A stretch of DNA of 64,000 nucleotides from Mycobacteroides chelonae CCUG 47445 (GTDB lineage Bacteria; Actinomycetota; Actinomycetes; Mycobacteriales; Mycobacteriaceae). Each line of letters opens with the position of its first letter. Position 1 is the stretch's first letter. The notes under the pieces are model-generated. The model was not told the origin of the DNA and searched no databases. It saw nothing but the letters and a program-made list of their open reading frames with translations. A program made the translations under genes and the position numbers. The stretch lies in the NCBI RefSeq assembly GCF_001632805.1, contig NZ_CP007220.1, forward strand, positions 4,526,001 through 4,590,000, read 5' to 3'. Positions 1 to 64,000 of this stretch are shown piece after piece.

Positions 1-96
1 CAACCTCCCCGCGGAGTGACTAGCGCGGCCCACGGACTCACCTATATTCCGCGTGCCACCTAGGACCTGTTCACCCTGGGCGTACGGAAATCGGAA

Positions 97-117
97 CTTT
101 AGCGCGAGTCACTCAAG
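97..117 (+). promoter_or_regulatory. Degenerate HAIR-type operator (HspR) upstream of hsp20
   Basis: The arms CTTTAGC and ACTCAAG are separated by exactly 7 bases. The HspR box (HAIR) is CTTGAGT-N7-ACTCAAG, so the right arm matches perfectly and the left arm at 5 of 7 positions. It lies about 55 bases before the hsp20 start. HspR control of acr2 is known in M. tuberculosis; its operation here is inferred. The rest of bases 1-170 shows no gene. Confidence 0.55.
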
Positions 118-170
118 TTTGTACGTGTGACGGCCGGTTGAGACTCCGGCCCCGTAGAAGGAGACACGCT

Positions 171-599
171 ATGAGCAATCTGGTTTGGACACGCCGCAGC
201 CCGTTCGCCGAGTTCGACGCGCTGGTGCGTCAGTCCTTCGGCCCGGCCACCAGCTGGCCCACCCCTGGTTTCGTTCCGTCAGCTGAAGTGGTCAAGGACG
301 GCGCAGACGCACTGGTCCGTCTGGACTTACCCGGCGTCGACGTCGACCAAGACGTCACGGTCGAGGTCGAGCGCGGCAAGTTGGTGGTATCCGGTGAGCG
401 TCGCGATGCACGCGCCGAACAAACGGAAGGACGCGTACTGCGCGAGGTCCGCTACGGCACGTTCCGTCGCACCTTCACATTGCCCACCCATGTGACGGGT
501 GATGCGATCTCGGCGAGCTACGACGCCGGCGTGCTGACCGTCAAGGTCGCCGGCGCCTACGCAAACGCCGAGGCGCAGAAGATCGAGATCACCAAGTAA
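171..599 (+). CDS. hsp20: Hsp20/alpha-crystallin small heat-shock protein (Acr2-like)
   Basis: A 142-residue small heat-shock chaperone of the IbpA/Acr family, which binds unfolding proteins and holds them for refolding. The alpha-crystallin domain covers roughly residues 40-135 and includes the hallmark SYDAGVLTVKVAG near the C-terminus, followed by an IEI-type C-terminal anchor. The ATG at 171 was chosen because GAAGGAG lies 7 bases upstream. The sequence resembles M. tuberculosis Acr2 (Rv0251c). In that species the gene lies directly before Rv0250c and sdh1; here about 19.5 kb separates them. A HAIR-like box upstream suggests HspR repression and heat induction. Confidence 0.93.
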   Translation: MSNLVWTRRSPFAEFDALVRQSFGPATSWPTPGFVPSAEVVKDGADALVRLDLPGVDVDQDVTVEVERGKLVVSGERRDARAEQTEGRVLREVRYGTFRRTFTLPTHVTGDAISASYDAGVLTVKVAGAYANAEAQKIEITK

Positions 600-612
600 T
601 CGGCAGGCCGAG

Positions 613-648
613 AAGGGAAGTCCGCACTATCCGGCGCGGGCTTCCCTT
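613..648. terminator. Terminator hairpin between hsp20 and the desaturase gene
   Basis: AAGGGAAGTCCGC pairs with GCGGGCTTCCCTT (one G-T pair) around a 10-base loop, followed by TTCTT. It overlaps the last codons of the convergent desaturase gene and probably ends hsp20 transcription. Confidence 0.6.
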
Positions 649-1595
649 TTCTTCGCCTCACGGGCCAGCATGCGGTCGCGCTGCTCTTCGAACTTAATGA
701 CTTGGCGCTTAAGGTCTTCCACGTACGCGGCGAGCTGCTCGCGTCGCTGCTCTCCCTTGGCACTGAAATCACTGCGATCGAAGATCCGCCACTTCCGTAG
801 ATTCGGCGTGACAACCTCTTCGAGATGCTGGCGGGGGTCGTAAATGCCGTGTTTGGCCATCAGCACACCATTACGGCGGAAGTTCGGCATGCCCTGTCCG
901 GGCATGCGGAAGTTCTCGATTACCGCGGCAATCGCCTCCAACGCCTGATCTGGCACGAGATCCAGTGCGGCACTGCACATATTGCGATAGAAGATCATGT
1001 GCAAGTTCTCGTCGGCGGCGACACGTTGCAGCATCCGGTCCGCGACGGGGTCGTCGCACACCTTGCCGGTGTTGCGGTGACTGACGCGGGTAGCCAGTTC
1101 CTGCAAGGTGGTGTACGCGACCGAGAGCAGGAAATCAGTCTTGTGTACCGACTCTTCCTCGTCGGTGGGGTTAAAGCCTGCGGTCATGTGTTCCATGCGC
1201 GCCCGCTCCAACGCCACCGGATCTACACCCCGCGTCACAACCAGGTAGTCGCGAATGACGATGCCGTGCCGGTTCTCCTCGGCAGTCCAACGCCCCACCC
1301 AGGTTCCCCAGGCACCATCGAGACCGAAGTACTGGGCCGCCTGACGGTGGTAGGACGGCAGGTTGTCCTCGGTAAGCAGGTTGGTGATCATCGCCGCCTT
1401 GGCAACCTCGCTCAGCTGTGACTGCTCCGGGTCCCAGTCGTCGCCGCCCATCTGCGCAAAATTACGACCGCGTTCCCAGGGAACGTAGTCGTGCGGATGC
1501 CACTCCGTGGCCACCGACAAATGACGGTTAAGGTTGGCTTCAGCAACGGGTTCCAACTCGCTGAGCATCTCAAGGTCGGTCAACTCTCTTGACAT
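627..1595 (-). CDS. Acyl-ACP desaturase (DesA family)
   Basis: A 322-residue ferritin-like di-iron acyl-ACP desaturase, resembling mycobacterial DesA1/DesA2, which introduce double bonds into (mero)mycolic or other long fatty chains on acyl carrier protein. The two iron-ligand motifs are visible: EENRHG in the first half and DENLHMIFY in the second. The start at 1595 (MSRELTDLEMLSELEP) aligns with the DesA N-terminus and has AAGGACAAGG just upstream. A longer reading from 1631 adds a non-homologous extension. It converges on hsp20. The assignment to DesA1 or DesA2 is not made because several paralogues exist. The 255 bases between this start and the TetR gene hold no convincing gene. Confidence 0.88.
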   Translation of the reverse strand: MSRELTDLEMLSELEPVAEANLNRHLSVATEWHPHDYVPWERGRNFAQMGGDDWDPEQSQLSEVAKAAMITNLLTEDNLPSYHRQAAQYFGLDGAWGTWVGRWTAEENRHGIVIRDYLVVTRGVDPVALERARMEHMTAGFNPTDEEESVHKTDFLLSVAYTTLQELATRVSHRNTGKVCDDPVADRMLQRVAADENLHMIFYRNMCSAALDLVPDQALEAIAAVIENFRMPGQGMPNFRRNGVLMAKHGIYDPRQHLEEVVTPNLRKWRIFDRSDFSAKGEQRREQLAAYVEDLKRQVIKFEEQRDRMLAREAKKREARAG

Positions 1596-1850
1596 TTCAC
1601 CTTGTCCTTCGCGTTGGAACCCCGAGCCCACGCACAGGGTAACTTATCTGAGCAATGCTTTAAGGCGCATGTCAGCCACGACTGATTGCCTGCAACTTCC
1701 ACCCCGACCACACCGCCGGACGGGTCACCATGCCTGTTTCGTCCCCCACAGCTGGGCAACGGCTTACTACAGACCCGATATTCGAACCGGCTTCGCTGCA
1801 CCATAACCCGATGAGAGCAACATCACTAACTCGGCCGTGTCGCATCGCCC

Positions 1851-2564
1851 TCACGCCGAGGAATCGCCGCCCGAGTCCAACATCGGGGCCAGGTAATCCA
1901 GTGCGAACCGGCGCGCCTGTTCCTCGGTCTCGAGCCCAATGGCGGTCTGCCTCGTAAGAATCAAGGACAGGGCAATACGTATGTGCAACTCGGCGACCGT
2001 ACGCAAGTGAGCCAAGATCTGCCCAGAAACCTCTGCCTCACCATAGATCTCGCTCTTCCAAAGGCTCGCGCAAAACTCACGGAATGCCCCGATCAGAGGG
2101 CCGGCTTCTGTGGTGAGCGCGGGCAATATCGAGTCCGGCTCGGTTTCCAACAACCTCCGCAGGAGCGGGTGATCGAGGATGAATTCAACAGTGTAGGAAG
2201 AGCTTTCAGCCATCCGATCGGCCAGCGTCATCGTTCGACCCTCAACACGGGCGGACACCCCGCTCATGTACTTACGTAACTCCGCGTACACCACCGCTTC
2301 GGTCAGGGCCCTCTTGTTCGGAAATCGCCGGTAGACCGTCGCACGGCTCAGCCCAGCGCGCTTGGCCACGTCGTCAACCGTCGATCGGCGCCAGCCCACC
2401 ACCGCGATCTGTTCGAAGGCGGCCGCCAGTACCCGCTCGGTGAGTTCGTCGACATCATCGGGCAGGCGCAGCGCGGCAGGATCGGCCGAGGCCAGCGTAT
2501 TGAGCAGTGTGTCCTCAGTCACTTGCGTCGCGCGCTCCTTGTCACTCCTCCGGATGCCGACCAT
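1851..2564 (-). CDS. TetR/AcrR family transcriptional regulator
   Basis: A 237-residue repressor with an N-terminal TetR DNA-binding helix-turn-helix (about residues 45-90, with RSTVDDVAKRAGLSRATVYR and RRFPNKRALTEAV). The helical ligand-binding domain that follows has no recognised specificity. It is transcribed divergently from the DUF4383 gene with only 55 bases between the starts. A 25-bp imperfect inverted repeat in that gap is a natural operator for autoregulation and control of the neighbour. The residues before the HTH are unusually many (about 40) and may reflect a start chosen too far upstream. Confidence 0.87.
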   Translation of the reverse strand: MVGIRRSDKERATQVTEDTLLNTLASADPAALRLPDDVDELTERVLAAAFEQIAVVGWRRSTVDDVAKRAGLSRATVYRRFPNKRALTEAVVYAELRKYMSGVSARVEGRTMTLADRMAESSSYTVEFILDHPLLRRLLETEPDSILPALTTEAGPLIGAFREFCASLWKSEIYGEAEVSGQILAHLRTVAELHIRIALSLILTRQTAIGLETEEQARRFALDYLAPMLDSGGDSSA

Positions 2565-2570
2565 ACTTCA

Positions 2571-2595
2571 GAAACAAAGATATGAAAATTGTCTC
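2571..2595. promoter_or_regulatory. Candidate TetR operator between divergent genes
   Basis: GAAACAA and TTGTCTC form an inverted repeat with one mismatch, 11 bases apart, in the 55-base gap between the TetR gene and the DUF4383 gene. Confidence 0.45.
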
Positions 2596-2619
2596 ACAAT
2601 CTCTGCCTGAGGAGTACAC

Positions 2620-3102
2620 ATGTCTCGAGCTGCGTTTTCTCGCTACATCCAGGACGTATGCGCAAGCCGCGTTCAGTTCCTCACCTTCCTCATGGGTGTT
2701 TGGTTCACTCCACAGGGGCCCATCGGGCTGATGATCAACCACGACTTTCCGCTGCGCTCCACGCACGAGATGTACACGGCGTCGTTCTATGCGTTCGGCG
2801 TCATCCCCGTGGGTGTCAATGGCTGGCATGCGCTATTCCACCTGGCCACCGGTATTGCGCTACTGATTGGCGCCCGGACTCGCACTAACGCCATCCGTTA
2901 TGCGGCCGCGGTGGCGCTGGTCTACTGGGCAATGGTGGCGGTGTGCATCGGTGGCGGCATGACCGTGTGCAGCGTGATGGCCGTCGACACCGTCGGCAAC
3001 TGGGTCCACGGCTCCGAGGGGCTGATCCTGGCCCTGATCGCCGCCTACGGCGTGATCAGTGGGAACAAGTCACCCGTAGCCCAGGCCGTCCCGGCCTCCT
3101 AG
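2620..3102 (+). CDS. DUF4383-type integral membrane protein
   Basis: A 160-residue membrane protein of unknown function resembling the actinobacterial DUF4383 family. About four hydrophobic helices can be seen (around residues 15-35, 50-80, 85-110 and 130-150). The conserved stretch GWHALFHLATGIALLIGAR is typical of the family. TGAGGAG precedes the ATG at 2620. It is likely controlled by the divergent TetR regulator through the shared 55-base promoter region. No enzymatic residues are apparent. Confidence 0.75.
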   Translation: MSRAAFSRYIQDVCASRVQFLTFLMGVWFTPQGPIGLMINHDFPLRSTHEMYTASFYAFGVIPVGVNGWHALFHLATGIALLIGARTRTNAIRYAAAVALVYWAMVAVCIGGGMTVCSVMAVDTVGNWVHGSEGLILALIAAYGVISGNKSPVAQAVPAS

Positions 3103-3155
3103 GCGCCCTCCGTCGCACTGGGCGGGCAATCGAGCCGGTCGGTATTTTGAAAGCC

Positions 3156-3902
3156 GTGCGAACTGCGATATGCCGCGCGGCAGCGGCCGCCACTGCCTTC
3201 TTGATTCTGCTCGGCGGGTACGGCCTGCAATCCCCGCAGACGGCGCACGCCTCAAGCTGCGCTGACATTGACCTGGCCTTTGCGCGCGGCACCAACGAGC
3301 CCGCGGGCCTCGGCGATGTTGGCAAGTCATTCACCGATGCCGTGAAGAAGCAACTGCAGGGTGCCAAGGGGATGACCATCTCCACCTACGGCGTGGACTA
3401 CCCCGCAAGTATCGATTTCATCCAGGCCGGCAAGGGCTCGGACGATCTGAGCAAGCACATCCAGAAGACCGCCGCCGACTGCCCGAAGATGAAATTCGTC
3501 GTCGGGGGTTATGCACAGGGCGCGGCGGTGGTAGATGTGCTGCTGGGCAGCACGCCGCCGGGCACCTACACCTTCACCAATCCCCTGCCTGCCGGGCTCG
3601 AGCAGCGCATCGTCTCCATTGTGCTGTTCGGTGATCCCAAGAACATTCGACCGCCCGGCGTCGATGCCAACCTTGCGATCCGTGAAGACCTGCTGCACAA
3701 GGTGATTGACGTCTGCAATCCGGGTGACTTCTTCTGCGACCCGCAGGGCGGGGACATCGTCTCGCACACCACCTACGCGAAGGACAAACTCACCGACGGC
3801 GCGGCCGAGACCGTGGTCCAGCGCCTGGTCGCAGCACTGGGGAATCGCTGCCCGGGCGGCGAGCCATCGGGCGCCTCCACCACTTGCGCGCCCAGCGCGT
3901 AA
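3156..3902 (+). CDS. Cutinase-like secreted protein lacking the nucleophile serine
   Basis: A 248-residue exported protein of the cutinase (CULP) family, serine esterases with an alpha/beta-hydrolase fold. An N-terminal signal peptide (about residues 1-32) ends near QTAHA. The catalytic Asp and His contexts are present (NPGDFFCDP and SHTTYAKD), as are the conserved cysteines. The nucleophile elbow, normally GYSQG, reads GGYAQGA: codon GCA at 3513 gives Ala120 in place of Ser. Unless the sequence is in error, ordinary ester hydrolysis should be lost. GTG at 3156 or TTG at 3147 are both possible starts. It stands alone between unrelated genes. Confidence 0.85.
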   Translation: MRTAICRAAAAATAFLILLGGYGLQSPQTAHASSCADIDLAFARGTNEPAGLGDVGKSFTDAVKKQLQGAKGMTISTYGVDYPASIDFIQAGKGSDDLSKHIQKTAADCPKMKFVVGGYAQGAAVVDVLLGSTPPGTYTFTNPLPAGLEQRIVSIVLFGDPKNIRPPGVDANLAIREDLLHKVIDVCNPGDFFCDPQGGDIVSHTTYAKDKLTDGAAETVVQRLVAALGNRCPGGEPSGASTTCAPSA

Positions 3903-4028
3903 CAGGAGGCAGGCGCCCCGTTTCGCCGGTTCCGGCATGCAGGGACGGCCCGACGCAGAACAATCAAACCACCCCAACCACGACATTGCGTGGGTTGTAG
4001 CCACATGTGTACAGTCGTGGATGGCCAT

Positions 4029-4050
4029 GCTGTAGACAAATGACTACAGC
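4029..4050. promoter_or_regulatory. Perfect inverted repeat upstream of the CYP102-type gene
   Basis: GCTGTAG and CTACAGC are perfect 7-base arms around 8 bases, ending 25 bases before the start codon, in the position of a repressor operator. A second TGTAG...GTACA-like element lies at about 3996-4013. No regulator gene is adjacent; the nearest TetR gene is about 1.5 kb upstream. Confidence 0.5.
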
Positions 4051-4075
4051 GGCAGGAGCGGAGGGTGACGAGCGC

Positions 4076-7000
4076 ATGAGCAGCGATATTCGCGTGGTGG
4101 AGCCGGGCGAGTACACCTCACCCGCACGTCCACCGGAGATCGAAGGCATCCCCTGCGCCGACGGAAGACCACTGCCACCCGGCCCGGTGCCGGGCCGCCC
4201 CTATGCGCTGCCCGCAGATCTCCTCGTCGAGGAGTTCGGACCGCTCTTCTATGCCGATTTCGGGGTTTCGCGCCGGCTGTATGCCTGCTCGCTGGCACTG
4301 GTCGAGGAGCTATGCGACGAGAGCCGGTTCATCAAGGGCATCACCGACCGGCTGGACCGATTCCGTCCACTCGCGGGCGATGGATTGTTCACCGCCTACC
4401 CGGGCGAGCCGAACTGGCAGAAGGCCCACGATGTTCTGTTGCCCGGCTTCAGCTTCAGCGGTCTGCGCAACTACCACCCGGCCATGCTCGATATCAATCG
4501 TCAGCTCCTTGCCCGGTGGGACGCGAGCGCCGGCGAGCATCTTGTGGACGTGGCCGAGGATCTGGGCAAGCTCGCCATGGATACGGTCGGGCTGGCCGGG
4601 TTCGGGGCGAGGTTCGACTCTTACCAGCGGGAGGGACTTGCGGCTATTCCGGCGAGCTTCGCCGTCGCACTGCACCAGATGCTGGCTCCCGGAGGCGAGA
4701 ACAGCGACCTGTTCGCGGCCGAACAGCAGAAGCTGCACACCTTCATCGATGAGCTCATCGCCCGGCACGACGACGGTGCGGACGAGCACGAGAACCTGCT
4801 CGGACTCATGCTCGCGCCCGGCACCCCGCAGACCCCGGCACTGGAGCTGAGCAGCGTTCATTCTCAGGTCCTGACGTTCTTGATCGCCGGACAGGACACC
4901 ACCTCCACAGTGATGCCGACGGCGCTCTACAGCCTGGTCAAAAACCCTGCCGTGCTTCACCGGGCTCAGGCCGAGGTGGACGCGCTGTTCGGGCCAGGAG
5001 ACGAGCACACCCCCACGTTCGACGAAATCGGCAAGCTCCGCTACATCCGTCAAATCGTGGACGAGACACTCAGGCTTTCGCCCCCGGTCCGTGAATTCGA
5101 CCGAATGGCAACAGAAGACACCCTGCTCGCCGGGCGCTACCCGGTGCGCAAGGGTGAAGTCGTCACTGTCCTCACGACCGCGCTGCACCGTCAGCCGGAA
5201 TGGGGCGACAACGTGGAGACTTTCGACCCAGACCGGTTCTCGCCGGAACGATCTGCCAAGCGACCGGTGAACCTGTTCAAACCTTTCGGCACCGGAGCCC
5301 GATCCTGCATCGGACGGCAGTTCGCGCTGCACGAGGCGACGATGGCCCTAGCGACACTGGTACACAGATACCGCTTCATCGATTCCGAGCACTACCAGTT
5401 GCGAACCCATAGTGATCTCATCAGGAAACCGGTGGGCTTTCGGATGAGCGTGGCACGACGCACTTCCCAAGACCGCCAGCATGAATCGGCAGCCGCGACC
5501 ACCGTCACACAGCAGGAGTCGCCGCTACCGTCGGTCACCGCCGCACCGGGATCCGCGCTGACCGTCTTTCATGGCTCAAACCTGGGTACCTGTCGAGCAC
5601 TGGCACACCAACTGGCCGAGGAAGCTTCCGATCTCGGCTACCAGACGACTGTCGCCCCGCTGAACGAAGCGACACACGCGCTGCCCAGCGAGGGCGCCAT
5701 GGTCGTCGTCGCCTCCTCATACAACGGTCAACCGACTGACGATGCCCGGCAGTTTCTCACCTGGCTCGATGGCGCAGAAGCACGCGCGGACGGCACACTG
5801 CGCTACGCGGTACTCGGCGTCGGGGACCGGAACTGGGCCGAGACGTACCAGGCGGTGCCTCGAAAAATCGATGAACGCCTCGCCACGCTCGGTGGCACGC
5901 CAATTGTTTCCCGTTGCGAGGCAGACACTTCCGGTGATTTCGCAGGCAGCGTCGAGTCCTTCTCGCAAGCACTCTGGACTTCGTTGGGCACAGTTGCCGG
6001 TGCGGATACCCCCACCGGCACCCTCGAGGGTCCCCTCTACGAACTCCGCGCCATCGACGGGCCGGTGACGGCGGCGATCGATGCCCGGTTCGAGGTGATA
6101 CCCATGACCGTTCTGGAGAACCGGGAATTGGTCGGCGCCAACAACCCACTGGGACAGGCCAAGCGCCTGGTACGTGTGGCATTGCCCGCCAACGTCGAGT
6201 ACCACACCGGGGACCACCTCACCGTCCTCGCCGACAACCAGCCTGAAGTCGTGGACAAAGCCGGAGAGTCACTCGGCCTCATCTTGGACCGGCGCATCTC
6301 CATCAACGCCCGGCGCAACAGCCGCCGGGCCATTGCGCTGGACCGCGAAGTAAGCGTGCGCGAGCTACTGACCCACTTCCTCGAATTGCGTAAGCCGGCC
6401 ACCAGAACGCAGCTACTCCGGTTGGCCGCGGCGAACCCCTGCCCACCTGAGCGATCCGCACTGGAGGCGCTCGCCGAGCATCCGGAGACGCGCTCGCTCG
6501 GTATCGCGGGGTGTCTCATGGAGTTTCCCGCCACCACACTGTCTCGCGCCGAACTTCTTGAATTGTTCGAGCCGATGACGCCACGGCACTACTCGATAGC
6601 GTCCTCGGCCCGGCAGAGCCCGGGGATCGTCGAGCTGGTGGTCAGCGTGCTCGATGCTCCCGCCCGATCCGGGTTCGGAGATTATCAAGGAGTGGCCTCC
6701 AACTATCTCGCCAACATCGCACCAGGACAACAGATCCGGGCACGGGTCGACCAGGCCCGGCAGGCGTTTCGTGCCGGGGCCGACCCCGCCCGCAATGTCA
6801 TCTTGGTCAGTGCCGGTACCGGGGTCGCACCGTTCCGGGGATTTGTCGGTGACCGGCTGGCCGCACAGCGCGCCGGCGAGCCGTATGCTCCGGCACTCTG
6901 CTTCTTCGGCGTCCGGCATCCGGAAGTCGACTATCTGTTCCGGGACGAGTTCGCGGCCGCCGAACAGTCGGGCGTGGTCCACATGCGCCCGGCGTTCTCT

Positions 7001-7261
7001 CGCGCATCCGAGAACGGCATCAAGTATGTACAAGACCGGATTGCCGCCGACGCGGACGACGTCTGGGATCTGCTCGGCGACCCGGCCAAACACACGCATG
7101 TGTATGTCTGTGGCGACGGCGGCAAGATGGCCCCAGCCGTCCGAGAGGCATTCTTGGATATCTATCGAAAGCACACCGGCGCCACCGAACCTCAGGCGCG
7201 GAACTGGCTTACCGGCCTGGTGGAGGCCGATCGCTACGTGGAGGACGTCTGGACGGAGTGA
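4076..7261 (+). CDS. Self-sufficient cytochrome P450/NADPH-P450 reductase fusion (CYP102 type)
   Basis: A 1061-residue single-chain monooxygenase with the same domain order as P450 BM3. The P450 heme domain is about residues 1-470, with the I-helix AGQDTTS, ETLR and GARSCIGRQ carrying heme ligand Cys411. The FMN flavodoxin domain is about 500-650 (FHGSNLGTCRALA). The FAD/NADPH reductase follows (RHYSIASS, SAGTGVAPFRGF). CYP102 enzymes hydroxylate or epoxidise medium- and long-chain fatty acids at subterminal positions using NADPH. ATG at 4076 follows GGAGGG with good spacing. A perfect inverted repeat sits just upstream. The length and all cofactor motifs appear intact. Substrate is inferred from family only. 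Confidence 0.93.
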   Translation: MSSDIRVVEPGEYTSPARPPEIEGIPCADGRPLPPGPVPGRPYALPADLLVEEFGPLFYADFGVSRRLYACSLALVEELCDESRFIKGITDRLDRFRPLAGDGLFTAYPGEPNWQKAHDVLLPGFSFSGLRNYHPAMLDINRQLLARWDASAGEHLVDVAEDLGKLAMDTVGLAGFGARFDSYQREGLAAIPASFAVALHQMLAPGGENSDLFAAEQQKLHTFIDELIARHDDGADEHENLLGLMLAPGTPQTPALELSSVHSQVLTFLIAGQDTTSTVMPTALYSLVKNPAVLHRAQAEVDALFGPGDEHTPTFDEIGKLRYIRQIVDETLRLSPPVREFDRMATEDTLLAGRYPVRKGEVVTVLTTALHRQPEWGDNVETFDPDRFSPERSAKRPVNLFKPFGTGARSCIGRQFALHEATMALATLVHRYRFIDSEHYQLRTHSDLIRKPVGFRMSVARRTSQDRQHESAAATTVTQQESPLPSVTAAPGSALTVFHGSNLGTCRALAHQLAEEASDLGYQTTVAPLNEATHALPSEGAMVVVASSYNGQPTDDARQFLTWLDGAEARADGTLRYAVLGVGDRNWAETYQAVPRKIDERLATLGGTPIVSRCEADTSGDFAGSVESFSQALWTSLGTVAGADTPTGTLEGPLYELRAIDGPVTAAIDARFEVIPMTVLENRELVGANNPLGQAKRLVRVALPANVEYHTGDHLTVLADNQPEVVDKAGESLGLILDRRISINARRNSRRAIALDREVSVRELLTHFLELRKPATRTQLLRLAAANPCPPERSALEALAEHPETRSLGIAGCLMEFPATTLSRAELLELFEPMTPRHYSIASSARQSPGIVELVVSVLDAPARSGFGDYQGVASNYLANIAPGQQIRARVDQARQAFRAGADPARNVILVSAGTGVAPFRGFVGDRLAAQRAGEPYAPALCFFGVRHPEVDYLFRDEFAAAEQSGVVHMRPAFSRASENGIKYVQDRIAADADDVWDLLGDPAKHTHVYVCGDGGKMAPAVREAFLDIYRKHTGATEPQARNWLTGLVEADRYVEDVWTE

Positions 7262-7348
7262 GGCTTACGGTCCCGCGCCGCGAAGCCCGGCCTCAGCGGC
7301 ACGTAGTGTTTCTTGAAGGTCCCTGATTCTTCAAGCGGGAGTGAACCG

Positions 7349-8077
7349 ATGCGCAGACGCACCTTTCTCCGTTCCAGCTCCGTGGCATTGCCTGCCGTCG
7401 CGCTGGGCCTCTCGACAGCCGGGAGTGCCACTGCCGACGTTCGCCCCACCGGGTCAATTGCCTACCCGTTCAGCACCATTGAAGTGCCTGCGAAAAGCGC
7501 GCCGTGGACCCTGGAAACGGACCGCGCCGTGCTGCTGGTCCACGATATGCAGCATTACTTCGTGAAGGCATATGCGCCACAAGCCGATCCCATCGCCACC
7601 GTGCTGAAGAACATTAAGAGCCTGCTTGACGTCGCGCACGCCCACGGTGTGCCCGTGCTCTACTCAGCGCAGCCCGGCGGCATGACACCGGAGCAGCGCG
7701 GACTCTTCGGTCAGCTCTATGGGCCGGGCATGCCAGACGACGACGCCGAGCGCGCGATTGTCGATCCCATAGCGCCGATGACGACAGATACCGTGCTGAC
7801 GAAATGGAAGTACAGCGAGTTCTTCCGCTCTGAACTTCTGGACATTCTGCGTAACACCAACCGCGATCAGCTGATCATCGTCGGCGTCTACGCCTTCTCC
7901 GGAATCACCGTGACATCCGCCGACGCGGTCCAGAACGACATTCAGGCATTCGTCGTCTCCGATGCCGTGGCGGACTACACCGCTACGGGGCACAACCAGG
8001 CACTCGCCTGGTGCGCGGAGCGGACCGCCAAAATACTGACCACCCGGTCAGCGATAGCGGCACTTGATAACTCGTAA
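7349..8077 (+). CDS. Isochorismatase-family hydrolase with twin-arginine signal peptide
   Basis: A 242-residue member of the isochorismatase (cysteine-hydrolase-like) superfamily. The Asp of LLVHDMQHYF, the Lys of LTKWKYSEF and the motif GVYAFSGITVT correspond to the EntB/PhzD active site. The position that is Cys in the nicotinamidase branch is not Cys here, as in true isochorismatases. The N-terminus MRRRTFLRSS plus a hydrophobic stretch ending GSATA looks like a Tat signal peptide, so export of a folded protein is predicted. That is unusual for a family that normally acts on cytosolic chorismate derivatives. It follows the CYP102-type gene by 87 bases and may be independent. Confidence 0.8.
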   Translation: MRRRTFLRSSSVALPAVALGLSTAGSATADVRPTGSIAYPFSTIEVPAKSAPWTLETDRAVLLVHDMQHYFVKAYAPQADPIATVLKNIKSLLDVAHAHGVPVLYSAQPGGMTPEQRGLFGQLYGPGMPDDDAERAIVDPIAPMTTDTVLTKWKYSEFFRSELLDILRNTNRDQLIIVGVYAFSGITVTSADAVQNDIQAFVVSDAVADYTATGHNQALAWCAERTAKILTTRSAIAALDNS

Positions 8078-8094
8078 CAGCTGACGGCACGACA

Positions 8095-8125
8095 AAGGCC
8101 GCTTGCGTCACACGCAAGCGGCCTT
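8095..8125. terminator. Bidirectional terminator between convergent genes
   Basis: A perfect 14-bp stem, AAGGCCGCTTGCGT with its complement around CAC, lies between the isochorismatase-like gene and ahpD. Confidence 0.85.
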
Positions 8126-8136
8126 ATGTCTTGTGC

Positions 8137-8664
8137 CTAGACCAGCGCGGGCACGGTGGCCAGCGCCTGGGCGACGCCCGAGACGATCGCCGCGATCTTG
8201 AGCGCCTCGAGAATCTGCTCGCGGGTCAATCCGGCCTCACGCAGCACCTTCTCGTGCGAGCCGACGCAGAAGTGACAGCCGTTGATGGTCGACACCGCGA
8301 AGGACCACAATTCGAACTCCGCCTTGTCGACGCCGGGATTACCGATGATGTTCATCCGCAGACCCGGGCGCAGGTCGTCATAGGCGCCGTCGAGGAAGCC
8401 CCGCCCGCGGTAGAACACGTTGGTCATCGCCATGATCGAGGCCGCGCCGAGTGCGGCATCCAGCGCCTCGGGCGACAGCACGGTGGCAGCCTCTTCGCGA
8501 ATCTCCTTGAACACCTGGTCGTTCCGGGTAGCCGCCGCTGTCGCGACGAGAGTGCCCCAAAGCTGGGCCGGCGACAGTACGGTGCCACGGGCGACCGTAC
8601 CCAGGTTGAGCTTGAGATCCTTGGCGTACTCGGGCAGCGCCTCTTTCAGGTTGTCAACACCCAT
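8137..8664 (-). CDS. ahpD: Alkyl hydroperoxide reductase AhpD
   Basis: A 175-residue AhpD of typical length. It carries the thioredoxin-like CHFC active-site pair and nearby His of the AhpD/carboxymuconolactone decarboxylase fold ([19 protein letters not shown]). In mycobacteria AhpD links AhpC to dihydrolipoamide-based electrons and completes the peroxidase cycle. It starts one base after the ahpC stop codon, so the two are co-transcribed and probably translationally coupled. Expression should follow the ahpC promoter, under OxyR. Confidence 0.96.
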
Positions 8665-8665
8665 G

Positions 8666-9253
8666 TCAGACGCCCGCGCTCATCAGCTCGCCCGCATCGA
8701 TCGTCGGGTCACCCTTGCGCCAGTTGCAGGCGCACAGCTCATCGGACTGCAGCGCGTCGAGCACGCGGAGCACCTCGTCGACGTTGCGGCCCACCGAACC
8801 CGCGGTGACGGAGACGAACTGAATGATGTTGTCGGGGTCGACGATGAAGGTGGCGCGGTCGGCCACACCATCGGAGTTCAGTACGCCGGACGCCTCGGCC
8901 AGCTCACGCTTGAGATCGCTGAGGATCGGGAACGGCAGGGTCTTGAGGTCCTCATGCTGTGCCCGCCACTGGAAGTGCACGAACTCGTTGTCCACCGACG
9001 CACCCAGCACCTGGGTGTCGCGATCGGCGAACTCGTCGTTCAGACGGCCAAAGGCAGCGATCTCGGTCGGGCACACGAAGGTGAAATCCTTCGGCCAGAA
9101 GAAGATCACACGCCACTTGCCGGGGTGGTCGTCGCTGGTGACGGTGGTGAAGTAGTCGTCAGGCTGCTGGGCGTTCACCTTCGACAGATCGCCGCCGATG
9201 ACCGCAGTCAGGTTGTAGGCCGGGAATTCATCGCCGATGGTCCGCAGAGTCAC
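8666..9253 (-). CDS. ahpC: Alkyl hydroperoxide reductase AhpC (peroxiredoxin)
   Basis: A 195-residue 2-Cys peroxiredoxin. The peroxidatic Cys lies in [10 protein letters not shown] and a resolving Cys pair near the C-terminus in LCACNWRKG, as in the mycobacterial AhpC subgroup. It reduces H2O2, organic peroxides and peroxynitrite, regenerated by AhpD. It is divergent from oxyR with under 100 bases between the starts, the classical arrangement. The upstream gap includes the CTATATTGATAG element. Confidence 0.96.
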
Positions 9254-9335
9254 GATTCTCCTTCACGTATTCGCTGAATGCTTACTGGCACCATCGTGCC
9301 GGAAATCTTTCAAAAACAAAACGTGATTGTTGGCA

Positions 9336-9347
9336 CTATATTGATAG
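9336..9347. promoter_or_regulatory. Possible OxyR-binding inverted repeat in the oxyR-ahpC gap
   Basis: CTAT-ATTG-ATAG is a short inverted repeat just before the oxyR start in an AT-rich part of the divergent promoter. The placement suits LysR-type autoregulation. The repeat is short and could be chance. Confidence 0.3.
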
Positions 9348-9349
9348 GT

Positions 9350-10288
9350 ATGTCCGATCGTAGTTATCAGCCGGCGCTGGTCGGCCTGCGTGCTTTCGTG
9401 GCTATCGCACGAAAGCGGCACTTCGGAAGCGCCGCCGCCGAGCTCGGCGTGAGTCAGCCCTCGCTGTCACAGGCCCTGTCCATGCTCGAAGAGGGGCTGG
9501 GTGTGCGGCTCGTCGAGCGCAACACCCGCAAGGTGCTGCTCACTCCGGAGGGCGAGGCGCTACTGGAGAAGGCCACCAGCGCGCTGGATGCGGTTGACGA
9601 ATTTACCTCGGCTGCAAGCGGGGTACGCGATCCGTTTGCGCAGACGCTGCGACTCGGCTTGATTCCCACGGTGGCCCCCTATGTGCTGCCCATGGTGCTC
9701 AGCGGACTGTCCCGTGAGTTCCCGGAGATGTCCTTGCGGGTCACCGAGGACCAGACCGGACGGCTGCTGCGATCCCTGGCCGATGGGTCCCTGGATGTGG
9801 CAGTCATGGCGCTGCCCGCGCAAACTCCCGGTATGGCGGAGATTCCCATGTACCGGGAAGATTTCGTTCTCGCCCTGCCGTCCGGACATCCGCTTGCCGG
9901 CAGCACGAAGGTCGAGCCCGCCGATCTAGCGGATATGCCGCTGTTGTTGCTGGACGAGGGACATTGCCTGCGCGATCAGGCTCTGGAGGTATGCCAACTC
10001 GCGGGCGTGCGGCCCGATCTCGGACACACCCGCGCGGCCTCGCTGGCCACCGCCGTGCAGTGTGTCGAGGGAGGCCTCGGCGTCACGCTCATCCCGGGCA
10101 CCGCCGTCACGGCCGAGACCGCCAGCGGCGGCCTGGCCACCGCCACCTTCGCGGCGCCGGTACCGGGTCGGCGGATCGGCTTGGTGTACCGCGCGATCAG
10201 CGGCCGGGACGACGCCTACCGACGGCTGGCCGAGCTGCTGACCCAACTTGTCGCGGCCGTGCACCCGGTCTTGGCCGAGGCCGTCTAA
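9350..10288 (+). CDS. oxyR: LysR-family peroxide sensor OxyR
   Basis: A 312-residue LysR-type regulator with an N-terminal winged HTH ([19 protein letters not shown]) and a C-terminal sensor domain. The redox cysteines are present as Cys206 and Cys215 in [12 protein letters not shown], the same 9-residue spacing as E. coli C199/C208. The frame is uninterrupted, whereas oxyR is inactivated in M. tuberculosis. It is divergent from ahpC, its known target. ATG at 9350 gives the family N-terminus. Its stop overlaps the stop of the convergent PEP-mutase-like gene by three bases. Confidence 0.93.
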
Positions 10289-11061
10289 CGCCAGCGGGCG
10301 AGGATTTCCTCTGCCCGGGCCGAGAGTGCGCGCTGCAGAAACGGCCCGAAACTGATCCGCCCGACGCCCAATGGACCAAACGAGGCCGGATCGTCCACAT
10401 CGGGCAGCGCGATCGCGTTCACCGGAAGCGGCAGCTCAGATGTCAAGCGTCGCTGCACATCCGGATCATGGCGGCCTACCGGGTACAGCGAGTCGGCACC
10501 CGCCTCGGCGGCGAGCGTGAGCCGCGCGATGGCCCGATCCACCCGGTCCGACTCGTCTCCGATTTGGCGAAGGAGAAGGTCAGTACGCGCATTGATAACC
10601 ACCGGCACGCCCGACTCATCGGCCGCAACCCGCAGTGCCCCAACAAGATCGGCATGTTCCTGCGGCTCACGAATCCGGCCGCCTTCGCTATGCACCGAGT
10701 CCTCGATGTTCAGACCGACCGCACCCGCCTCGATCAGTCCCTCAATGAGCCGCCGTGGCGTCTGCGCATAGCCGGACTCGATATCCACGGACACCGGCAG
10801 GTCCACCGCGGCGGTGATCTGCGAGACCCGCGCCACCACATCCTCAAACGACATGCCCTCCGCATCGGCCTTGCCCACCGAATCGGCGAGCGGATGCGAG
10901 CCCACCGTCAACGCCGCGAAACCGGCATCGGCGGCGAGCTTCGCGGACCACGCATCCCACACCGTCGGCAGGAAGACCGGGTCACCCGGCACATGAAGTG
11001 ACTTCAGTAGAGCGGCCTTGGCGGCGAGATCACCGGAGGTGTTGGTCATGCCTACATCCAA
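10285..11061 (-). CDS. Isocitrate lyase/PEP mutase superfamily protein
   Basis: A 258-residue TIM-barrel protein of the isocitrate lyase/phosphoenolpyruvate mutase superfamily, which make or break C-C or P-C bonds next to a carboxylate. Visible family features are the nucleotide/Mg region [17 protein letters not shown] and VVINARTD. The active-site loop Cys (KKCGH) of true isocitrate lyases is not seen, so oxaloacetate decarboxylase- or hydrolase-type chemistry is equally possible. It is last in a four-gene operon led by two Asp/Glu racemase-like genes and a GntR regulator, 17 bases after the regulator. The start could also be the ATG at 11049. Confidence 0.83.
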
Positions 11062-11078
11062 CCCCGTCCCGCGCGGAT

Positions 11079-11771
11079 TTACTCCACCGATGCACCCGCA
11101 GAGCCGCGGCGCGCCATGAGGCGCGCGACCGCATCGTGCATGTGCTCCTCGATCAATCGATACGCAGCAGGTGCATCACCGGCGCCGATCGCCGCGCACA
11201 GGACCTCATGCTCACGGACTTGTTCCGTCAGGTCGGGGTAGGCGCCCTGCAGTTCTCCCAGCAGCATCCGGGTCTCCAGCAGCAGGGTGCGCATGGCGCG
11301 GCGCAGCCGGGGGCTTCCCGAGGAGTCCACCAGCACCTCGTGAAAGTCCTGATCGGCGTCGGTCACCGCGACGATGTCGCCGCGGACGGCTGCTTCGGTC
11401 ATCACCGCCACCGGCACGAGTAGCCGCCGGTAGGCGGTGACGGTGTCGCCGGACATGATGCATTCCAACGCCGCTCGTTCGATGGCCGCCCGCGACCGGT
11501 AGACATCATGGACGTCTTCATCGGTCAGCTCGATGACGAAGATGCCGCGGTTGCGCTCGCTGCGCAGCAGACCCTCCGATACCAGGCGCTGCATGGCTTC
11601 GCGTAGTGGTCCACGGGAGACCGCGAACTGCGCGGCCAATGACGCCTCCCCCAGCTGGGCTCCGGGCGCCAGCACACCGCGCATGATCGCGATGCGCAAC
11701 CGCTCGGCGATCAGTTCCGCGGTGGATTGGCGCTCCAGCGGCGCGAACTCCTCAGGTACCAGCGTCGTCAT
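11079..11771 (-). CDS. GntR-family (FCD subgroup) regulator of the catabolic cluster
   Basis: A 230-residue regulator with an N-terminal winged HTH (LGEASLAAQFAVSRGPLREAMQRL) and a C-terminal helical FCD ligand domain. The domain's metal-ligand residues are visible (Asp in DADQDFHEVLV, His in REHEVL, and His in EEHMHDAV). FCD regulators typically bind organic acids and act as substrate-released repressors. The gene overlaps the upstream racemase-like gene by 20 bases and lies within the operon it probably controls. The operator is likely GATTGTTGACAATC, found at both divergent promoters of the cluster. Confidence 0.9.
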   Translation of the reverse strand: MTTLVPEEFAPLERQSTAELIAERLRIAIMRGVLAPGAQLGEASLAAQFAVSRGPLREAMQRLVSEGLLRSERNRGIFVIELTDEDVHDVYRSRAAIERAALECIMSGDTVTAYRRLLVPVAVMTEAAVRGDIVAVTDADQDFHEVLVDSSGSPRLRRAMRTLLLETRMLLGELQGAYPDLTEQVREHEVLCAAIGAGDAPAAYRLIEEHMHDAVARLMARRGSAGASVE

Positions 11772-12516
11772 GTCGTCTCCTGAAAAGCCGCCCTAGGCCG
11801 AAGACCGGCACCTCCGGGACTGGATGTCGCCGGCCCTGCGGCTCCGTGATTAATCGCAAACCTTCCCACACCGTCACCTGGTTGGCGGTCAATACCACCT
11901 TGTCCAGCCGAGATTCGAGCCGCTCGACGTGCGCGACGGTGTGCATGGCGGTGTCGGGAATCAACAGCGCCTCGGCGTCTGGATGGTCGTGGGCATCTGC
12001 CAGCTCGTCGACCTGGCTCGCGGTAAGCCTGCCCACCTCTGCCGCCGTGTCGATGCCCGCCTCACCCATCGACACGACCTGAATATCGTGCGCGGCCAGA
12101 AATGCGACGAACAGCTCGGCGATATCGCGCGGGTAGCTCGCAGCCACCGCCACTTTCGAGATTCCGAGCGCTACGGCGGCGTTGACGAAGGCGAAGGAGG
12201 TGCTCGACGCCGGAGTACCACTGGATTCGGACAGGAGCGCCACTTGATTCGCCGCGCCCTGCGGACCGTAGACAAAGCTGCCCGAGGTGCACGCCCACAC
12301 CACAGCACTCGGTTCATGAGGGCGCAGCAGTCGAGCACCCTCGGCGAGCTTCTCCGGACTGCCCAGATCGAGCAGTTCGGGCACCGCATGCAGATCGGTG
12401 CCGTAGATGTGCACGACGGGGAAGTTCATGTCCAGCTGGCGCGCCACCAGGGGGTAGTCCGACTCGGCCGCGTGATCGGGGTAGATGAATCCCACCGTCG
12501 GACGCGTATTACTCAC
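11752..12516 (-). CDS. Asp/Glu racemase superfamily protein (maleate isomerase-like, one Cys)
   Basis: A 254-residue protein of the Asp/Glu/hydantoin racemase superfamily, in the branch of maleate cis-trans isomerase and arylmalonate decarboxylase. The first catalytic Cys is present in WACTSGSF. The second is replaced: the aligned segment reads IPDTAMHT, with Asp where its neighbour has Cys. A strong GGAGG just before the GTG at 12516 sets this start, which overlaps the preceding gene by GTGAGTAA. A one-Cys enzyme should not use the two-base racemase mechanism, so a decarboxylase or altered isomerase is possible. Confidence 0.82.
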   Translation of the reverse strand: MSNTRPTVGFIYPDHAAESDYPLVARQLDMNFPVVHIYGTDLHAVPELLDLGSPEKLAEGARLLRPHEPSAVVWACTSGSFVYGPQGAANQVALLSESSGTPASSTSFAFVNAAVALGISKVAVAASYPRDIAELFVAFLAAHDIQVVSMGEAGIDTAAEVGRLTASQVDELADAHDHPDAEALLIPDTAMHTVAHVERLESRLDKVVLTANQVTVWEGLRLITEPQGRRHPVPEVPVFGLGRLFRRRHDDAGT

Positions 12517-13276
12517 TCGAACCTCCTCCGAAGACATCGCGGAGCCACTTACCGGGCCCCATCATGGGAAGACTCATCCGGTCCAGACAGGCCCAGATGG
12601 TCAGTTGGTTAGCCGTCAATACCGGCTTACCGAGTAGCCGTTCCAGCGGCTCGATCACGTCATAGGTGCGCAGGTTGGTACAGCTGACAAAGATCGCTTC
12701 GGCATCATCGGTGTCGGCAGCGAGAATCCGCTCGGCGACAGTGCGGTAGTTGACCTTCCAGATGCCCCCGCCCAGGCCCAGATGATCTGTCCGCACCACC
12801 GTTACACCCAACTCCCCCAGGAACTTCGCGAGCAGCTCGGTCAGCTCGGCGTCGTAGGGAGTGATGACGCTGATCCGGCCGATACCCAAGGCGGTCACGG
12901 CCTCCGCCAGCGCGCCCGAGGTGGTGACGGCAGACTTGGCGCCGGTCGCCATGATGGCCTCAACCAGCGACCGCTCGTGTTCGACACCGCGAATGAAGCT
13001 GCCCGAAGTACACAGATATGCAACGACTTCCGGCTCGACGTGCAGGACGTCGCGGGTGGCCGCCTGCAGGTGAGCGGTATTGGAGACCAACTCGGCCATG
13101 GCCCTGCTCACCGGTACCGGCTCATAGGGAGTACGGGCCAGATGCAGTGACACCTCGGCCGGAACCCAGCGCCACAGCTCACGTTCCAGCGCAAGGTCGA
13201 AAGGCGCAATGATGCCGATGCCACGCTGATCAGCCGACTCCGAGAAATCGGGAAGAGACGAGAAATCCACCGGCAA
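12509..13276 (-). CDS. Asp/Glu racemase superfamily protein (maleate isomerase-like, two Cys)
   Basis: A 255-residue member of the Asp/Glu racemase superfamily with both catalytic cysteines, in LCTSGSFIRG and SCTNLRTYD. It most resembles maleate cis-trans isomerases, which convert maleate to fumarate through a Cys-succinyl adduct. It is the first gene of the minus-strand operon that continues with a paralogue lacking the second Cys, the GntR regulator and the PEP-mutase-like gene. The 14-bp palindrome lies 45 bases upstream of the start. The real substrate is unknown. Confidence 0.83.
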   Translation of the reverse strand: MPVDFSSLPDFSESADQRGIGIIAPFDLALERELWRWVPAEVSLHLARTPYEPVPVSRAMAELVSNTAHLQAATRDVLHVEPEVVAYLCTSGSFIRGVEHERSLVEAIMATGAKSAVTTSGALAEAVTALGIGRISVITPYDAELTELLAKFLGELGVTVVRTDHLGLGGGIWKVNYRTVAERILAADTDDAEAIFVSCTNLRTYDVIEPLERLLGKPVLTANQLTIWACLDRMSLPMMGPGKWLRDVFGGGSSE

Positions 13277-13321
13277 GACCTAACACTCGCAGCATCGCTC
13301 CGCGCTCCGAGCGATCACTCA

Positions 13322-13335
13322 GATTGTTGACAATC
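13322..13335. promoter_or_regulatory. GntR-type operator, copy 1
   Basis: GATTGT-TG-ACAATC is a perfect palindrome between the divergent racemase-like and D-2-hydroxyacid dehydrogenase genes. An identical 14-mer occurs at 17494. The TTGTNNACAA core is typical of GntR/FCD operators. Confidence 0.75.
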
Positions 13336-13361
13336 ATACGATATCTCCATACCGTGTCAAC

Positions 13362-14327
13362 GTGAGCGCGCGCCCGATTGTCGCGGATGAGCAGCTTGCG
13401 CGAAGACCAGTGGTGGCCGTGCAGCACTCACCTAGTTCGGTACCGGACCGACTCGACCCCGTGGCCGCGTCCGCCGAGGTACGACTGGTGGAATCGGACC
13501 AACTCGCCACGGTGCTGCCCGGAGCCGAGATCCTCTTCGTCTACGACTTTCGTTCCTCGGCGCTGCGCGAAACATGGTCCGCCGCAGATTCATTGCGCTG
13601 GGTACAGATCGCGGCCACGGGTGCCGATCCGGTGCTGTTCGATGAACTCGTCGAGAGCGACGTGGTACTCACCAACTCTCGCGGTCTGTTCGAGCGCCCC
13701 ATCGCCGAGTACGTGCTGGCGCAGATCCTGGCCTTCGCCAAGGATATTCGCCGTTCCACACGCGCCCAGGCCGCGCTGAGCTGGCGCCATTTCGAATCAG
13801 AATCCATCGAAGGTGTGCCCGTAGCGGTACTCGGTACCGGACCGATCGGCCAGGCCATCGCCGCCCTACTGGACGCGGTGGGCATGCGAGTCACCGTTCT
13901 CGGCAGAACCGAATCCGCCGAGTTGTCTTCCCATGTCGCCGATGTCGAGTATCTGGTGCTCGCTGCTCCGCTTACCGCGCGCACGCACGGGATTGTCAAC
14001 GCGCGCGTGCTCTCGGCGATGCCAACGACAGCCCGGCTGATCAATGTGGGCCGCGGCGAACTGGTGGGCACGTGGGATCTGGTATCCGCGCTGAATCAGG
14101 GAGCCATTGCCGGGGCCGCATTGGATGTCACCGATCCCGAGCCGCTGCCGGTGGGACATCCTTTGTGGCGCACGCCGAATACGTACATCACCCCGCATAA
14201 CAGTGGCGATGTACACGGATGGACCGACCGTCTTCAGGACCAGTTTGTCGCCAACTTCGACCGCTATCTGCGAGGCGAGGAACTTCTGAATATCGTCGAC
14301 AAGGACAGGATGCGCCGCAATGCATGA
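13362..14327 (+). CDS. D-isomer-specific 2-hydroxyacid dehydrogenase
   Basis: A 321-residue NAD(P)-dependent dehydrogenase of the hydroxypyruvate/glyoxylate reductase type. The Rossmann motif is VAVLGTGPIGQAIA; the substrate/catalytic Arg and Glu regions are INVGRGELV and LDVTDPEPL; the catalytic His lies in YITPHNSGD. It would interconvert a 2-oxoacid and a D-2-hydroxyacid. The GTG start lies 26 bases after the GntR-type palindrome. Its stop overlaps the amidase start by 8 bases (ATGCATGA), so the two are one operon. Confidence 0.88.
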   Translation: MSARPIVADEQLARRPVVAVQHSPSSVPDRLDPVAASAEVRLVESDQLATVLPGAEILFVYDFRSSALRETWSAADSLRWVQIAATGADPVLFDELVESDVVLTNSRGLFERPIAEYVLAQILAFAKDIRRSTRAQAALSWRHFESESIEGVPVAVLGTGPIGQAIAALLDAVGMRVTVLGRTESAELSSHVADVEYLVLAAPLTARTHGIVNARVLSAMPTTARLINVGRGELVGTWDLVSALNQGAIAGAALDVTDPEPLPVGHPLWRTPNTYITPHNSGDVHGWTDRLQDQFVANFDRYLRGEELLNIVDKDRMRRNA

Positions 14328-15711
14328 ACCCACCGATCCCACCGAGATGACCGCGCTGGAGCTGGTGGCCGCGTACACCTCAGGTGAACTGTCTCCGGTG
14401 GAGGCGACAGCCGCGGTGTTGTCCAAAATCGCCCAAACCGACAGCGCCATCAATGCTTACTGCCTCGTCGACGAGGAAGCCGCCCTGGCAGCAGCCACAC
14501 AATCCGAGGAGCGATGGCACGGCCACTACACCCGCGGACTACTCGACGGGGTCCCGATCTCCATCAAGGACGTCTTCCTGACCCAGAACTGGCCGACTCT
14601 GCGGGGCTCGGGCCTGGTCGATCCGGCCGGCCCGTGGGAGGCAGATAGCCCCGCTGTACATCGCATCCGGGCCGACGGCATGGTCATGGTCGGCAAGACC
14701 ACCACGCCCGAGCTGGCTTGGAAGGGGGTTACCGATAGCCGTCAGCGCGGAATCACCCATAACCCGGCCGACCCGCGCCGCACGGCAGGCGGGTCTTCCG
14801 GCGGCAGCGCGGCTGCGGTGGCCGCCGGCATGGGCCCGATGTCCATCGGCACCGACGGTGGAGGCAGCATCCGGATACCCGCCAGCTTCTGCGGCGTAGT
14901 CGGTTTCAAACCCACGCACGGCCGGGTCCCGATGTACCCGATCAGCCCCTTCGGGCCGCTGGCACACGGTGGCCCGATAACTCGCACGGTGGAAGACGCT
15001 GCGCTGCTGATGGACATCATCAGCCTGCCGGACCATCGCGATCCCACCTCGCAGCCGCCCACCCTCACCACCTACCGCTCGCAGGTCTACCGGGATATGA
15101 CCGGCCTGGATATCGCCTACTCACCCACGCTCGGCTACGTCGACGTCGATTCCGAGGTCGCCGAGCTGGTCGAAAACGCGGTGAACGCCCTTGACGAGGC
15201 CGGGCTGCCCGTGACCCACGCAGATCCGGGATTCTCCGATCCCATCGATGCCTTCGAAATCCTATGGGCTGCAGGGGCGGCCGCTAGCCTCAACAACTAT
15301 GGCAGTCTCAGCGAGGTACGCGACGGAATAGATCCGGGGCTTGCCCAGATGTGGGACATCGGCCTCGGCGCCTCCGCCACCGAATATCTGGGAGCACGGA
15401 ACGCCTGTGTACAACTGGGCGCCATCATGGGTGCATTCCACGAGATCCACAACGTGCTCATTACCCCGACCGTGCCGATCCCCGCGTTCCCGTTGGGTGC
15501 CGACGTCCCGCCGAACTCAGGGATGCGCTGGTGGGCACAGTGGACGCCATTCACATACCCGTTCAACATGACTCAGCAGCCAGCCCTGTCAATTCCGGTA
15601 GGCAGAACCTCGACGGGGCTGCCGGTCGGCATGCAGATCATCGGCCCGCGCCACAGCGACGACCTGGTGCTAGCGGTCGGCCATTTCGCCGAGCGGGTGC
15701 TGGCGGGTTAG
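14320..15711 (+). CDS. Amidase-signature family hydrolase
   Basis: A 463-residue amidase of normal length. The Ser-cisSer-Lys triad is complete: Lys in ISIKDVF, the Gly/Ser-rich AGGSSGGSAAAVAAG and the nucleophile region GTDGGGSIRIPAS. Members hydrolyse amides to acid and ammonia, so it could open or deaminate the unknown substrate of the cluster. It is coupled to the D-2-hydroxyacid dehydrogenase by overlapping codons and converges on the DUF3830 gene eight bases away. No signal peptide is present. Confidence 0.92.
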   Translation: MHEPTDPTEMTALELVAAYTSGELSPVEATAAVLSKIAQTDSAINAYCLVDEEAALAAATQSEERWHGHYTRGLLDGVPISIKDVFLTQNWPTLRGSGLVDPAGPWEADSPAVHRIRADGMVMVGKTTTPELAWKGVTDSRQRGITHNPADPRRTAGGSSGGSAAAVAAGMGPMSIGTDGGGSIRIPASFCGVVGFKPTHGRVPMYPISPFGPLAHGGPITRTVEDAALLMDIISLPDHRDPTSQPPTLTTYRSQVYRDMTGLDIAYSPTLGYVDVDSEVAELVENAVNALDEAGLPVTHADPGFSDPIDAFEILWAAGAAASLNNYGSLSEVRDGIDPGLAQMWDIGLGASATEYLGARNACVQLGAIMGAFHEIHNVLITPTVPIPAFPLGADVPPNSGMRWWAQWTPFTYPFNMTQQPALSIPVGRTSTGLPVGMQIIGPRHSDDLVLAVGHFAERVLAG

Positions 15712-15718
15712 TCCCTGA

Positions 15719-16213
15719 CTAGGCCCGCGCGAAAGCCAACTGCTCGCCCTGAACGCCGGTGAGCCACAGATCCTGGCAGGCGGCCGCGATGTCGGCCAGA
15801 CCCTCTTCGATGGTCGCGAAGACATTCCCGGGCACCCATCCGGCATCCCCGTTGATCAGCAGATTGTTCCGGCCATAGAAGATCGCCAGATCGGTGGCGC
15901 CCTGCGCCGAATGCGCTTCCGACCCCGGCTCGTATCCGTAGGCAGGGTTACCGATCTCCCATGGCTCGAACCCGAAGAAGCACACATCCCCGGGGATCGG
16001 GGTAATGGTTGGGTTCTCCCGGCCGGGCGCCGGCAGCAATGGCGGCAACAGGGTGTACACCTCGTTGCGCGCATATTTTGCGTGGTATGCCTGCCCCACG
16101 ACCGGTAGTGAGTTCCACACCGTTTCACAAGTTCTCGGTGCCTCAGCGTCGAGCAGCCGGGCGCGGCAGGTGACGCCCCGTTTGGTCAGCGTGATGGATA
16201 TGTAGCGATCCAT
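15719..16213 (-). CDS. DUF3830 family protein (cyclophilin-like fold)
   Basis: A 164-residue protein resembling DUF3830, a family with a cyclophilin-like fold and no assigned reaction. Recognisable parts are the ETVWNSLPVVGQAYHAKYA region and CFFGFEPWEIGNPAYGYEPG. ATG at 16213 shares its A with the stop of the upstream aminotransferase (TGATG), so the pair is translationally coupled. Members often occur beside amidase and racemase-like genes in catabolic clusters, as here, which suggests a role in binding or processing the same substrate. Function is unknown. Confidence 0.8.
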   Translation of the reverse strand: MDRYISITLTKRGVTCRARLLDAEAPRTCETVWNSLPVVGQAYHAKYARNEVYTLLPPLLPAPGRENPTITPIPGDVCFFGFEPWEIGNPAYGYEPGSEAHSAQGATDLAIFYGRNNLLINGDAGWVPGNVFATIEEGLADIAAACQDLWLTGVQGEQLAFARA

Positions 16214-17457
16214 CACAGCTCCGCCAACACGGTGCTCCAGATGCCCAGGGCATCGGATATCTGATCGGCCGTCACTACCAATGGTGGAATCATCCGCACC
16301 ACATTCATATGTGGACCGCACATCAGCAGGAGCAGCCCCTTCTCGGCCGCTAATGCCTGGGCCCGGGCGGCGAGCTGGGCCGCAGGTCGGCCGTCCGCAC
16401 TGAACTCCACACCTACCATCAACCCCAGGCCACGCACATCGCCATCAATCCCTCTCTCGGCAGCGATCTTTCGCGCACCGTCGAGAAGCTCCCGGCCCCG
16501 CGCCCGAGCGTTCTCGACGAGCCGTTCCTCGTCGATCACGTCGAGGGTCGCAAGCGCAGCCGCACAGGCAACGGCATTGGCGCCATAGGTGCCGCCCTGT
16601 GAACCGGGCCAGGCACGCCCCATCAGCTCGGCAGAGGCCGCGATACCTGAGATGGGGAATCCGCTGGCGATTCCCTTGGCCATCACCAGGATGTCTGGCG
16701 TCACGCCAAAGTGCTGGTGGCCGAAATACTCTCCGGTGCGGCCGAATCCGGTCTGCACCTCGTCAACCACCAGCAGGATGCCGTGCTGGTGAGCGCGTTC
16801 GGCGACGCCGTTGAGGAACTCGGTGTTGGCGGGGATGTAACCGCCCTCTCCCAACACCGGTTCGATGACCAGCGCTGCCACCTGATTGGGTGCCGTCGCG
16901 GTGGCGAGCAGGTAGTCCAGCTCTTGCAGCGCGAACCGGGTGGCCTCGGTCTCGCTCCAGCCATACCGATACGCCGTCGGGAAAGGAGCCGTGTACACGC
17001 CGGCCATCAAGGGGCCGATTCCCGATGAGAATCGTGGCCCCGAGGTGGTCATGGTGGCCGCGGCCAGGGTACGTCCGTGAAATCCACCTTGGAACACAAC
17101 GATGTTCGGGCGGCCGGTGGCCTGCCGCGCCAACCGCACGGAGGCCTCGATGGCCTCACTACCGGAGTTGGCGAAGAACAACGAATCCAGATCCGCAGGC
17201 AACACATCACCAAGACGGCGCACCAGGTTCTGCAATGGTCGATGCATCACCGTGGTGTACTGCCCGTGAATGAGCGTGGCCACCTGCCGTTGCGCGGCCT
17301 CGACCACACGAGGATGGCAGTGACCCGTACTCACGACACCGATACCCGCAGTGAAATCCAGGTATTCACGGTCACTTTCGTCATACAGATAGCAACCCTG
17401 GCCTCGCACCGCCACCACCGAGGTGGCCTGCTTGAGCACGGGCGATAACGCAGTCAC
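16213..17457 (-). CDS. Class III PLP-dependent aminotransferase
   Basis: A 414-residue aminotransferase of the acetylornithine/GABA/beta-alanine group. The PLP-binding features are ANSGSEAIEASVRLAR, the Asp of LLVVDEVQTGFGR and the Schiff-base Lys of VMAKGIASGFP. It would move an amino group from an omega-amino acid to a 2-oxoacid, giving a semialdehyde for the neighbouring dehydrogenase. GTG at 17457 is preferred: GGAAGGG lies just upstream, and a longer reading would run through the operator at 17494. It is divergent from the aldehyde dehydrogenase gene. Confidence 0.9.
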   Translation of the reverse strand: MTALSPVLKQATSVVAVRGQGCYLYDESDREYLDFTAGIGVVSTGHCHPRVVEAAQRQVATLIHGQYTTVMHRPLQNLVRRLGDVLPADLDSLFFANSGSEAIEASVRLARQATGRPNIVVFQGGFHGRTLAAATMTTSGPRFSSGIGPLMAGVYTAPFPTAYRYGWSETEATRFALQELDYLLATATAPNQVAALVIEPVLGEGGYIPANTEFLNGVAERAHQHGILLVVDEVQTGFGRTGEYFGHQHFGVTPDILVMAKGIASGFPISGIAASAELMGRAWPGSQGGTYGANAVACAAALATLDVIDEERLVENARARGRELLDGARKIAAERGIDGDVRGLGLMVGVEFSADGRPAAQLAARAQALAAEKGLLLLMCGPHMNVVRMIPPLVVTADQISDALGIWSTVLAEL

Positions 17458-17493
17458 GGCATCCCTTCCACTGACATACTCAGAACTATTGTC

Positions 17494-17507
17494 GATTGTT
17501 GACAATC
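17494..17507. promoter_or_regulatory. GntR-type operator, copy 2
   Basis: An exact second copy of GATTGTTGACAATC, centred between the divergent aminotransferase and aldehyde dehydrogenase genes, 16 bases before the latter's start codon. Confidence 0.75.
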
Positions 17508-17523
17508 TCCCTAGCATGGTGGC

Positions 17524-18984
17524 ATGCATCCAGGCGCAGTGTCTACCCCCCTGTCCACCGAAAGCGCGGTGGTCGCCGCCGCGCTCTCCCAGCAGCTCCG
17601 CCACGGTCCTACCTTCCCCGTCGTGGACCCCGCGACCGAAGAGGTGCTGGCCGATGTCGCCAACATGGACGGCCGCGCCGCACTCACCGCGTTGAGTAAT
17701 GCGGTTGCCGTCCAACGCTCCTGGGCCTCGACCTCGCCGCAGCAGCGCGCCGACATACTGATGCGTGCCTACACGCTGATGATCGAGAGCACCGAAGACC
17801 TGGCCCTGCTCATGACCCTGGAGATGGGCAAGCCCCTCACCGAGTCACGCGGCGAGGTCACCTACGCGGCAGAGTTCTTCCGTTGGTTTGCCGGCGAAGC
17901 GGTACGCCAGGACGGAGGCGTGATGCTGGCACCCGACGGCGGATCACGGTTGATCGTGACCCACCGCCCGGTGGGCCCCTGCCTGCTGATCACGCCGTGG
18001 AACTTCCCGCTGGCCATGGGCACCCGAAAGATCGGCCCCGCATTGGCCGCGGGCTGCACCTGTCTGGTCAAACCGGCCGAACAGACGCCACTGTCGATGC
18101 TCGCCCTACTCGGCATCCTGCGCGAAGCCGGAGTTCCCGACGGGGTGGTATCGGTGATCACCACCGCCGACCCCGGACCGACCATGGCACCCCTGCTTGC
18201 CGACCCCCGAGTGCGCAAGCTCTCCTTCACCGGATCCACCGAAGTGGGCCGCTACCTGCTCACGCAGTGCGCACCTACCGTCAAACGCACCTCGATGGAG
18301 TTGGGCGGAAACGCACCGTTCATCGTGTTCGACGACGCCGATCCCGAAGAGGCCGCCGCCGGCGCACTGATCGCCAAGATGCGCAACATCGGCCAAGCCT
18401 GTACCGCTGCCAACAGGATCTACGTGCAGCGCAGTGTCGCCGGAGCGTTCACCGAGGCGCTCACCGCAAAGCTCGGCGCACTGCATATGGGACGCGGTAC
18501 CCAACCCGGTGTCGATGTCGGCCCACTGATCGACCCAGACGCCGTGGCCAAGGCCGACCGGCTGGTCACGGACGCTCGGAAGCGTGGTGCCACAGTGCAA
18601 TTGGGTGGCGAGATACCTGACGGTGCCGGATACTTCTACCCTCCTTCCCTGCTGACCGACGTGCCCGATGACAGCGACATGATGCGAACCGAAATCTTTG
18701 CCCCGGTGGCCGCCATAGCGAGCTTCGACACCGAGGAGGAAGTGATAGCCCGTGCCAATGACTCCGAATTCGGTTTGGTGGCATACCTATACACCAATGA
18801 TGCCCGGCGCGGATGGCGGGTTTCCGAGCAATTGGAGACCGGCATGGTGGGCCTGAACCGGCCCGTGGTGTCCACCCCCGCCGCTCCCTTCGGCGGCGTC
18901 AAACAATCCGGGATCGGCCGTGAAGGGGGCTTCGCGGGAATCGAGGAGTTCCTGGAGACCAAGTACATCGGCGCGGCCGTATGA
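17524..18984 (+). CDS. NAD(P)-dependent aldehyde (succinate-semialdehyde-type) dehydrogenase
   Basis: A 486-residue aldehyde dehydrogenase close to GabD-type succinate-semialdehyde dehydrogenases. Catalytic Glu is in SMELGGNAP and catalytic Cys in NIGQACTAANR. Other conserved parts are ITPWNFPLAMGTRK, FTGSTEVGR and the C-terminal PFGGVKQSGIGREGG. Paired with a divergent class III aminotransferase, it would oxidise the semialdehyde product to the acid. The start lies 17 bases after the palindrome. The stop overlaps the next gene (ATGA). Confidence 0.93.
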   Translation: MHPGAVSTPLSTESAVVAAALSQQLRHGPTFPVVDPATEEVLADVANMDGRAALTALSNAVAVQRSWASTSPQQRADILMRAYTLMIESTEDLALLMTLEMGKPLTESRGEVTYAAEFFRWFAGEAVRQDGGVMLAPDGGSRLIVTHRPVGPCLLITPWNFPLAMGTRKIGPALAAGCTCLVKPAEQTPLSMLALLGILREAGVPDGVVSVITTADPGPTMAPLLADPRVRKLSFTGSTEVGRYLLTQCAPTVKRTSMELGGNAPFIVFDDADPEEAAAGALIAKMRNIGQACTAANRIYVQRSVAGAFTEALTAKLGALHMGRGTQPGVDVGPLIDPDAVAKADRLVTDARKRGATVQLGGEIPDGAGYFYPPSLLTDVPDDSDMMRTEIFAPVAAIASFDTEEEVIARANDSEFGLVAYLYTNDARRGWRVSEQLETGMVGLNRPVVSTPAAPFGGVKQSGIGREGGFAGIEEFLETKYIGAAV

Positions 18985-20033
18985 ACGCCCGGATGAACGT
19001 GGCGACCATTCCGGGTGACGGGATCGGCGTCGACGTGACCAGGGAGGCCGTCAAGGTGATGGACGCCGCCACCGGCGGCCGCATCGAATGGACCGAATTC
19101 GACTACTCCTGCCAGAGATACGCCAACACCGGCGCCATGATGCCCGCCGACGCACCCGCGACGCTGGCCGGATTCGACGCGATTCTGCTTGGCGCCGTGG
19201 GGTATCCGGGCGTACCCGATGACGTCTCGCTATGGGGACTGCTCATCCCGCTGCGGCGCGCCTTCAACCAGTACGTGAACCTGCGACCCGTACGCCTGCT
19301 GCCCGGTATCGCCTCGCCCCTGGCCGGAGTATCTGCCGACGCACTCTCTATGGTCATCGTGCGCGAGAACACCGAAGGTGAATACTCGCCGATCGGCGGC
19401 ATTCACAACCGCGGCAACCAAAACGAATTCGCCCTACAGGAATCGGTTTTCACACGCATCGGGTGCGAACGCATCATCCGGTACGCATTCGAGCTGGCCG
19501 CGTCTGCCGGATTCCGCGTCTGCTCGGCCACGAAATCCAACGGCATCATCCATTCAATGCCTTACTGGGACAGCATCTTCAACATGGCGGCGGCCGAGTA
19601 TCCACAGGTTCCGTCCGTGTCGATGCATGTCGACGCTCTTGCCGCCCGGATGATCAGCGATCCCGGCAGCCTGGACGTCATCGTTGCCTCCAACCTCTTC
19701 GGCGACATCCTCTCCGACTTGGCGGCGGCGGTTACCGGAGGCCTGGGACTGGCGGCATCCGGAAACATCAACCCAGAACGGACCGCCATCTCCATGTTCG
19801 AATCGGTGCACGGTTCGGCACCCGACATAGCCGGCCAGGGCATCGCCAACCCCATCGCACAAATACTGGCCGGCGCCATGCTTCTCGACCATCTGAACGA
19901 GCCTGACGCGGCCAACAAGATTCGTCTCGCCGTCGACCAGGTACTGGAGGAGGGTCGCGTTCGTACGCCCGATCTCGGAGGTAGCGACACCACCGAGCAG
20001 CTCGGCACAGCAATCGCCGAAACCGCTCGGTGA
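18981..20033 (+). CDS. Tartrate/D-malate dehydrogenase-like (isopropylmalate dehydrogenase family)
   Basis: A 350-residue NAD-dependent beta-decarboxylating dehydrogenase of the isocitrate/isopropylmalate family. Key parts are the N-terminal IPGDGIGVDVTREA, IVRENTEGEYS, TKSNGI and the metal-binding NLFGDILSDLAAAV. The closest group is tartrate/D-malate dehydrogenase, which oxidises D-malate to pyruvate and CO2. It overlaps the aldehyde dehydrogenase stop by ATGA and ends the plus-strand unit. If a D-malate-like intermediate arises in the cluster, this would feed it to pyruvate; that is inference. Confidence 0.88.
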   Translation: MNARMNVATIPGDGIGVDVTREAVKVMDAATGGRIEWTEFDYSCQRYANTGAMMPADAPATLAGFDAILLGAVGYPGVPDDVSLWGLLIPLRRAFNQYVNLRPVRLLPGIASPLAGVSADALSMVIVRENTEGEYSPIGGIHNRGNQNEFALQESVFTRIGCERIIRYAFELAASAGFRVCSATKSNGIIHSMPYWDSIFNMAAAEYPQVPSVSMHVDALAARMISDPGSLDVIVASNLFGDILSDLAAAVTGGLGLAASGNINPERTAISMFESVHGSAPDIAGQGIANPIAQILAGAMLLDHLNEPDAANKIRLAVDQVLEEGRVRTPDLGGSDTTEQLGTAIAETAR

Positions 20034-20055
20034 TCTTGAATTAACTGACGACATC

Positions 20056-20071
20056 AGTGACTTGTGTCACT
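20056..20071. promoter_or_regulatory. CRP/FNR-like binding site before the sdh1 operon
   Basis: AGTGA-CTTGTG-TCACT is a perfect inverted repeat, matching the CRP consensus TGTGA-N6-TCACA except for the outer bases. It lies about 75 bases before the first gene of the operon. Mycobacterial Crp is a plausible regulator; direct control here is inferred. Confidence 0.5.
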
Positions 20072-20143
20072 TTCCGTTCGGCTGTCCTGGCAAGATGGTT
20101 GTCGTAGCCTGTGATCCACGACACCTTCAGCCCAAGGAGTCCG

Positions 20144-20416
20144 ATGTCGACGAAGACGGAGCTCACCGAGCTCAACCAAGCACTTGGCAGCCTGCGCCGC
20201 TGTGTCCACTCTCTGCAGTCTCGTTATGGCGACCTGCCGGCCGTGCGCCGCATCGTCAACGACGTAGAGCGGCTGGATATCGACGCCGCCGATCTGGACC
20301 TCTCGCCTCATGAGCACCGGCTCGCGAGCAACGAGAAGATCCAAATCCCCGACACCGAATACGACCGGGAGTTCTGGGGCGATATCGACGACGAAGGAGT
20401 TGGTGGCTACAGATGA
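20144..20416 (+). CDS. Conserved hypothetical protein, first gene of sdh1 operon (Rv0250c-like)
   Basis: A 90-residue acidic soluble protein in the position of M. tuberculosis Rv0250c, directly before the succinate dehydrogenase 1 genes. The N-terminal half looks helical (TELTELNQALGSLRRCVHSL); the C-terminus is acidic (EFWGDIDDEG). AAGGAG lies 5 bases before the ATG. The stop overlaps the next start (ATGA). A role in assembly or regulation of the complex is possible but unproven. Confidence 0.85.
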   Translation: MSTKTELTELNQALGSLRRCVHSLQSRYGDLPAVRRIVNDVERLDIDAADLDLSPHEHRLASNEKIQIPDTEYDREFWGDIDDEGVGGYR

Positions 20417-21222
20417 GCCAAGCCACCGGGGTCTTCTCGCCTTCGCGTGCCCAGATTCAGCAGCGCACGCTACGCACTGACAAGTGGTGGCTCGCACCAT
20501 TACTCACCAACCTCGGGCTGGCGACATTCGTCATCTATGCCACTGTGCGCGCTTTCTGGGGCAGCGCGTACTGGGTGCCGCAGTATCACTATCTGACGCC
20601 GTTCTATTCACCATGCGTCAGCACTGCCTGCGCCCCCGGGGCCAGCCATTTCGGGCATTGGGTCGGTGATCTGCCGTGGTTCATTCCCATGGCCTTCATC
20701 TCGCTGCCGTTTCTGCTCGCCTTCCGGCTGACCTGCTATTACTACCGCAAGGCCTACTACCGCTCGGTCTGGCAGTCGCCGACCGCCTGCGCGGTGGCCG
20801 AGCCGCACGCGAAGTACTCCGGCGAGACCAAGCTGCCACTGATCATGCAGAACATTCACCGGTACTTCTTTTACGCCGCGGCGATCATCTCGATCGTCAA
20901 CACCTACGACGCCATCGTCGCCTTCCATTCGGAAAAGACCGGCGGCTTCGGATTCGGCCTGGGCAACGTGATCTTGGTGACCAACGTGGTTCTGCTGTGG
21001 GTGTACACGCTGTCCTGCCACTCCTGCCGGCACGTCACCGGCGGGCGGCTCAAGCACTTCTCCAAACACCCTGTCCGGTATTGGATCTGGACACAGGTCA
21101 GCAAGCTCAACACCAGGCACATGCTGTTCGCCTGGATCACGCTGGGCACACTGATCCTCACCGACCTGTACGTCATGCTGGTCGCCAGCGGCACCATTTC
21201 CGACCTGAGATTCGTTGGTTAG
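20413..21222 (+). CDS. Succinate dehydrogenase 1 membrane anchor subunit (Rv0249c-like)
   Basis: A 269-residue polytopic membrane protein expected to anchor the Sdh1 flavoprotein and iron-sulfur subunits and to carry quinone and heme sites. Five or so hydrophobic helices are visible, starting near residues 28, 85, 150, 185 and 235. Several His residues (for example FGHWVGDLP, HRYFFYAAA, SCHSCRHVTGG) are candidate heme ligands. Length matches the single-chain cytochrome b-type anchor of mycobacterial Sdh1. It is followed by the flavoprotein gene after 45 bases. Confidence 0.87.
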   Translation: MSQATGVFSPSRAQIQQRTLRTDKWWLAPLLTNLGLATFVIYATVRAFWGSAYWVPQYHYLTPFYSPCVSTACAPGASHFGHWVGDLPWFIPMAFISLPFLLAFRLTCYYYRKAYYRSVWQSPTACAVAEPHAKYSGETKLPLIMQNIHRYFFYAAAIISIVNTYDAIVAFHSEKTGGFGFGLGNVILVTNVVLLWVYTLSCHSCRHVTGGRLKHFSKHPVRYWIWTQVSKLNTRHMLFAWITLGTLILTDLYVMLVASGTISDLRFVG

Positions 21223-21267
21223 CAATTAAATTCATATTCATACTCGCAAACAAACTGGGGTTAATTA

Positions 21268-23181
21268 ATGGCTGAACTCGAACGGCACCAATACGACGTA
21301 GTCGTGATCGGTGCCGGTGGCGCCGGACTGCGCGCCGTCATCGAGGCACGTGAACAGGGCTTTAAGGTCGCGGTTGTCTGTAAATCCCTGTTCGGCAAGG
21401 CACACACCGTGATGGCCGAAGGCGGTTGCGCCGCCTCAATGGGTAACGCCAACGACAAGGACAGCTGGCAGGTGCACTTCGGTGACACCATGCGCGGCGG
21501 CAAGTTCCTGAATAACTGGCGGATGGCCGAGTTGCACGCCAAGGAGGCCCCGGACCGGGTCTGGGAACTGGAAACCTATGGCGCGTTGTTCGATCGCACC
21601 AAGGATGGCCGGATCAGCCAGCGCAACTTCGGCGGCCACACCTATCCGCGGCTGGCGCACGTGGGTGATCGCACCGGCCTGGAGATCATCCGCACCATGC
21701 AGCAGAAAATCGTCTCGCTACAGCAGGAAGACTTTGCCGAAACCGGTGATTACGAGGCACGTATCAAGATCTTCGCCGAGTGCACCATCACGGATCTGCT
21801 CCTGGACGGGGACCGGATCGCCGGTGGGTTCGGATACTGGCGCGAATCGGGCCGGTTCATCCTCTTCGAGGCTCCCGCAGTGGTTTTGGCCACGGGCGGC
21901 ATTGGCAAGTCGTTCAAGGTGTCGTCGAACTCCTGGGAGTACACCGGTGACGGGCACGCCCTGGCGCTGCGCGCCGGCGGCACGCTGATCAACATGGAGT
22001 TCATCCAGTTCCATCCGACCGGCATGGTCTGGCCACCCTCGGTCAAGGGCATCCTGGTCACCGAAGGTGTGCGCGGCGACGGCGGAGTGCTCAAGAACTC
22101 CGAGGGTAAGCGATTCATGTTCGACTACATCCCCGCGGTGTTCAAGGGTCAATACGCCGAGACCGAGGAAGAAGCCGACCAATGGCTCAAGGACAACGAC
22201 TCGGCACGGCGCACCCCCGACCTGCTGCCCCGTGACGAGGTCGCCCGGGCCATCAACTCCGAAGTCAAGGCCGGTCGCGGCACCCCGCACGGCGGCGTGT
22301 ACCTGGACATCGCTTCACGCATCCCCACCGAGGAGATCAAGAGGCGGCTGCCGTCGATGTACCACCAGTTCAAGGAACTCGCCGAGGTCGACATCACCAA
22401 GGACGACATGGAAGTCGGTCCGACCTGTCACTACGTGATGGGCGGTATCGAGGTCGATCCCGACAGTGGAGCCGCGACGGTGCCCGGTCTCTTCGCGGCC
22501 GGTGAATGCTCCGGCGGCATGCACGGGTCAAACCGGTTGGGCGGCAACTCCCTTTCCGACCTGCTCGTGTTCGGGCGGCGCGCCGGCCTGGGTGCCGCCG
22601 AGTACGTCAAGGGCCTCACGTCTCGTCCGCAGATCTCCGAGGCCGACGTCGACAAGGCCGCCGTACTCGCTTTGGCACCCTTCGGAGACCCCGCTGCCGA
22701 GGGTGCCGAAAATCCGTACACACTGCACACCGACTTGCAGCAGGCCATGAACGACCTGGTCGGCATCATCCGCAAGGAAGAGGAAGTCGAACAGGCCCTG
22801 GTCAAGCTGAACGAGCTCAAGGAGCGCTTCAAACACGTTGCCGTGGAAGGGCACCGGCAGTTCAATCCGGGCTGGCACCTGGCCATCGACATGCGCAATA
22901 TGCTGCTGGTCAGTGAGTGCGTGGCCAAGGCGGCGCTGCTGCGCACCGAGAGCCGAGGCGGGCACACCCGCGATGACCATCCGGACATGGATGCCACCTG
23001 GCGCAAGACCCTACTGGTGTGCAGCACCACCGGCGGAGATCCGGCGGTACCCGATGTACTCGTCACGCCCGAGCCGCAGCTCCCCTTGCGCCCAGATCTT
23101 TTGGAACTGTTCGAGATCGGCGAGCTGGAGAAGTACTTCACGCCCGAAGAACTGGCAGAGCACCCAGGAAGGAAGTCCTGA
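21268..23181 (+). CDS. sdhA: Succinate dehydrogenase 1 flavoprotein subunit
   Basis: A 637-residue FAD-containing catalytic subunit that oxidises succinate to fumarate at the inner face of the membrane. The N-terminal FAD motif is VVVIGAGGAGLRAVIEA. The covalent-flavin His region is KAHTVMAEGGCAAS. The substrate region HPTGMVWPPSVKGILVTEGV and the GSNRLGGNSLSDLLVFGRR motif follow. The C-terminal capping domain has GHTRDDHPDMD. It matches Rv0248c in position and length. The Fe-S subunit starts one base after its stop. Confidence 0.95.
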   Translation: MAELERHQYDVVVIGAGGAGLRAVIEAREQGFKVAVVCKSLFGKAHTVMAEGGCAASMGNANDKDSWQVHFGDTMRGGKFLNNWRMAELHAKEAPDRVWELETYGALFDRTKDGRISQRNFGGHTYPRLAHVGDRTGLEIIRTMQQKIVSLQQEDFAETGDYEARIKIFAECTITDLLLDGDRIAGGFGYWRESGRFILFEAPAVVLATGGIGKSFKVSSNSWEYTGDGHALALRAGGTLINMEFIQFHPTGMVWPPSVKGILVTEGVRGDGGVLKNSEGKRFMFDYIPAVFKGQYAETEEEADQWLKDNDSARRTPDLLPRDEVARAINSEVKAGRGTPHGGVYLDIASRIPTEEIKRRLPSMYHQFKELAEVDITKDDMEVGPTCHYVMGGIEVDPDSGAATVPGLFAAGECSGGMHGSNRLGGNSLSDLLVFGRRAGLGAAEYVKGLTSRPQISEADVDKAAVLALAPFGDPAAEGAENPYTLHTDLQQAMNDLVGIIRKEEEVEQALVKLNELKERFKHVAVEGHRQFNPGWHLAIDMRNMLLVSECVAKAALLRTESRGGHTRDDHPDMDATWRKTLLVCSTTGGDPAVPDVLVTPEPQLPLRPDLLELFEIGELEKYFTPEELAEHPGRKS

Positions 23182-23182
23182 C

Positions 23183-23929
23183 GTGAGCTATGACGCGCAC
23201 CTCCAGGTCTGGCGAGGCGATGACGACGGCGGTGAGCTCATCGACTACACCGTTCCGGTGAGCGAGGGCGAGGTCGTGCTCGACATCATCCACCGAATCC
23301 AGGCCACTCAGGCCTCGGACCTGGCGGTCCGATGGAACTGCAAGGCCGGCAAGTGTGGCTCGTGCTCGGCGGAGATCAACGGCCGTCCGCGGCTCATGTG
23401 CATGACCCGGATGTCGACATTCGACGAGTCCGAGACCATCACCGTGACGCCACTGCGCGCCTTCCCGGTGATTCGCGACCTGGTTACCGACGTGTCGTTC
23501 AACTACCAAAAGGCCAGAGAAGTCCAATCATTCACCCCACCGAAGGGCCTGAAGCCCGGCGAATACCGGATGCAGCAGGAAGACGTAGAGCGGTCACAGG
23601 AGTTCCGCAAGTGCATCGAATGTTTCCTCTGCCAAAACACCTGCCATGCGGTACGCGACCATGAGGAGAACAAGAAGGCTTTCGCCGGACCGCGCTATCT
23701 GATGCGGGTGGCCGAGCTGGAGATGCATCCACTCGATGTCGCCGACCGGCGCGAGGTGGCGCAGGAGGAACTGGGCTTGGGCTACTGCAACATCACCAAG
23801 TGCTGCACCGAGGTATGTCCTGAGGGCATCCATATCACCGATAACGCGCTGATCCCGATGAAGGAGCGGATCGCCGATCGCAAGTACGACCCGATTGTCT
23901 GGCTGGGTAACAAGCTGTTCCGCCGTTAG
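23183..23929 (+). CDS. sdhB: Succinate dehydrogenase 1 iron-sulfur subunit
   Basis: A 248-residue Fe-S protein that passes electrons from FAD to quinone. The 2Fe-2S ligands are in CKAGKCGSC with a later Cys in LMCMTRM. The other clusters use CIECFLCQNTC and CCTEVCPEGI. GTG at 23183 is preceded by GGAAGGA; a longer in-frame reading inside the flavoprotein gene is a shadow. It matches Rv0247c and completes the operon. Confidence 0.94.
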   Translation: MSYDAHLQVWRGDDDGGELIDYTVPVSEGEVVLDIIHRIQATQASDLAVRWNCKAGKCGSCSAEINGRPRLMCMTRMSTFDESETITVTPLRAFPVIRDLVTDVSFNYQKAREVQSFTPPKGLKPGEYRMQQEDVERSQEFRKCIECFLCQNTCHAVRDHEENKKAFAGPRYLMRVAELEMHPLDVADRREVAQEELGLGYCNITKCCTEVCPEGIHITDNALIPMKERIADRKYDPIVWLGNKLFRR

Positions 23930-23952
23930 TCAGGTTTGCACAGGAGAAGCGC

Positions 23953-24561
23953 ATGGAAACCTGGCTCGTCATCGTCATCACCGTTGTCTGCCTGGCGGCC
24001 GCAGGTGCTGTCGCGGGCTTGATACTGCTGGCTATCCTTGCCGCGGGGGGCATCTCAGCCGCTCGGTTCAACCTCACCCCCGTGGCCGCCGATCAGCTGC
24101 ACGAGTATCTGGCTTCCGACGCCTCCTTCGCGGTCTCCGTCCAGCGCGACTTCTTCTATCCTCCCGATCGCGTGTTCAAGGCCCTGCTCGACGAGCGGTT
24201 CATGAGCTGGGTTCCGTTCTCCAAGGGTGTGGACTACGCCGGCACGGCATTGCGCGAGGTGGGCACCAAGCGCGCATTCGTCAACACCTTCGGGGTGTTG
24301 GCCGAACAGATCGTCGTCAAAGAACCCAACCGCATACTGGGTGTCACCATCACCGCATGTTCTGTTCCGCTGGTTCTGGATTCGGCCGCGGAGATCTTCG
24401 AGGTGGCAGATAACGGCACCGGCGGCACCCGACTCACCTGGCATGTGGGCGGCACCCCTAAATGGGTGGGCTGGCTCCCGTTGCGCCTGGCCGCACCACT
24501 CGTGCGTCCGGTGGCCAAGTGGCAGATCGGTAAGCTCCGCGCGATCATCGGGCGCCGCTGA
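23953..24561 (+). CDS. SRPBCC-fold protein with N-terminal membrane anchor
   Basis: A 202-residue protein with a single N-terminal transmembrane helix (about residues 5-35). A START/SRPBCC (polyketide cyclase-like) domain follows, beginning near FAVSVQRDFFYPPDRVFKAL and ending with a short hydrophobic segment. Such domains bind hydrophobic ligands; the ligand is unknown. AGGAG precedes the ATG, and the gene follows sdhB by 23 bases, so it is probably co-transcribed with sdh1. Confidence 0.78.
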   Translation: METWLVIVITVVCLAAAGAVAGLILLAILAAGGISAARFNLTPVAADQLHEYLASDASFAVSVQRDFFYPPDRVFKALLDERFMSWVPFSKGVDYAGTALREVGTKRAFVNTFGVLAEQIVVKEPNRILGVTITACSVPLVLDSAAEIFEVADNGTGGTRLTWHVGGTPKWVGWLPLRLAAPLVRPVAKWQIGKLRAIIGRR

Positions 24562-24635
24562 ACTCCAAGTAGTCGCGCGGGACTTTGTGGTTGGTTGCCA
24601 ATGCCCAATTCGGGCAAGACGGGCAGCATCGGAAT

Positions 24636-24791
24636 ATGGGTGACATTGTGAGCGTCGCGGATATCCGCACGGCCATCAAGGAGCTTTCGTTGCGCGCCGA
24701 TCTCGCCGATCGCGAAGATCGCGCCGATGACGCACGCGAACTCCGTGATCGCATCCGCGGGTACCAAGAGGAACTCGCCAAACGCCCCTAG
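24636..24791 (+). CDS. Small helical hypothetical protein
   Basis: A 51-residue ORF, highly charged and helical (SLRADLADREDRADDARELR), resembling a short coiled-coil hairpin of the UVR-motif kind. ATG at 24636 or GTG at 24648 could start it; neither has a strong ribosome site. It is supported mainly by its codon pattern and its place between two gene units. Function is unknown. Confidence 0.45.
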   Translation: MGDIVSVADIRTAIKELSLRADLADREDRADDARELRDRIRGYQEELAKRP

Positions 24792-24829
24792 GCCGTATCA
24801 GCGGCCGGGGTGCGATGGTGACGACCCTT

Positions 24830-24851
24830 TATATAGCATTGTGTCTATATA
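24830..24851. promoter_or_regulatory. Candidate ArsR operator
   Basis: TATATAG and CTATATA are perfect 7-base arms around 8 bases, ending 22 bases before the ArsR-family gene. This AT-rich palindrome stands out from GC-rich surroundings and suits autoregulation. Confidence 0.65.
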
Positions 24852-24873
24852 GATAAGATGTAATACTCCAAGT

Positions 24874-25170
24874 ATGGACGTTTTCGAAGCGGTCGCAGAG
24901 CCCAGCCGCCGGATTCTGCTCGATGCGCTGGCAGGCGGGGAATGGACCGCTGGAGAACTTGTCGCGACACTGCCCGGCCTGACACAGCCCACCGTCTCAC
25001 GGCATCTTCGCGTGCTACGCGAGGCCGGCCTGGTCGACGCCCGACCGGATGCACAACGCCGGATCTACGCGCTGCGCGCCGACGGCCTGGTCCAGATCGA
25101 CCAGTGGATCGACCCATACCGGCACTTCTGGAGCGGGCACCTGGACGCACTCGAAGGACACCTGCCCTAG
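24874..25170 (+). CDS. ArsR-family transcriptional regulator
   Basis: A 98-residue winged-helix regulator. The family N-terminus FEAVAEPSRRILLDALAGGEWTAGELVA is followed by the recognition helix TQPTVSRHLRVLREAGLV and a beta wing (RRIYALRADGL). No Cys metal site is present, so it belongs to the non-metal group often paired with SRPBCC (AHSA1) proteins. No such partner follows; the only SRPBCC gene nearby is upstream and of another type. A perfect palindrome precedes it. Confidence 0.87.
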   Translation: MDVFEAVAEPSRRILLDALAGGEWTAGELVATLPGLTQPTVSRHLRVLREAGLVDARPDAQRRIYALRADGLVQIDQWIDPYRHFWSGHLDALEGHLP

Positions 25171-25174
25171 CGGT

Positions 25175-25642
25175 CTAACGCCCCGCCCACCTGACCTCGA
25201 TGCCTTCGGCACTCAGCTGCTGGCCCGGGCGAGATGTCACCTGAACATCGATTTCCCGCCCGGTTTTCTTGTCGATCAATTCCAGCGGCTTACGCCCATC
25301 TTGCAGGTACTCGTCCCCCCACTTGAGCAGGGACAGCAGCACCGGAAGCAGGTCCTGGCCCATCCGGGTCAGCACGTACCCGTCCCGCTCCCGCTGACCG
25401 GGTTCGCGATAGGGCACCTTCTCGATGACGCCCGCCGCCTCCAACTGCTTGAGTGCACGCGATACCGCCGGGGCGGATACCCCGATGCGCTCGGAAAACT
25501 CGTCGAACCGGGTTGAGCCGTAAAAGCATTCGCGGACGATCAGGAATGCGGTCTTGGTGCCCAGCAAGTCCAGGGCCTTCCCGATCGAACACGCATCGGT
25601 ATTCCAGTGGGAGCGGTCCTGCAGCAGCCGCTCGAACTCCAT
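25175..25642 (-). CDS. HxlR-family (MarR-like) transcriptional regulator
   Basis: A 155-residue regulator with the HxlR signature: N-terminal Cys (NTDACSIGKALDLLG), then FYGSTRFDEFSERIGVSAPAVSRALKQLEAAGVIEK. HxlR proteins often sense aldehydes or oxidants through the N-terminal Cys. It is divergent from an SDR gene; the shared promoter region holds a perfect 26-bp palindrome and a second related site. ATG at 25642 is preferred; a GTG at 25648 adds two residues. Confidence 0.88.
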   Translation of the reverse strand: MEFERLLQDRSHWNTDACSIGKALDLLGTKTAFLIVRECFYGSTRFDEFSERIGVSAPAVSRALKQLEAAGVIEKVPYREPGQRERDGYVLTRMGQDLLPVLLSLLKWGDEYLQDGRKPLELIDKKTGREIDVQVTSRPGQQLSAEGIEVRWAGR

Positions 25643-25660
25643 GGTCACCAGGCCATTGTA

Positions 25661-25678
25661 ACTAACGCTTGCGTTATT
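25661..25678. promoter_or_regulatory. Second, weaker HxlR-type site near the regulator start
   Basis: ACTAACGC and GCGTTATT form an inverted repeat with one mismatch around TT. It shares the core ACTAACG with the stronger palindrome at 25698 and lies just before the HxlR gene start. Confidence 0.5.
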
Positions 25679-25697
25679 CAGCTAGTCCCGCTAGCTT

Positions 25698-25723
25698 CCT
25701 AACTAACGGAATCGTTAGTTAGG
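25698..25723. promoter_or_regulatory. Perfect 26-bp palindrome, candidate HxlR operator
   Basis: CCTAACTAACG and its exact complement are separated by GAAT. The right arm runs into the ribosome-binding region of the SDR gene (TTAGGAG), so a bound repressor would block both transcription and initiation. Confidence 0.75.
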
Positions 25724-25731
25724 AGATAGGG

Positions 25732-26427
25732 ATGGTCGAGAACAAGGTTGTACTGGTCACCGGAGGGCGCCGCGGGCTGGGCGCAGCCATCGTCGACGAG
25801 GTACTGAACCGCGGAGCGCGCAAGGTCTACAGCACCGCCCGCCAACCGTTCGAGGACCCGCGCGCACAGGTGATTCCCCAACAGCTCGAGGTGGCCTCCG
25901 AGTCATCGGTGCAAGCGCTGGCCCGTGAACTCACCGACGTCGAGATCGTGGTCAACAACGCCGGTGTGCTGCATCCTGATTCGCTACTCACCGGCGACCT
26001 CGACCGGGTGGATGCGACGTTCCAGACCAACGTATTCGGCCCGCTACGGGTTATCCGGGCGTTCGCGCCAATCCTCAAGGCCAACGGCGGTGGAGCGATC
26101 GTCAACATCCACTCGGTGCTCTCCTGGCTCGGCGGAGCCGGCGCCTACGGTGCGTCAAAGGCAGCCATCTGGTCGGTGACCAACACCCTGCGCCTGGAAC
26201 TGGAACCGCAGCACACGCACGTACTGGGCGTACACGCGGGATTCATCGACACCGACATGGTGTCCGCCCTGGATGTTCCGAAGACACCGCCCGGCGTGAT
26301 CGCTGCACGCATCATCGATGCACTGGAGAAGGGCGATAACGAGGTGTTGACCGACGAGCTCACCGCACAGGTCAAGTCCCAACTATCGGGCCCCGTCGAG
26401 AACCTCGCCTACCGTCCCAGCCACTGA
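25732..26427 (+). CDS. Short-chain dehydrogenase/reductase
   Basis: A 231-residue classical SDR. The cofactor motif TGGRRGLG, NNAG, the catalytic Ser in IVNIHSVLSW and YGASK are all present. It reduces or oxidises a carbonyl/alcohol substrate with NAD(P)H. It is divergent from an HxlR regulator and most likely the controlled target, which fits a role in aldehyde or ketone handling. The tautomerase-family gene follows after 27 bases, suggesting a two-gene unit. Confidence 0.9.
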   Translation: MVENKVVLVTGGRRGLGAAIVDEVLNRGARKVYSTARQPFEDPRAQVIPQQLEVASESSVQALARELTDVEIVVNNAGVLHPDSLLTGDLDRVDATFQTNVFGPLRVIRAFAPILKANGGGAIVNIHSVLSWLGGAGAYGASKAAIWSVTNTLRLELEPQHTHVLGVHAGFIDTDMVSALDVPKTPPGVIAARIIDALEKGDNEVLTDELTAQVKSQLSGPVENLAYRPSH

Positions 26428-26454
26428 CTTCGCATCCACCAGGAGAAGATCGAC

Positions 26455-27383
<929 letters not shown>

Positions 27384-27402
27384 TCACCTCTAGTCTTGCT
27401 TC

Positions 27403-28200
27403 ATGACGTCACATGTGACCCTACGCGTCGACGGCGAGGTAGCCCGCGTCACCTTGTCCCGGCCCGAGAAGCTCAACGGACTCACCCTCGACATGCTCAA
27501 CGGGCTGACTGCCGCCGCCCGCCATATTGCCTCAGATACCTCGATCCGTGTGGTGGTGTTGTCCGGTGAGGGGGACGCCTTTTCTAGTGGGCTGGATTTC
27601 GCGGCCGCCGGGAAGGACCCCGCGCGCGTCGTCGCGAACTTCATTCCGCTCCCTTGGCTGGGTACCAATGGTTTTCAGGAGGCGTGCTGGGCCTGGCGCC
27701 GGTTGCGCATCCCGGTGATCGCCGTCATCCACGGCCGTTGCTACGGCGGCGGGCTTCAGTTGGCCCTGGCCGCCGACTTCCGGTTCACCACACCCGATGC
27801 CGAGTTCTCGATCCTGGAAGCCAAGTGGGGCCTGATCCCCGATATGTCCGGAAGCGTCACGCTGAGTCAATTGGTCGGAATCGACACCGCCAAACGGCTC
27901 ACCATGACCGGTGAGATGTTCGACGGTTTCTACGCCAAGGAAATCGGACTGGTGACCCAGGTGAGCGCCGACCCCGAGGCCGACGCCGCCGAACTCATCG
28001 ACCAGATTCTGTCGCGCTCCCCCGATTCAGTGGCAGCCACCAAGACCCTGTTCGACAAGGCATGGTCCATGGTCCCGCGCCGCGCGTTTGGCCTGGAGCG
28101 ACGCCTGCAACTGCGGCTCATGCGCGGACCCAACTTCGCCATCGCACGCAAGGCCGGCATCGACAAGACCGAACCTCAGTTCAAGGCCCGCAGTATCTAG
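27403..28200 (+). CDS. Enoyl-CoA hydratase/isomerase family protein (crotonase)
   Basis: A 265-residue crotonase-fold protein. The oxyanion-hole segments are AFSSGLDFAAAG and HGRCYGGGLQLALAADFRF. At the catalytic positions one sees ILEAKWGLIPDMSGS, where the second Glu typical of true hydratases is Asp or absent, as in isomerase-like members. It acts on an acyl-CoA thioester; the exact reaction is unassigned. It starts 28 bases from the divergent flavin reductase gene. Confidence 0.88.
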   Translation: MTSHVTLRVDGEVARVTLSRPEKLNGLTLDMLNGLTAAARHIASDTSIRVVVLSGEGDAFSSGLDFAAAGKDPARVVANFIPLPWLGTNGFQEACWAWRRLRIPVIAVIHGRCYGGGLQLALAADFRFTTPDAEFSILEAKWGLIPDMSGSVTLSQLVGIDTAKRLTMTGEMFDGFYAKEIGLVTQVSADPEADAAELIDQILSRSPDSVAATKTLFDKAWSMVPRRAFGLERRLQLRLMRGPNFAIARKAGIDKTEPQFKARSI

Positions 28201-28257
28201 CCCACTAATAAAAGGTTGCCTATGCGGCCTTTGATCCTGCGATCATTGCTTCGCTCG

Positions 28258-28578
28258 TTACGCGGCAGGCACACAGTCACGGAGCTCAGGCGCCATACCG
28301 TACGGGCCCCACATCTGGCGCTCCGCATCCTGCCGGGCTTCAGGCTCGTTACTTCCGTGACCGATCACAGAGCCAGCCCACTGCTTCATACCGAAACCCA
28401 TACCCGGCATGCTTCCCGGGCCAAACCCAGGTGGACCGAAATTGTTGTTGGCATAGACCTGACACTGAACCGCAACCGGGCCCTCCCCCGGCATCGCCGA
28501 AGCAACAGGTGAGGCGAACACCGAAACCAGCACCGCCGCCACACCAACCCCTGCGACTACCGAACAAACCGTCCGCAT
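28258..28578 (-). CDS. Small secreted Gly/Pro/Met-rich protein
   Basis: A 106-residue exported protein. The signal peptide (about residues 1-28) ends at PVASA. The mature part has a Gly-Phe-Pro-Met-rich centre (FGPPGFGPGSMPGMGFGM) and two cysteines that could form a disulfide. A strong GAGGAGGAG precedes the ATG. No enzymatic motif is seen, and similar small secreted proteins are common in mycobacteria. Confidence 0.8.
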   Translation of the reverse strand: MRTVCSVVAGVGVAAVLVSVFASPVASAMPGEGPVAVQCQVYANNNFGPPGFGPGSMPGMGFGMKQWAGSVIGHGSNEPEARQDAERQMWGPYGMAPELRDCVPAA

Positions 28579-28666
28579 AGCTCCTCCTCCTCGGTATCTG
28601 GCAATAGTTTGCCACAATCCGAGTATTTCGAGCACAAAAGGTTCGCGGAGGGGAATCCGAAGATCG

Positions 28667-29629
28667 CTAGCGCAGATGCCCGTGCGCGGCCGCCACATCG
28701 GGATGCGCCCGCAGCCGGCTTTTCCAGGCGTTCTCGCCGTAGGTCGCATGGATCGGATCATCCGGGTCCGCCGCCGCACCTCGAGTCCGCGCCCGAAGTT
28801 CCGGCGGGAGATCCAGCGTCGGGATACGCGCGTCAAGCCTCGGATTGAAGAAGTAGGCGATCGAAATCCGCGGCCTGCCCGTCAGCGTGACGCGATGGCG
28901 CGTCGCACGCAGATATCCGCCGCTCGCCCGCTCGAGCAGCTCACCGATGTTCACGATGAATGCGCCCGCACGCCCCGGTGCCTCCACCCAGGTGCCGTCC
29001 ACCTCGACCTGCAGCCCGCCGGCGTCCGGTTCGGCCAGCAGCAAGGTGAGCACACCGGAATCGCGATGTGCACCAACTCCCTGGTCGGTAGTGCCGCGGG
29101 CCGGGTACCGGATGACCTTGATCAGGGTCGCAGGTTCAGAGCCAAAAGCCTCGTCGAACACCCCACCTGCAGATCCAAGGGCAATGGCCCACTCCCGCAG
29201 TAGCTTTCGCCCCACCGCAGCCAGGGCCGCATCCCAGCTCGTGAGGGCTGCTCTTAGTTCGGGCACCGCCTTCGGCCACTGGTTGGGCCCCTGCAACCAC
29301 AGGTAATCGAGATCCTTTCCGTGCGCAGTCGCCCGACGTTCCGGCCCGACATCGATCTGCTCACGCCAATCGGTCAGCCCGCCGGTCAGCTCTCCGCCCA
29401 GCCGGGTAAACCCACGAAAATGGGGGCTGCGCACCATGGCAATGGCATCCTTGTCCTCTGCGGGCAGCGCGAAAAGCCTGTGGGCGGCCGACAACACCTC
29501 GTCGACCAGCCGCTGCGAGACACCGTGGCCGGTGAGATAGAAGAACCCAACCTCATGGGTGACCTCACGCAGCACCGCACGCAACCGATCCGGGTCGCCG
29601 GAAAGGTCTACGACGGGTAGCTCAACCAT
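28667..29629 (-). CDS. 2-oxoglutarate/Fe(II)-dependent oxygenase (isopenicillin N synthase-like)
   Basis: A 320-residue non-heme iron oxygenase. The iron triad is visible as HRD in GVGAHRDSGVLT and His in LRATRHRVTL. The cosubstrate motif RxS is RISIAYFFNPR. The N-terminal DIOX_N region contains VGFFYLTGHGV. It would couple 2-oxoglutarate decarboxylation to hydroxylation of an unknown substrate. ATG at 29629 matches the family N-terminus (VELPVVDLSGD). It is divergent from the kinase gene. Confidence 0.88.
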   Translation of the reverse strand: MVELPVVDLSGDPDRLRAVLREVTHEVGFFYLTGHGVSQRLVDEVLSAAHRLFALPAEDKDAIAMVRSPHFRGFTRLGGELTGGLTDWREQIDVGPERRATAHGKDLDYLWLQGPNQWPKAVPELRAALTSWDAALAAVGRKLLREWAIALGSAGGVFDEAFGSEPATLIKVIRYPARGTTDQGVGAHRDSGVLTLLLAEPDAGGLQVEVDGTWVEAPGRAGAFIVNIGELLERASGGYLRATRHRVTLTGRPRISIAYFFNPRLDARIPTLDLPPELRARTRGAAADPDDPIHATYGENAWKSRLRAHPDVAAAHGHLR

Positions 29630-29739
29630 GCCCCCATGGTCCCCCGCCCGGCCTCGCAGGGACCACCGTCTTGACCGCCATGAGGAAATATCACAAGTAC
29701 GATGACCACACGGCCGGGCGAGAGGGACGCACAGGGGAA

Positions 29740-31506
29740 ATGACGTCATCGGAGATGCCGCCGTCGGGTCCAGATAACCAGCAACCTGGAGACCTACCGC
29801 CGGGAACGGTCATATCCGGATACCAGATCGAGCGCGTCCTCGGTCGCGGCGGCATGGGCACCGTGTATCTGGCCGCAAATCCGAATTTGCAACGTCCCGA
29901 GGCTCTGAAGATCCTCAACGCCCAGGCCTCACGCGACCCTGATTTCCGGGCACGATTCATGCGCGAGGCCTCGCTGGCCGCGTCTCTGGATCACCCCAAC
30001 ATCGTCACGGTGCACAACCGAGGCGAAACGCCGGAGGGCGATCTGTGGATTGCCATGCAATACGTCCAGGGCAGCGATGCACACTCGGAGTCGAGGAATG
30101 GACGCATGTCGCTCACCCGCGCCATTCACATCATCAGCGAGGTGGCCAAGGCGCTTGACTATCTGCATGCCCGCGGTCTGGTACACCGCGATGTGAAGCC
30201 GGCCAACATCCTGCTGTCCGAGGGCGATCGTCGAATCATGTTGGGCGACTTCGGTGTCACTCGCGCGCTCGACGACAGCAACTCGGTTACCTCCGCGGGG
30301 AACGTGACCGCCACGATCGGGTACGCGGCGCCGGAGGTGCTGTCCGGCGCCGCCGTCGACGGCCGCGCCGATGTGTATGCCTTGGGCTGCACGCTCTTTC
30401 GGATGCTCACGGGTCAACCCCCGTTTGGCTCCGGGGGCTCGCTACCCGCGGTTATCAATGCACACCTCTCGGCGCCGCCGCCCCGCATCTCCCAGTTCGC
30501 CTCTGTGCCCGAGTCAATGGACGCATTGATCGCCAAGGCGATGGCCAAGAATCCCGCCGATCGATATCAAAGTGCCGGGGAGTTTGCCCAGGCCGCGCAA
30601 CAGATTCTGGCCGACCCGCATCAGCACCGGCAGACCGTGACCCAACCCGTATCCACCGTGACGCCGCAGCCCACACCTCTTCTCGCACAGAACATCGCAA
30701 CACCGACAGACTCCGCGCGAACATTGGTCAAGCACAGACGCATTGTGGCGATTGTCGGCGCCGTCGCCCTAGTGGCCGCATCGACGGTGGTCGCCGTAGT
30801 GATCTGGCCCCGCCATGGCGGCGGAGGTAAACCCACTCCCTCGTCTGGCGCGACCGCCGCGGTGGTTAAGCCGGGCGAATCGCTGGCCGGACAACCCAAT
30901 ACCGTCCTGGACACCTTGCTGCCCGGCCAGTTCGACTACCCAGACGGATGGGAGAAGAACCCATCGCCCACATTCAGGTCGGGCGAGTTCAATCCGGCCG
31001 TGGCGCCCGGTGCGGCCACCATCGTTGGTGGAACCCCAGTGGGCTGCAACACGATTGATCCCGTGTGGGCACTACGCGCCCAAGGCCGTGAGACCTCGAC
31101 GTTGTATCTGCGTGATCGCAAGAAGCCCGAGAGAGAGATCCTGATCCGGGTTGTCCCGGCATCCGATGCCCTCTCCCCGGACGGCGCCTCTGACGCATTG
31201 AAGCGGTGCGACGCGGTCGCGTACACGATCCCCGGCGCGAGCACCACGTGGCGATGCTCGTTCGAGTTCGATGAGCCGGCTCCGGTCCAGAATGGCCAAA
31301 AAGAGCTCACCGCAACGGAATCGTGCTTTATGTTTCCCTCCGGGGCGAACAGCATTCGACAGCACGTGTCATTCAATGTGGTACGCGGCCTGCTCGTGTA
31401 CATCCTGGCCAGCGGTGCGTCGAACCGAAACGACGCGGCAGGCTCTCTGAGCGCGACCGCCCTGAACTTCGCGACCGCCATGAGGATCCTGCGTTACGGC
31501 CGCTAG
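29740..31506 (+). CDS. Transmembrane serine/threonine protein kinase (Pkn family)
   Basis: A 588-residue receptor-type kinase. The N-terminal kinase domain (about residues 25-290) has VLGRGGMGTVYLA, the Lys of EALKIL, HRDVKPANILL, DFGVTRALD and YAAPEVL. A Pro/Thr/Gln-rich juxtamembrane stretch is followed by a single transmembrane helix (about 335-360). A C-terminal extracytoplasmic domain of about 225 residues has four cysteines, enough for two disulfides. It resembles PknF/PknI-type kinases but the sensor domain is not one I recognise. ATG at 29740 (after GGGGA) is preferred over 29671. Confidence 0.92.
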   Translation: MTSSEMPPSGPDNQQPGDLPPGTVISGYQIERVLGRGGMGTVYLAANPNLQRPEALKILNAQASRDPDFRARFMREASLAASLDHPNIVTVHNRGETPEGDLWIAMQYVQGSDAHSESRNGRMSLTRAIHIISEVAKALDYLHARGLVHRDVKPANILLSEGDRRIMLGDFGVTRALDDSNSVTSAGNVTATIGYAAPEVLSGAAVDGRADVYALGCTLFRMLTGQPPFGSGGSLPAVINAHLSAPPPRISQFASVPESMDALIAKAMAKNPADRYQSAGEFAQAAQQILADPHQHRQTVTQPVSTVTPQPTPLLAQNIATPTDSARTLVKHRRIVAIVGAVALVAASTVVAVVIWPRHGGGGKPTPSSGATAAVVKPGESLAGQPNTVLDTLLPGQFDYPDGWEKNPSPTFRSGEFNPAVAPGAATIVGGTPVGCNTIDPVWALRAQGRETSTLYLRDRKKPEREILIRVVPASDALSPDGASDALKRCDAVAYTIPGASTTWRCSFEFDEPAPVQNGQKELTATESCFMFPSGANSIRQHVSFNVVRGLLVYILASGASNRNDAAGSLSATALNFATAMRILRYGR

Positions 31507-32072
31507 TTCTCGGGAGACCAGGGTGTGAGCCAATCCGTGGGTTCCCAGCCCTCGGCGGCCGCCAGCAGCTCGTACATCGTTGCGCCATCGACGGACTCAC
31601 GAATGATGTCGGCGTGGCCGGCGTGCCGGGCCAACTCCTCGATGAGGTGCAGGGCCACCCACCGCACACTCCACGCGTCGACGTCCTTGGGGAACCACGG
31701 CGCCGACGGAACGGGCACCGGAGTGTCCAGCCCCTTGTCCTTGATCGCGGCAAGTGTCGCGTCGCACTGGGCTGAGTACGCCGCCAGCACACCGGCGAGC
31801 GTCTCGTCCGCACGCAAGATGAATTCGTCATCGGCTCGGTGGCGGTCAGCTCCCGGATCCGGCGCGGCGACAATTTTGTCTGTCCAGCCCGCCTGCATAT
31901 TGGTGACGTGCTTGATGAGCCCACCGACCGACAAGGTGCCTGCCGTCGGAGTCAGACGCGCCTGATCGTCAGTCAGGCCGAAGGCGACGATCCGAAAGGC
32001 ATCTTGCTGGGCAGCGATGTACTCGATCAGTCCGTCCAACTCGGTGGAAACGGGCGGAGGCATGGCAGGCAT
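31503..32072 (-). CDS. DinB-superfamily protein (DUF664/mycothiol transferase-like)
   Basis: A 189-residue four-helix DinB-fold protein, a family that includes mycothiol-dependent maleylpyruvate isomerase. Likely metal His residues lie in LIKHVTNMQAGW and ALHLIEELARHAGHAD. It may transfer or remove mycothiol on small molecules, but no substrate is known. ATG at 32072 has GAGAGGA upstream. Its stop overlaps the kinase stop by three bases (convergent pair). Confidence 0.82.
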   Translation of the reverse strand: MPAMPPPVSTELDGLIEYIAAQQDAFRIVAFGLTDDQARLTPTAGTLSVGGLIKHVTNMQAGWTDKIVAAPDPGADRHRADDEFILRADETLAGVLAAYSAQCDATLAAIKDKGLDTPVPVPSAPWFPKDVDAWSVRWVALHLIEELARHAGHADIIRESVDGATMYELLAAAEGWEPTDWLTPWSPEN

Positions 32073-32243
32073 ACAGGGGTTCCTCTCAGGGGCTGTGAGC
32101 TGGCACGCACAAGCCAACACCACCGGTCTGACATCACTCCCCCAGAACCGTAAAAAATGCCTTCTGACCTGCGATATCGAATTGTGACAACAACCACAAG
32201 GCCAGGACTTTTGTCACACGCTACTCAGCGGTATAGTTCAGTT

Positions 32244-32259
32244 GTTACCGGTGGGTAAC
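32244..32259. promoter_or_regulatory. Palindrome upstream of fadE5
   Basis: GTTACC-GGTG-GGTAAC is a perfect inverted repeat about 85 bases before the fadE5 start, in the AT-richer promoter region. It overlaps by one base the weaker TetR-type match at 32259. No assigned regulator. Confidence 0.45.
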
Positions 32260-32274
32260 TTAATCAGAAGTAAG
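32259..32274. promoter_or_regulatory. Degenerate third copy of the TetR-type 16-mer before fadE5
   Basis: CTTAATCAGAAGTAAG matches the exact operator CTTACTCCAGAGTAAG at 12 of 16 positions, keeping the outer CTTA...GTAAG. It is 69 bases before the fadE5 start. Confidence 0.4.
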
Positions 32275-32342
32275 AACCCAACCGAATATCAGAACAGCCC
32301 CACGAGACCCAGTTAGACCCACGAGAAAAGGCAATGACGCAC

Positions 32343-34178
32343 ATGGGCCACTACAAGTCGAACGTCCGCGACCTGGAGTTCAACCTCTTCGAGCTCTTCA
32401 ACATTCAGCAGGTATTCGGTGGTGAGGAGTACCCCGAGCTGGACGAAGAGACCGCTCGCACGTTCCTTTCCGAAATGCGTACCCTCGCCGAGGGGCCACT
32501 GGCCGATTCGTTCGCCGAGGGCGACCGCAACCCGCCAGTCTTCGACCCGGAGACCCACTCGGTGGCCATCCCCGAGGCTTTCAAGAAGTCCGTCAAGGCA
32601 GTCACCGACGCCGGCTGGGATCGCCTCGGCCTGATCGAAGAACTCGGCGGCAGCCCGGTTCCACGCTCGCTGATGTGGGCCATCCAGGAGATGATCCTCG
32701 GCGCCAACCCCGCAGTCTGGATGTACAGCGGCGGCGCCGGTTTCGCGCAGATCTTCTACAACGTCGCCACCGATGAGCAGAAGAAGTGGGCCGAATTCGC
32801 CGCCGAGCGCGGCTGGGGCGCCACCATGGTGCTCACCGAGCCTGACGCCGGTTCGGACGTGGGCGCCGGTCGCACCAAGGCCGTCAAGCAGGAGGACGGT
32901 TCCTGGCACATCGACGGTGTGAAGCGCTTCATCACCTCGGCTGACTCCGATGACATGTTCGAGAACATCATGCATCTGGTGCTGGCCCGCCCCGAAGGTG
33001 CCGGCCCCGGTACCAAGGGTCTGTCGCTGTTCTTCGTGCCGAAGTTCATCCCCAACTTCGAGACCGGCGAGCCGGGCGAGCGCAACGGCGTCTTCGTCAC
33101 CAACGTCGAGCACAAGATGGGCCTGAAGGTTTCGGCCACCTGTGAGCTGAGCCTGGGCCAGCACGGCGTTCCCGCCAAGGGCTGGCTGGTCGGCGAGGTG
33201 CACAACGGCATCGCCCAGATGTTCGACGTGATCGAGCAGGCCCGCATGATGGTGGGCACCAAGGCCATCGCGACTCTGTCGACCGGTTACCTGAACGCGC
33301 TCGAGTACGCCAAGACCCGCGTACAGGGTGCGGACATGACGCAGCTGACCGACAAGACCGCTCCCCGCGTCACCATCACGCACCACCCGGACGTGCGTCG
33401 CTCGCTGATGACCCAGAAGGCTTACGCCGAGGGTCTGCGTGCGCTGTACCTCTACGCCACCACCTTCCAGGACGCCGTGGCCGCCAAGGCCATCAACGGT
33501 GTGGAGGCCGAGGAAGCGGTACGGCTCAACGATCTGCTGCTGCCGATCATCAAGGGTGTGGGCTCCGAGCGTGCCTACGAGAAGCTCACCGAGAGCCTCC
33601 AGACCTTCGGTGGATCCGGCTTCCTGCAGGACTACCCGATCGAGCAGTACATCCGTGACGCCAAGATCGACTCGCTCTACGAGGGCACCACGGCGATCCA
33701 GGCCCAGGACTTCTTCTTCCGCAAGATTGTCAAGGACCAGGGCAAGTCGCTGGCCTTCGTCTCCGGTCAGATCGAAGAGTTCGTCAAGAGCGAGACCGGC
33801 AACGGCCGCCTGAAGGCCGAGCGTGCGCTGCTCGCAACGGCTTTGGAGGACGTGCAGGGCATGGCGGCGACCATGACCGCGAACCTGATGGCCGCCCAGC
33901 AGGAGATCACTCAGGTCTACAAGGTCGGAACGGCCTCCGTGCGCTTCCTGATGAGCGTCGGCGACCTGCTGATCGGCTGGCTGCTGCAGCGTCAGGCTGC
34001 CGTGGCCATCGAGGCTCTGGACGCGGGCGCCACCGGCGCCGAGAAGTCCTTCTACGAGGGCAAGATCGCGGTTGCCTCGTTCTTCGCCAAGAACATGCTG
34101 CCGCAGCTGACCTCGACCCGGGCCATCCTGGAGAACGTCGACAACGACATCATGGAGCTCGACGAAGCCGCCTTCTGA
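32343..34178 (+). CDS. fadE5: Acyl-CoA dehydrogenase FadE5
   Basis: A 611-residue long acyl-CoA dehydrogenase, very close to M. tuberculosis FadE5 (Rv0244c), an FAD enzyme taking the first step of beta-oxidation on medium to very long chains. Shared blocks include [32 protein letters not shown] and the C-terminal region with [16 protein letters not shown], whose Glu is in the usual catalytic-base position. Start 32343 ([10 protein letters not shown]) aligns with the FadE5 N-terminus. GAAAAGG is 11 bases upstream of it but only 2 bases from the alternative ATG at 32334. A strong terminator follows. Confidence 0.95.
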
Positions 34179-34190
34179 TTCACTGACGCA

Positions 34191-34224
34191 AAGGCCCCTT
34201 GTTCCTCCGGGAACAGGGGGCCTT
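34191..34224 (+). terminator. Strong terminator after fadE5
   Basis: AAGGCCCCTTGTTCC pairs with GGGAACAGGGGGCCTT across a 3-base loop, beginning 12 bases after the fadE5 stop. Confidence 0.85.
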
Positions 34225-34272
34225 CTGCATTCCGGGGTACCGCCGTGATCAGACCCCACCTAAGGTTGCCGT

Positions 34273-35226
34273 ATGCCTCGTTACTACCGCGACCAGCACG
34301 CGTGGAAAGACCTCCAGATGCTCCTTCCCGAGCGGCTGCGCCTGGACGAGTCGACGGCACCGCATGAGGAGTTCTGGGACTGGCGCGGCAATCAGGTGCA
34401 TCTGGACCGGTACCCCAATCCCGCGGCACCGGTGAAGGTGGTGCTACTGCACGGCGTCGGCACCAACGGCCGTCAGATGTCCCTGATCCTCGGTGCGCCG
34501 TTGGCAGGCAGAGGCTTCGAGACCATCGCGATCGACAACCTCGGCTATGGGCTCACCGATGTGGCGCCGGGTTCGGTACCCGGATACGGCGACTGGGTGG
34601 ACCTGGTTGTCGACTATCTGGAATACGAACGCCGTCGCGACGTGCGACCCATCGTGCTGTACGGGCTGAGCGCCGGCGGAATGCTCGCCTACCACGTCGC
34701 GGCCAAGGCGCCGCGTGACACGGTGCGCGGAATCATCGGCATGACGTTCCTGGATCAGCGAGTTCGTGAGGTGGCCGACGGCACCGCCCACGACCTGCTC
34801 ACCGCACGCGTCGGGGTGCCTTTTCTGCGGCTCGCCGCCAAGACACCGGCCCGGCGAGTGCGCTACCCGATGTGGCTGGCCGCGAAGATGAGCACACTGG
34901 CGAACAGCCGGGCAGCGATGAAGATCTTCATGAAGGACCGCACGTCCGCCGCCAACTGGGTCAGCGTGAAGTTCCTGGCCGAGTACATGAGCTATGCACC
35001 CGCCATCGAGCCCGCCGATTTCGATGTCTGTCCCATCATCCTCACCCAGCCCGACGAAGACCGATGGACCCCTTACGAATTCAGTCGGCCGGTGTTGGAC
35101 CCCATCACCAAGGTCCCGGTGACAGTGGTGCCGCTAGAACAGGCCGGGCACTATCCGCTGGAGGATCCCGGACTGAAGCAACTCGAAGAGGCGGCGGTCG
35201 GATTCATCCGCGCGGTCGCAGGCTGA
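34273..35226 (+). CDS. Alpha/beta hydrolase
   Basis: A 317-residue alpha/beta-hydrolase. The oxyanion region is VVLLHGVGTNG, the nucleophile elbow GLSAGG, the acid Asp probably in TQPDEDRWTP and the His in EQAGHYPLE. It is probably an esterase, lipase or C-C hydrolase; substrate unknown. It lies between the fadE5 terminator and a DUF1361 gene that starts 34 bases later. Confidence 0.88.
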   Translation: MPRYYRDQHAWKDLQMLLPERLRLDESTAPHEEFWDWRGNQVHLDRYPNPAAPVKVVLLHGVGTNGRQMSLILGAPLAGRGFETIAIDNLGYGLTDVAPGSVPGYGDWVDLVVDYLEYERRRDVRPIVLYGLSAGGMLAYHVAAKAPRDTVRGIIGMTFLDQRVREVADGTAHDLLTARVGVPFLRLAAKTPARRVRYPMWLAAKMSTLANSRAAMKIFMKDRTSAANWVSVKFLAEYMSYAPAIEPADFDVCPIILTQPDEDRWTPYEFSRPVLDPITKVPVTVVPLEQAGHYPLEDPGLKQLEEAAVGFIRAVAG

Positions 35227-35259
35227 CCCCTTCGGTCAATCTTCGGGCAAACTTGACGC

Positions 35260-35943
35260 ATGACCGAAGCCCGACGTGCCGTGCTGGTTCTCTCTCTGGT
35301 CGCAACCAGCCTGTTGACCTTCCTGCTCGGTGTCACCGATCCGGCGGCTCCCCTGTTCTACCCCACGCGGTTCCTCATCTGGAATCTGTTCCTGGCGTGG
35401 CTGCCCGTCTTCGCGGCACTGGCATTCTCTGCCGTCCGGCACAAGATCTGGCTGATACCGATTGGCCTGGTGTGGCTCGCATTCTTGCCCAACGCACCGT
35501 ATCTGGTCACCGATCTGGTGCACCTCATCGACGGCATCGCATTCTGGCGTCATGTGCTGCAGTACGGCGTCGCGGCCTGGACCGGGATCATCCTCGGTGT
35601 GGTCTCACTGCGGTTGGTGCACCGGCGAATTCAGCGTGATTTCGGCATTGTCACCGGGTGGATAGTCGTCGTCGTCTCGGTCGGGCTGTGCGCCGTAGGA
35701 GTGGTGATCGGCCGCTTCCAGCGCTGGAACTCCTGGGACCTGATTCACCGTCCCGGTGCCGTCGCCGCGAGCACCCTGGAATGGGTCAGCTCTCCGTTCG
35801 CGTTTGTGGCCCACACCGGTGTGGCCGTGGCAGTCGCGGCGTTCTTCGGACTGGCCTACCTGACCGTGTGGTCGCTGTCCCCACCCGATACCAGCACCGA
35901 GATGCCATCCGCGAGGGCAGATCTCGCAGAAGCACCTGCATAA
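35260..35943 (+). CDS. DUF1361 integral membrane protein
   Basis: A 227-residue protein with about six transmembrane helices and the DUF1361 hallmark FLPNAPYLVTDLVHL near the middle. Function of the family is unknown. The C-terminal tail (after about residue 205) is hydrophilic. It follows the alpha/beta hydrolase closely and may be co-transcribed. It converges on the small P-loop gene. Confidence 0.85.
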   Translation: MTEARRAVLVLSLVATSLLTFLLGVTDPAAPLFYPTRFLIWNLFLAWLPVFAALAFSAVRHKIWLIPIGLVWLAFLPNAPYLVTDLVHLIDGIAFWRHVLQYGVAAWTGIILGVVSLRLVHRRIQRDFGIVTGWIVVVVSVGLCAVGVVIGRFQRWNSWDLIHRPGAVAASTLEWVSSPFAFVAHTGVAVAVAAFFGLAYLTVWSLSPPDTSTEMPSARADLAEAPA

Positions 35944-35955
35944 GAGCCACCTCTA

Positions 35956-36396
35956 CTATCGCGCCAGCGCCTCGATGCGGTCGGCCAGCTCCGACACGGG
36001 AAGGCACCCATCCAGTTCCACGGCGGCGCTCTCACGCAGCAGCGGTTCGACCTCCTCGATGTTCAGCGCGATCTCGGCCCTCTCGGCTTCCGTCCGCCCG
36101 TACGGGTTGTTGGTACGAGAGCTCACCCGCGCGATGGCAACCTCCAGCGGCACGCTGAGCAGCACCACGTGGCCGAAGCTCTCGTAGAAGTCCACCTGAT
36201 TGTCCACAGTTCCGGACACGACGACATCCGGATACCGGCTCAGCAGCGCCGACATCCTGACGGCGTCCCAGCCTCCGTCAGACAGCGTCCAGCCGTCGTA
36301 ATCGGTGTCGACTGTCCGAAATCCGCGACGCGCCAGCTCCGCCAGCAGCGTGCTCTTGCCTGTTCCCGACATGCCCGTCACCAACACCCGCGCCAC
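35956..36396 (-). CDS. Small P-loop nucleotide kinase-like protein
   Basis: A 146-residue P-loop NTPase with Walker A GMSGTGKST close to the N-terminus, followed by the shikimate/adenylate-kinase-like pattern RRGFRTVDTDYDGW and VVVSGTVDNQ. A lid-like Arg-rich segment RVSSRTNNPYGRTEAER comes later. It probably phosphorylates a small substrate or acts as a GTP/ATP switch; none is assigned. GTG at 36396 is the only start that fits; longer readings add low-complexity sequence. Confidence 0.82.
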   Translation of the reverse strand: MARVLVTGMSGTGKSTLLAELARRGFRTVDTDYDGWTLSDGGWDAVRMSALLSRYPDVVVSGTVDNQVDFYESFGHVVLLSVPLEVAIARVSSRTNNPYGRTEAERAEIALNIEEVEPLLRESAAVELDGCLPVSELADRIEALAR

Positions 36397-36463
36397 ATCT
36401 GAACCATATGCGGTGGCGGCTCGTTGAAAGCAGGAGAAGAGTGGACCCCAAACGGAGGTGACG

Positions 36464-37957
36464 ATGGAGCAGGCAGCACGACGGATCATCGCGGGCCTTA
36501 TCGCCGCAGGCGCCGCACTGGCGGCCGGACAACTCACTGCCGCAGCCGTCGCACCGGATTCCGCGCCCTTCTTCGCGGTCGGGAATATGGTCGTCGACCA
36601 CACCCCGGCGGCCATACGCGAGTGGGTGATCGGGGTCTTCGGCACCTCCGACAAAGCCGTGTTATTCGCGTGCCTGTCCGCGATCATCGCCCTACTCGCG
36701 GCAACCGCCGGTCTCGTGGAGCGAGAACGCCGCTATGGCTCGGCGCTTATCGCGGCGCTGGGTATCGTCGGCGCACTGGCCGCGGTAACCCGGCCGACCG
36801 GGGCGTTCACCTGGATCTGGCCATCAGTGATCGCGGCCGTGGCCGGAGTGCTCGTGCTCCGAGCCCTGGTGAGCCGTGCCGATGGCCAGGACGCGGCCGA
36901 CCGACGCAAATTCTTCGGAGCAGCAGCGGTTTTCGCCCTCGGATCAGCGGGCACCTACTGGCTCGGCAACCGCTGGAGCAAGGGTGCCGTCGTCGCCGAG
37001 GAACGCCGCGACGCCGTACTGCCCGCACCCGTCGCGCCCGCTCCGCCGCTGCCCGATGGCATCAACGTCAAAGGTGCGGCCCCCTACATCACCGGTAATA
37101 CGGACTTCTACCGCATCGACACGGCGCTGCGGGTGCCCCAGCTGACCACCGCCGAGTGGCAGCTCAGCATTCACGGCATGGTCGACCGCCCGCGCATCCT
37201 GACATGGGCAGACCTGAACGCCATGGCTGCAACGGAACGCGCCGTCACCCTGACCTGCGTCTCCAACGAGATCGGCGGAGATTTGATCGGTAACGCGATG
37301 TGGACCGGCTTTCCCATCAAGGCAATCCTGGAATCCGTTGGAGTCCACGGTGATGCAGACATGCTGTTGTCAAAGAGCGCCGACGGCTGGACGGCCGGCA
37401 CCCCACTCGATGCACTCACCGACGGCCGTGACGCCATCTTGGCCATTGCGATGAACGGGACACCACTTCCCGTCGAGCACGGATACCCGGTCCGGCAGGT
37501 GGTGCCCGGGCTGTACGGCTACGTGTCCGCGACCAAGTGGGTTGTCGACTGGGAAATCACCCGATTCGACACCGCACGGGCGTACTGGACCGTTCGCGGC
37601 TGGTCGGAGCGGGGCCCCATCAAGACAGGCTGTCGCATCGACACGCCCCGGACGGGCGGCCGCCTGGGCGCAGGTACTCAGATCGTGGCAGGCACGGCGT
37701 GGGCCCAGCACCGGGGCATCACCAAGGTGGAAGTACAGATCGACGACGGCCCCTGGCAGTCCGCAACGCTTGCCCCCGAGTACTCGATCGACACCTGGCG
37801 GCAATGGTGGTTCGGTTGGCAGGCGACACCGGGTGAACATATCATCACGGCACGGGCCACCGACGGCACCGGAGCGGTGCAGACCGATCAGATCGCGTCC
37901 CCCGTACCCGATGGGGCGACGGGATATCCGAAGCGGCTTGTGACGGTGGCGGCCTGA
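36464..37957 (+). CDS. Membrane-anchored sulfite oxidase-type molybdopterin oxidoreductase
   Basis: A 497-residue protein with four or five N-terminal transmembrane helices (within residues 1-175). A C-terminal sulfite oxidase-fold molybdenum domain follows. The molybdenum-ligand Cys lies in VTLTCVSNEIGG, with FYRIDTALRVP before it and GYPVRQVVPGLYGYVSATKWV after it. A dimerisation-type beta domain closes the protein. The catalytic domain is expected outside the membrane. Similar proteins exist in M. tuberculosis (Rv0218). ACGGAGG precedes the ATG. The natural substrate (sulfite or other) is not certain. Confidence 0.88.
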   Translation: MEQAARRIIAGLIAAGAALAAGQLTAAAVAPDSAPFFAVGNMVVDHTPAAIREWVIGVFGTSDKAVLFACLSAIIALLAATAGLVERERRYGSALIAALGIVGALAAVTRPTGAFTWIWPSVIAAVAGVLVLRALVSRADGQDAADRRKFFGAAAVFALGSAGTYWLGNRWSKGAVVAEERRDAVLPAPVAPAPPLPDGINVKGAAPYITGNTDFYRIDTALRVPQLTTAEWQLSIHGMVDRPRILTWADLNAMAATERAVTLTCVSNEIGGDLIGNAMWTGFPIKAILESVGVHGDADMLLSKSADGWTAGTPLDALTDGRDAILAIAMNGTPLPVEHGYPVRQVVPGLYGYVSATKWVVDWEITRFDTARAYWTVRGWSERGPIKTGCRIDTPRTGGRLGAGTQIVAGTAWAQHRGITKVEVQIDDGPWQSATLAPEYSIDTWRQWWFGWQATPGEHIITARATDGTGAVQTDQIASPVPDGATGYPKRLVTVAA

Positions 37958-39088
37958 CTACCCGAACTCCACAATGCTACGAATATTCTTACCCTGCTTC
38001 ATATCTCGATAGCCCTGTGCGATCTCGTCAAGAGCATAGGTGCGAGTCACCATCTCGTCCGTCTTGAGTTCGCCGCTGGCATAGAGCGCCAGCATGGTGG
38101 GCACTGCTTCAAACGGGCTCCAGTTCCCGTAGATGACGCCCTTGATCGTCTTCTGCATCAACGTGACCATGCTCAGATCCAGTGAAACATCCTCGGGACG
38201 GAAGGCGCCCATGCTGGTCATCGCCACCGTGCCGCCCTTACGGATAGAGTCCACGGCGGCCGTGAGATCGCCCGGCTCCATCCGGCCCACCGTGATCATG
38301 GTGGCGTCCGCGCCCTGACCGTTGGTATAGGAGCGGGCCCGATCGGCTGCCTCCTCCATCGACGCGAACACCTCAGTCGCACCGAATGTTTTTGCCGCCT
38401 CACGCTTGTACGCCACCGGGTCGACCAGCAGAACATTCGCCGCTCCGGAATGCGCGGCCCCCTGGACTGCGGCGGCGCCGACTCCACCCAGGCCCATCAC
38501 GATCACCGTCTGCCCGGGCCTGACCGCGGCGGCGTTGACGGCGGTGCCCCATCCGGTGCCCATCGCACATCCCAACAGACACAACCGATTCAATGGAAGA
38601 TCTTGGGGAACCTTGTACGCGGACTGGACCGAGACGGTGGTGTACTCGCTGAACGCCGAGAGCCCCAGCTGCTGCCCACACGGCTGCCCGTCGAGACGCA
38701 GCCGGTAACTGGTGGGGTCGTCGAATCTGGATCCGGTGAGCGCATAGGCACCGGCATCACAGAGCTGCTGCATACCGCGCGAACACCACAGGCAGCGGCC
38801 GCAGGCGGGAAGAAACGTCAGCACCACGTGGTCTCCGACGGCGAATTGCGTTGTGCCATCGCCCACCTTCTCCACAACGCCGGCACCCTCGTGGCCCCCG
38901 CACATCGGTAGCATCTCCACGGGGAAGTCTCCGGTAGCGATGTGATCGTCGGAATGACACAGACCGACAGCCGCCATCCGGACCATAATCTCGCCGGGCC
39001 GCGGATCTTCCACCTCTACCACGCAGGGCTCGAATTCCCCTGGCACGCTGCGTATCACCGAGGCGTGAGAACGACGATAGGACGTCAT
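37958..39088 (-). CDS. Zinc-containing alcohol dehydrogenase (NDMA-dependent type)
   Basis: A 376-residue medium-chain dehydrogenase. Catalytic zinc ligands are in GLCHSDDH and GGHEGAGVVEKVG; the structural zinc site is CGRCLWCSRGMQQLC; the Rossmann motif is GLGGVGAAAVQGA. The sequence is close to the actinobacterial nicotinoprotein/NDMA-dependent alcohol dehydrogenases, which keep NAD(H) bound and use mycofactocin-type electron carriers. It overlaps the DUF2236 gene by ATGA and is its operon partner. Confidence 0.91.
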   Translation of the reverse strand: MTSYRRSHASVIRSVPGEFEPCVVEVEDPRPGEIMVRMAAVGLCHSDDHIATGDFPVEMLPMCGGHEGAGVVEKVGDGTTQFAVGDHVVLTFLPACGRCLWCSRGMQQLCDAGAYALTGSRFDDPTSYRLRLDGQPCGQQLGLSAFSEYTTVSVQSAYKVPQDLPLNRLCLLGCAMGTGWGTAVNAAAVRPGQTVIVMGLGGVGAAAVQGAAHSGAANVLLVDPVAYKREAAKTFGATEVFASMEEAADRARSYTNGQGADATMITVGRMEPGDLTAAVDSIRKGGTVAMTSMGAFRPEDVSLDLSMVTLMQKTIKGVIYGNWSPFEAVPTMLALYASGELKTDEMVTRTYALDEIAQGYRDMKQGKNIRSIVEFG

Positions 39089-40113
39089 GCACTGGCCCGC
39101 TGGGCACGCCGGACAGCAGATGGTTCGCCCTTGTCGTGCGCTGCGAAATTGGCCAGTTCACGGCCGCGCATCCGGTTGATCACTCGCTGATGTTCGCGGG
39201 CATGGTAGGCAAGCGGCGAATAGGTGACACGCTCGGGCAGCACCCGAGCGGCGGCACGATAGGCGGTGAAAAGCCTACGCAGCAGACGCTCATCCCGCTG
39301 GGTCCAGGCGACGCCGAGAATGTCCCGCACCCGCTGATCCATGGCCCCGAAAGTCAGGACAAAGAAAACGCGGGAAATCGGTGCCAGCACGGGCTTTAAC
39401 GCTGCGACCACGAGACTCGAGGGAACCCAACGCGGGAGCCGGCGCAGCAGCAGTGAATCCTCGATGCCGCTCAAAGGATCGACCAGTTTCCCCAGATTCT
39501 CTGCGACCGCAGGATGATTGATCAGAACCTGCCCGACCATGCGGTCGTAGTACTCCCAGAACTCTGCGCGGGTTCTGGGATACCCACGCTCGGGTACCTG
39601 AGTGATCCGGGCCAGTAGACGATTGTCCTGAAAGAGCTGCTCGTCTTCCTCGTCGGTCAGGTCCCGTCCCAGGAATCGCGGCGTCACCCGGCGCCCCGCC
39701 ACATATGCCGTCGCGATCACCCAGGCGTACGCCTCCGGGTCCAGGGCGCTGATGTGCTTACCCTGCCTCCCGCCGCTCTCACCCTGCATCTGCAGCGGCT
39801 TGTGCATCGTGCGTAACCAGTAACCCTGTTCGATCGCGGCCTTACCCCCGAAGATCCACTGCTGCACTGCGTCGAAAGAACGAATGGCCCGGCCCGCCGG
39901 GTCTCGATCTGCCACCGAGTACCGATCGGTCACATCCCCGATCACCGGGTGCATGCCCTGCATGATGAACGCCGCACCGACAGCGGGCAGATACAGCCAT
40001 TGCCCACCCAGGGACGCGGTCACACCGAGGGGATCGAACAGCTCGGGCACCGGCTGCGCCCAATCTCGCGAAACCGGGCCCTGCGTTGCCGGGGACTCCA
40101 CCAGTGCAGTCAC
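39085..40113 (-). CDS. DUF2236 oxygenase-like protein (MpaB/rubber oxygenase family)
   Basis: A 342-residue protein of the DUF2236 family, which includes the b-type-heme latex-clearing oxygenase Lcp and fungal MpaB. Family landmarks are the central WVIATAYVAGRRV and RAEFWEYYDRM segments and the C-terminal AYHAREHQRVINRMRG. GTG at 40113 is set by AAGGAGG 7 bases upstream. It heads an operon with the alcohol dehydrogenase and is divergent from a TetR regulator, suggesting inducible oxidation of a lipid or terpenoid. Activity is inferred only. Confidence 0.82.
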   Translation of the reverse strand: MTALVESPATQGPVSRDWAQPVPELFDPLGVTASLGGQWLYLPAVGAAFIMQGMHPVIGDVTDRYSVADRDPAGRAIRSFDAVQQWIFGGKAAIEQGYWLRTMHKPLQMQGESGGRQGKHISALDPEAYAWVIATAYVAGRRVTPRFLGRDLTDEEDEQLFQDNRLLARITQVPERGYPRTRAEFWEYYDRMVGQVLINHPAVAENLGKLVDPLSGIEDSLLLRRLPRWVPSSLVVAALKPVLAPISRVFFVLTFGAMDQRVRDILGVAWTQRDERLLRRLFTAYRAAARVLPERVTYSPLAYHAREHQRVINRMRGRELANFAAHDKGEPSAVRRAQRASA

Positions 40114-40131
40114 AACGAAACCTCCTTGTGT

Positions 40132-40151
40132 CGTTACCCGAGAAGCTAACG
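40132..40151. promoter_or_regulatory. Candidate TetR operator in the DUF2236/TetR gap
   Basis: CGTTA and TAACG are inverted arms 10 bases apart in the 78-base divergent promoter. The arms are short. Confidence 0.35.
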
Positions 40152-40191
40152 TGAACACCAGGTCGCATATAAGTCTCGTCTGGGGGCCGTC

Positions 40192-40815
40192 ATGGCATCG
40201 GAAAATCGCAGTTCACGGCTGCGCAAGGCGCCACAGCAGCAGCGATCGCGGGAACTGGTCGCAAAAATCGTGATGGCGACCGGGCAGCTGCTGCGCACCG
40301 AAGGCCCGGAGGCGATCACCACCAACCGCATTGCCGCCATCACGGGTATCGGCAAGGGCTCGATCTATCAGTACTTCAGCACCAAAGACGACATCATCAT
40401 GGCCGCGATCCGGGACGCCGCTGACCGACAGCTGCCGGGTGTCCGGTCAGCGCTGGCGGCCAACGCACTGGCGCCACCGCATCAGATGATGGACTCCGCC
40501 ATCGACATGTTGATCGCATTCACCACCGACAACGCCCCTACCCTGCGCTATCTCAACGAGAATCCCGAGTTCGCACGCGAGGTCGAGGCCAGCTCGAATA
40601 TGCCGGTACTGATGCAGACGATGATGACCCTGCATGTTCAGCAGTATCGCGATCAGTACCACGCTGATCTGGAAGCGGAGACGATCGCGTGGCTCTTCAT
40701 CAACTCGGCGATCACCACCACGCTGATGTTCTTCCAGACCGACCGAAGTCCGATCGATCTCCAACAACTGCGGGTGGGCCTCAAACGCATGGCATACGGT
40801 CTGCTGACTTCGTAG
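40192..40815 (+). CDS. TetR-family transcriptional regulator
   Basis: A 207-residue TetR repressor. The HTH is ITTNRIAAITGIGKGSIYQYF within an otherwise standard N-terminal domain. The ligand domain is helical and unassigned. It is divergent from the DUF2236-alcohol dehydrogenase operon with 78 bases between, so local control of that operon is the obvious guess. Confidence 0.9.
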   Translation: MASENRSSRLRKAPQQQRSRELVAKIVMATGQLLRTEGPEAITTNRIAAITGIGKGSIYQYFSTKDDIIMAAIRDAADRQLPGVRSALAANALAPPHQMMDSAIDMLIAFTTDNAPTLRYLNENPEFAREVEASSNMPVLMQTMMTLHVQQYRDQYHADLEAETIAWLFINSAITTTLMFFQTDRSPIDLQQLRVGLKRMAYGLLTS

Positions 40816-40835
40816 CCGTACCGGCCGGGCTGCCC

Positions 40836-40922
40836 AAAAAATTAGGTAGCCCCGCGCCGCCGTCGGGTCGGGGGGTCGGACGGTGGCGCGAGGCTACCCA
40901 TGTATCGACACCTACTTCCAGA
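40836..40922 (-). ncRNA. F6-type small RNA downstream of fadA2
   Basis: On the minus strand a large hairpin (14-base arms at 40885-40898 and 40845-40858, one mismatch) is followed by TAATTTTTT, an intrinsic terminator. Upstream is a separate promoter with GTTT-N16-GGCTGT, a reasonable SigF pattern, giving an RNA of about 85-90 bases. The location matches the SigF-dependent sRNA F6 (ncRv10243) of M. tuberculosis, which lies just downstream of fadA2 on the same strand and is about 100 nt. The 5' end is approximate. Confidence 0.7.
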
Positions 40923-40927
40923 GCGTT

Positions 40928-40953
40928 ACAGCCTCTCCGAAAAATCTTGAAAC
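40928..40953 (-). promoter_or_regulatory. SigF-like promoter of the F6-type RNA
   Basis: Minus-strand GTTT at 40950-40953 and GGCTGT at 40928-40933 are 16 bases apart, close to the SigF consensus GTTT-N15-17-GGGTAT. Confidence 0.5.
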
Positions 40954-40983
40954 TTTTTTTGACCAGATTCCGGGAATGACAAA

Positions 40984-41020
40984 ACCCCCGGTCACAGGCG
41001 TAGTGCCGATGACCGGGGGT
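40984..41020 (-). terminator. Terminator of fadA2
   Basis: Perfect 11-base arms ACCCCCGGTCA and complement, loop of 15 with an inner GGC/GCC pair, followed on the minus strand by TTTTGTC. It separates fadA2 from the downstream small RNA. Confidence 0.88.
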
Positions 41021-41042
41021 CTCGATGAGGTGCTTAGGTCGC

Positions 41043-42368
41043 TCAGGCTTCCAGGATTGCGGTCACGCCCTGGCCGCCCGCGGCGCAGACCGAGATGAGT
41101 CCGCGCACCGGCTTACCGGTCTCAGCCTTCTTCTCGGCGAGCTGCTTGGCCAGCTGGGCCACGATGCGGCCGCCGGTGGCCGCGAACGGGTGCCCGGCCG
41201 CCAGCGACGAGCCGTTGACGTTGAGCTTGGATCGGTCGATGGCGCCCAACGGCTTGTCGAGGCCGAGGCGCTCCTTGCAGTAATCCGCCGACTCCCACGC
41301 CTGCAGTGTCGCGAGCACCACCGAGGCGAACGCCTCGTGGATCTCGTAGAAGTCGAAGTCCTGCAAGGTCAGGCCGTTGCGGGCCAGCAGACGCGGCACC
41401 GCGTAGGTCGGCGCCATCAGCAGACCATCGGGACCGTTGATGTAATCCACCGCCGCGGTCTCGCCGTCGACGAAGTAGGCCAGCACGGGGATGCCACGCT
41501 CGGCGGCCCACTCCTCGCTGGACAGCAGCGCCACCGAAGCGCCATCGGTCAACGGGGTGGAGTTACCCGCGGTCATGGTGGCGTCGCCATGCTTCACACC
41601 GAACACCGGCTTCAACGTCGCCAGCTTCTCCACGCTCGAGTTCGGACGCAGGTTGTCGTCGCGGTACAGCCCCAGGAACGGGCTGATCAGGTCGTCGAAG
41701 AAGCCACGGTCGTAGGCAGCGGCCATGTTCTGGTGGCTGGCGGCGGCCAGCGCGTCCTGCTCGGTGCGCTTGACGCCCATCTGCTTGGCGGTGATGGCAG
41801 CGTGCTCGCCCATGGACAGCCCGGTGCGCGGCTCCCCGTTCTGCGGAATGTCGACGCCGAGCGCGGCGGGCAGCTTGCCCAGCAGCTTGAGCCGGGTGAC
41901 GTTGTCCTTGGCGCGACGGATCGCCAGCAGGGTGTGGCGAAGATCATCACCGAAGTTGATGGGCGCATCGGAGGTGGTGTCCACACCGCCGGCCAACACC
42001 GACTCGTAACGGCCCAGCGCAATGCCGTCGGCACCCACGATGGCCGCCTGCAGACCCGTGCCACATGCCTGCTGCAGGTCGAACGCCTGCGAGTACGGGG
42101 ATAGCGGGCTGCCCAACACCGATTCGCGGGTGAGATTGAAATCACGGCTCAGCTTGAGCACCGCACCGGCGATGACGGCGCCCAGGCGCTCGCCCTTGAG
42201 GTTGAAGCGATCGGACGCGCCGGTGATGGCGGCGGTCAACATGTCCTGGTTGGAGGCGTTCGCATAGGCGCCGTCCGAACGTGCGAAGGGGATGCGGTTA
42301 CCACCGAGAACCGCGACGCGGCGGCGACCTTGCGAAGCGTCTGACTTGCGTGCCGAGCTAGTTGCCAC
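41043..42368 (-). CDS. fadA2: Acetyl-CoA acyltransferase (thiolase) FadA2
   Basis: A 441-residue thiolase nearly colinear with M. tuberculosis FadA2 (440 residues). The acyl-enzyme Cys is in DLQQACGTGLQAA; the His region is YEIHEAFASVVLA; the second Cys is in LISVCAAGGQG; NVNGSSLAAGHPFAATGGR is present. It cleaves 3-oxoacyl-CoA or condenses acetyl-CoA. GTG at 42368 follows GGAGAGACAA. It is divergent from fabG4, with the TetR-type 16-mer in between. Confidence 0.95.
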   Translation of the reverse strand: MATSSARKSDASQGRRRVAVLGGNRIPFARSDGAYANASNQDMLTAAITGASDRFNLKGERLGAVIAGAVLKLSRDFNLTRESVLGSPLSPYSQAFDLQQACGTGLQAAIVGADGIALGRYESVLAGGVDTTSDAPINFGDDLRHTLLAIRRAKDNVTRLKLLGKLPAALGVDIPQNGEPRTGLSMGEHAAITAKQMGVKRTEQDALAAASHQNMAAAYDRGFFDDLISPFLGLYRDDNLRPNSSVEKLATLKPVFGVKHGDATMTAGNSTPLTDGASVALLSSEEWAAERGIPVLAYFVDGETAAVDYINGPDGLLMAPTYAVPRLLARNGLTLQDFDFYEIHEAFASVVLATLQAWESADYCKERLGLDKPLGAIDRSKLNVNGSSLAAGHPFAATGGRIVAQLAKQLAEKKAETGKPVRGLISVCAAGGQGVTAILEA

Positions 42369-42408
42369 TTGTCTCTCCACTGTTGAGGGGGCAGGATTAC
42401 CGAGCATT

Positions 42409-42424
42409 CTTACTCTGGAGTAAG
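42409..42424. promoter_or_regulatory. TetR-type operator between fadA2 and fabG4
   Basis: CTTACTC-TG-GAGTAAG has perfect 7-base arms. Read on the other strand it is identical over all 16 bases to the site at 48470 before the TetR gene. Confidence 0.8.
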
Positions 42425-42467
42425 TTCTTTGTCGAATTCACCCTAGACCAATTACGAAGGACGGCAC

Positions 42468-43826
42468 ATGTCCCCCAAGCTCACTGACGACCTGTACGCG
42501 CTGCTGGTCAACTCCGGGCCCGGCAACTTGCTCGCCGGCCGCCTGGGTATCCCGCAGCCCGAGAACCTGCGCCGCTACAAGAAGGGCCAGCCCGCACTGG
42601 CCGGGCCCGTGCTGATCGGCGGCGAGGGCCGCCTCGCCGAGCCGCTGCGCGCCGCGCTGGCCGAGGACTACGACCTGGTGTCCAACAACCTCGGCGGCCG
42701 CTGGGCCGACAAGTTCGGCGCCCTGGTCTTCGACGCCACCGGCATCACCACACCGGTCGAGCTCAAGGGACTGCACGAGTTCTTCACCCCGCTGCTGCGC
42801 AATGTCGGCAAGTCCGGCCGTCTGCTTGTCATCGGCACCACCCCGGACAAGGCAGCCACCACCGACGAGCGCATCGCACAGCGCGCGCTGGAAGGCTTCA
42901 CCCGCTCGCTGGCCAAGGAGTTCGGCAACGGCGCCACCGTGCAGCTGGTCTACGTGCACCCTGATGCCAAGACCGCCGCCACCGGCCTGGAGTCGACCGT
43001 CCGCTTCATCCTGTCGGCCAAGTCGACCTACGTGGACGGCCAGGTGTTCTATGTGGGCGCCGACGACTCCACCCCGCCTGCCGACTGGGACAAGCCGCTG
43101 GCCGGAAAGGTCGCCATCGTCACCGGCGCCGCCCGCGGTATCGGCGAGACCATCGCCGAGGTGTTCGCCCGTGACGGCGCAGCCGTCGTCGCGATCGACA
43201 TGCCGTCCGATGACCTGACCGCCGTCGCCCAGAAGGTCGGCGGCACCTCGCTGGCTCTGGACGTCACCGCCGAAGACGCCATCGATCAGATCACCGCGCA
43301 CCTCAAGGAGCACCACGGCGGCAAGGCCGACATCTTGGTCAACAACGCCGGTATCACCCGCGACAAGCTGCTGGCCAACATGGACGACGCCCGCTGGGAC
43401 TCCGTCATCGCCGTGAACCTGCTTGCCCCGCAGCGTCTTACCGAGGGCCTCATCGACAACGGCACCATCGGAGAGGGCGGACGCATCATCGGCCTGGCCT
43501 CCATCGCCGGTATCGCCGGTAACCGCGGCCAGACCAACTACGGCGCCACCAAGGCCGGCATGATCGGCATCACCCAGGCTCTGGCGCCGTCACTGGCCGA
43601 GAAGGGCATCACCATCAACGCCGTCGCACCGGGCTTCATCGAGACCAAGATGACCGCCGCCATCCCGCTGGCCAACCGTGAGGTCGGCCGCCGCATCAAC
43701 TCCCTGAACCAGGGTGGAGAGCCGGTAGATGTCGCCGAGACCATCGCCTTCTTCGCCAGCCCCGCCTCGAACGCGGTGACCGGCAACGTGGTTCGCGTCT
43801 GCGGCCAGTCCTGGCTGGGGGCCTAG
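42468..43826 (+). CDS. fabG4: 3-oxoacyl-(ACP/CoA) reductase FabG4 (high-molecular-weight FabG)
   Basis: A 452-residue two-domain reductase. The N-terminal half (about 1-200) is a flavodoxin-like degenerate Rossmann domain. The C-terminal half is a complete SDR with [25 protein letters not shown], the Ser of [11 protein letters not shown] and YGATK. It reduces long 3-oxoacyl thioesters with NADH, as FabG4 (Rv0242c) does. The htdX gene follows after 2 bases; together they can run dehydration/reduction of long acyl chains. Confidence 0.95.
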
Positions 43827-43828
43827 CC

Positions 43829-44671
43829 ATGGCTCAGCCGTCCGGGATTCAGAACATGGTGATGGCGGCAGTGGGTGCACTGCCGTTCATCCCCCGCCCG
43901 TCCACCCTGCCCAGCAGGGTCGTTCGGACCCACGGTGTACAAATCGACCCCGCACACGTCGCCGCCTATGCCAAGGTGACCGGCTTGAGCTTCACCGACA
44001 AGGTGCCGGTGACGTATCCGTTCGCGCTGCAGTTCCCCTCGGTCATGGCATTGGTGACGGGATTGGATTTCCCGTTCCCGGCCATCGGCACCGTGCACCT
44101 GGAGAACCACATCACCCAGCACCGCGCCATCACCGCGACCGACACCGTCGACATCGAGGTGCGCACCGAGAACCTGCGCGAGCATCGCAAGGGCCTGCTG
44201 GTGGACGTCCTGACCGACATCACGATCGGCACCGACACCGTGTGGCAGCAGACCATGACGTTCCTGCGTCAGCAGCGCACCAGCCTGTCCGACGGGCCTA
44301 AGTCGGAACCGCCGAAGGCCGTCAAACTGCCGCCGCCGAACTCGACACTGCGGATCAGCGGTGGACAGATCCGCCGGTACGCATCGGTGGGTGGGGACCA
44401 CAACCCGATCCACACCTCGTCGATCGGCGCGAAGGCACTGGGCTTCCCGAAGGCAATTGCTCACGGAATGTTCACCGCCGCAGCAGTTCTGGGGAACATC
44501 CAGGGCGAGATCCCCGATGCTGTGCGTTACGACGTCAAGTTCGGCAAGCCGATTCTGCTGCCCGCCTCGGTGGGCGTGTGGATCGAGAAGGACGGCAAGG
44601 GCTGGGACATCGCCGTTCGTAATCCCAAAAAGGGTGATCCGCACCTGAACGGAACCATCACCCCGCTCTGA
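43829..44671 (+). CDS. htdX: MaoC-type (R)-3-hydroxyacyl dehydratase HtdX
   Basis: A 280-residue double-hotdog hydratase. The C-terminal hotdog carries the catalytic motif YASVGGDHNPIHTS followed by GFPKAIAHGMFT; the N-terminal hotdog (AAYAKVTGL) lacks the catalytic pair, as usual. It interconverts 3-hydroxyacyl and 2-enoyl thioesters and matches Rv0241c. It is coupled to fabG4 and followed by a strong terminator. Confidence 0.94.
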   Translation: MAQPSGIQNMVMAAVGALPFIPRPSTLPSRVVRTHGVQIDPAHVAAYAKVTGLSFTDKVPVTYPFALQFPSVMALVTGLDFPFPAIGTVHLENHITQHRAITATDTVDIEVRTENLREHRKGLLVDVLTDITIGTDTVWQQTMTFLRQQRTSLSDGPKSEPPKAVKLPPPNSTLRISGGQIRRYASVGGDHNPIHTSSIGAKALGFPKAIAHGMFTAAAVLGNIQGEIPDAVRYDVKFGKPILLPASVGVWIEKDGKGWDIAVRNPKKGDPHLNGTITPL

Positions 44672-44684
44672 TAGCACCTCGTCG

Positions 44685-44717
44685 AAGGCCCGCGACCGGT
44701 ACAGCGTCGCGGGCCTT
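44685..44717 (+). terminator. Terminator after htdX
   Basis: A perfect 12-bp stem AAGGCCCGCGAC/GTCGCGGGCCTT with a 9-base loop begins 13 bases after the htdX stop. Confidence 0.85.
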
Positions 44718-44722
44718 CTGCG

Positions 44723-44789
44723 TTCGCCGAGTCTCGACTTTCCGCGCGAAATCGCGAGAAGGCGACCCGACAACTCGACACTCGGCGAA
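44723..44789. repeat. 67-bp element with 10-bp terminal inverted repeats
   Basis: TTCGCCGAGT at the left and ACTCGGCGAA at the right are exact complements, with further partial pairing inside (CTCGA near the left, TCGAC near the right). It sits directly after the htdX terminator in a 234-base gene-free gap that otherwise shows nothing. It could be a dispersed intergenic repeat; no second copy was noticed here. Confidence 0.5.
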
Positions 44790-44905
44790 GAAGTGTTGCC
44801 AGGCCCCCCTCGGGTAATACTCACGCTGATCTCGACAGCTGCACTTCGTCGAACCGCTCGTTACGATCGCTCGTCATTTCCTGCAGCAAATTCGAGGAGT
44901 ACGTC

Positions 44906-46024
44906 GTGCCAGCGGACGAGGATCAGCAAGAAACGCCATCCGTCGACTGGCGCGCAGTGCTGCGACAGCTCCCTTTGTTGAACATCCTCGGCGTGGTGGC
45001 CGTCCTCGTGGCGGCCACCCTGGTGGTGGTCAAGAATCTGCCCGACCACAGCACCGACCAGCTACTCAACGTGTCCTACGACCCGACGCGTGAGCTCTAC
45101 AACGTCCTCGACGGCACCTTCACCAAGCAGTACAAGGACAAGACCGGCAAGACGATCGAGATCAAGCGCACCAACGGCGGATCGGGACGGCAGGCCCGCA
45201 GTGTCCTGGATGGCAGTCAGCGCGCCGACGTGGTGTCGCTGGCATCCGTCAGTGATGTGGACACACTGAGCCTGCGCGGACTGATCGCGCCCAACTGGCG
45301 TCAGCGGCTGCCCAACAACTCCGTCCCCTACACCTCGACCATTGTGTTCGTCGTGCGCAAGGGCAACCCGCGCGATATCCACGACTGGCCCGACCTCGCC
45401 AAGGAAAACGTCGCAGTCATCACGCCGAACCCCCGCACCTCCGGCAACGGGCAGCTCTCCGTGCTCGCGGCATGGGGCTCTGTGGTGACGCGCGGAGGCA
45501 CCGAAGCGGACGCACGTTCCTACCTCACGGCGCTGTTCCGCAACGTGGCCGCGCTCGACAGCGGAGCGCGCGGTGCCACCAACACATTCTCGGTTCAACG
45601 GCTCGGCGACGTGCACCTGACGTGGGAGAACGAGGCGATCAACGAGGTGAACGCCAACAAGGGCGAACTCGAGATCGTCTATCCGCCGGTGAGCATCCGC
45701 GCAGAGCCTGCGGTCGCCTGGGTGGACGCCAATCTGCACGACACCAAGCGTGCCGCGATCGCCAAGGCGTATCTGGAGTACCTGTTCACCGATGAGGCAC
45801 AGGAGGTCGCCGCCCAGCGCGGTTACCGTCCGATCAAACCCGAAATCCTTGCTCGCCACAGCAATACGCTGCCCGCGATAAATCTGTTCCCCATCACGGC
45901 AATCGCGACCAGCTGGGATGACGCACGACAGAAGTTCTTCTCGGACAACGGGATCTACGAGACCATCCCGCGCACCACCGACCGGGGCACCACCACCTTC
46001 GCCTCCGACAGACAAGGACGCTAG
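44906..46024 (+). CDS. Membrane-anchored sulfate-binding protein (Sbp/CysP family)
   Basis: A 372-residue solute-binding protein clearly of the sulfate/thiosulfate group: [61 protein letters not shown] and [10 protein letters not shown] match the sulfate-contact segments of Sbp. It has an uncleaved-looking N-terminal transmembrane helix (about residues 25-43) and no lipobox, so it should be anchored on the outer face. GTG at 44906 follows CGAGGAG. No ABC permease or ATPase is nearby. The stop TAG is immediately followed by the ATG of a SulP transporter. Confidence 0.9.
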
Positions 46025-47815
46025 ATGCCCTCGGCACTGGGAGTATTCGAGAACTACGACGCGCTCAAGGCCCGTCGCGACATCGTCGCCGGCCTGACGG
46101 TAGCGGCGATATCCCTGCCCCAAGCCATGGCCTATGCGCTCATCGCCGGGGTCGACCCGAAGTACGGTGTCTACTCCGCGATCGTCGTCACGGCCATCGC
46201 ATCGATCTTCGGGTCCTCGTCGCATCTGATCAACGGACCCACAAGCGCCATCTCACTGCTGGTATTCAGCTCGCTGGCATTCCTGGATCCGGAGAACCGC
46301 ACCGGACTGTTCGAAGCCCTGTTCCTGCTGGGCGTGCTGGTCGGTGCCATCCAGATCCTCATCGCCGTCTTCAAACTCGGCGACCTCACTCGATACATCT
46401 CCGAGTCCGTCGTCATCGGATTCATGGCAAGTGCGGCCCTACTGCTGGCCATCGGCCAGCTGGCCAATGCTATTGGTGTGCGGGACAAGGGAGATGGGCA
46501 CATGCAGGTGCTGCAGCGCGCCTGGCTCACCTTGTTCCACGGCGATGCCGTGAACTACCGCGCGTTGGTCCTGAGCGTCTCGGCGGTGGTGTTGGCGATA
46601 CTCCTGCGCCGCCTCGTTCAACGCTATGGTCTGCCGCAGATCGACATGCTGCTGGTGCTCATCGTGACGGCGGTCATCGCGTACGCCTATGGCTGGTCGG
46701 TGCCGGACGGCACCGGACATACCGACGTGAAGATCTCCGGCAAGATCCCCGCCAGCCTTCCCGAATTCCACATCCCCGAGGTTCAGGTGAGTACCCTCGG
46801 CGAGCTTTCGCATGGCGCATTGGCCATTGCATTCATCGGTCTGATCGAGGCGTTGTCGATTGCCAAGGCCATCGCACACCACACCGGACAGCAGATCGAT
46901 TACAACCGTCAGATCCTCGCCGAGGGTCTGGCCAACCTCGCCGGCGGCTTCTTCCAGAGCCTGCCCGGGTCGGGTTCGTTGTCCCGATCGGCCATCAACT
47001 ACCAATCCGGTGCGGCGACCAGGTTCTCCGGAATAGTCAGTGCCGCAACGGTAACCATCGCGCTACTACTGTTCGCTCCCCTGCTCCGGTACATCCCGCA
47101 GGCGGCACTGGCCGGCCTGTTGTTGGTCACCGCGGTGCGGCTGGTCGACTTCCGGCGCCTTTCCTATGCGCTGAAGGCCTCGCGGTACGACGCCGGGCTG
47201 GTCATCATCACGGCGGTGGTCGGCGTGGCCGTGAACCTGGACACCGCGGTGCTGGTTGGTGTGGTGCTCTCGATCCTGCTGTTCGTGCCGCGCGCGGCCA
47301 AACTCAAGGCTGCCGAGCTCATCGTCACGGACGAGGGTGTGATCCGTGAGCGGACCCCCCAGGACAACCCCGCCGACGCCGCCAGCTCGGTTCGCGCCTC
47401 GTCCCCCGTCATCTACGACCTGGAGGGCGAGCTGTTCTTCGGCGCGGCACCCGAACTCGACCGCTATCTCGAGGCGCTGCACGCCCGGATCCGCGACGAG
47501 AATCTGAAGGTCGTGATCCTGAGGTTGAAGCGGGTACGTCATCCCGACGTGGTCTGCATCGAGCGCTTGGAGCACTTCATCCGAGAGCAGCAAGAGCTGG
47601 GCGTCACCGTCCTGCTCGCCGGAGTGCGACCGGATTCGCTCGCGCTGCTGCAGAACGTCGGCTTCACCGATTGGCTCCCCGCAGAGCAGGTGTTCCCTGA
47701 GGAAGACCGCGAATTCTCGGCGACGCTGAAGGCTGTGCGGTACGCGCAGACACGGTTGGCTGAAACGCCTTCGGACCCGGCGGCACACCAGGAAAAGCTC
47801 TACTACCTGGTGTGA
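46025..47815 (+). CDS. SulP-family anion (sulfate) transporter with STAS domain
   Basis: A 596-residue SLC26/SulP transporter. The N-terminal 430 residues contain the multi-helix membrane domain, including AISLPQAMAYALIAGVDPKYGVY, the SulP signature region, and SLPGSGSLSRSAINYQSGA. A cytoplasmic STAS domain follows (about 465-570). It probably moves sulfate or another anion by ion coupling. Its start codon directly abuts the stop of the sulfate-binding protein gene, an unusual pairing of an ABC-type receptor with a secondary transporter. Confidence 0.93.
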   Translation: MPSALGVFENYDALKARRDIVAGLTVAAISLPQAMAYALIAGVDPKYGVYSAIVVTAIASIFGSSSHLINGPTSAISLLVFSSLAFLDPENRTGLFEALFLLGVLVGAIQILIAVFKLGDLTRYISESVVIGFMASAALLLAIGQLANAIGVRDKGDGHMQVLQRAWLTLFHGDAVNYRALVLSVSAVVLAILLRRLVQRYGLPQIDMLLVLIVTAVIAYAYGWSVPDGTGHTDVKISGKIPASLPEFHIPEVQVSTLGELSHGALAIAFIGLIEALSIAKAIAHHTGQQIDYNRQILAEGLANLAGGFFQSLPGSGSLSRSAINYQSGAATRFSGIVSAATVTIALLLFAPLLRYIPQAALAGLLLVTAVRLVDFRRLSYALKASRYDAGLVIITAVVGVAVNLDTAVLVGVVLSILLFVPRAAKLKAAELIVTDEGVIRERTPQDNPADAASSVRASSPVIYDLEGELFFGAAPELDRYLEALHARIRDENLKVVILRLKRVRHPDVVCIERLEHFIREQQELGVTVLLAGVRPDSLALLQNVGFTDWLPAEQVFPEEDREFSATLKAVRYAQTRLAETPSDPAAHQEKLYYLV

Positions 47816-47819
47816 GAAC

Positions 47820-48437
47820 TTAGGCGCGCTTGGCCACCGGCTCATCGCGCGGACGACCACGCAGACCGCGCCAACCGAGGTTGAGCAGCGTGTCCTTGGC
47901 GCTTTCGACCTTGATATCGCCGGTCGCCACCCGGGAGGCGACAGCCTCCCCACCGCCGACGAGGGCCACGGCCATCGCGTCGTAATCGGTGTCGGGGTCG
48001 ATCTCCGGTGAAGCGGCCTTGATCAGCCGCGCCACCAGTTCGATGATGCGGTCGCGCCCCTCGCGTACTTGCTTGGCGAACAGCTGCGTACTGGTGGCCT
48101 GTCCGTAGATCACGATCCACGAAGCCCGGTGGGTGTCGACGTAGTTGAGAAACGATACGACGGTGGTGCTCAACACGTCTCGTGGCGATTTCGTGAGGTC
48201 GATATCTCCACGCACCGCCTCGACGAACCTGCCGAGTTCGCGGCGTAAGCAGGCGACAAAGAGGTCTTCTTTGGAGCCGTAATACAGATAGAGCATCGGC
48301 TTGGAAATCTTGGCAGCCGCGGCGATGGCGTCCATCGAGGTGTCCCGGAAGCCGTTGAGGGCGAACTCCTGCACAGCGGCGTCCAGCATCTGCTGCTCCC
48401 GAACCGCACGGGGCAGCCGCTTGGTACCACCGGCCAT
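47820..48437 (-). CDS. TetR-family regulator of the fatty-acid block (Rv0238-like)
   Basis: A 205-residue TetR protein with the HTH TSMDAIAAAAKISKPMLYLYYGS and a C-terminal ligand domain of unknown specificity. Its position near fabG4-htdX and lpqI matches Rv0238 of M. tuberculosis. A perfect 16-bp palindrome lies 33 bases before the start. The same 16-mer occurs between fadA2 and fabG4, so it probably represses itself and those genes, perhaps sensing an acyl-CoA. Confidence 0.88.
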   Translation of the reverse strand: MAGGTKRLPRAVREQQMLDAAVQEFALNGFRDTSMDAIAAAAKISKPMLYLYYGSKEDLFVACLRRELGRFVEAVRGDIDLTKSPRDVLSTTVVSFLNYVDTHRASWIVIYGQATSTQLFAKQVREGRDRIIELVARLIKAASPEIDPDTDYDAMAVALVGGGEAVASRVATGDIKVESAKDTLLNLGWRGLRGRPRDEPVAKRA

Positions 48438-48469
48438 GGATGCCTCCGAGGTTGGGACGTCAACGCGAA

Positions 48470-48485
48470 CTTACTCCAGAGTAAG
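48470..48485. promoter_or_regulatory. TetR-type operator before its own gene
   Basis: CTTACTC-CA-GAGTAAG has perfect 7-base arms and is identical, on the opposite strand, to the 16-mer at 42409. Confidence 0.8.
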
Positions 48486-48602
48486 CTACTGAGTGGTTCG
48501 ACTATTGCACACACCCCAGAACTGCGGGTCCAAAGAGAGTTTATCTGCCCGACTCGGGGGCGGCGCGCAAACGTCACCCAGCTGATACCCCCACCCCGTA
48601 CC

Positions 48603-49499
48603 ATGCGCGGCGTGGACTTCACCCTTGCGCTGACCCCCGACCTGGTGGCCGTCTTTCTGACCCTGTTCGTGCTGGAGGTGGTCCTGGGCATCGACAACGT
48701 CATCTTCATCTCCATCCTGGCCAGCAAGCTGCCCAGCGGTCAGCAGGCCCGGGCCCGCAACCTGGGGCTGACCCTGGCAATGGTGATGCGGGTGGGGTTG
48801 GTGTTCTTGGCGGGCTGGATCATCACGCTCAAAGAGGACGTTCTCGAACTGTTCGGCCAGGGATTCTCGATCAAGGACTTCATCCTGATCGCCGGCGGGC
48901 TATTCCTGGTCTACAAGGCCGTGCACGAAATACATCTCAAACTCGAAGGAACCGGCGAAGAGAGCGGAACATCCACGGGTGCAGCAACATTCAAGTCCGT
49001 ACTAGTGCAGATCCTACTCCTGGACCTGGTGTTCTCACTCGACTCGGTGATCACTGCGGTGGGCATGACCAGCAACATGATCATCATCGTCACCGTGGTG
49101 GTGCTCTCCTTCGCGATCATGCTCTTCGCATCGCGGTTCGTCTTCGCCTTCGTCAACCGCCATCCCACCGTCAAGATGCTCGCGCTGTCCTTCCTGCTGC
49201 TCATCGGGGTGTTCCTCATCGCCGACGGATTCGGCATCAAGATCGACAAGGCGATGATCTACGGTCCGATGGCGTTCGCCATCCTGGTCGAGGCCCTCAA
49301 CTTGATGGCCGCCGCACGTAAGGCCAAGCAGGACAACACGACTCAGCGGCCTGTTGCCCTGCGTCCCAGCTATCCCGACGTCGACGAGTCCGTGGCGATC
49401 GCCGCGGCTACCTCGACGAGTCCGGACGCAGGTTCTGTCGGACTATCCCGAAAGCCCGTGGCGGGCGAGGGCGGCGATACCCCGGCCGGACTCGGCTAA
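48603..49499 (+). CDS. TerC-family integral membrane protein
   Basis: A 298-residue TerC/Alx-type membrane protein with about seven to eight helices. The family acid motifs are LEVVLGIDNVIFISILASKL and LLDLVFSLDSVITAVGM, Asp residues thought to bind metal during Mn or other divalent cation export. The C-terminal tail of about 60 residues is hydrophilic and variable. ATG at 48603 or GTG at 48612 may start it. I see no yybP-ykoY-like riboswitch in the 117 bases upstream. Confidence 0.88.
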   Translation: MRGVDFTLALTPDLVAVFLTLFVLEVVLGIDNVIFISILASKLPSGQQARARNLGLTLAMVMRVGLVFLAGWIITLKEDVLELFGQGFSIKDFILIAGGLFLVYKAVHEIHLKLEGTGEESGTSTGAATFKSVLVQILLLDLVFSLDSVITAVGMTSNMIIIVTVVVLSFAIMLFASRFVFAFVNRHPTVKMLALSFLLLIGVFLIADGFGIKIDKAMIYGPMAFAILVEALNLMAAARKAKQDNTTQRPVALRPSYPDVDESVAIAAATSTSPDAGSVGLSRKPVAGEGGDTPAGLG

Positions 49500-50791
49500 C
49501 GCGCCACGAGCCGAACCCGCAGCTCCTCCAGGCCACGCAATGAGCTGTTGGTGGTCCACCTCGGCGTGCCCTCGATCTCTACGCGTCGCACTCGATTGAT
49601 CAGTTCGCGCAGTACCGCTTGCCCTTCCATGCGGGCCAGCCCTGCCCCCAGACACAGATGCACACCCGAACCGAACGCCACGTGCTGGGCCACCGGGCGA
49701 GTCGCGAGAAAGCGATCTGGGTCATCGAACTCGCGCGGATCGCGGTTGGCCGCACCCCACAACAACGCCACCCGGGCACCTGCCGGGATCACCGCGTCCT
49801 CAACGGGGTAATCCTGCGCCGCAGTGCGATAGAAGTTCTGAATCGGAGAGGAATAGCGCAGCTGCTCCTCGACCGCGCCGGCAAGCAGCCGCGGATCGGA
49901 CCTGATGACCTCGAACTGGTCCGGGTTCTCCGACATGGTTAAGAACATGGTGCTCAGCAGGTTGGTGGTGGTCTCATTGCCTGCCAGCAAGAGCAACAGC
50001 GCGAAATAGAACAGCTCGTCATGGCTGATCTGTCCCTCGCCGGCATCCGCGACGAGCTTGCCCAACACGGTGTCCGAACCCAGCAGGTTCCCCTTGCCGA
50101 GCTGAGTCATGAAGTAGTCATGCAGGTGCCGAACACCGTTGAGAGTTCCCGGAACCTGCCGCAAGCCCTTTGGGCTGAACTCGACATTGGCCACTCGCAC
50201 CGATTCGTTGGACCAATGCCGGAAGAACGCCTCATCTTCGGGCGGAATGCCGAGAATGTGCGCGATCATCCTCATGGGTAACGGAACCGCCAGGTGCTCA
50301 ACGACATCCGCGCCCGGGTCACTCAGGAGCCCCGTCACCAATTCGGCCGCCATCCGGTCTACCGTCGGCGCCCACCCCTCCAGGGCTCCACGGGTGAACC
50401 CGGGCAGCGCCTTCCGCCGTAGTTCGGTGTGCCGGGGCCGGTCCATGTTCAGCAGCACCGGAACTTCGAACCGTGCCCGCACGACGCCGTCGCGGTTGGA
50501 CAACAGTGCGTCGTTGCGAGCCGCCGCACGCACGTCCTCGTAGCGACATAGGATGAAGGCATTGCGTTTTCGGTTGTAATGCACCCTGCCACCCGCCAAT
50601 AGCATGCGATATCCAGGGTATGGATTGGCGGCGGTCTCCGGGTCCATCGGATCGAAAACAGTCTCCTGCACGCCCGGAAACCGGCGACCGGAAACCTTGG
50701 CCCGCATTTCGGTGGCGGCGTTGGTGATCAGTGATCGAACAACGGGTTTGGTGGTGGTGTAGACAAGACGTGCGTCGTGCTTCAGGGTCAT
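49496..50791 (-). CDS. Cytochrome P450
   Basis: A 431-residue soluble P450 with all standard motifs: I-helix LAGNETTTN, EEQLR (ExxR) and heme loop FGSGVHLCLGAG. It needs external ferredoxin/reductase, none of which is adjacent. It overlaps the downstream stop of the ferritin-like hydrolase gene by ATGA and forms an operon with it. The P450 subfamily and substrate are not assigned. Confidence 0.92.
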   Translation of the reverse strand: MTLKHDARLVYTTTKPVVRSLITNAATEMRAKVSGRRFPGVQETVFDPMDPETAANPYPGYRMLLAGGRVHYNRKRNAFILCRYEDVRAAARNDALLSNRDGVVRARFEVPVLLNMDRPRHTELRRKALPGFTRGALEGWAPTVDRMAAELVTGLLSDPGADVVEHLAVPLPMRMIAHILGIPPEDEAFFRHWSNESVRVANVEFSPKGLRQVPGTLNGVRHLHDYFMTQLGKGNLLGSDTVLGKLVADAGEGQISHDELFYFALLLLLAGNETTTNLLSTMFLTMSENPDQFEVIRSDPRLLAGAVEEQLRYSSPIQNFYRTAAQDYPVEDAVIPAGARVALLWGAANRDPREFDDPDRFLATRPVAQHVAFGSGVHLCLGAGLARMEGQAVLRELINRVRRVEIEGTPRWTTNSSLRGLEELRVRLVAR

Positions 50792-51678
50792 TTCAGGTGC
50801 CCGACAAGTTCACCCTCGGTGCCGAAGAGCCTTTCTTGCCATTCGACCAAGAGGGCATTGGTGTCGATGTCGTCCGGATGGAATCCCTTGCGCTTGTAGG
50901 GTTTCATGGCGGAGTAGAAGCCACGGAAGAGTGGTCCCCGCACCAGTCTCACCGTCTCGCGTAGCACCCGCACTGGCTGCCTGCGGGCGGTCCTATCGGT
51001 CGTCGCAATGGATACCCAGCTGCTCAGCACGATGAAGGGCAACGCGATATTGGATAGCAGGTGCATCATGCCGATACGCATGCGCTCAGAGCCACCGACG
51101 GCCTGATACACATCGAACGCCACCGATTTGTGTTCGAGTTCCTCGATGGCATGCCAGTTCAGCAGGTTCTTGATCTCCTGATCCGACATCATGGCCTGCA
51201 GCTCGGGGCGGCTCAGTACGTGCTCGGCCAACACGGCGGTGAAGTGTTCGGCTCCCGCGGTGAAAGCCAGCAGCAGATGGCGCACGAGGCGGAGCCGGTC
51301 TGGATCCGGGAACTGCGCATCGAGGAAGTCCTCGGTCCGTTCGGTGCTGTCCAGGAGGAAATCGAACCACGCCGTGGGGTATCCCATCTCGGAAAGCTGC
51401 TCGTTGAGCTCACGGTGATGCAGACCATGAGTCATCTCCTGGCCGATGAAACCCGCGACGCGTTTCTTCAGGTCCGGATCGGTGATCTTCTCGCGGTACC
51501 GGCGCACCGACCGCACGAAGATGTCCTCCCCTGGCGGAAATACCGCGGACAGGAAGGCCACGGCATGACTGAAGACAATGTCGTCGTTCGCGAAATACCG
51601 TTGTCCAGAATCGGACTCGTCGAAGCGAAAGGCGATACGCCTGGTCTTCGGGTAGCTCGTCTGGGCAGTGACGGTCAT
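50788..51678 (-). CDS. Predicted metal-dependent hydrolase (PF10118-type, ferritin-like)
   Basis: A 296-residue helical protein with ferritin-like metal motifs: GQEMTHGLHH in the first half and HAIEELEHKSVAFDV in the second, plus GAEHFTAVLAEH. These resemble di-iron or di-metal sites of the family called predicted metal-dependent hydrolase. ATG at 51678 is preferred because AGAGGA lies upstream. It heads an operon with the P450 and is divergent from a MerR regulator. Confidence 0.83.
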   Translation of the reverse strand: MTVTAQTSYPKTRRIAFRFDESDSGQRYFANDDIVFSHAVAFLSAVFPPGEDIFVRSVRRYREKITDPDLKKRVAGFIGQEMTHGLHHRELNEQLSEMGYPTAWFDFLLDSTERTEDFLDAQFPDPDRLRLVRHLLLAFTAGAEHFTAVLAEHVLSRPELQAMMSDQEIKNLLNWHAIEELEHKSVAFDVYQAVGGSERMRIGMMHLLSNIALPFIVLSSWVSIATTDRTARRQPVRVLRETVRLVRGPLFRGFYSAMKPYKRKGFHPDDIDTNALLVEWQERLFGTEGELVGHLK

Positions 51679-51698
51679 GGGGATCCTCTCCGTTGACG

Positions 51699-51735
51699 TT
51701 CCGTACATAAACGTAACGGAAATCTCCGTAACGGA
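51699..51735. promoter_or_regulatory. Pair of inverted repeats in the divergent MerR promoter
   Basis: TTCCGT-N11-ACGGAA (51699-51721) and TCCGT-A-ACGGA (51725-51735) use the same half-site. They are natural binding sites for the MerR-type regulator or RNA polymerase-linked control of both directions. Confidence 0.55.
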
Positions 51736-51739
51736 CAAT

Positions 51740-51756
51740 GGGGTAATCTTTACCCC
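51740..51756. promoter_or_regulatory. Hairpin abutting the merR-like start codon
   Basis: GGGGTAA and TTACCCC are perfect arms around TCT, ending 2 bases before the ATG at 51759. No ribosome-binding site is visible; TAATCT inside could serve as a -10 box for a leaderless transcript. Confidence 0.4.
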
Positions 51757-51758
51757 TG

Positions 51759-52499
51759 ATGGACCTGACTATCGATCAGCTGGCGCAGCGCGTGGCCATG
51801 ACGGCACGCAACATCCGCGAGTGGCAGACACTCGGGCTGGTACCCCCGCCCGAGAAGCGAGGACGCGTCGGCATCTACTCCGATGACCATGTCGCGATCA
51901 TCAATCACGTCAAGAACTTGAAATCCCAGGGGTTTCCGCTCGATGTCATTCGCCGGGTCATCGACTCCGGCGGCGGCTCCGAGGACAGCGTGCGCAAGAT
52001 GGTGATCGAAGCCCTCAGCCCATTCGCCACGGGAGAGCCGGTGGTGATGCCGCGCGCCGAGCTCATCACACGCGTCGGCACCGGTGCGGATCTGGCACTG
52101 GCCGAGCTGGGACTGGTGTCTGACGTCGACGCGAAAACCATCTCGGTCCGCGACTGCGAAACCCTGGACGCAATCGAACTGCTGATCGCCGCGGGCATGT
52201 CCATGTCCCGCATCGCCGAGACCCTGCGCGAGGTCGACCGGCTGCAACACCAGATCGCGCAGCTGTTACTGGGCGCCTACGTGGCCGATGTCTGGCAACC
52301 CTTCGTCGAGTCCGGTTATGCGTCCGAGGACTGGGGCAAGATCGCCGAAAATGCTTCGAAGGCAAAACAATTGACCGTCACACTGGCATCGCGACTATTG
52401 GCGCGGGCCCTCGATGACACCGTCGACCCGATCCTGCTGCAACAGGCCGACGAGGCCGAGGCCGTGCTGGAGCGCAACCGCCCGGCCTCATCGGCCTAG
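51759..52499 (+). CDS. MerR-family transcriptional regulator
   Basis: A 246-residue regulator with the N-terminal MerR winged helix (LTIDQLAQRVAMTARNIREWQTLGLVPPP, then a wing with GRVGIYSDDH). The C-terminal domain is longer than classic metal sensors and lacks a Cys metal site, so it likely senses an organic ligand. It is divergent from the ferritin-like hydrolase-P450 operon. A palindrome directly abuts its ATG, and no ribosome site is seen. Confidence 0.86.
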   Translation: MDLTIDQLAQRVAMTARNIREWQTLGLVPPPEKRGRVGIYSDDHVAIINHVKNLKSQGFPLDVIRRVIDSGGGSEDSVRKMVIEALSPFATGEPVVMPRAELITRVGTGADLALAELGLVSDVDAKTISVRDCETLDAIELLIAAGMSMSRIAETLREVDRLQHQIAQLLLGAYVADVWQPFVESGYASEDWGKIAENASKAKQLTVTLASRLLARALDDTVDPILLQQADEAEAVLERNRPASSA

Positions 52500-52501
52500 T
52501 C

Positions 52502-52864
52502 TCAGTCGATCTCGCCGCAACCCCGCTCCAGGCCACGAACCTCGATCGGGCACCACACCGCACGGGATACCTCGGCTGCCCACTGCTGGGCATCGGCCAG
52601 GGTCGGCACCTCGATGATGCTGAAGCCGCCGAGCTGTTCCTTGGTCTCGGTGTACGGCCCGTCGGTGGTGGTATGCCCAGAGGCGTTGGCACTCACCATG
52701 GTCGCGGTAGCGGCGGGCTGCAGACCGGCGGCGAAGAGCCACACCCCTGCCTCCTGCATGCGGCGGGTGACGGCCTGTACATCGGCGCCGATGGTTTCCA
52801 AGGCGGCATCGTCGGGCTGCACCGCATCAGGTGGGTAAACAATCGAGAGTAGATAGCGGCTCAT
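52502..52864 (-). CDS. YCII/DGPF-domain protein
   Basis: A 120-residue YCII-fold protein with the DGPF-type motif DGPYTETKEQLGGFSIIEV. The family has no proven reaction but is frequently encoded with ECF42 sigma factors. It starts one base after the stop of the second YCII gene, so the two form an operon. Sequence similarity shows them to be paralogues. The promoter upstream of the pair matches that of the ECF sigma gene at 60625. Confidence 0.88.
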   Translation of the reverse strand: MSRYLLSIVYPPDAVQPDDAALETIGADVQAVTRRMQEAGVWLFAAGLQPAATATMVSANASGHTTTDGPYTETKEQLGGFSIIEVPTLADAQQWAAEVSRAVWCPIEVRGLERGCGEID

Positions 52865-52865
52865 G

Positions 52866-53222
52866 TCAGGCCTCCTCGTCCTGGAAGGGGCGCACCTCGA
52901 CGGGCTCCTCGCATGCCGCCGACCCCTCCGCAGCCCACTTCAGCGCCGCGTCGAGGTCGGGCGCGTTGATGATCCAGAAACCACCGAGGTGTTCCTTGGT
53001 CTCCAGGTAGGGGCCGTCCGTGGTGGTGACCTTTCCGTCCACACTGCGGACCACGGTCGCATCCGATGGTTCGGTCAGACCGTTCGCGAACACCCAGACG
53101 CCAGCCTCTTTCATTCTCTCGTTGAGCGCGCCGGTCTGGGCGTACAGCCGCTGCACATCCTCATCACTCCAGTCGGCCGCGTTCTCCGCGTAGCTGTGGA
53201 CCGAGAGTAAGTACTGCTTCAT
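52866..53222 (-). CDS. YCII/DGPF-domain protein (first gene of pair)
   Basis: A 118-residue YCII protein with DGPYLETKEHLGGFWIINA, about as long as its downstream paralogue. ATG at 53222 matches the family start (MKQYLLSVHSY) and follows GAAAGGA. It is preceded at 53284-53311 by an element nearly identical to one before the sigma factor gene. The 144-base gap up to the FAAL gene holds only this promoter. Confidence 0.88.
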   Translation of the reverse strand: MKQYLLSVHSYAENAADWSDEDVQRLYAQTGALNERMKEAGVWVFANGLTEPSDATVVRSVDGKVTTTDGPYLETKEHLGGFWIINAPDLDAALKWAAEGSAACEEPVEVRPFQDEEA

Positions 53223-53283
53223 GGTCGTCCTTTCTATCCGCTTCTGGCGATGGGGACGCCCGGTCGGCTTCCCTTCAACCTCA

Positions 53284-53311
53284 CTACGAATAGACCTGCC
53301 CGAAATCGACA
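53284..53311 (-). promoter_or_regulatory. Predicted ECF42 promoter of the YCII pair
   Basis: Minus strand TGTCGATTTC with CGTAG 17 bases after TGTCGA. The promoter of the ECF sigma gene has TGTCGATTTC and CGTGG with the same 17-base spacing, and shares GGTC and TT inside the spacer. Confidence 0.65.
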
Positions 53312-53366
53312 CCTCATCGCATAAGTCGAAAAGAAATTGCGGAGGATCTCGCTGCGGGCAGCCGAA

Positions 53367-55217
53367 CTACGAGCCGTGCGTCCCGAGCTTGTTGTCCAGG
53401 TACTCCTGGCGGCAGGCTCGGCGCGCGATCTTTCCACTGCTGGTGCGCGGGATCGCACCGGCCTGAACCAGCTGGACATCGGCGATGGGCAGGGCGTGCC
53501 GACGAGAGACAGCGGCCCGGATCGCCTCAACAATGGGGCCCGGTTCTGCCCGGCCGGCTCCCGCGGCGCGTTCGGCGACGATGACCAACCTCTCTCCGGC
53601 ACCGTCACCCGCCTCGACGCCCACGGGCAGTTCGTTGGTGGGCACCGAGAAGGCCGCCACGAATCCGCGCCGCACCACCGGAGAGGCATCCTCGACGGTG
53701 GCCTCGATGTCGTGCGGGTAGTGGTTACGGCCGTCGACGATCACCAGATCCTTGACCCGACCGGTGATGTACAGCTCACCATCGAGGTAGACGCCGAGAT
53801 CGCCCGTACGGAACCAGGCAGCGGCCGGTTCGGCTCCGGTGGCATGGCTGCCCTCTCCCAGGCGCGCCCGCAGCGTGTTGCGGAAAGAGAAATCCGTCTC
53901 CTCCGGCCGGCCCCAGTATCCGCGACCAATGTTGTTGCCGTGCAACCAGATCTCGCCCACCTGTCCGTCCGGCAGCTCCGCCCCGGCAGCCGGGTCGGCA
54001 ATCACCGCCCATTGACTGCGGGCGATCTGACCACAGGACACCTGTGGCACCGCCTTCTCATGGGCGGCATCCACCCGCACCGCGTATCCGGCACCCAGCT
54101 GTTCGCGATCCACATAGATGACGGATGGCTCGGCTTCGGGGGCGATCGAGGAGACGAAGAGCGTCGCCTCGGCCATACCATAAGACGGCTTGATGGCGTT
54201 GGCCGGTAATCCATGGGGACCGAAGGCCTCATTGAACTTACGGATCGACGCGATGCTGACCGGCTCGGAACCGTTGATCAGACCCGCCACCTTGCTCAGA
54301 TCCAGGGCTTCGCCATCCTTCGGCAGTCCGCGCTCGGCGGCCAGCTCGAAGGCGAAGTTGGGGGCGGCGCCAAAGGTGCGGCCCACGTGAGACGCGGCCG
54401 CGAGTTCCTTGATCCAGCGGCCGGGCCGGCGCACGAAAGACATCGGCGACATGAGCGTCATCCGCCCCCCGCACAGCGGGAACATGAGCATGAGCAGGCC
54501 CATATCGTGGTACAGCGGCAGCCAGCTCGCTCCTCGGACATCCACATCCAGGCCAACGGAAATGACCATCTGCAGCACGTTGGTCATCACCGCGCGATGG
54601 GTGATCTCGACGCCGGCGGGCACTCGCGTCGAACCCGATGTGTACTGCAGATAGGCGATGTCATCGGTATCCGGCGTCACCCTCATATATGTCGCGCCCA
54701 CCGAGTCGGGCACGCCGTCGACGGCCAAGACTCGGGGCCGACGATCGCGCGGCAGTCGCCGGACGAAACCGCTGACGGATTCGGCGGCCGCCTCATTGGT
54801 GAGCACCACCGTCGGTTGGGCATCGGTGAGCACCGCATCGAGCCGCTCGGCGTGACCCGGCAGTTCCGGGGCGAAAAGGGGCACCGCGATGGTCCCGGCC
54901 TCGATGGCGGCGAAGAAGCCGATGACGTAATCGAGGCCCTGCGGCGCCAAGATCGCGACCCGATCCCCGGGCTTGGTCACCTGCTGAAGCCTCGCCGCGA
55001 CCGCACGCGAACGCGCCCGCAGTTGGGGCCAGTTCAGGTCGGACGGAGCGCCGTCCGGGTCACTGCTGAAATCGACGTAGCGGTAGGCAAATGTGTCGTG
55101 CTCGCCATCGACGGCACACTCCAAATAATGGTTGACGGTATAGCCATCCGGTAAGGAGATTGCGCCCGTCTCGTCCAGGTACTCCTCAACACGCAACCCT
55201 GACACCAGCGCACTCAT
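53367..55217 (-). CDS. Fatty acyl-AMP ligase (FadD/FAAL family)
   Basis: A 616-residue acyl-activating enzyme of the FAAL type, close in length to FadD32. The AMP motif is LQYTSGSTRVPAGVEITH, then WLPLYHDMGL, PSYGMAEATLF, FRTGDLG and the C-terminal RTSSGKIARRACR. FAALs make acyl-adenylates for transfer to an ACP or polyketide synthase rather than CoA. No PKS or ACP gene is near. ATG at 55217 follows CGGAGG; a longer reading from 55283 adds an unrelated extension. A palindrome lies about 100 bases upstream. Confidence 0.92.
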   Translation of the reverse strand: MSALVSGLRVEEYLDETGAISLPDGYTVNHYLECAVDGEHDTFAYRYVDFSSDPDGAPSDLNWPQLRARSRAVAARLQQVTKPGDRVAILAPQGLDYVIGFFAAIEAGTIAVPLFAPELPGHAERLDAVLTDAQPTVVLTNEAAAESVSGFVRRLPRDRRPRVLAVDGVPDSVGATYMRVTPDTDDIAYLQYTSGSTRVPAGVEITHRAVMTNVLQMVISVGLDVDVRGASWLPLYHDMGLLMLMFPLCGGRMTLMSPMSFVRRPGRWIKELAAASHVGRTFGAAPNFAFELAAERGLPKDGEALDLSKVAGLINGSEPVSIASIRKFNEAFGPHGLPANAIKPSYGMAEATLFVSSIAPEAEPSVIYVDREQLGAGYAVRVDAAHEKAVPQVSCGQIARSQWAVIADPAAGAELPDGQVGEIWLHGNNIGRGYWGRPEETDFSFRNTLRARLGEGSHATGAEPAAAWFRTGDLGVYLDGELYITGRVKDLVIVDGRNHYPHDIEATVEDASPVVRRGFVAAFSVPTNELPVGVEAGDGAGERLVIVAERAAGAGRAEPGPIVEAIRAAVSRRHALPIADVQLVQAGAIPRTSSGKIARRACRQEYLDNKLGTHGS

Positions 55218-55312
55218 CGCAACCTCCGCGTAGCCGTAACTACGACAGCCGGACAACAACAAGCAGCAACGAATAGCCATCACGCTTTGCTACGGTCCCG
55301 ACCGAACGTAGA

Positions 55313-55329
55313 TGGTACGTGACGTACCA
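55313..55329. promoter_or_regulatory. Perfect 17-bp palindrome upstream of the FAAL gene
   Basis: TGGTACGT-G-ACGTACCA has 8-base perfect arms. It lies 96 bases before the FAAL start, in the 350-base gap before the next P450 gene. That gap otherwise shows no convincing gene (a 91-codon frame at 55290-55565 looks accidental). Confidence 0.6.
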
Positions 55330-55567
55330 GTGGCAAACGGTACTCGAAGTCCCAATAGGACGCCGCGTCTAAAAAGGCCTGAAAGCACATTGTTCACTGT
55401 GTGCTTTGACACCCCGGCGTAGCGATGTGACGGGTGCGACCGCGCCGGGTCGAACCTGCGCTGTTGCCCGTCGCCTCTTCGCGCGGAATGCGGCCTTTTC
55501 GGGCATTCCCTTCCCGCCCGGTCACTATTAGACTCGTGACAAATAGCATCCAGCGTCGGAGGCAAGC

Positions 55568-56908
55568 ATGCGATCCAGGGATCTGGTCAAGTACTGGTCG
55601 CGGTGGGTGACCATGCACGGCATCAGCCGCGTCGGACTACTCACCCAGGTGCGCAAAATGCCCTTGGCGGCGTTGTTCCTCAGCCCGGATCGAGCCGACA
55701 ACCATTACCGGTACATCGAACAGATCCGGTCCGTCGGCCCCATCGCTCCGGCCCGGGCCACCGGCCTCGTCTTCACCGGTCTGGCGCAGACACGCGAGAT
55801 CCTGCGGGACCACCGATTCATCACCATGGCGCCCAACAACATTCCCTCCCCGGTGCTCCCCCAGGGGCTCAGCCGTTGGATCTTCAACAGGACCGAGCCC
55901 GGTCTGCCCAACCCGGTAGAGCCGCCCGCCATGCTGGCCGTCGACCCACCCGAACACACCCGGTTCCGCAAGCTGGTGTCGAGGGCCTTCACACCACGCG
56001 CGGTGAGCAGGCTGGAGGACCGCGTCCGTGAAGTGACGCTGGAGCTGCTCGACAACCTGGAACGCAAGGAGCGAGCCGACCTGCTCGACGACTATGCCTC
56101 GCAATTACCGGTGGCGATCATCGCCGAGATGCTCGGTGTTCCACGCGAAGACGCTCCGTTCCTCCTGGAATGGGGCAATCACGGCGCGGCGCTGCTGGAC
56201 ATCGGCATGACTTGGTCTGCGTATCGCGATGCCACCCAGGCGCTCATCGAGATCGACCGCTACTTCGACGCTCACCTGGTCCGGCTGCGCCGCGAGCTTG
56301 CGCAGGACCCCACCCTCGACGGCATCCTGGCGAGCATCGTGCGTGACGGCGATCTGGACGACCGCGAACTCAAGGCCACCATGGCACTGCTGCTCGGTGC
56401 CGGATTCGAAACGACGGTCAACCTCATCGGGAATGGCATCGTGGCCCTGCTGCGTCACTCCGAACAGCTGGCCTACCTGCAGGAGAATCCGGAAGGCTGG
56501 CCGAACGCCGTCGAGGAGATCCTGCGTTACGACTCCCCCGTGCAGGTCACTGGCCGGGTGGCCACCGAAACCGTCGAATTCGACGGCCACACACTGCCTG
56601 CCGGCTCGATGGCGGTGCTACTTCTCGGCGGAGCCAACCGCGACCCCGCTGTTTTCGATGAACCCGACGTCTTCGACGTGAGCCGCGCCAACGCACGCGA
56701 ACACGTCGCATTCGGCAGTGGTGTCCATGTCTGCCTGGGCGCGAGCCTGGCACGGATGGAGGGTGTGGTGGCGCTGCAGTCGTTGTTCGAACGCTTCCCC
56801 GAGCTCGCGCTAGCAGCCGATCCCACCCCCGGCAAGCATGTCAATCTGCATGGCTTCGGAAGCCTGCCAGTGAACCTCGGCCGTGCCCGGGTGCGAGCCA
56901 GCAGTTAA
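55568..56908 (+). CDS. Cytochrome P450 (first of tandem pair)
   Basis: A 446-residue P450 with intact motifs: I-helix LGAGFETTVNL, EEILR and heme loop FGSGVHVCLGAS. GGAGG precedes the ATG. The C-terminal half is strongly similar to the next gene (LLLGGANRDPAVF and LQSLFERFPELALA shared), showing a tandem duplication. Divergent from the FAAL gene, it may hydroxylate a related fatty chain; that is inference. Confidence 0.92.
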   Translation: MRSRDLVKYWSRWVTMHGISRVGLLTQVRKMPLAALFLSPDRADNHYRYIEQIRSVGPIAPARATGLVFTGLAQTREILRDHRFITMAPNNIPSPVLPQGLSRWIFNRTEPGLPNPVEPPAMLAVDPPEHTRFRKLVSRAFTPRAVSRLEDRVREVTLELLDNLERKERADLLDDYASQLPVAIIAEMLGVPREDAPFLLEWGNHGAALLDIGMTWSAYRDATQALIEIDRYFDAHLVRLRRELAQDPTLDGILASIVRDGDLDDRELKATMALLLGAGFETTVNLIGNGIVALLRHSEQLAYLQENPEGWPNAVEEILRYDSPVQVTGRVATETVEFDGHTLPAGSMAVLLLGGANRDPAVFDEPDVFDVSRANAREHVAFGSGVHVCLGASLARMEGVVALQSLFERFPELALAADPTPGKHVNLHGFGSLPVNLGRARVRASS

Positions 56909-56966
56909 TCTCGAAGCTGCGCGATGTCCGTTCGGCATCGAGCGAGCCGACACGGGGATCGGACGG

Positions 56967-58256
56967 ATGCACGACCGGATCAAACAGCGCACCCATTGGG
57001 CGGTGACGCACGGAATGGCCCGTGCGTACCTCAAAGTGCTTGCCCGCCGCGGTGAACCCGTCGCACAGCTGGGAATCGACACCGCCCAGGCTGCGGGCAT
57101 CTACGGAATCATCGACAAGATCCGTGGCCGCGGCAGGATGTCGCAGGCAGGCGATGGCTGGATCACCGCGGACGCGCGGATCGTCCGAACGATCTTCCGC
57201 GACAACCGGTTCGTCACCTTCAAACCCGAACACCGGTCCTCCTCACCGATCATTCAGCGGTTGGCGGCCTGGAGCGACCCGCAGCTGCTCAATCCCGCCG
57301 AACCGCCATCCATTCTGATCACCGACCCACCCGACCACGGGCGGCTGCGGCGTCTCGTCGCTGCCCCGTTTACCCCGCGCGCCATCGAGGCCCTGCGCGG
57401 ACGTATCCAGGAGGTGACGAACGGTCATCTGGACGCGCTGAAACAGCGTCCGCACCCGGACCTGATCCCCGATTTCACCGCGAAGATCCCCATCGCCGTG
57501 ATCGGCGAGATGATCGCCGTGCCGCCGCAGGATTACTCGCTGCTCTACACCGCGATGAATCGTGCGATCCAGCTGATCGCGACCACCGCCCCGTCCTGGC
57601 GCCAATATCAAGACGGCACAGCGGCTTTACGGGAGATCGACGAATACCTCGAGAAGCACGTCGCCCGTCTACGCCGCGAAGGCACCGAAAGTGAGCTGGC
57701 CACAGGACTTCTCAACAGCGACCTGAGCCATTTCGAGCTCAAGATGTTCTTCGCGGTGTTCCTGGGCGCGGGATTCGTCACCACCACGCATCTGATGGGC
57801 AAGGCGATCCTCGTGCTGCTGCGCCACCCCGACCAGCTGGCGGCGCTACGTGCCGACCCGACCCTGTGGCCCAACGCCGTCGAAGAACTCATGCGCTACG
57901 ACACCTCGAACCAGTGGTCGGCCCGCGTCGCCACCGAGACGGTCGAGATCGAGGGACACACCATCGAGGCAGGCCAGTCGGCGCTGCTACTTCTCGGCGG
58001 AGCTAATCGCGACCCTGCCGTGTTCGAGAACCCGGACGTCTTCGACATCACCCGGCCCAACGCGCGCGAAAACATCACGCTGGGCACCGGGATTCACGTG
58101 TGCCTGGGCCAGGTGCTGGCACGGGTCGAGCTGCATATCGCGCTGCAATCGCTCTTCGAACGCTTTCCAGAGCTCGCGCTGGCCGGTGAGCCGGAGTACT
58201 TCGACGGTATGGGTATTCACGGACTGCGCCGTCTACCCGTGACGCTGGGACGTTAG
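56967..58256 (+). CDS. Cytochrome P450-like protein with altered active-site motifs
   Basis: A 429-residue P450, tandem paralogue of the preceding gene. EELMR (ExxR) and the heme Cys in LGTGIHVCLGQ are present. However, the I-helix acid is lost: GAGFVTTTHL has Val271 where the paralogue has Glu, and the Phe opening the heme loop is Leu. Loss of the acid usually impairs O2 activation, so a non-monooxygenase or peroxide-driven role is possible. ATG at 56967 aligns with the paralogue's start; GGGGA lies upstream. Its stop overlaps that of convergent lpqI. Confidence 0.88.
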   Translation: MHDRIKQRTHWAVTHGMARAYLKVLARRGEPVAQLGIDTAQAAGIYGIIDKIRGRGRMSQAGDGWITADARIVRTIFRDNRFVTFKPEHRSSSPIIQRLAAWSDPQLLNPAEPPSILITDPPDHGRLRRLVAAPFTPRAIEALRGRIQEVTNGHLDALKQRPHPDLIPDFTAKIPIAVIGEMIAVPPQDYSLLYTAMNRAIQLIATTAPSWRQYQDGTAALREIDEYLEKHVARLRREGTESELATGLLNSDLSHFELKMFFAVFLGAGFVTTTHLMGKAILVLLRHPDQLAALRADPTLWPNAVEELMRYDTSNQWSARVATETVEIEGHTIEAGQSALLLLGGANRDPAVFENPDVFDITRPNARENITLGTGIHVCLGQVLARVELHIALQSLFERFPELALAGEPEYFDGMGIHGLRRLPVTLGR

Positions 58257-59386
58257 CCGCAAGCGGGGACGCCCTTGAAGGCCAGCACCCGACGCACCGA
58301 GGCGTTGATCGCGTCACCGTTCAGTTCGCCTGCGTTGTACGCCGATTCGAGGCGGTCCAGGACTGAGCCAACCTTCTCGGTGCTCACCCACAGCGCCCAG
58401 TCGACTCCGGCCTTGATCGACTTGAGCACCGCCTCCTCGATCGGGAAACGGTCGGTGATCGCGGCCATCGATGACAGGTCATCGGTGAAGATCACTCCGT
58501 CATAGGCGGGTGCCCCGTAGCCGGTTCCCTTGCGCAACAAGTCGACTGCGGCGGGGCTCAGGCTGGATGGGTCGTCGCCAGTCAGTCCGGGGACCTGCAT
58601 GTGGCCGATCATCACGGCGGCACCGCTGGTTACCAGCGAGCGATACGGCACCAAATCGTTGTCCTTCAGCTGCTCCAGCGGTGGGGTTACCACGCCATTG
58701 GTGTGCGAGTCACCCGATGCGTGGCCATGGCCCGGGAAGTGCTTCACCACCGCACGCACGCCACTGGCCTGATATCCCCGCACCGCTGCCTCGGCATATT
58801 CGGCGACCTTCTGCGGGTCGCCGCTGTACGAGCGATCGCCGATGGCGCCGTCCGGATCGCCGTCGGTCACGTCTGCATCGGGCGCGAAGTCGATGGTGAT
58901 ACCGAGGTCCTTCATCTTCTGACCGCGCTCCTGGCTGAGGGCCTGCACCTGCTCTGGCGTCTGCGTGGCGGCCAGTTCCCGCGCGGACGGGGACGGACCG
59001 ATGAGGTCTTTGAGGCGAGACACCCGCCCGCCCTCCTCATCGACGCTCACCGCCGCCGGGATCGGTCCGGCGGTGACGACGTCGTGCAGGGAGCCGTCGG
59101 TCAGCATCTCCTTCTTGGTCCAGCTGCCGACGAAGATGCCGCCGACGTGGTGGTCGCGCACCAGCGCACGGGCATCGTCGGCGTCCTTGACGCCCACCAT
59201 GAGCAGCTGCGCCAACCTGTCACGGGTGCTCAGGCAGGCCAGGTCAGCGGCGGGCGCTGCGGTGACTGGGGCCTTCCCCGAGGACGACGGCGAGGGTTCC
59301 TTGGACGGCTCCGAGGTGTTGCCGCCGCAGGCGGACAGCGCCACCACAACGAGACCGGTCAGTACTGTCCCTGCACGCATTCTCAT
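58253..59386 (-). CDS. lpqI: Lipoprotein beta-N-acetylglucosaminidase LpqI (GH3)
   Basis: A 377-residue exported glycoside hydrolase family 3 enzyme, NagZ-like. The lipobox LSAC near residue 20 predicts a lipid-anchored protein after a Ser/Pro-rich linker. Catalytic features are KHFPGHGHASGDSH (Asp/His pair) and the nucleophile region VIFTDDLSSMAA. It removes N-acetylglucosamine from muropeptides for cell-wall recycling, as reported for mycobacterial LpqI (Rv0237). Confidence 0.94.
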   Translation of the reverse strand: MRMRAGTVLTGLVVVALSACGGNTSEPSKEPSPSSSGKAPVTAAPAADLACLSTRDRLAQLLMVGVKDADDARALVRDHHVGGIFVGSWTKKEMLTDGSLHDVVTAGPIPAAVSVDEEGGRVSRLKDLIGPSPSARELAATQTPEQVQALSQERGQKMKDLGITIDFAPDADVTDGDPDGAIGDRSYSGDPQKVAEYAEAAVRGYQASGVRAVVKHFPGHGHASGDSHTNGVVTPPLEQLKDNDLVPYRSLVTSGAAVMIGHMQVPGLTGDDPSSLSPAAVDLLRKGTGYGAPAYDGVIFTDDLSSMAAITDRFPIEEAVLKSIKAGVDWALWVSTEKVGSVLDRLESAYNAGELNGDAINASVRRVLAFKGVPACG

Positions 59387-59398
59387 GAGGCCATCGTG

Positions 59399-60625
59399 TC
59401 ATGCGCCGGTGTCCAGCCGGGCCAGCCGGTCGCCGAGGTACCCGCGGAACACCTCATTGTCCGTGGATACCAATGCTTTTCGGTAGGCCGCAGCGGCTTC
59501 CTGATTCCGGCCGAGCCGGGCGAGCAGATCGGCCCGCGCGGCATGCAGTGGGTAGTAACCGTCCAGGTCCTCCCGTAACGGGTCGATGGCATCCAGCCCG
59601 GCCCGAGGGCCGTCGCACTCACCAATGGCCACCGCGCGATTAAGAGCGACCACGCTGGTGGGGGTGAACACCGTCAGCTGGTCATACAGCGCAACAATCT
59701 GCCCCCAGTCGGTATGCGCCGCCGAGCGCGCATCGTCATGGACGGCATTGATCGCGGCCTGAATCTGATATGGCCCGGGAGCGTTACGTCTGAGGCAACG
59801 TCGCACCAGCTGATGCCCTTCGTCGATCATCCCGCGATTCCACCGAGCGCGGTCCTGATCAGCGAGCAATACCAGCGCCCCGCCGGCATCCGTACGGGCA
59901 GGACGGCGCGCCTCGGTAAGCAACACCAAGGCCAGCAGTCCCAGCACCTCGGGCTCATCGGGCATGAGATCTGCCAGCACCCGCGCCAGTCTGATCGCCT
60001 CGGCGGAGAGGTCCGTGCGGGTGAGCGTGGCGCCCGAAGAAGCCGCATAACCCTCGTTGTAGACGAGATAGAGCGCAGCCAGCACCGACGACAGCCGATC
60101 CGGTAGATCGTGGTCCCCCGGCACCCGGTACGGGATACCCGCCGACGCGATCTTCTTCTTGGCACGCGTGATGCGCGCGGCCATGGTCGATTCGGACACC
60201 AGATACGCGTGGGCGATTTCGGGAGTGGTGAGTCCGCCGAGCAGCCGCAGGGTAAGCGCGACCTGCGCCTCCGGGGACAGCGCCGGATGACAGCACGTGA
60301 AGATGAGCCGCAGGCGATCATCCTGCACCGGACCCACCTCCTGCGGTTCCGGCTGCTCCTCCTCGAGAACGCTTGCCTCTCTGGATAACTCGTCGCGCCG
60401 CTGGTCGCGCCGTAATTTGTCGACGCCGCGGTTCCGGGCCGTGGTGGTGATCCACGCACCCGGATTGGGAGGAATACCGTCCCGTGGCCATTTCGCGATG
60501 GCCACCTCGAACGCTTCCTGTACGGCGTCCTCGGCGATATCGATGCTGCCGAAGTAGCGGATCAGGGTTGCCACGGTGCGGCCGTACTCCTCGCGGAAGA
60601 TGCGGCCGATCTCGTCGTGCGCCAC
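59399..60625 (-). CDS. ECF sigma factor with long C-terminal domain (ECF42-like)
   Basis: A 408-residue sigma factor. Sigma2 region is TLIRYFGSIDIAEDAVQEAFEVA; sigma4 (QVALTLRLLGGLTTPEIAHAYLV) follows near residue 125. A C-terminal helical extension of about 200 residues (TPR-like, including TSVVALNRAVAIGE) is typical of ECF42. ECF42 proteins lack an anti-sigma factor and are linked to YCII/DGPF genes. None lies next to it, but its own promoter matches that of the YCII pair about 7 kb away. GTG at 60625 is the start. Confidence 0.9.
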   Translation of the reverse strand: MAHDEIGRIFREEYGRTVATLIRYFGSIDIAEDAVQEAFEVAIAKWPRDGIPPNPGAWITTTARNRGVDKLRRDQRRDELSREASVLEEEQPEPQEVGPVQDDRLRLIFTCCHPALSPEAQVALTLRLLGGLTTPEIAHAYLVSESTMAARITRAKKKIASAGIPYRVPGDHDLPDRLSSVLAALYLVYNEGYAASSGATLTRTDLSAEAIRLARVLADLMPDEPEVLGLLALVLLTEARRPARTDAGGALVLLADQDRARWNRGMIDEGHQLVRRCLRRNAPGPYQIQAAINAVHDDARSAAHTDWGQIVALYDQLTVFTPTSVVALNRAVAIGECDGPRAGLDAIDPLREDLDGYYPLHAARADLLARLGRNQEAAAAYRKALVSTDNEVFRGYLGDRLARLDTGA

Positions 60626-60666
60626 GGGTCAATGGTGCCTCTCCGGTGTCGTGGGTCCTACAGACA

Positions 60667-60694
60667 CCACGAACGGACCCCGCGGAAATCGACA
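60667..60694 (-). promoter_or_regulatory. Predicted autoregulated ECF42 promoter
   Basis: Minus strand TGTCGATTTC and CGTGG, 17 bases between TGTCGA and CGTGG, about 45 bases before the sigma gene start. Nearly the same element precedes the YCII pair. Confidence 0.65.
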
Positions 60695-60729
60695 GCGCGC
60701 GCCCGTACAGTCGATTTGTGAGAGGCAGT

Positions 60730-61314
60730 ATGCGGCTATACGCGACGTATGCGAGCGTCGCTGGTTCACTCGTGCTCGCGGCATGCACGGATCAGGTTGC
60801 AGGCACACCAACCTCAGCAGCCACCGCCACGTATTCCTGCCAGGCACGATCCGTAACAGGACGGGCCTACACCCAATTCCGCCCAAATGGTCAGCCGTTA
60901 TCCGTCTCTATCCCCGAACTCCCAGGCTGGCGGTCAGCTCCGACTGCATTGAGGGAAAACCAACTCGCCCTTACGAAAACGATCGGGACAACCCAGAGTT
61001 ATGTTGCGCTGTCAATTCTGCGGCCGGAGCCGGATCGCGACAAAGCTTCCGCGCAACTGAGCAAGTTGACTATGTTCGACCCGTCAGTGTCGATCGTTCA
61101 AGAAGAAACGGTGAATGTTTGTAGCTTAGAAGCATCACGACTCGCCGGCACTGCCGAAAATCGAGGCCTGCGGTTCGACTATCTGAACCTCACGTACCCG
61201 GCCAACGGGGTCTTCTATCCAATCCAACTCCGCAATCAGATGGGCGCAGACGATGTTCCTCTATTCGGGACCGATGTCGAGGTGATTTTCCGAAACCTGC
61301 AGATCGGACCGTAG
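60730..61314 (+). CDS. Secreted lipoprotein (paralogue 1)
   Basis: A 194-residue lipoprotein: signal peptide with lipobox LAAC at about residues 18-21. The mature domain has two cysteines (YSCQA and VCSLEA) and an IPELPGWRSA segment typical of the LpqN/DUF1942-like mycobacterial lipoprotein folds, though I cannot place it firmly. It is followed after 9 bases by a clear paralogue. Start ATG at 60730 is preferred (AGAGG upstream). Confidence 0.82.
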   Translation: MRLYATYASVAGSLVLAACTDQVAGTPTSAATATYSCQARSVTGRAYTQFRPNGQPLSVSIPELPGWRSAPTALRENQLALTKTIGTTQSYVALSILRPEPDRDKASAQLSKLTMFDPSVSIVQEETVNVCSLEASRLAGTAENRGLRFDYLNLTYPANGVFYPIQLRNQMGADDVPLFGTDVEVIFRNLQIGP

Positions 61315-61323
61315 AGTCGGCGC

Positions 61324-61920
61324 ATGCACAACGACGTCCGTCGGAACATCCTCCGTGCCATGACTTCTGGTGCGCTCATACTCGCCGGGTGTTCGCAGCC
61401 AGAGTCCGGCACACCCACCGCGGAACATCCGACGTCCTATTCATGCCAAGCACAGGCGGTGACGGGCGAGACCTATACGCGGACAAGTACGCCCAAGGCG
61501 CCGTTCACCGTTTCCATCCCCAAGCTGCCCGGTTGGGAACCGGCCGCGACAGCACGCACAGATAACAAGCTTGCGGTGGTTAAAACGATCGGAATCAGCA
61601 GGAGCCTCACCATGCTGATGTCCCTGGACCCTGCCTCTAGCTACGAGCAGGCACAGGAGCAGCTGAATAGCTTTACCAATATCGTCGGGCCGGTAAAGAT
61701 CACTCACGATGAGACCCTCGAGATCTGCGGCACAAAGGCCACCCGGCTGATCGGCACCGTTGAAGAACGAGGTCAACAGTATGACTACCTCAACGTGACC
61801 TATCACTTCGGCGATAACTATTACCCCGTACAGCTGCGCAATCAGATGAAGCTTAGCGATGTACCTTTATTCAGCGCCGACATTGACGTCATGTTCCAGG
61901 GTTTCCAGATCAGCCCATAG
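61324..61920 (+). CDS. Secreted lipoprotein (paralogue 2)
   Basis: A 198-residue lipoprotein, lipobox LAGC, with the same layout as the preceding gene: YSCQAQAVTG, SIPKLPGW, an ICGTKATRLIGT Cys, YDYLNVTY, and PVQLRNQM...DVPLF near the end. The two are tandem duplicates. Function is unknown; the small mature domain may bind a lipid or protein partner at the cell envelope. Confidence 0.82.
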   Translation: MHNDVRRNILRAMTSGALILAGCSQPESGTPTAEHPTSYSCQAQAVTGETYTRTSTPKAPFTVSIPKLPGWEPAATARTDNKLAVVKTIGISRSLTMLMSLDPASSYEQAQEQLNSFTNIVGPVKITHDETLEICGTKATRLIGTVEERGQQYDYLNVTYHFGDNYYPVQLRNQMKLSDVPLFSADIDVMFQGFQISP

Positions 61921-61932
61921 ATGACTTGTGCG

Positions 61933-62382
61933 CTAGCCGTCCCCACGAACATCCGGGGCCCACAACAACAGTTCGGCGCGCGCCGCATTCGCAGCTTGCA
62001 CGTCAATCGTCGCACCCTCCGAATCGATTCGATAAGGCACAAGCATGTCGATAGCGATTCCCTCGGAATGCTCAAGTTTGATCTTGATGGCATCTCCTGC
62101 CACAGGAACCGAGGCAGTCACGTCTAGCACAGCCGCCCGCGCTCGCAGCTGCTGCCTGTCGCTGGGCAGTTCCAGGCCATCAATGATCCCCGTCTCATCC
62201 TGCGGCATTGCAGCTATCGCCGACCGTCGTACCGATACATCACCAGCCAGTCCAATGACCATCATGAACGGTGCGAAGTCATCGGCATGCGCAAGCTCTA
62301 CCGCGACGAACTTGATAGCATCGCCAAACAGCTTGTCCACATCGTCTTGTGCTTGCGGCGATGCTGTCGATCTCCATTCCAT
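61933..62382 (-). CDS. Hypothetical protein next to WXG100 genes
   Basis: A 149-residue protein of unknown family, with no signal peptide or membrane segment. The centre is beta-rich (AAVLDVTASVPVAGDAIKIKLEH). ATG at 62382 follows AAAGG. It is divergent from the WXG100 genes (45 bases between starts). Its place suggests a role with the secretion-linked genes, for example a chaperone or immunity protein, but nothing in the sequence proves it. Confidence 0.68.
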   Translation of the reverse strand: MEWRSTASPQAQDDVDKLFGDAIKFVAVELAHADDFAPFMMVIGLAGDVSVRRSAIAAMPQDETGIIDGLELPSDRQQLRARAAVLDVTASVPVAGDAIKIKLEHSEGIAIDMLVPYRIDSEGATIDVQAANAARAELLLWAPDVRGDG

Positions 62383-62427
62383 TGGACATCCTTTGAGCTG
62401 TTGGCGGGTTGGGCAGGGAGGGGATTC

Positions 62428-62733
62428 ATGGCAGACCAACGACTGCGTGTGTCGACAACCGCGCTCGAACAAGGGTCACGCGAGCTGCGCCAGCATCATC
62501 GCACGATCGAGACGGCTGTTGCCGAAATCCATCGGCGGGCTCAAACACTTCAGGGCGTATGGACTGGCTCGGCTGCAAACGATGCGGCAACGGCATGGGA
62601 CGATCTTCGCAAGACATTCACATCCCACCTGGACAAGCTGTCGGAGCATGCTGAGTTGTTGTTGAAAACCGCGAAGCTGCACTCTGATCAGGAACAGCTG
62701 ACCACGCAGGCCATCGCCTCAACGGATAGCTAG
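62428..62733 (+). CDS. WXG100-type small protein (Esx-like), first of pair
   Basis: A 101-residue helical protein with the WXG turn W45-T-G47 between two predicted helices, the hallmark of type VII secretion (ESX) substrates and partners. A strong GGGAGGGGA precedes the ATG. No YxxxD/E signal is visible at the C-terminus, so the signal may be on its partner. It starts a three-gene run with a second small helical protein and a large protein. Confidence 0.83.
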   Translation: MADQRLRVSTTALEQGSRELRQHHRTIETAVAEIHRRAQTLQGVWTGSAANDAATAWDDLRKTFTSHLDKLSEHAELLLKTAKLHSDQEQLTTQAIASTDS

Positions 62734-62743
62734 CGAGGTTGAT

Positions 62744-63037
62744 ATGGCTGAACGTTCGTATGACTTAGACGCGATGCAAGAACACATCGATTTCCTGACC
62801 AAGCAAATAGAATCGCTCACCGATCAGGCGAAAAATGTCGAGCGTACGGCGGAGGGCGTCCTGTCTCAGTACGAGGGACAAGGCGCAGAAAAGTTCATGG
62901 AAGCAAGCGCTGAGTGGCGAACCAAATTCGCACAGCATCTTGAATCACTTGGGGCACTGCGCGACAGAATCAAGATCACGCACGGCAACTACCTCGATGC
63001 GAGGACGAAGAACCGCGAAATGTTCCCGGGGGCGTAA
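62744..63037 (+). CDS. WXG100-like small protein, degenerate motif (YEG)
   Basis: A 97-residue two-helix protein with Y43-E-G45 in the turn, a divergent WXG. It is strongly alpha-helical and charged. It lies 10 bases after the first WXG100 gene and 2 bases before the large ORF. It is likely a dimer partner, or targeting factor, for the large protein. Confidence 0.8.
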   Translation: MAERSYDLDAMQEHIDFLTKQIESLTDQAKNVERTAEGVLSQYEGQGAEKFMEASAEWRTKFAQHLESLGALRDRIKITHGNYLDARTKNREMFPGA

Positions 63038-63039
63038 CC

Positions 63040-64000
63040 ATGACAAAGGCCGATCCAGAATGGTTCTACTCCGTCGCCGCCAAACTTTCAGAGGCGGCCA
63101 CTTCCTTCGAAGCTCGCTTCACCGCACTTGACCAAAAGCTGAATGTCTCTCGATCAGCGGGCGGCTACGCAACCGGTGGACCCCGCTGGAGCTCCAGCTA
63201 TGACCAATCCGCGTCTGACGTGTTCGAAGTCGGCTCCCTTGGGGTGATGGCAGCGACGGTCCTCGCGAAGTTGGTACATGAAGCGGGGCTCAACGAGGCC
63301 AGAGCGGAGAACGAGTCGAGTCCAACGGGCCCTCAAGAACGTACTCCGCCGCCGCCCTCGGGGAGCAAGATCAACCACGCCATGCACCCCAGCCAGCTGT
63401 CCGTCGGCGGAAACAACTCCAAACCAGACCATTGGTCTCTCATTGCCGACTATGTAAAAAAGGAATGGGCTGATTGCGACGAGAGTCGAATTCGTGCGGC
63501 GGGGTCTGCCTTTAGTTCCTTCGGCACCGACAGCCAGAAGCAAGCAACCGACCTTTGGAATGCCTGCACGACGATCTTCACTGATGATCGACAAAAAGGC
63601 TATCCAGAGATCAATGAAATGGTCACTGAAATCGCCAACGTATGTGGCGCACTCAAAGGGGAGGTCGCTTCCGACCTGGGCGTAGCCTGCGAAGCCGTAG
63701 GTTCAAAAGCCGCCGAGATGAAGAAATTAGGTCAGCAATCCCTTACGATACTGCATTACATTATCCTATCTTATGAAGTGGACAAGGTACTGGCGCGAAG
63801 ACTTCCTTTTGGCGATCGAATACGAAAAGGTATTGACCGACTAATTGAATTCAACAAAAGGGAATACGCTAAAGCCAATGACAAACTCATGGAGTCAATC
63901 AACCAAAAGGTAGACCAAGCAGCCGAATCTAACGAGGGCATCAACAATCTGGCGACAACGGACGCCAAGTTTCTGTCAAATCTCCTGGACAGAATTCCCA
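63040..64000 (+). CDS. Large putative type VII-secreted protein, N-terminal part (cut by window end)
   Basis: An open frame starting ATG at 63040 and continuing past base 64000 (over 320 codons, no stop). The N-terminus is helical (WFYSVAAKLSEAATSFEARF), followed by a Trp-Ser-containing turn (GPRWSSSYDQSA), a Pro-rich linker (near residues 95-115) and a long helical region rich in Lys/Asn. It resembles the targeting half of LXG/WXG-type polymorphic toxins; the effector part is outside the window. The base composition falls toward the end. Confidence 0.75.
   Translation, partial: MTKADPEWFYSVAAKLSEAATSFEARFTALDQKLNVSRSAGGYATGGPRWSSSYDQSASDVFEVGSLGVMAATVLAKLVHEAGLNEARAENESSPTGPQERTPPPPSGSKINHAMHPSQLSVGGNNSKPDHWSLIADYVKKEWADCDESRIRAAGSAFSSFGTDSQKQATDLWNACTTIFTDDRQKGYPEINEMVTEIANVCGALKGEVASDLGVACEAVGSKAAEMKKLGQQSLTILHYIILSYEVDKVLARRLPFGDRIRKGIDRLIEFNKREYAKANDKLMESINQKVDQAAESNEGINNLATTDAKFLSNLLDRIP

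Follow-up and report, generated by a model that had tools for sequence, protein, structure and literature searches.

Ten ORFs were found between positions 10285 and 20033 of the window, the whole 64,000-nucleotide stretch of Mycobacteroides chelonae CCUG 47445 DNA analysed here. All of them were present as originally predicted, and every family assignment (PEP_mutase, GntR plus FCD, two Amdase, 2-Hacid_dh, Amidase, DUF3830, Aminotran_3, Aldedh, and Iso_dh) lay above its Pfam cut-off. The genes form four transcription units, MI1-MI2-GntR-PEPM and aminotransferase-DUF3830 on the minus strand and HADH-amidase and ALDH-TDH on the plus strand, served by two divergent promoter regions, with one exact GATTGTTGACAATC palindrome in each:

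10285..11061, minus strand, PEPM, ICL/PEP-mutase superfamily, 258 aa (PF13714, 220.5 bits)
11079..11771, minus strand, GntR/FCD regulator, 230 aa (PF00392 and PF07729)
11752..12537, minus strand, MI2, AMDase/EutA-like protein (PF17645, 76.3 bits)
12509..13276, minus strand, MI1, EutA/maleate-isomerase-like protein (PF17645, 88.9 bits)
13322..13335, no strand, operator A, GATTGTTGACAATC, MI1/HADH gap (identical 14-bp palindrome)
13362..14327, plus strand, HADH, D-2-hydroxyacid dehydrogenase, 321 aa (PF02826, 145.1 bits)
14320..15711, plus strand, amidase, AS family, PRK06169 group (721.9 bits, cut-off 506)
15719..16213, minus strand, DUF3830 protein, cyclophilin-like fold (PF12903, above gathering score)
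16213..17457, minus strand, AT3, class III aminotransferase (PF00202, 397.8 bits)
17494..17507, no strand, operator B, GATTGTTGACAATC, AT3/ALDH gap (identical 14-bp palindrome)
17524..18984, plus strand, ALDH, succinate-semialdehyde dehydrogenase type (PF00171, 513 bits)
18981..20033, plus strand, TDH, tartrate/D-malate-type oxidative-decarboxylating dehydrogenase, accessory (PF00180, 296.1 bits)

An ATG of the DUF3830 gene at 16213 overlaps the aminotransferase stop, and the likely start of the aminotransferase gene is the GTG at 17457, with GGAAGG upstream. The divergent units had been proposed to share one operator; they do have a site sequence in common, but it is present as two identical operators, A and B. 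The 5,029,817-base genome contains two exact matches to the pattern GATTGTNNACAATC, both at this locus, with about 0.06 occurrences expected from base composition and none found for the reversed control pattern. When one mismatch was allowed, at least five further sites appeared elsewhere in the genome, and with two mismatches, the four matches of the window were within what chance would give (a mean of 1.49 in shuffled sequence, with four reached in 7 of 100 shuffles). Both promoter regions keep the operator across genera: TTGTNNACAA was found in 63 of 63 MI1/HADH regions and 71 of 71 AT3/ALDH regions compared, and all 167 operator sites of 80 related loci were near 5' ends of cluster genes. 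The GntR gene was found in 65 of these 80 loci, and its residues D140, H144, H188, and H210, which we take to be the D-x3-H, H, H pattern typical of metal-binding FCD domains, were invariant in the 81 loci compared. The local GntR/FCD protein is the presumed controller of the regulon and is predicted to bind the palindrome. Four Streptomyces-type loci showed neither GntR nor operator nearby.

Nine genes travel together in the 80 related loci and constitute the conserved set, with TDH found in 61 of them. The remaining member of the predicted ten-gene set, PEPM, was detected at 60% identity or more in just three (L013–L015), and it is a local addition outside the conserved set. With genes that travel together and an operator kept at both promoter regions, the single-regulon idea is well supported, and so is the proposed logic of amide hydrolysis, isomerisation, transamination, and oxidation. 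These locus counts are based on tblastn, except those of two ORF families often located behind DUF3830, an FAD-linked oxidase (26 of 80 loci) and a TPP enzyme (24 of 80), which rest on ORFs picked by a GC3 heuristic, some of them mislabelled. No strict operator site was found at the genes of these two families, and for that reason they were left out of the set. Other neighbour genes in L015, L037, L048, L053, L055, L061, and L086 gave no consistent signal.

Catalytic residues were compared across loci that include two duplicates (L131 = L024 and L134 = L075). Lys83, Ser160, and Ser183 of the amidase, presumably the positions of the Lys/Ser/Ser triad, were present in 80 of 80 loci, and the enzyme is a candidate deacetylase of N-acetyl-(hydroxy)diaminobutyrate. 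The Arg, Glu, and His that we assume to be the catalytic residues of HADH were kept in 83 of 83. The best solved relatives of AT3 are 4-aminobutyrate aminotransferases, those found for ALDH are mostly succinate-semialdehyde dehydrogenases, and TDH scored 460.3 bits against tartrate dehydrogenase TIGR02089, just below the curated cut-off of 470.4. For both MI1 and MI2, the best NCBIfam family was EutA (TIGR02990; 109.4 and 87.4 bits, under the cut-off of 318). MI1, 31% identical to EutA of Ensifer canadensis, has both catalytic Cys in 83 of 83 loci, and the EutA of the Ensifer canadensis ectoine cluster (L203) has both as well. Among the 86 loci compared for MI2, 82 have Cys at site 1 and the other 4 have Ser, and all 86 have Asp at site 2. 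In the AMDase/maleate isomerase superfamily, two catalytic Cys denote an isomerase or racemase and a single Cys at site 2 a decarboxylase; MI2 fits neither pattern. Plasmid-borne relatives of MI1, from 4 of 548 records, lie in diverse clusters (oxoprolinase, UbiD, Ehu-annotated) and were set aside as a substrate clue for being too distant.

Regarding the DUF3830 protein, a structure of this family from Arthrobacter with a cyclophilin-like fold (PDB 3kop) was deposited as an uncharacterised protein, and no paper naming DUF3830 was found in the open-access literature searched, which does not imply its absence in print. The fold neighbours of our DUF3830 model are the Pictet-Spenglerases KslB and McbB (16–22% identity), which we take to act on ring C-N bonds, and this resemblance makes DUF3830 a candidate ring-opening enzyme; the likeness is one of fold, and catalytic residues or chemistry in common would be conjecture. 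A distant DUF3830 protein of Azospirillum (27% identity) adjoins dihydropyrimidinase and DapA, and other distant ones belong to a subfamily of short proteins whose motif differs. None of these was given weight for the substrate.

Genes for ectoine synthesis or uptake adjoin the cluster in some relatives. In L145, ectB (652 bits, cut-off 552.2) and ectD (434.6 bits, cut-off 336.5) lie just upstream of DUF3830, with a gap of 22 bp between ectD and DUF3830, and in Rhodococcus tibetensis (L067), ectD (413.2 bits) follows GntR by 35 bp, behind an MI1-MI2-GntR unit; ectBCD and ectD, respectively, adjoin cluster genes, with ectD beside them in only 2 of 124 loci. EhuB was above its equivalog cut-off of 190.9 bits in or beside clusters L127, L129, L132, L133, L191, and L047, with an operator close upstream in L191, and it lies 180–248 bp from DUF3830 in four genomes in which no second EhuB was found. 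Of 24 cluster genomes, only 12 had an EhuB above the cut-off, in six of them outside the cluster stretches examined, and some genomes carry EhuB without the cluster. A ProP-type MFS, below the curated cut-off, was detected in 7 of 124 loci. In the window's own genome, which has ectBCD (EctD, 374.8 bits), the gene right after ectD encodes a relative of this MFS (L194, 57%). No transporter is encoded among the ten genes, and that genome showed neither an EhuB at E 1e-30 nor a recognisable EutD/DoeA ectoine hydrolase (best 61.5 bits, cut-off 613).

In a phylum sample, cluster-type DUF3830 was present in 13 of 30 genomes with EctD and in 6 of 366 without it (Fisher p = 3e-12, phylogeny ignored), and within the genus in 6 of 12 versus 0 of 25 (Fisher p = 4e-4, phylogeny ignored). 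Twenty-four genomes with only short-type DUF3830 showed no EctD over the cut-off. The association has exceptions: 17 of the 30 EctD-positive genomes lack cluster-type DUF3830, EctD is absent from 6 of the 19 cluster genomes of the phylum sample (G068, G124, G155, G219, G325, and G260), and G040, from the sample of relatives, has the cluster without EctD.

Ectoine and hydroxyectoine are salt-stress protectants, and ectoine/5-hydroxyectoine is a cyclic amidine made from aspartate-derived 2,4-diaminobutyrate. Judging from the gene content, the conservation of operator and catalytic residues, the ectoine-gene linkage in some relatives, and the co-occurrence with EctD, all of them observed computationally, the locus is probably a substrate-inducible regulon for the catabolism of 5-hydroxyectoine (and ectoine) under a local GntR/FCD repressor, and the cluster in actinobacteria most likely serves ectoine/hydroxyectoine breakdown without the known ectoine-degrading enzyme. 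The repressor would bind GATTGTTGACAATC in both divergent promoter regions, and the position of the sites suggests that it would control its own operon too. Ectoine would enter directly or after hydroxylation by EctD; DUF3830 would most likely open the cyclic amidine to give N-acetyl (hydroxy)-2,4-diaminobutyrate, from which the amidase would take off the acetyl group. The EutA-like MI1 and MI2 may fix the configuration of the hydroxylated intermediate. Transamination of the terminal amine by AT3 would yield an aspartate-semialdehyde-type compound, which ALDH would oxidise to (3-hydroxy)aspartate, and HADH, plus TDH where present, could handle the hydroxy/oxo-acid stage (e.g., tartrate-type acids to glycerate). 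More tentatively, we suggest that the route of Actinomycetota is EutD-independent and hydroxyectoine-first, EctD acting before hydroxy-diaminobutyrate and 3-hydroxyaspartate are formed, with DUF3830 as a new ring-opening hydrolase of Pictet-Spenglerase-related fold, and that ectoine-only producers tend to keep EutD.

It is a substantial possibility, though somewhat short of an even chance, that ectoine and hydroxyectoine are degraded alike, with the ring opened by the amidase or by a hydrolase encoded elsewhere and DUF3830 as an auxiliary. The amidase accompanies DUF3830 in four of four Streptomyces-type loci, and amidase-family enzymes hydrolyse C-N bonds. Moreover, L126 and L146 each have an operator followed by an M24 gene, and both also have DUF3830, which therefore need not be the hydrolase there; the gene in L126 is closest to ectoine hydrolase (416.5 bits, under the 613 cut-off). 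An M24/M20 module as replacement of the amidase was rejected: G068 (L191) and G033 (L146) carry the amidase too, so the module is an addition. An auxiliary role, however, sits poorly with DUF3830 being the gene right after ectD in L145 and with the presumed ring chemistry of its fold neighbours, and equal treatment of both compounds with the finding that, among EctC-positive genomes, the cluster was present in 13 of 30 with EctD but in 0 of 10 without it, which favours a role in hydroxyectoine breakdown.

It is unlikely that the substrate is a different compatible solute or a cyclic amino acid, imported by Ehu/ProP/BCCT-type transporters; the link to EctD would then reflect shared salt-adapted lifestyles. 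ProP and BCCT transporters are broad, and the cluster genomes without EctD and the dihydropyrimidinase beside the distant short DUF3830 of Azospirillum are compatible with it, whereas the sole EhuB close to DUF3830 in four genomes, the ect genes adjoining the cluster in L067 and L145, and the co-occurrence with EctD within the genus speak against it. The original prediction had guessed a maleamate-like or amino-acid-derived substrate. The former, or a pyridine-type or amide catabolism, would accord with two AMDase/maleate-isomerase-like proteins and an amidase, but it is highly improbable given EutA as best family of MI1 and MI2, the missing second catalytic Cys of MI2 in 86 of 86 loci, and the lack of pyridine-pathway genes among the annotated neighbours seen, a selected part of all; the genomic context indicates ectoine/5-hydroxyectoine instead. 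The latter is right in a loose sense, because ectoine derives from aspartate-derived 2,4-diaminobutyrate. Pantothenate, pyridine/maleamate, and pyrimidine pathways, suggested by enzyme names, were dropped once the neighbour genes of relatives indicated ectoine.

If the preferred reading, hydroxyectoine and ectoine catabolism, is true, many actinobacteria (Nocardia, Amycolatopsis, Rhodococcus, mycobacteria, and probably Streptomyces) would gain a previously unassigned route to recycle or eat hydroxyectoine, a substrate would be assigned to cluster-type DUF3830 and to the nine-gene set, and a few purified proteins would suffice to test the chemistry of hydroxyectoine breakdown directly. Ectoine consumers were described as restricted to Proteobacteria in the available part of a 2018 review (PMC5924519). 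More recently, PMC13188858 (2026) proposed ectoine catabolism in Actinomycetota from Gram-positive clusters found by EutD and EutB similarity, which it terms provisional; they have in common with the loci described here an aldehyde dehydrogenase and MFS, BCCT, or Ehu transporters, whereas the window's cluster has neither EutD nor EutB, and the main text of that paper makes no mention of Mycobacter-, Nocardi-, Streptomyces, or Brevibacteri-.

In a comparison with the proteobacterial cluster (ehu/ueh-eutABCDE-asnC-ssd-atf, enuR; doeABCDX), DoeA, DoeB, EutB, EutC, and EnuR of Ensifer canadensis had no match among the ten proteins: BLASTP gave no match to the DoeB/EutE deacetylase of L203 at E 1e-3, nor to its EutB dehydratase or EutC, and the local regulator is a GntR plus FCD protein without the aminotransferase-like domain of the MocR-type EnuR. 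What sets the present cluster apart is DUF3830, the PRK06169 amidase and the D-2-hydroxyacid dehydrogenase, an additional, divergent EutA-like protein, and the GntR/FCD regulator, which has an operator of its own. Both have a class III aminotransferase, an SSADH-type aldehyde dehydrogenase, EutA-like proteins, and a regulator of the GntR superfamily, as well as Ehu transporters in some of the relatives studied here. The Atf/Ssd (DoeD/DoeC) pair of the eut/doe cluster has its counterpart in AT3 and ALDH, AT3 being only 29% identical to Atf and ALDH 49% identical to Ssd of the canonical Ensifer canadensis ectoine cluster, in both cases over most of their length.

The ten ORFs of the original prediction were present as stated and their family assignments were confirmed. 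The single shared operator proposed for them did not hold: the genes form four transcription units around two divergent promoter regions, with one palindrome copy each.

Transcription units and operator copies of the regulon in the window
Minus strand: MI1-MI2-GntR-PEPM (two AMDase/EutA-like proteins, the local GntR/FCD regulator and a PEP-mutase-like protein)
Plus strand: HADH-amidase (D-2-hydroxyacid dehydrogenase and amidase)
Minus strand: AT3-DUF3830 (class III aminotransferase and DUF3830 protein)
Plus strand: ALDH-TDH (aldehyde dehydrogenase and tartrate/D-malate-type dehydrogenase)
13322–13335: palindrome GATTGTTGACAATC, one copy, first divergent promoter region
17494–17507: palindrome GATTGTTGACAATC, one copy, second divergent promoter region

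ORFs overlap by 1 to 29 bases inside the units, except for GntR and PEPM, which are separated by a 17-base gap. A scan of the whole 5,029,817-base chromosome with the pattern GATTGTNNACAATC gave two exact sites, both in the regulon, against about 0.06 expected from base composition, and the reversed control gave none. Five further sites appeared in the genome when one mismatch was allowed; with two, four matches were found in the window, a count equalled in 7 of 100 shuffles, so that weight is given only to the exact sites. The regulon is flanked (8137–10288 and 20413–23929) by ahpD-, ahpC- and oxyR-type LysR-like genes and a succinate dehydrogenase/fumarate reductase-like operon, as read from translations, and flanks with matching ORF length recur in three relatives (L013–L015).

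For the analysis of relatives, named genomes of bacteria and archaea were scanned with a DUF3830 alignment; of 561 confirmed places, the best 80 were kept, and gene presence in them was scored by tblastn. AT3 was found in 78 of these 80 loci (DUF3830, as the query, in all 80). The other counts were, as lower bounds since contig ends truncate part of the loci (64/80 are at least 20 kb), 72 for ALDH, 65 for GntR, 64 for MI2, 63 each for MI1 and HADH, 61 for TDH, 60 for the amidase and 3 for PEPM, the last confined among these best 80 to Mycobacteroides franklinii, Mycobacterium sp. D16Q13 and Mycobacteroides sp. LB1 (L013–L015). GntR, MI1, MI2, HADH, amidase, DUF3830, AT3 and ALDH occurred together in 53 of the 80, and with TDH in 48. 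Other families have a DUF3830 subfamily of their own, which is shorter and has another motif (HVRWSGE...; L148–L165, L093); a distant member from Azospirillum adjoins a dihydropyrimidinase, with DapA and an amino-acid ABC permease near.

The operator was conserved along with the genes. The comparison took in only regions whose two flanking genes were both located, in divergent orientation and at most 900 bases apart; in these, the core TTGTNNACAA was present in all 63 MI1/HADH and all 71 AT3/ALDH regions; of 170 sites of this type in 1.54 Mb of loci, 134 fell inside the 30 kb of compared regions. All 167 stricter sites lay around the 5' end of a cluster gene, at most 200 bases into the gene or 700 bases ahead of it, the nearest being HADH or MI1 for 64, AT3 or ALDH for 79 and MI2 for 24. 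Among the latter, 23 were located 13–56 bases beyond the end of the MI1 match, that is, between MI1 and MI2, and the remaining one (L046) before MI2, with MI1 off the locus. This third copy, absent from the window, was found in 24 of the best 80 of 561 loci, mostly Amycolatopsis. One locus (L138) had GntR and no recognisable operator; another (L144) had an operator but lacked GntR over the stretch read.

Several lines link the cluster to ectoine/5-hydroxyectoine. In a genome of the window's genus (L145, G022), ectB (652 bits, cut-off 552.2) and the hydroxylase gene ectD (434.6, cut-off 336.5) stand immediately upstream of DUF3830 on the same strand, with 22 bp between ectD and DUF3830, and in Rhodococcus tibetensis (L067) ectD (413.2 bits) begins 35 bp after GntR; EctD was nearby in only these two of 124 loci. 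EhuB is the ectoine/hydroxyectoine binding protein. It scored above its cut-off (190.9 bits) in L127 (259.1), L129 (277.1), L132 (269.9), L133 (261.8), L191 (267.4) and L047 (211.3), lying 180–248 bp from DUF3830 in four genomes, as the sole EhuB found in each, and directly downstream of an operator in L191. Over the cut-off, it was found in 12 of 24 cluster genomes; among 227 phylum genomes, 20 had it, each with a single copy. In L126, genes for an M24 protein, an aminotransferase and an M20 deacylase follow an operator; the M24 protein is nearest to ectoine hydrolase, at 416.5 bits against a cut-off of 613. A ProP-type MFS gene, under the ProP cut-off where scored, was present in 7 of 124 loci, preceded by an operator or near-operator in L191 and L193; other transporters were an MFS in L135 and BCCT proteins in L136–L138, those of L135–L137 lying a short distance from operator sites.

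DUF3830 was found in 43 of 396 phylum genomes. In 19 of them it was of the long cluster type (above 180 bits, a division of our own), and the other 24 had just the short type. EctD, over cut-off in 30 of the 396, occurred in 13 of the 19 and in none of the 24; against the 377 others (17 with EctD) this gives a Fisher p = 3e-12, with genomes treated as independent, though they are related, and several two-way splits tried, as holds for all the tests here. Cluster genomes without EctD were G068, G124, G155, G219, G325 and G260, to which the relatives set adds G040. In the 37 genomes of the window's genus, DUF3830 was present in 6 of 12 genomes with EctD and in 0 of 25 without it (p = 4e-4). Among 40 EctC genomes above 90 bits (42 over cut-off, two weak ones dropped), 30 had EctD, and the cluster was in 13 of these versus 0 of the 10 without it (p = 0.016). 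The known ectoine hydrolase EutD/DoeA, detected at E 1e-60 in 13 of 396 genomes (6 above its cut-off), followed the opposite trend, being present in 1 of the 30 EctC genomes with EctD versus 4 of the 10 lacking it, of which G250 alone passed the cut-off (p = 0.01); among the 19 cluster genomes, only G068 had such a protein. In the actinobacterial genomes G154, G165 and G250, a EutD-like gene lies at most 3 kb from EhuB, which may mark a EutD-based ectoine cluster within this phylum. The archaeal control, Haloferax volcanii, gave matches for DUF3830 and a EutD-like protein below cut-off, and the two may be linked in haloarchaea too.

The window genome itself encodes EctD (374.8 bits), EctC (183.6 bits) and an EctB-like gene in a single run, ectD being directly followed by a 57% identical relative of the ProP-type MFS. 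Since these synthesis genes are present, and neither a recognisable EutD (best 61.5 bits) nor EhuB (at E 1e-30) was found in this genome, the regulon probably recycles self-made hydroxyectoine; uptake via the ProP-type carrier is a possibility.

Four loci of one genus, probably Streptomyces (L127, L129, L132, L133), carry MI1, MI2, HADH, amidase and DUF3830. Over the 19.5 kb read they show no operator and neither AT3, ALDH nor a GntR homologue; L129, the only one tested, has an IclR-type gene. As AT3 and ALDH are not nearby, this suggests that those five genes perform the substrate-specific part. The pathway would start with ring opening, most likely by DUF3830, otherwise by the amidase or another enzyme; DUF3830 is put forward tentatively as the candidate, at slightly short of an even chance. 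The amidase would then remove the acetyl group, MI1/MI2 would isomerise the product, AT3 would carry out the terminal transamination and ALDH the oxidation to (3-hydroxy)aspartate; HADH and TDH would act on hydroxy/oxo acids. Behind DUF3830, many Amycolatopsis-type loci (e.g., L016:10595–13533) carry two genes that may act further down this pathway, one for a FAD-linked oxidase and one for a TPP enzyme; their ORF families were present in 26 and 24, respectively, of the best 80 of 561 loci. Nocardia sp. CDC159 (L048:14883–17873) has a hydantoinase-A-like gene and an NCS1-type permease between DUF3830 and amidase.

In the 86 loci compared, MI2 (11752–12537) and its homologues always had Asp at site 2, and site 1 was Cys in 82 and Ser in 4, an active-site pattern nearer to the AMDase form in 3ixl than to the two-Cys maleate isomerases. 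This EutD-less cluster was found neither in the open-access literature searched nor in the portions consulted of PMC5924519 and PMC13188858; the former regards ectoine consumers as restricted to Proteobacteria, and the latter describes provisional Gram-positive ectoine clusters, found via EutD and EutB.
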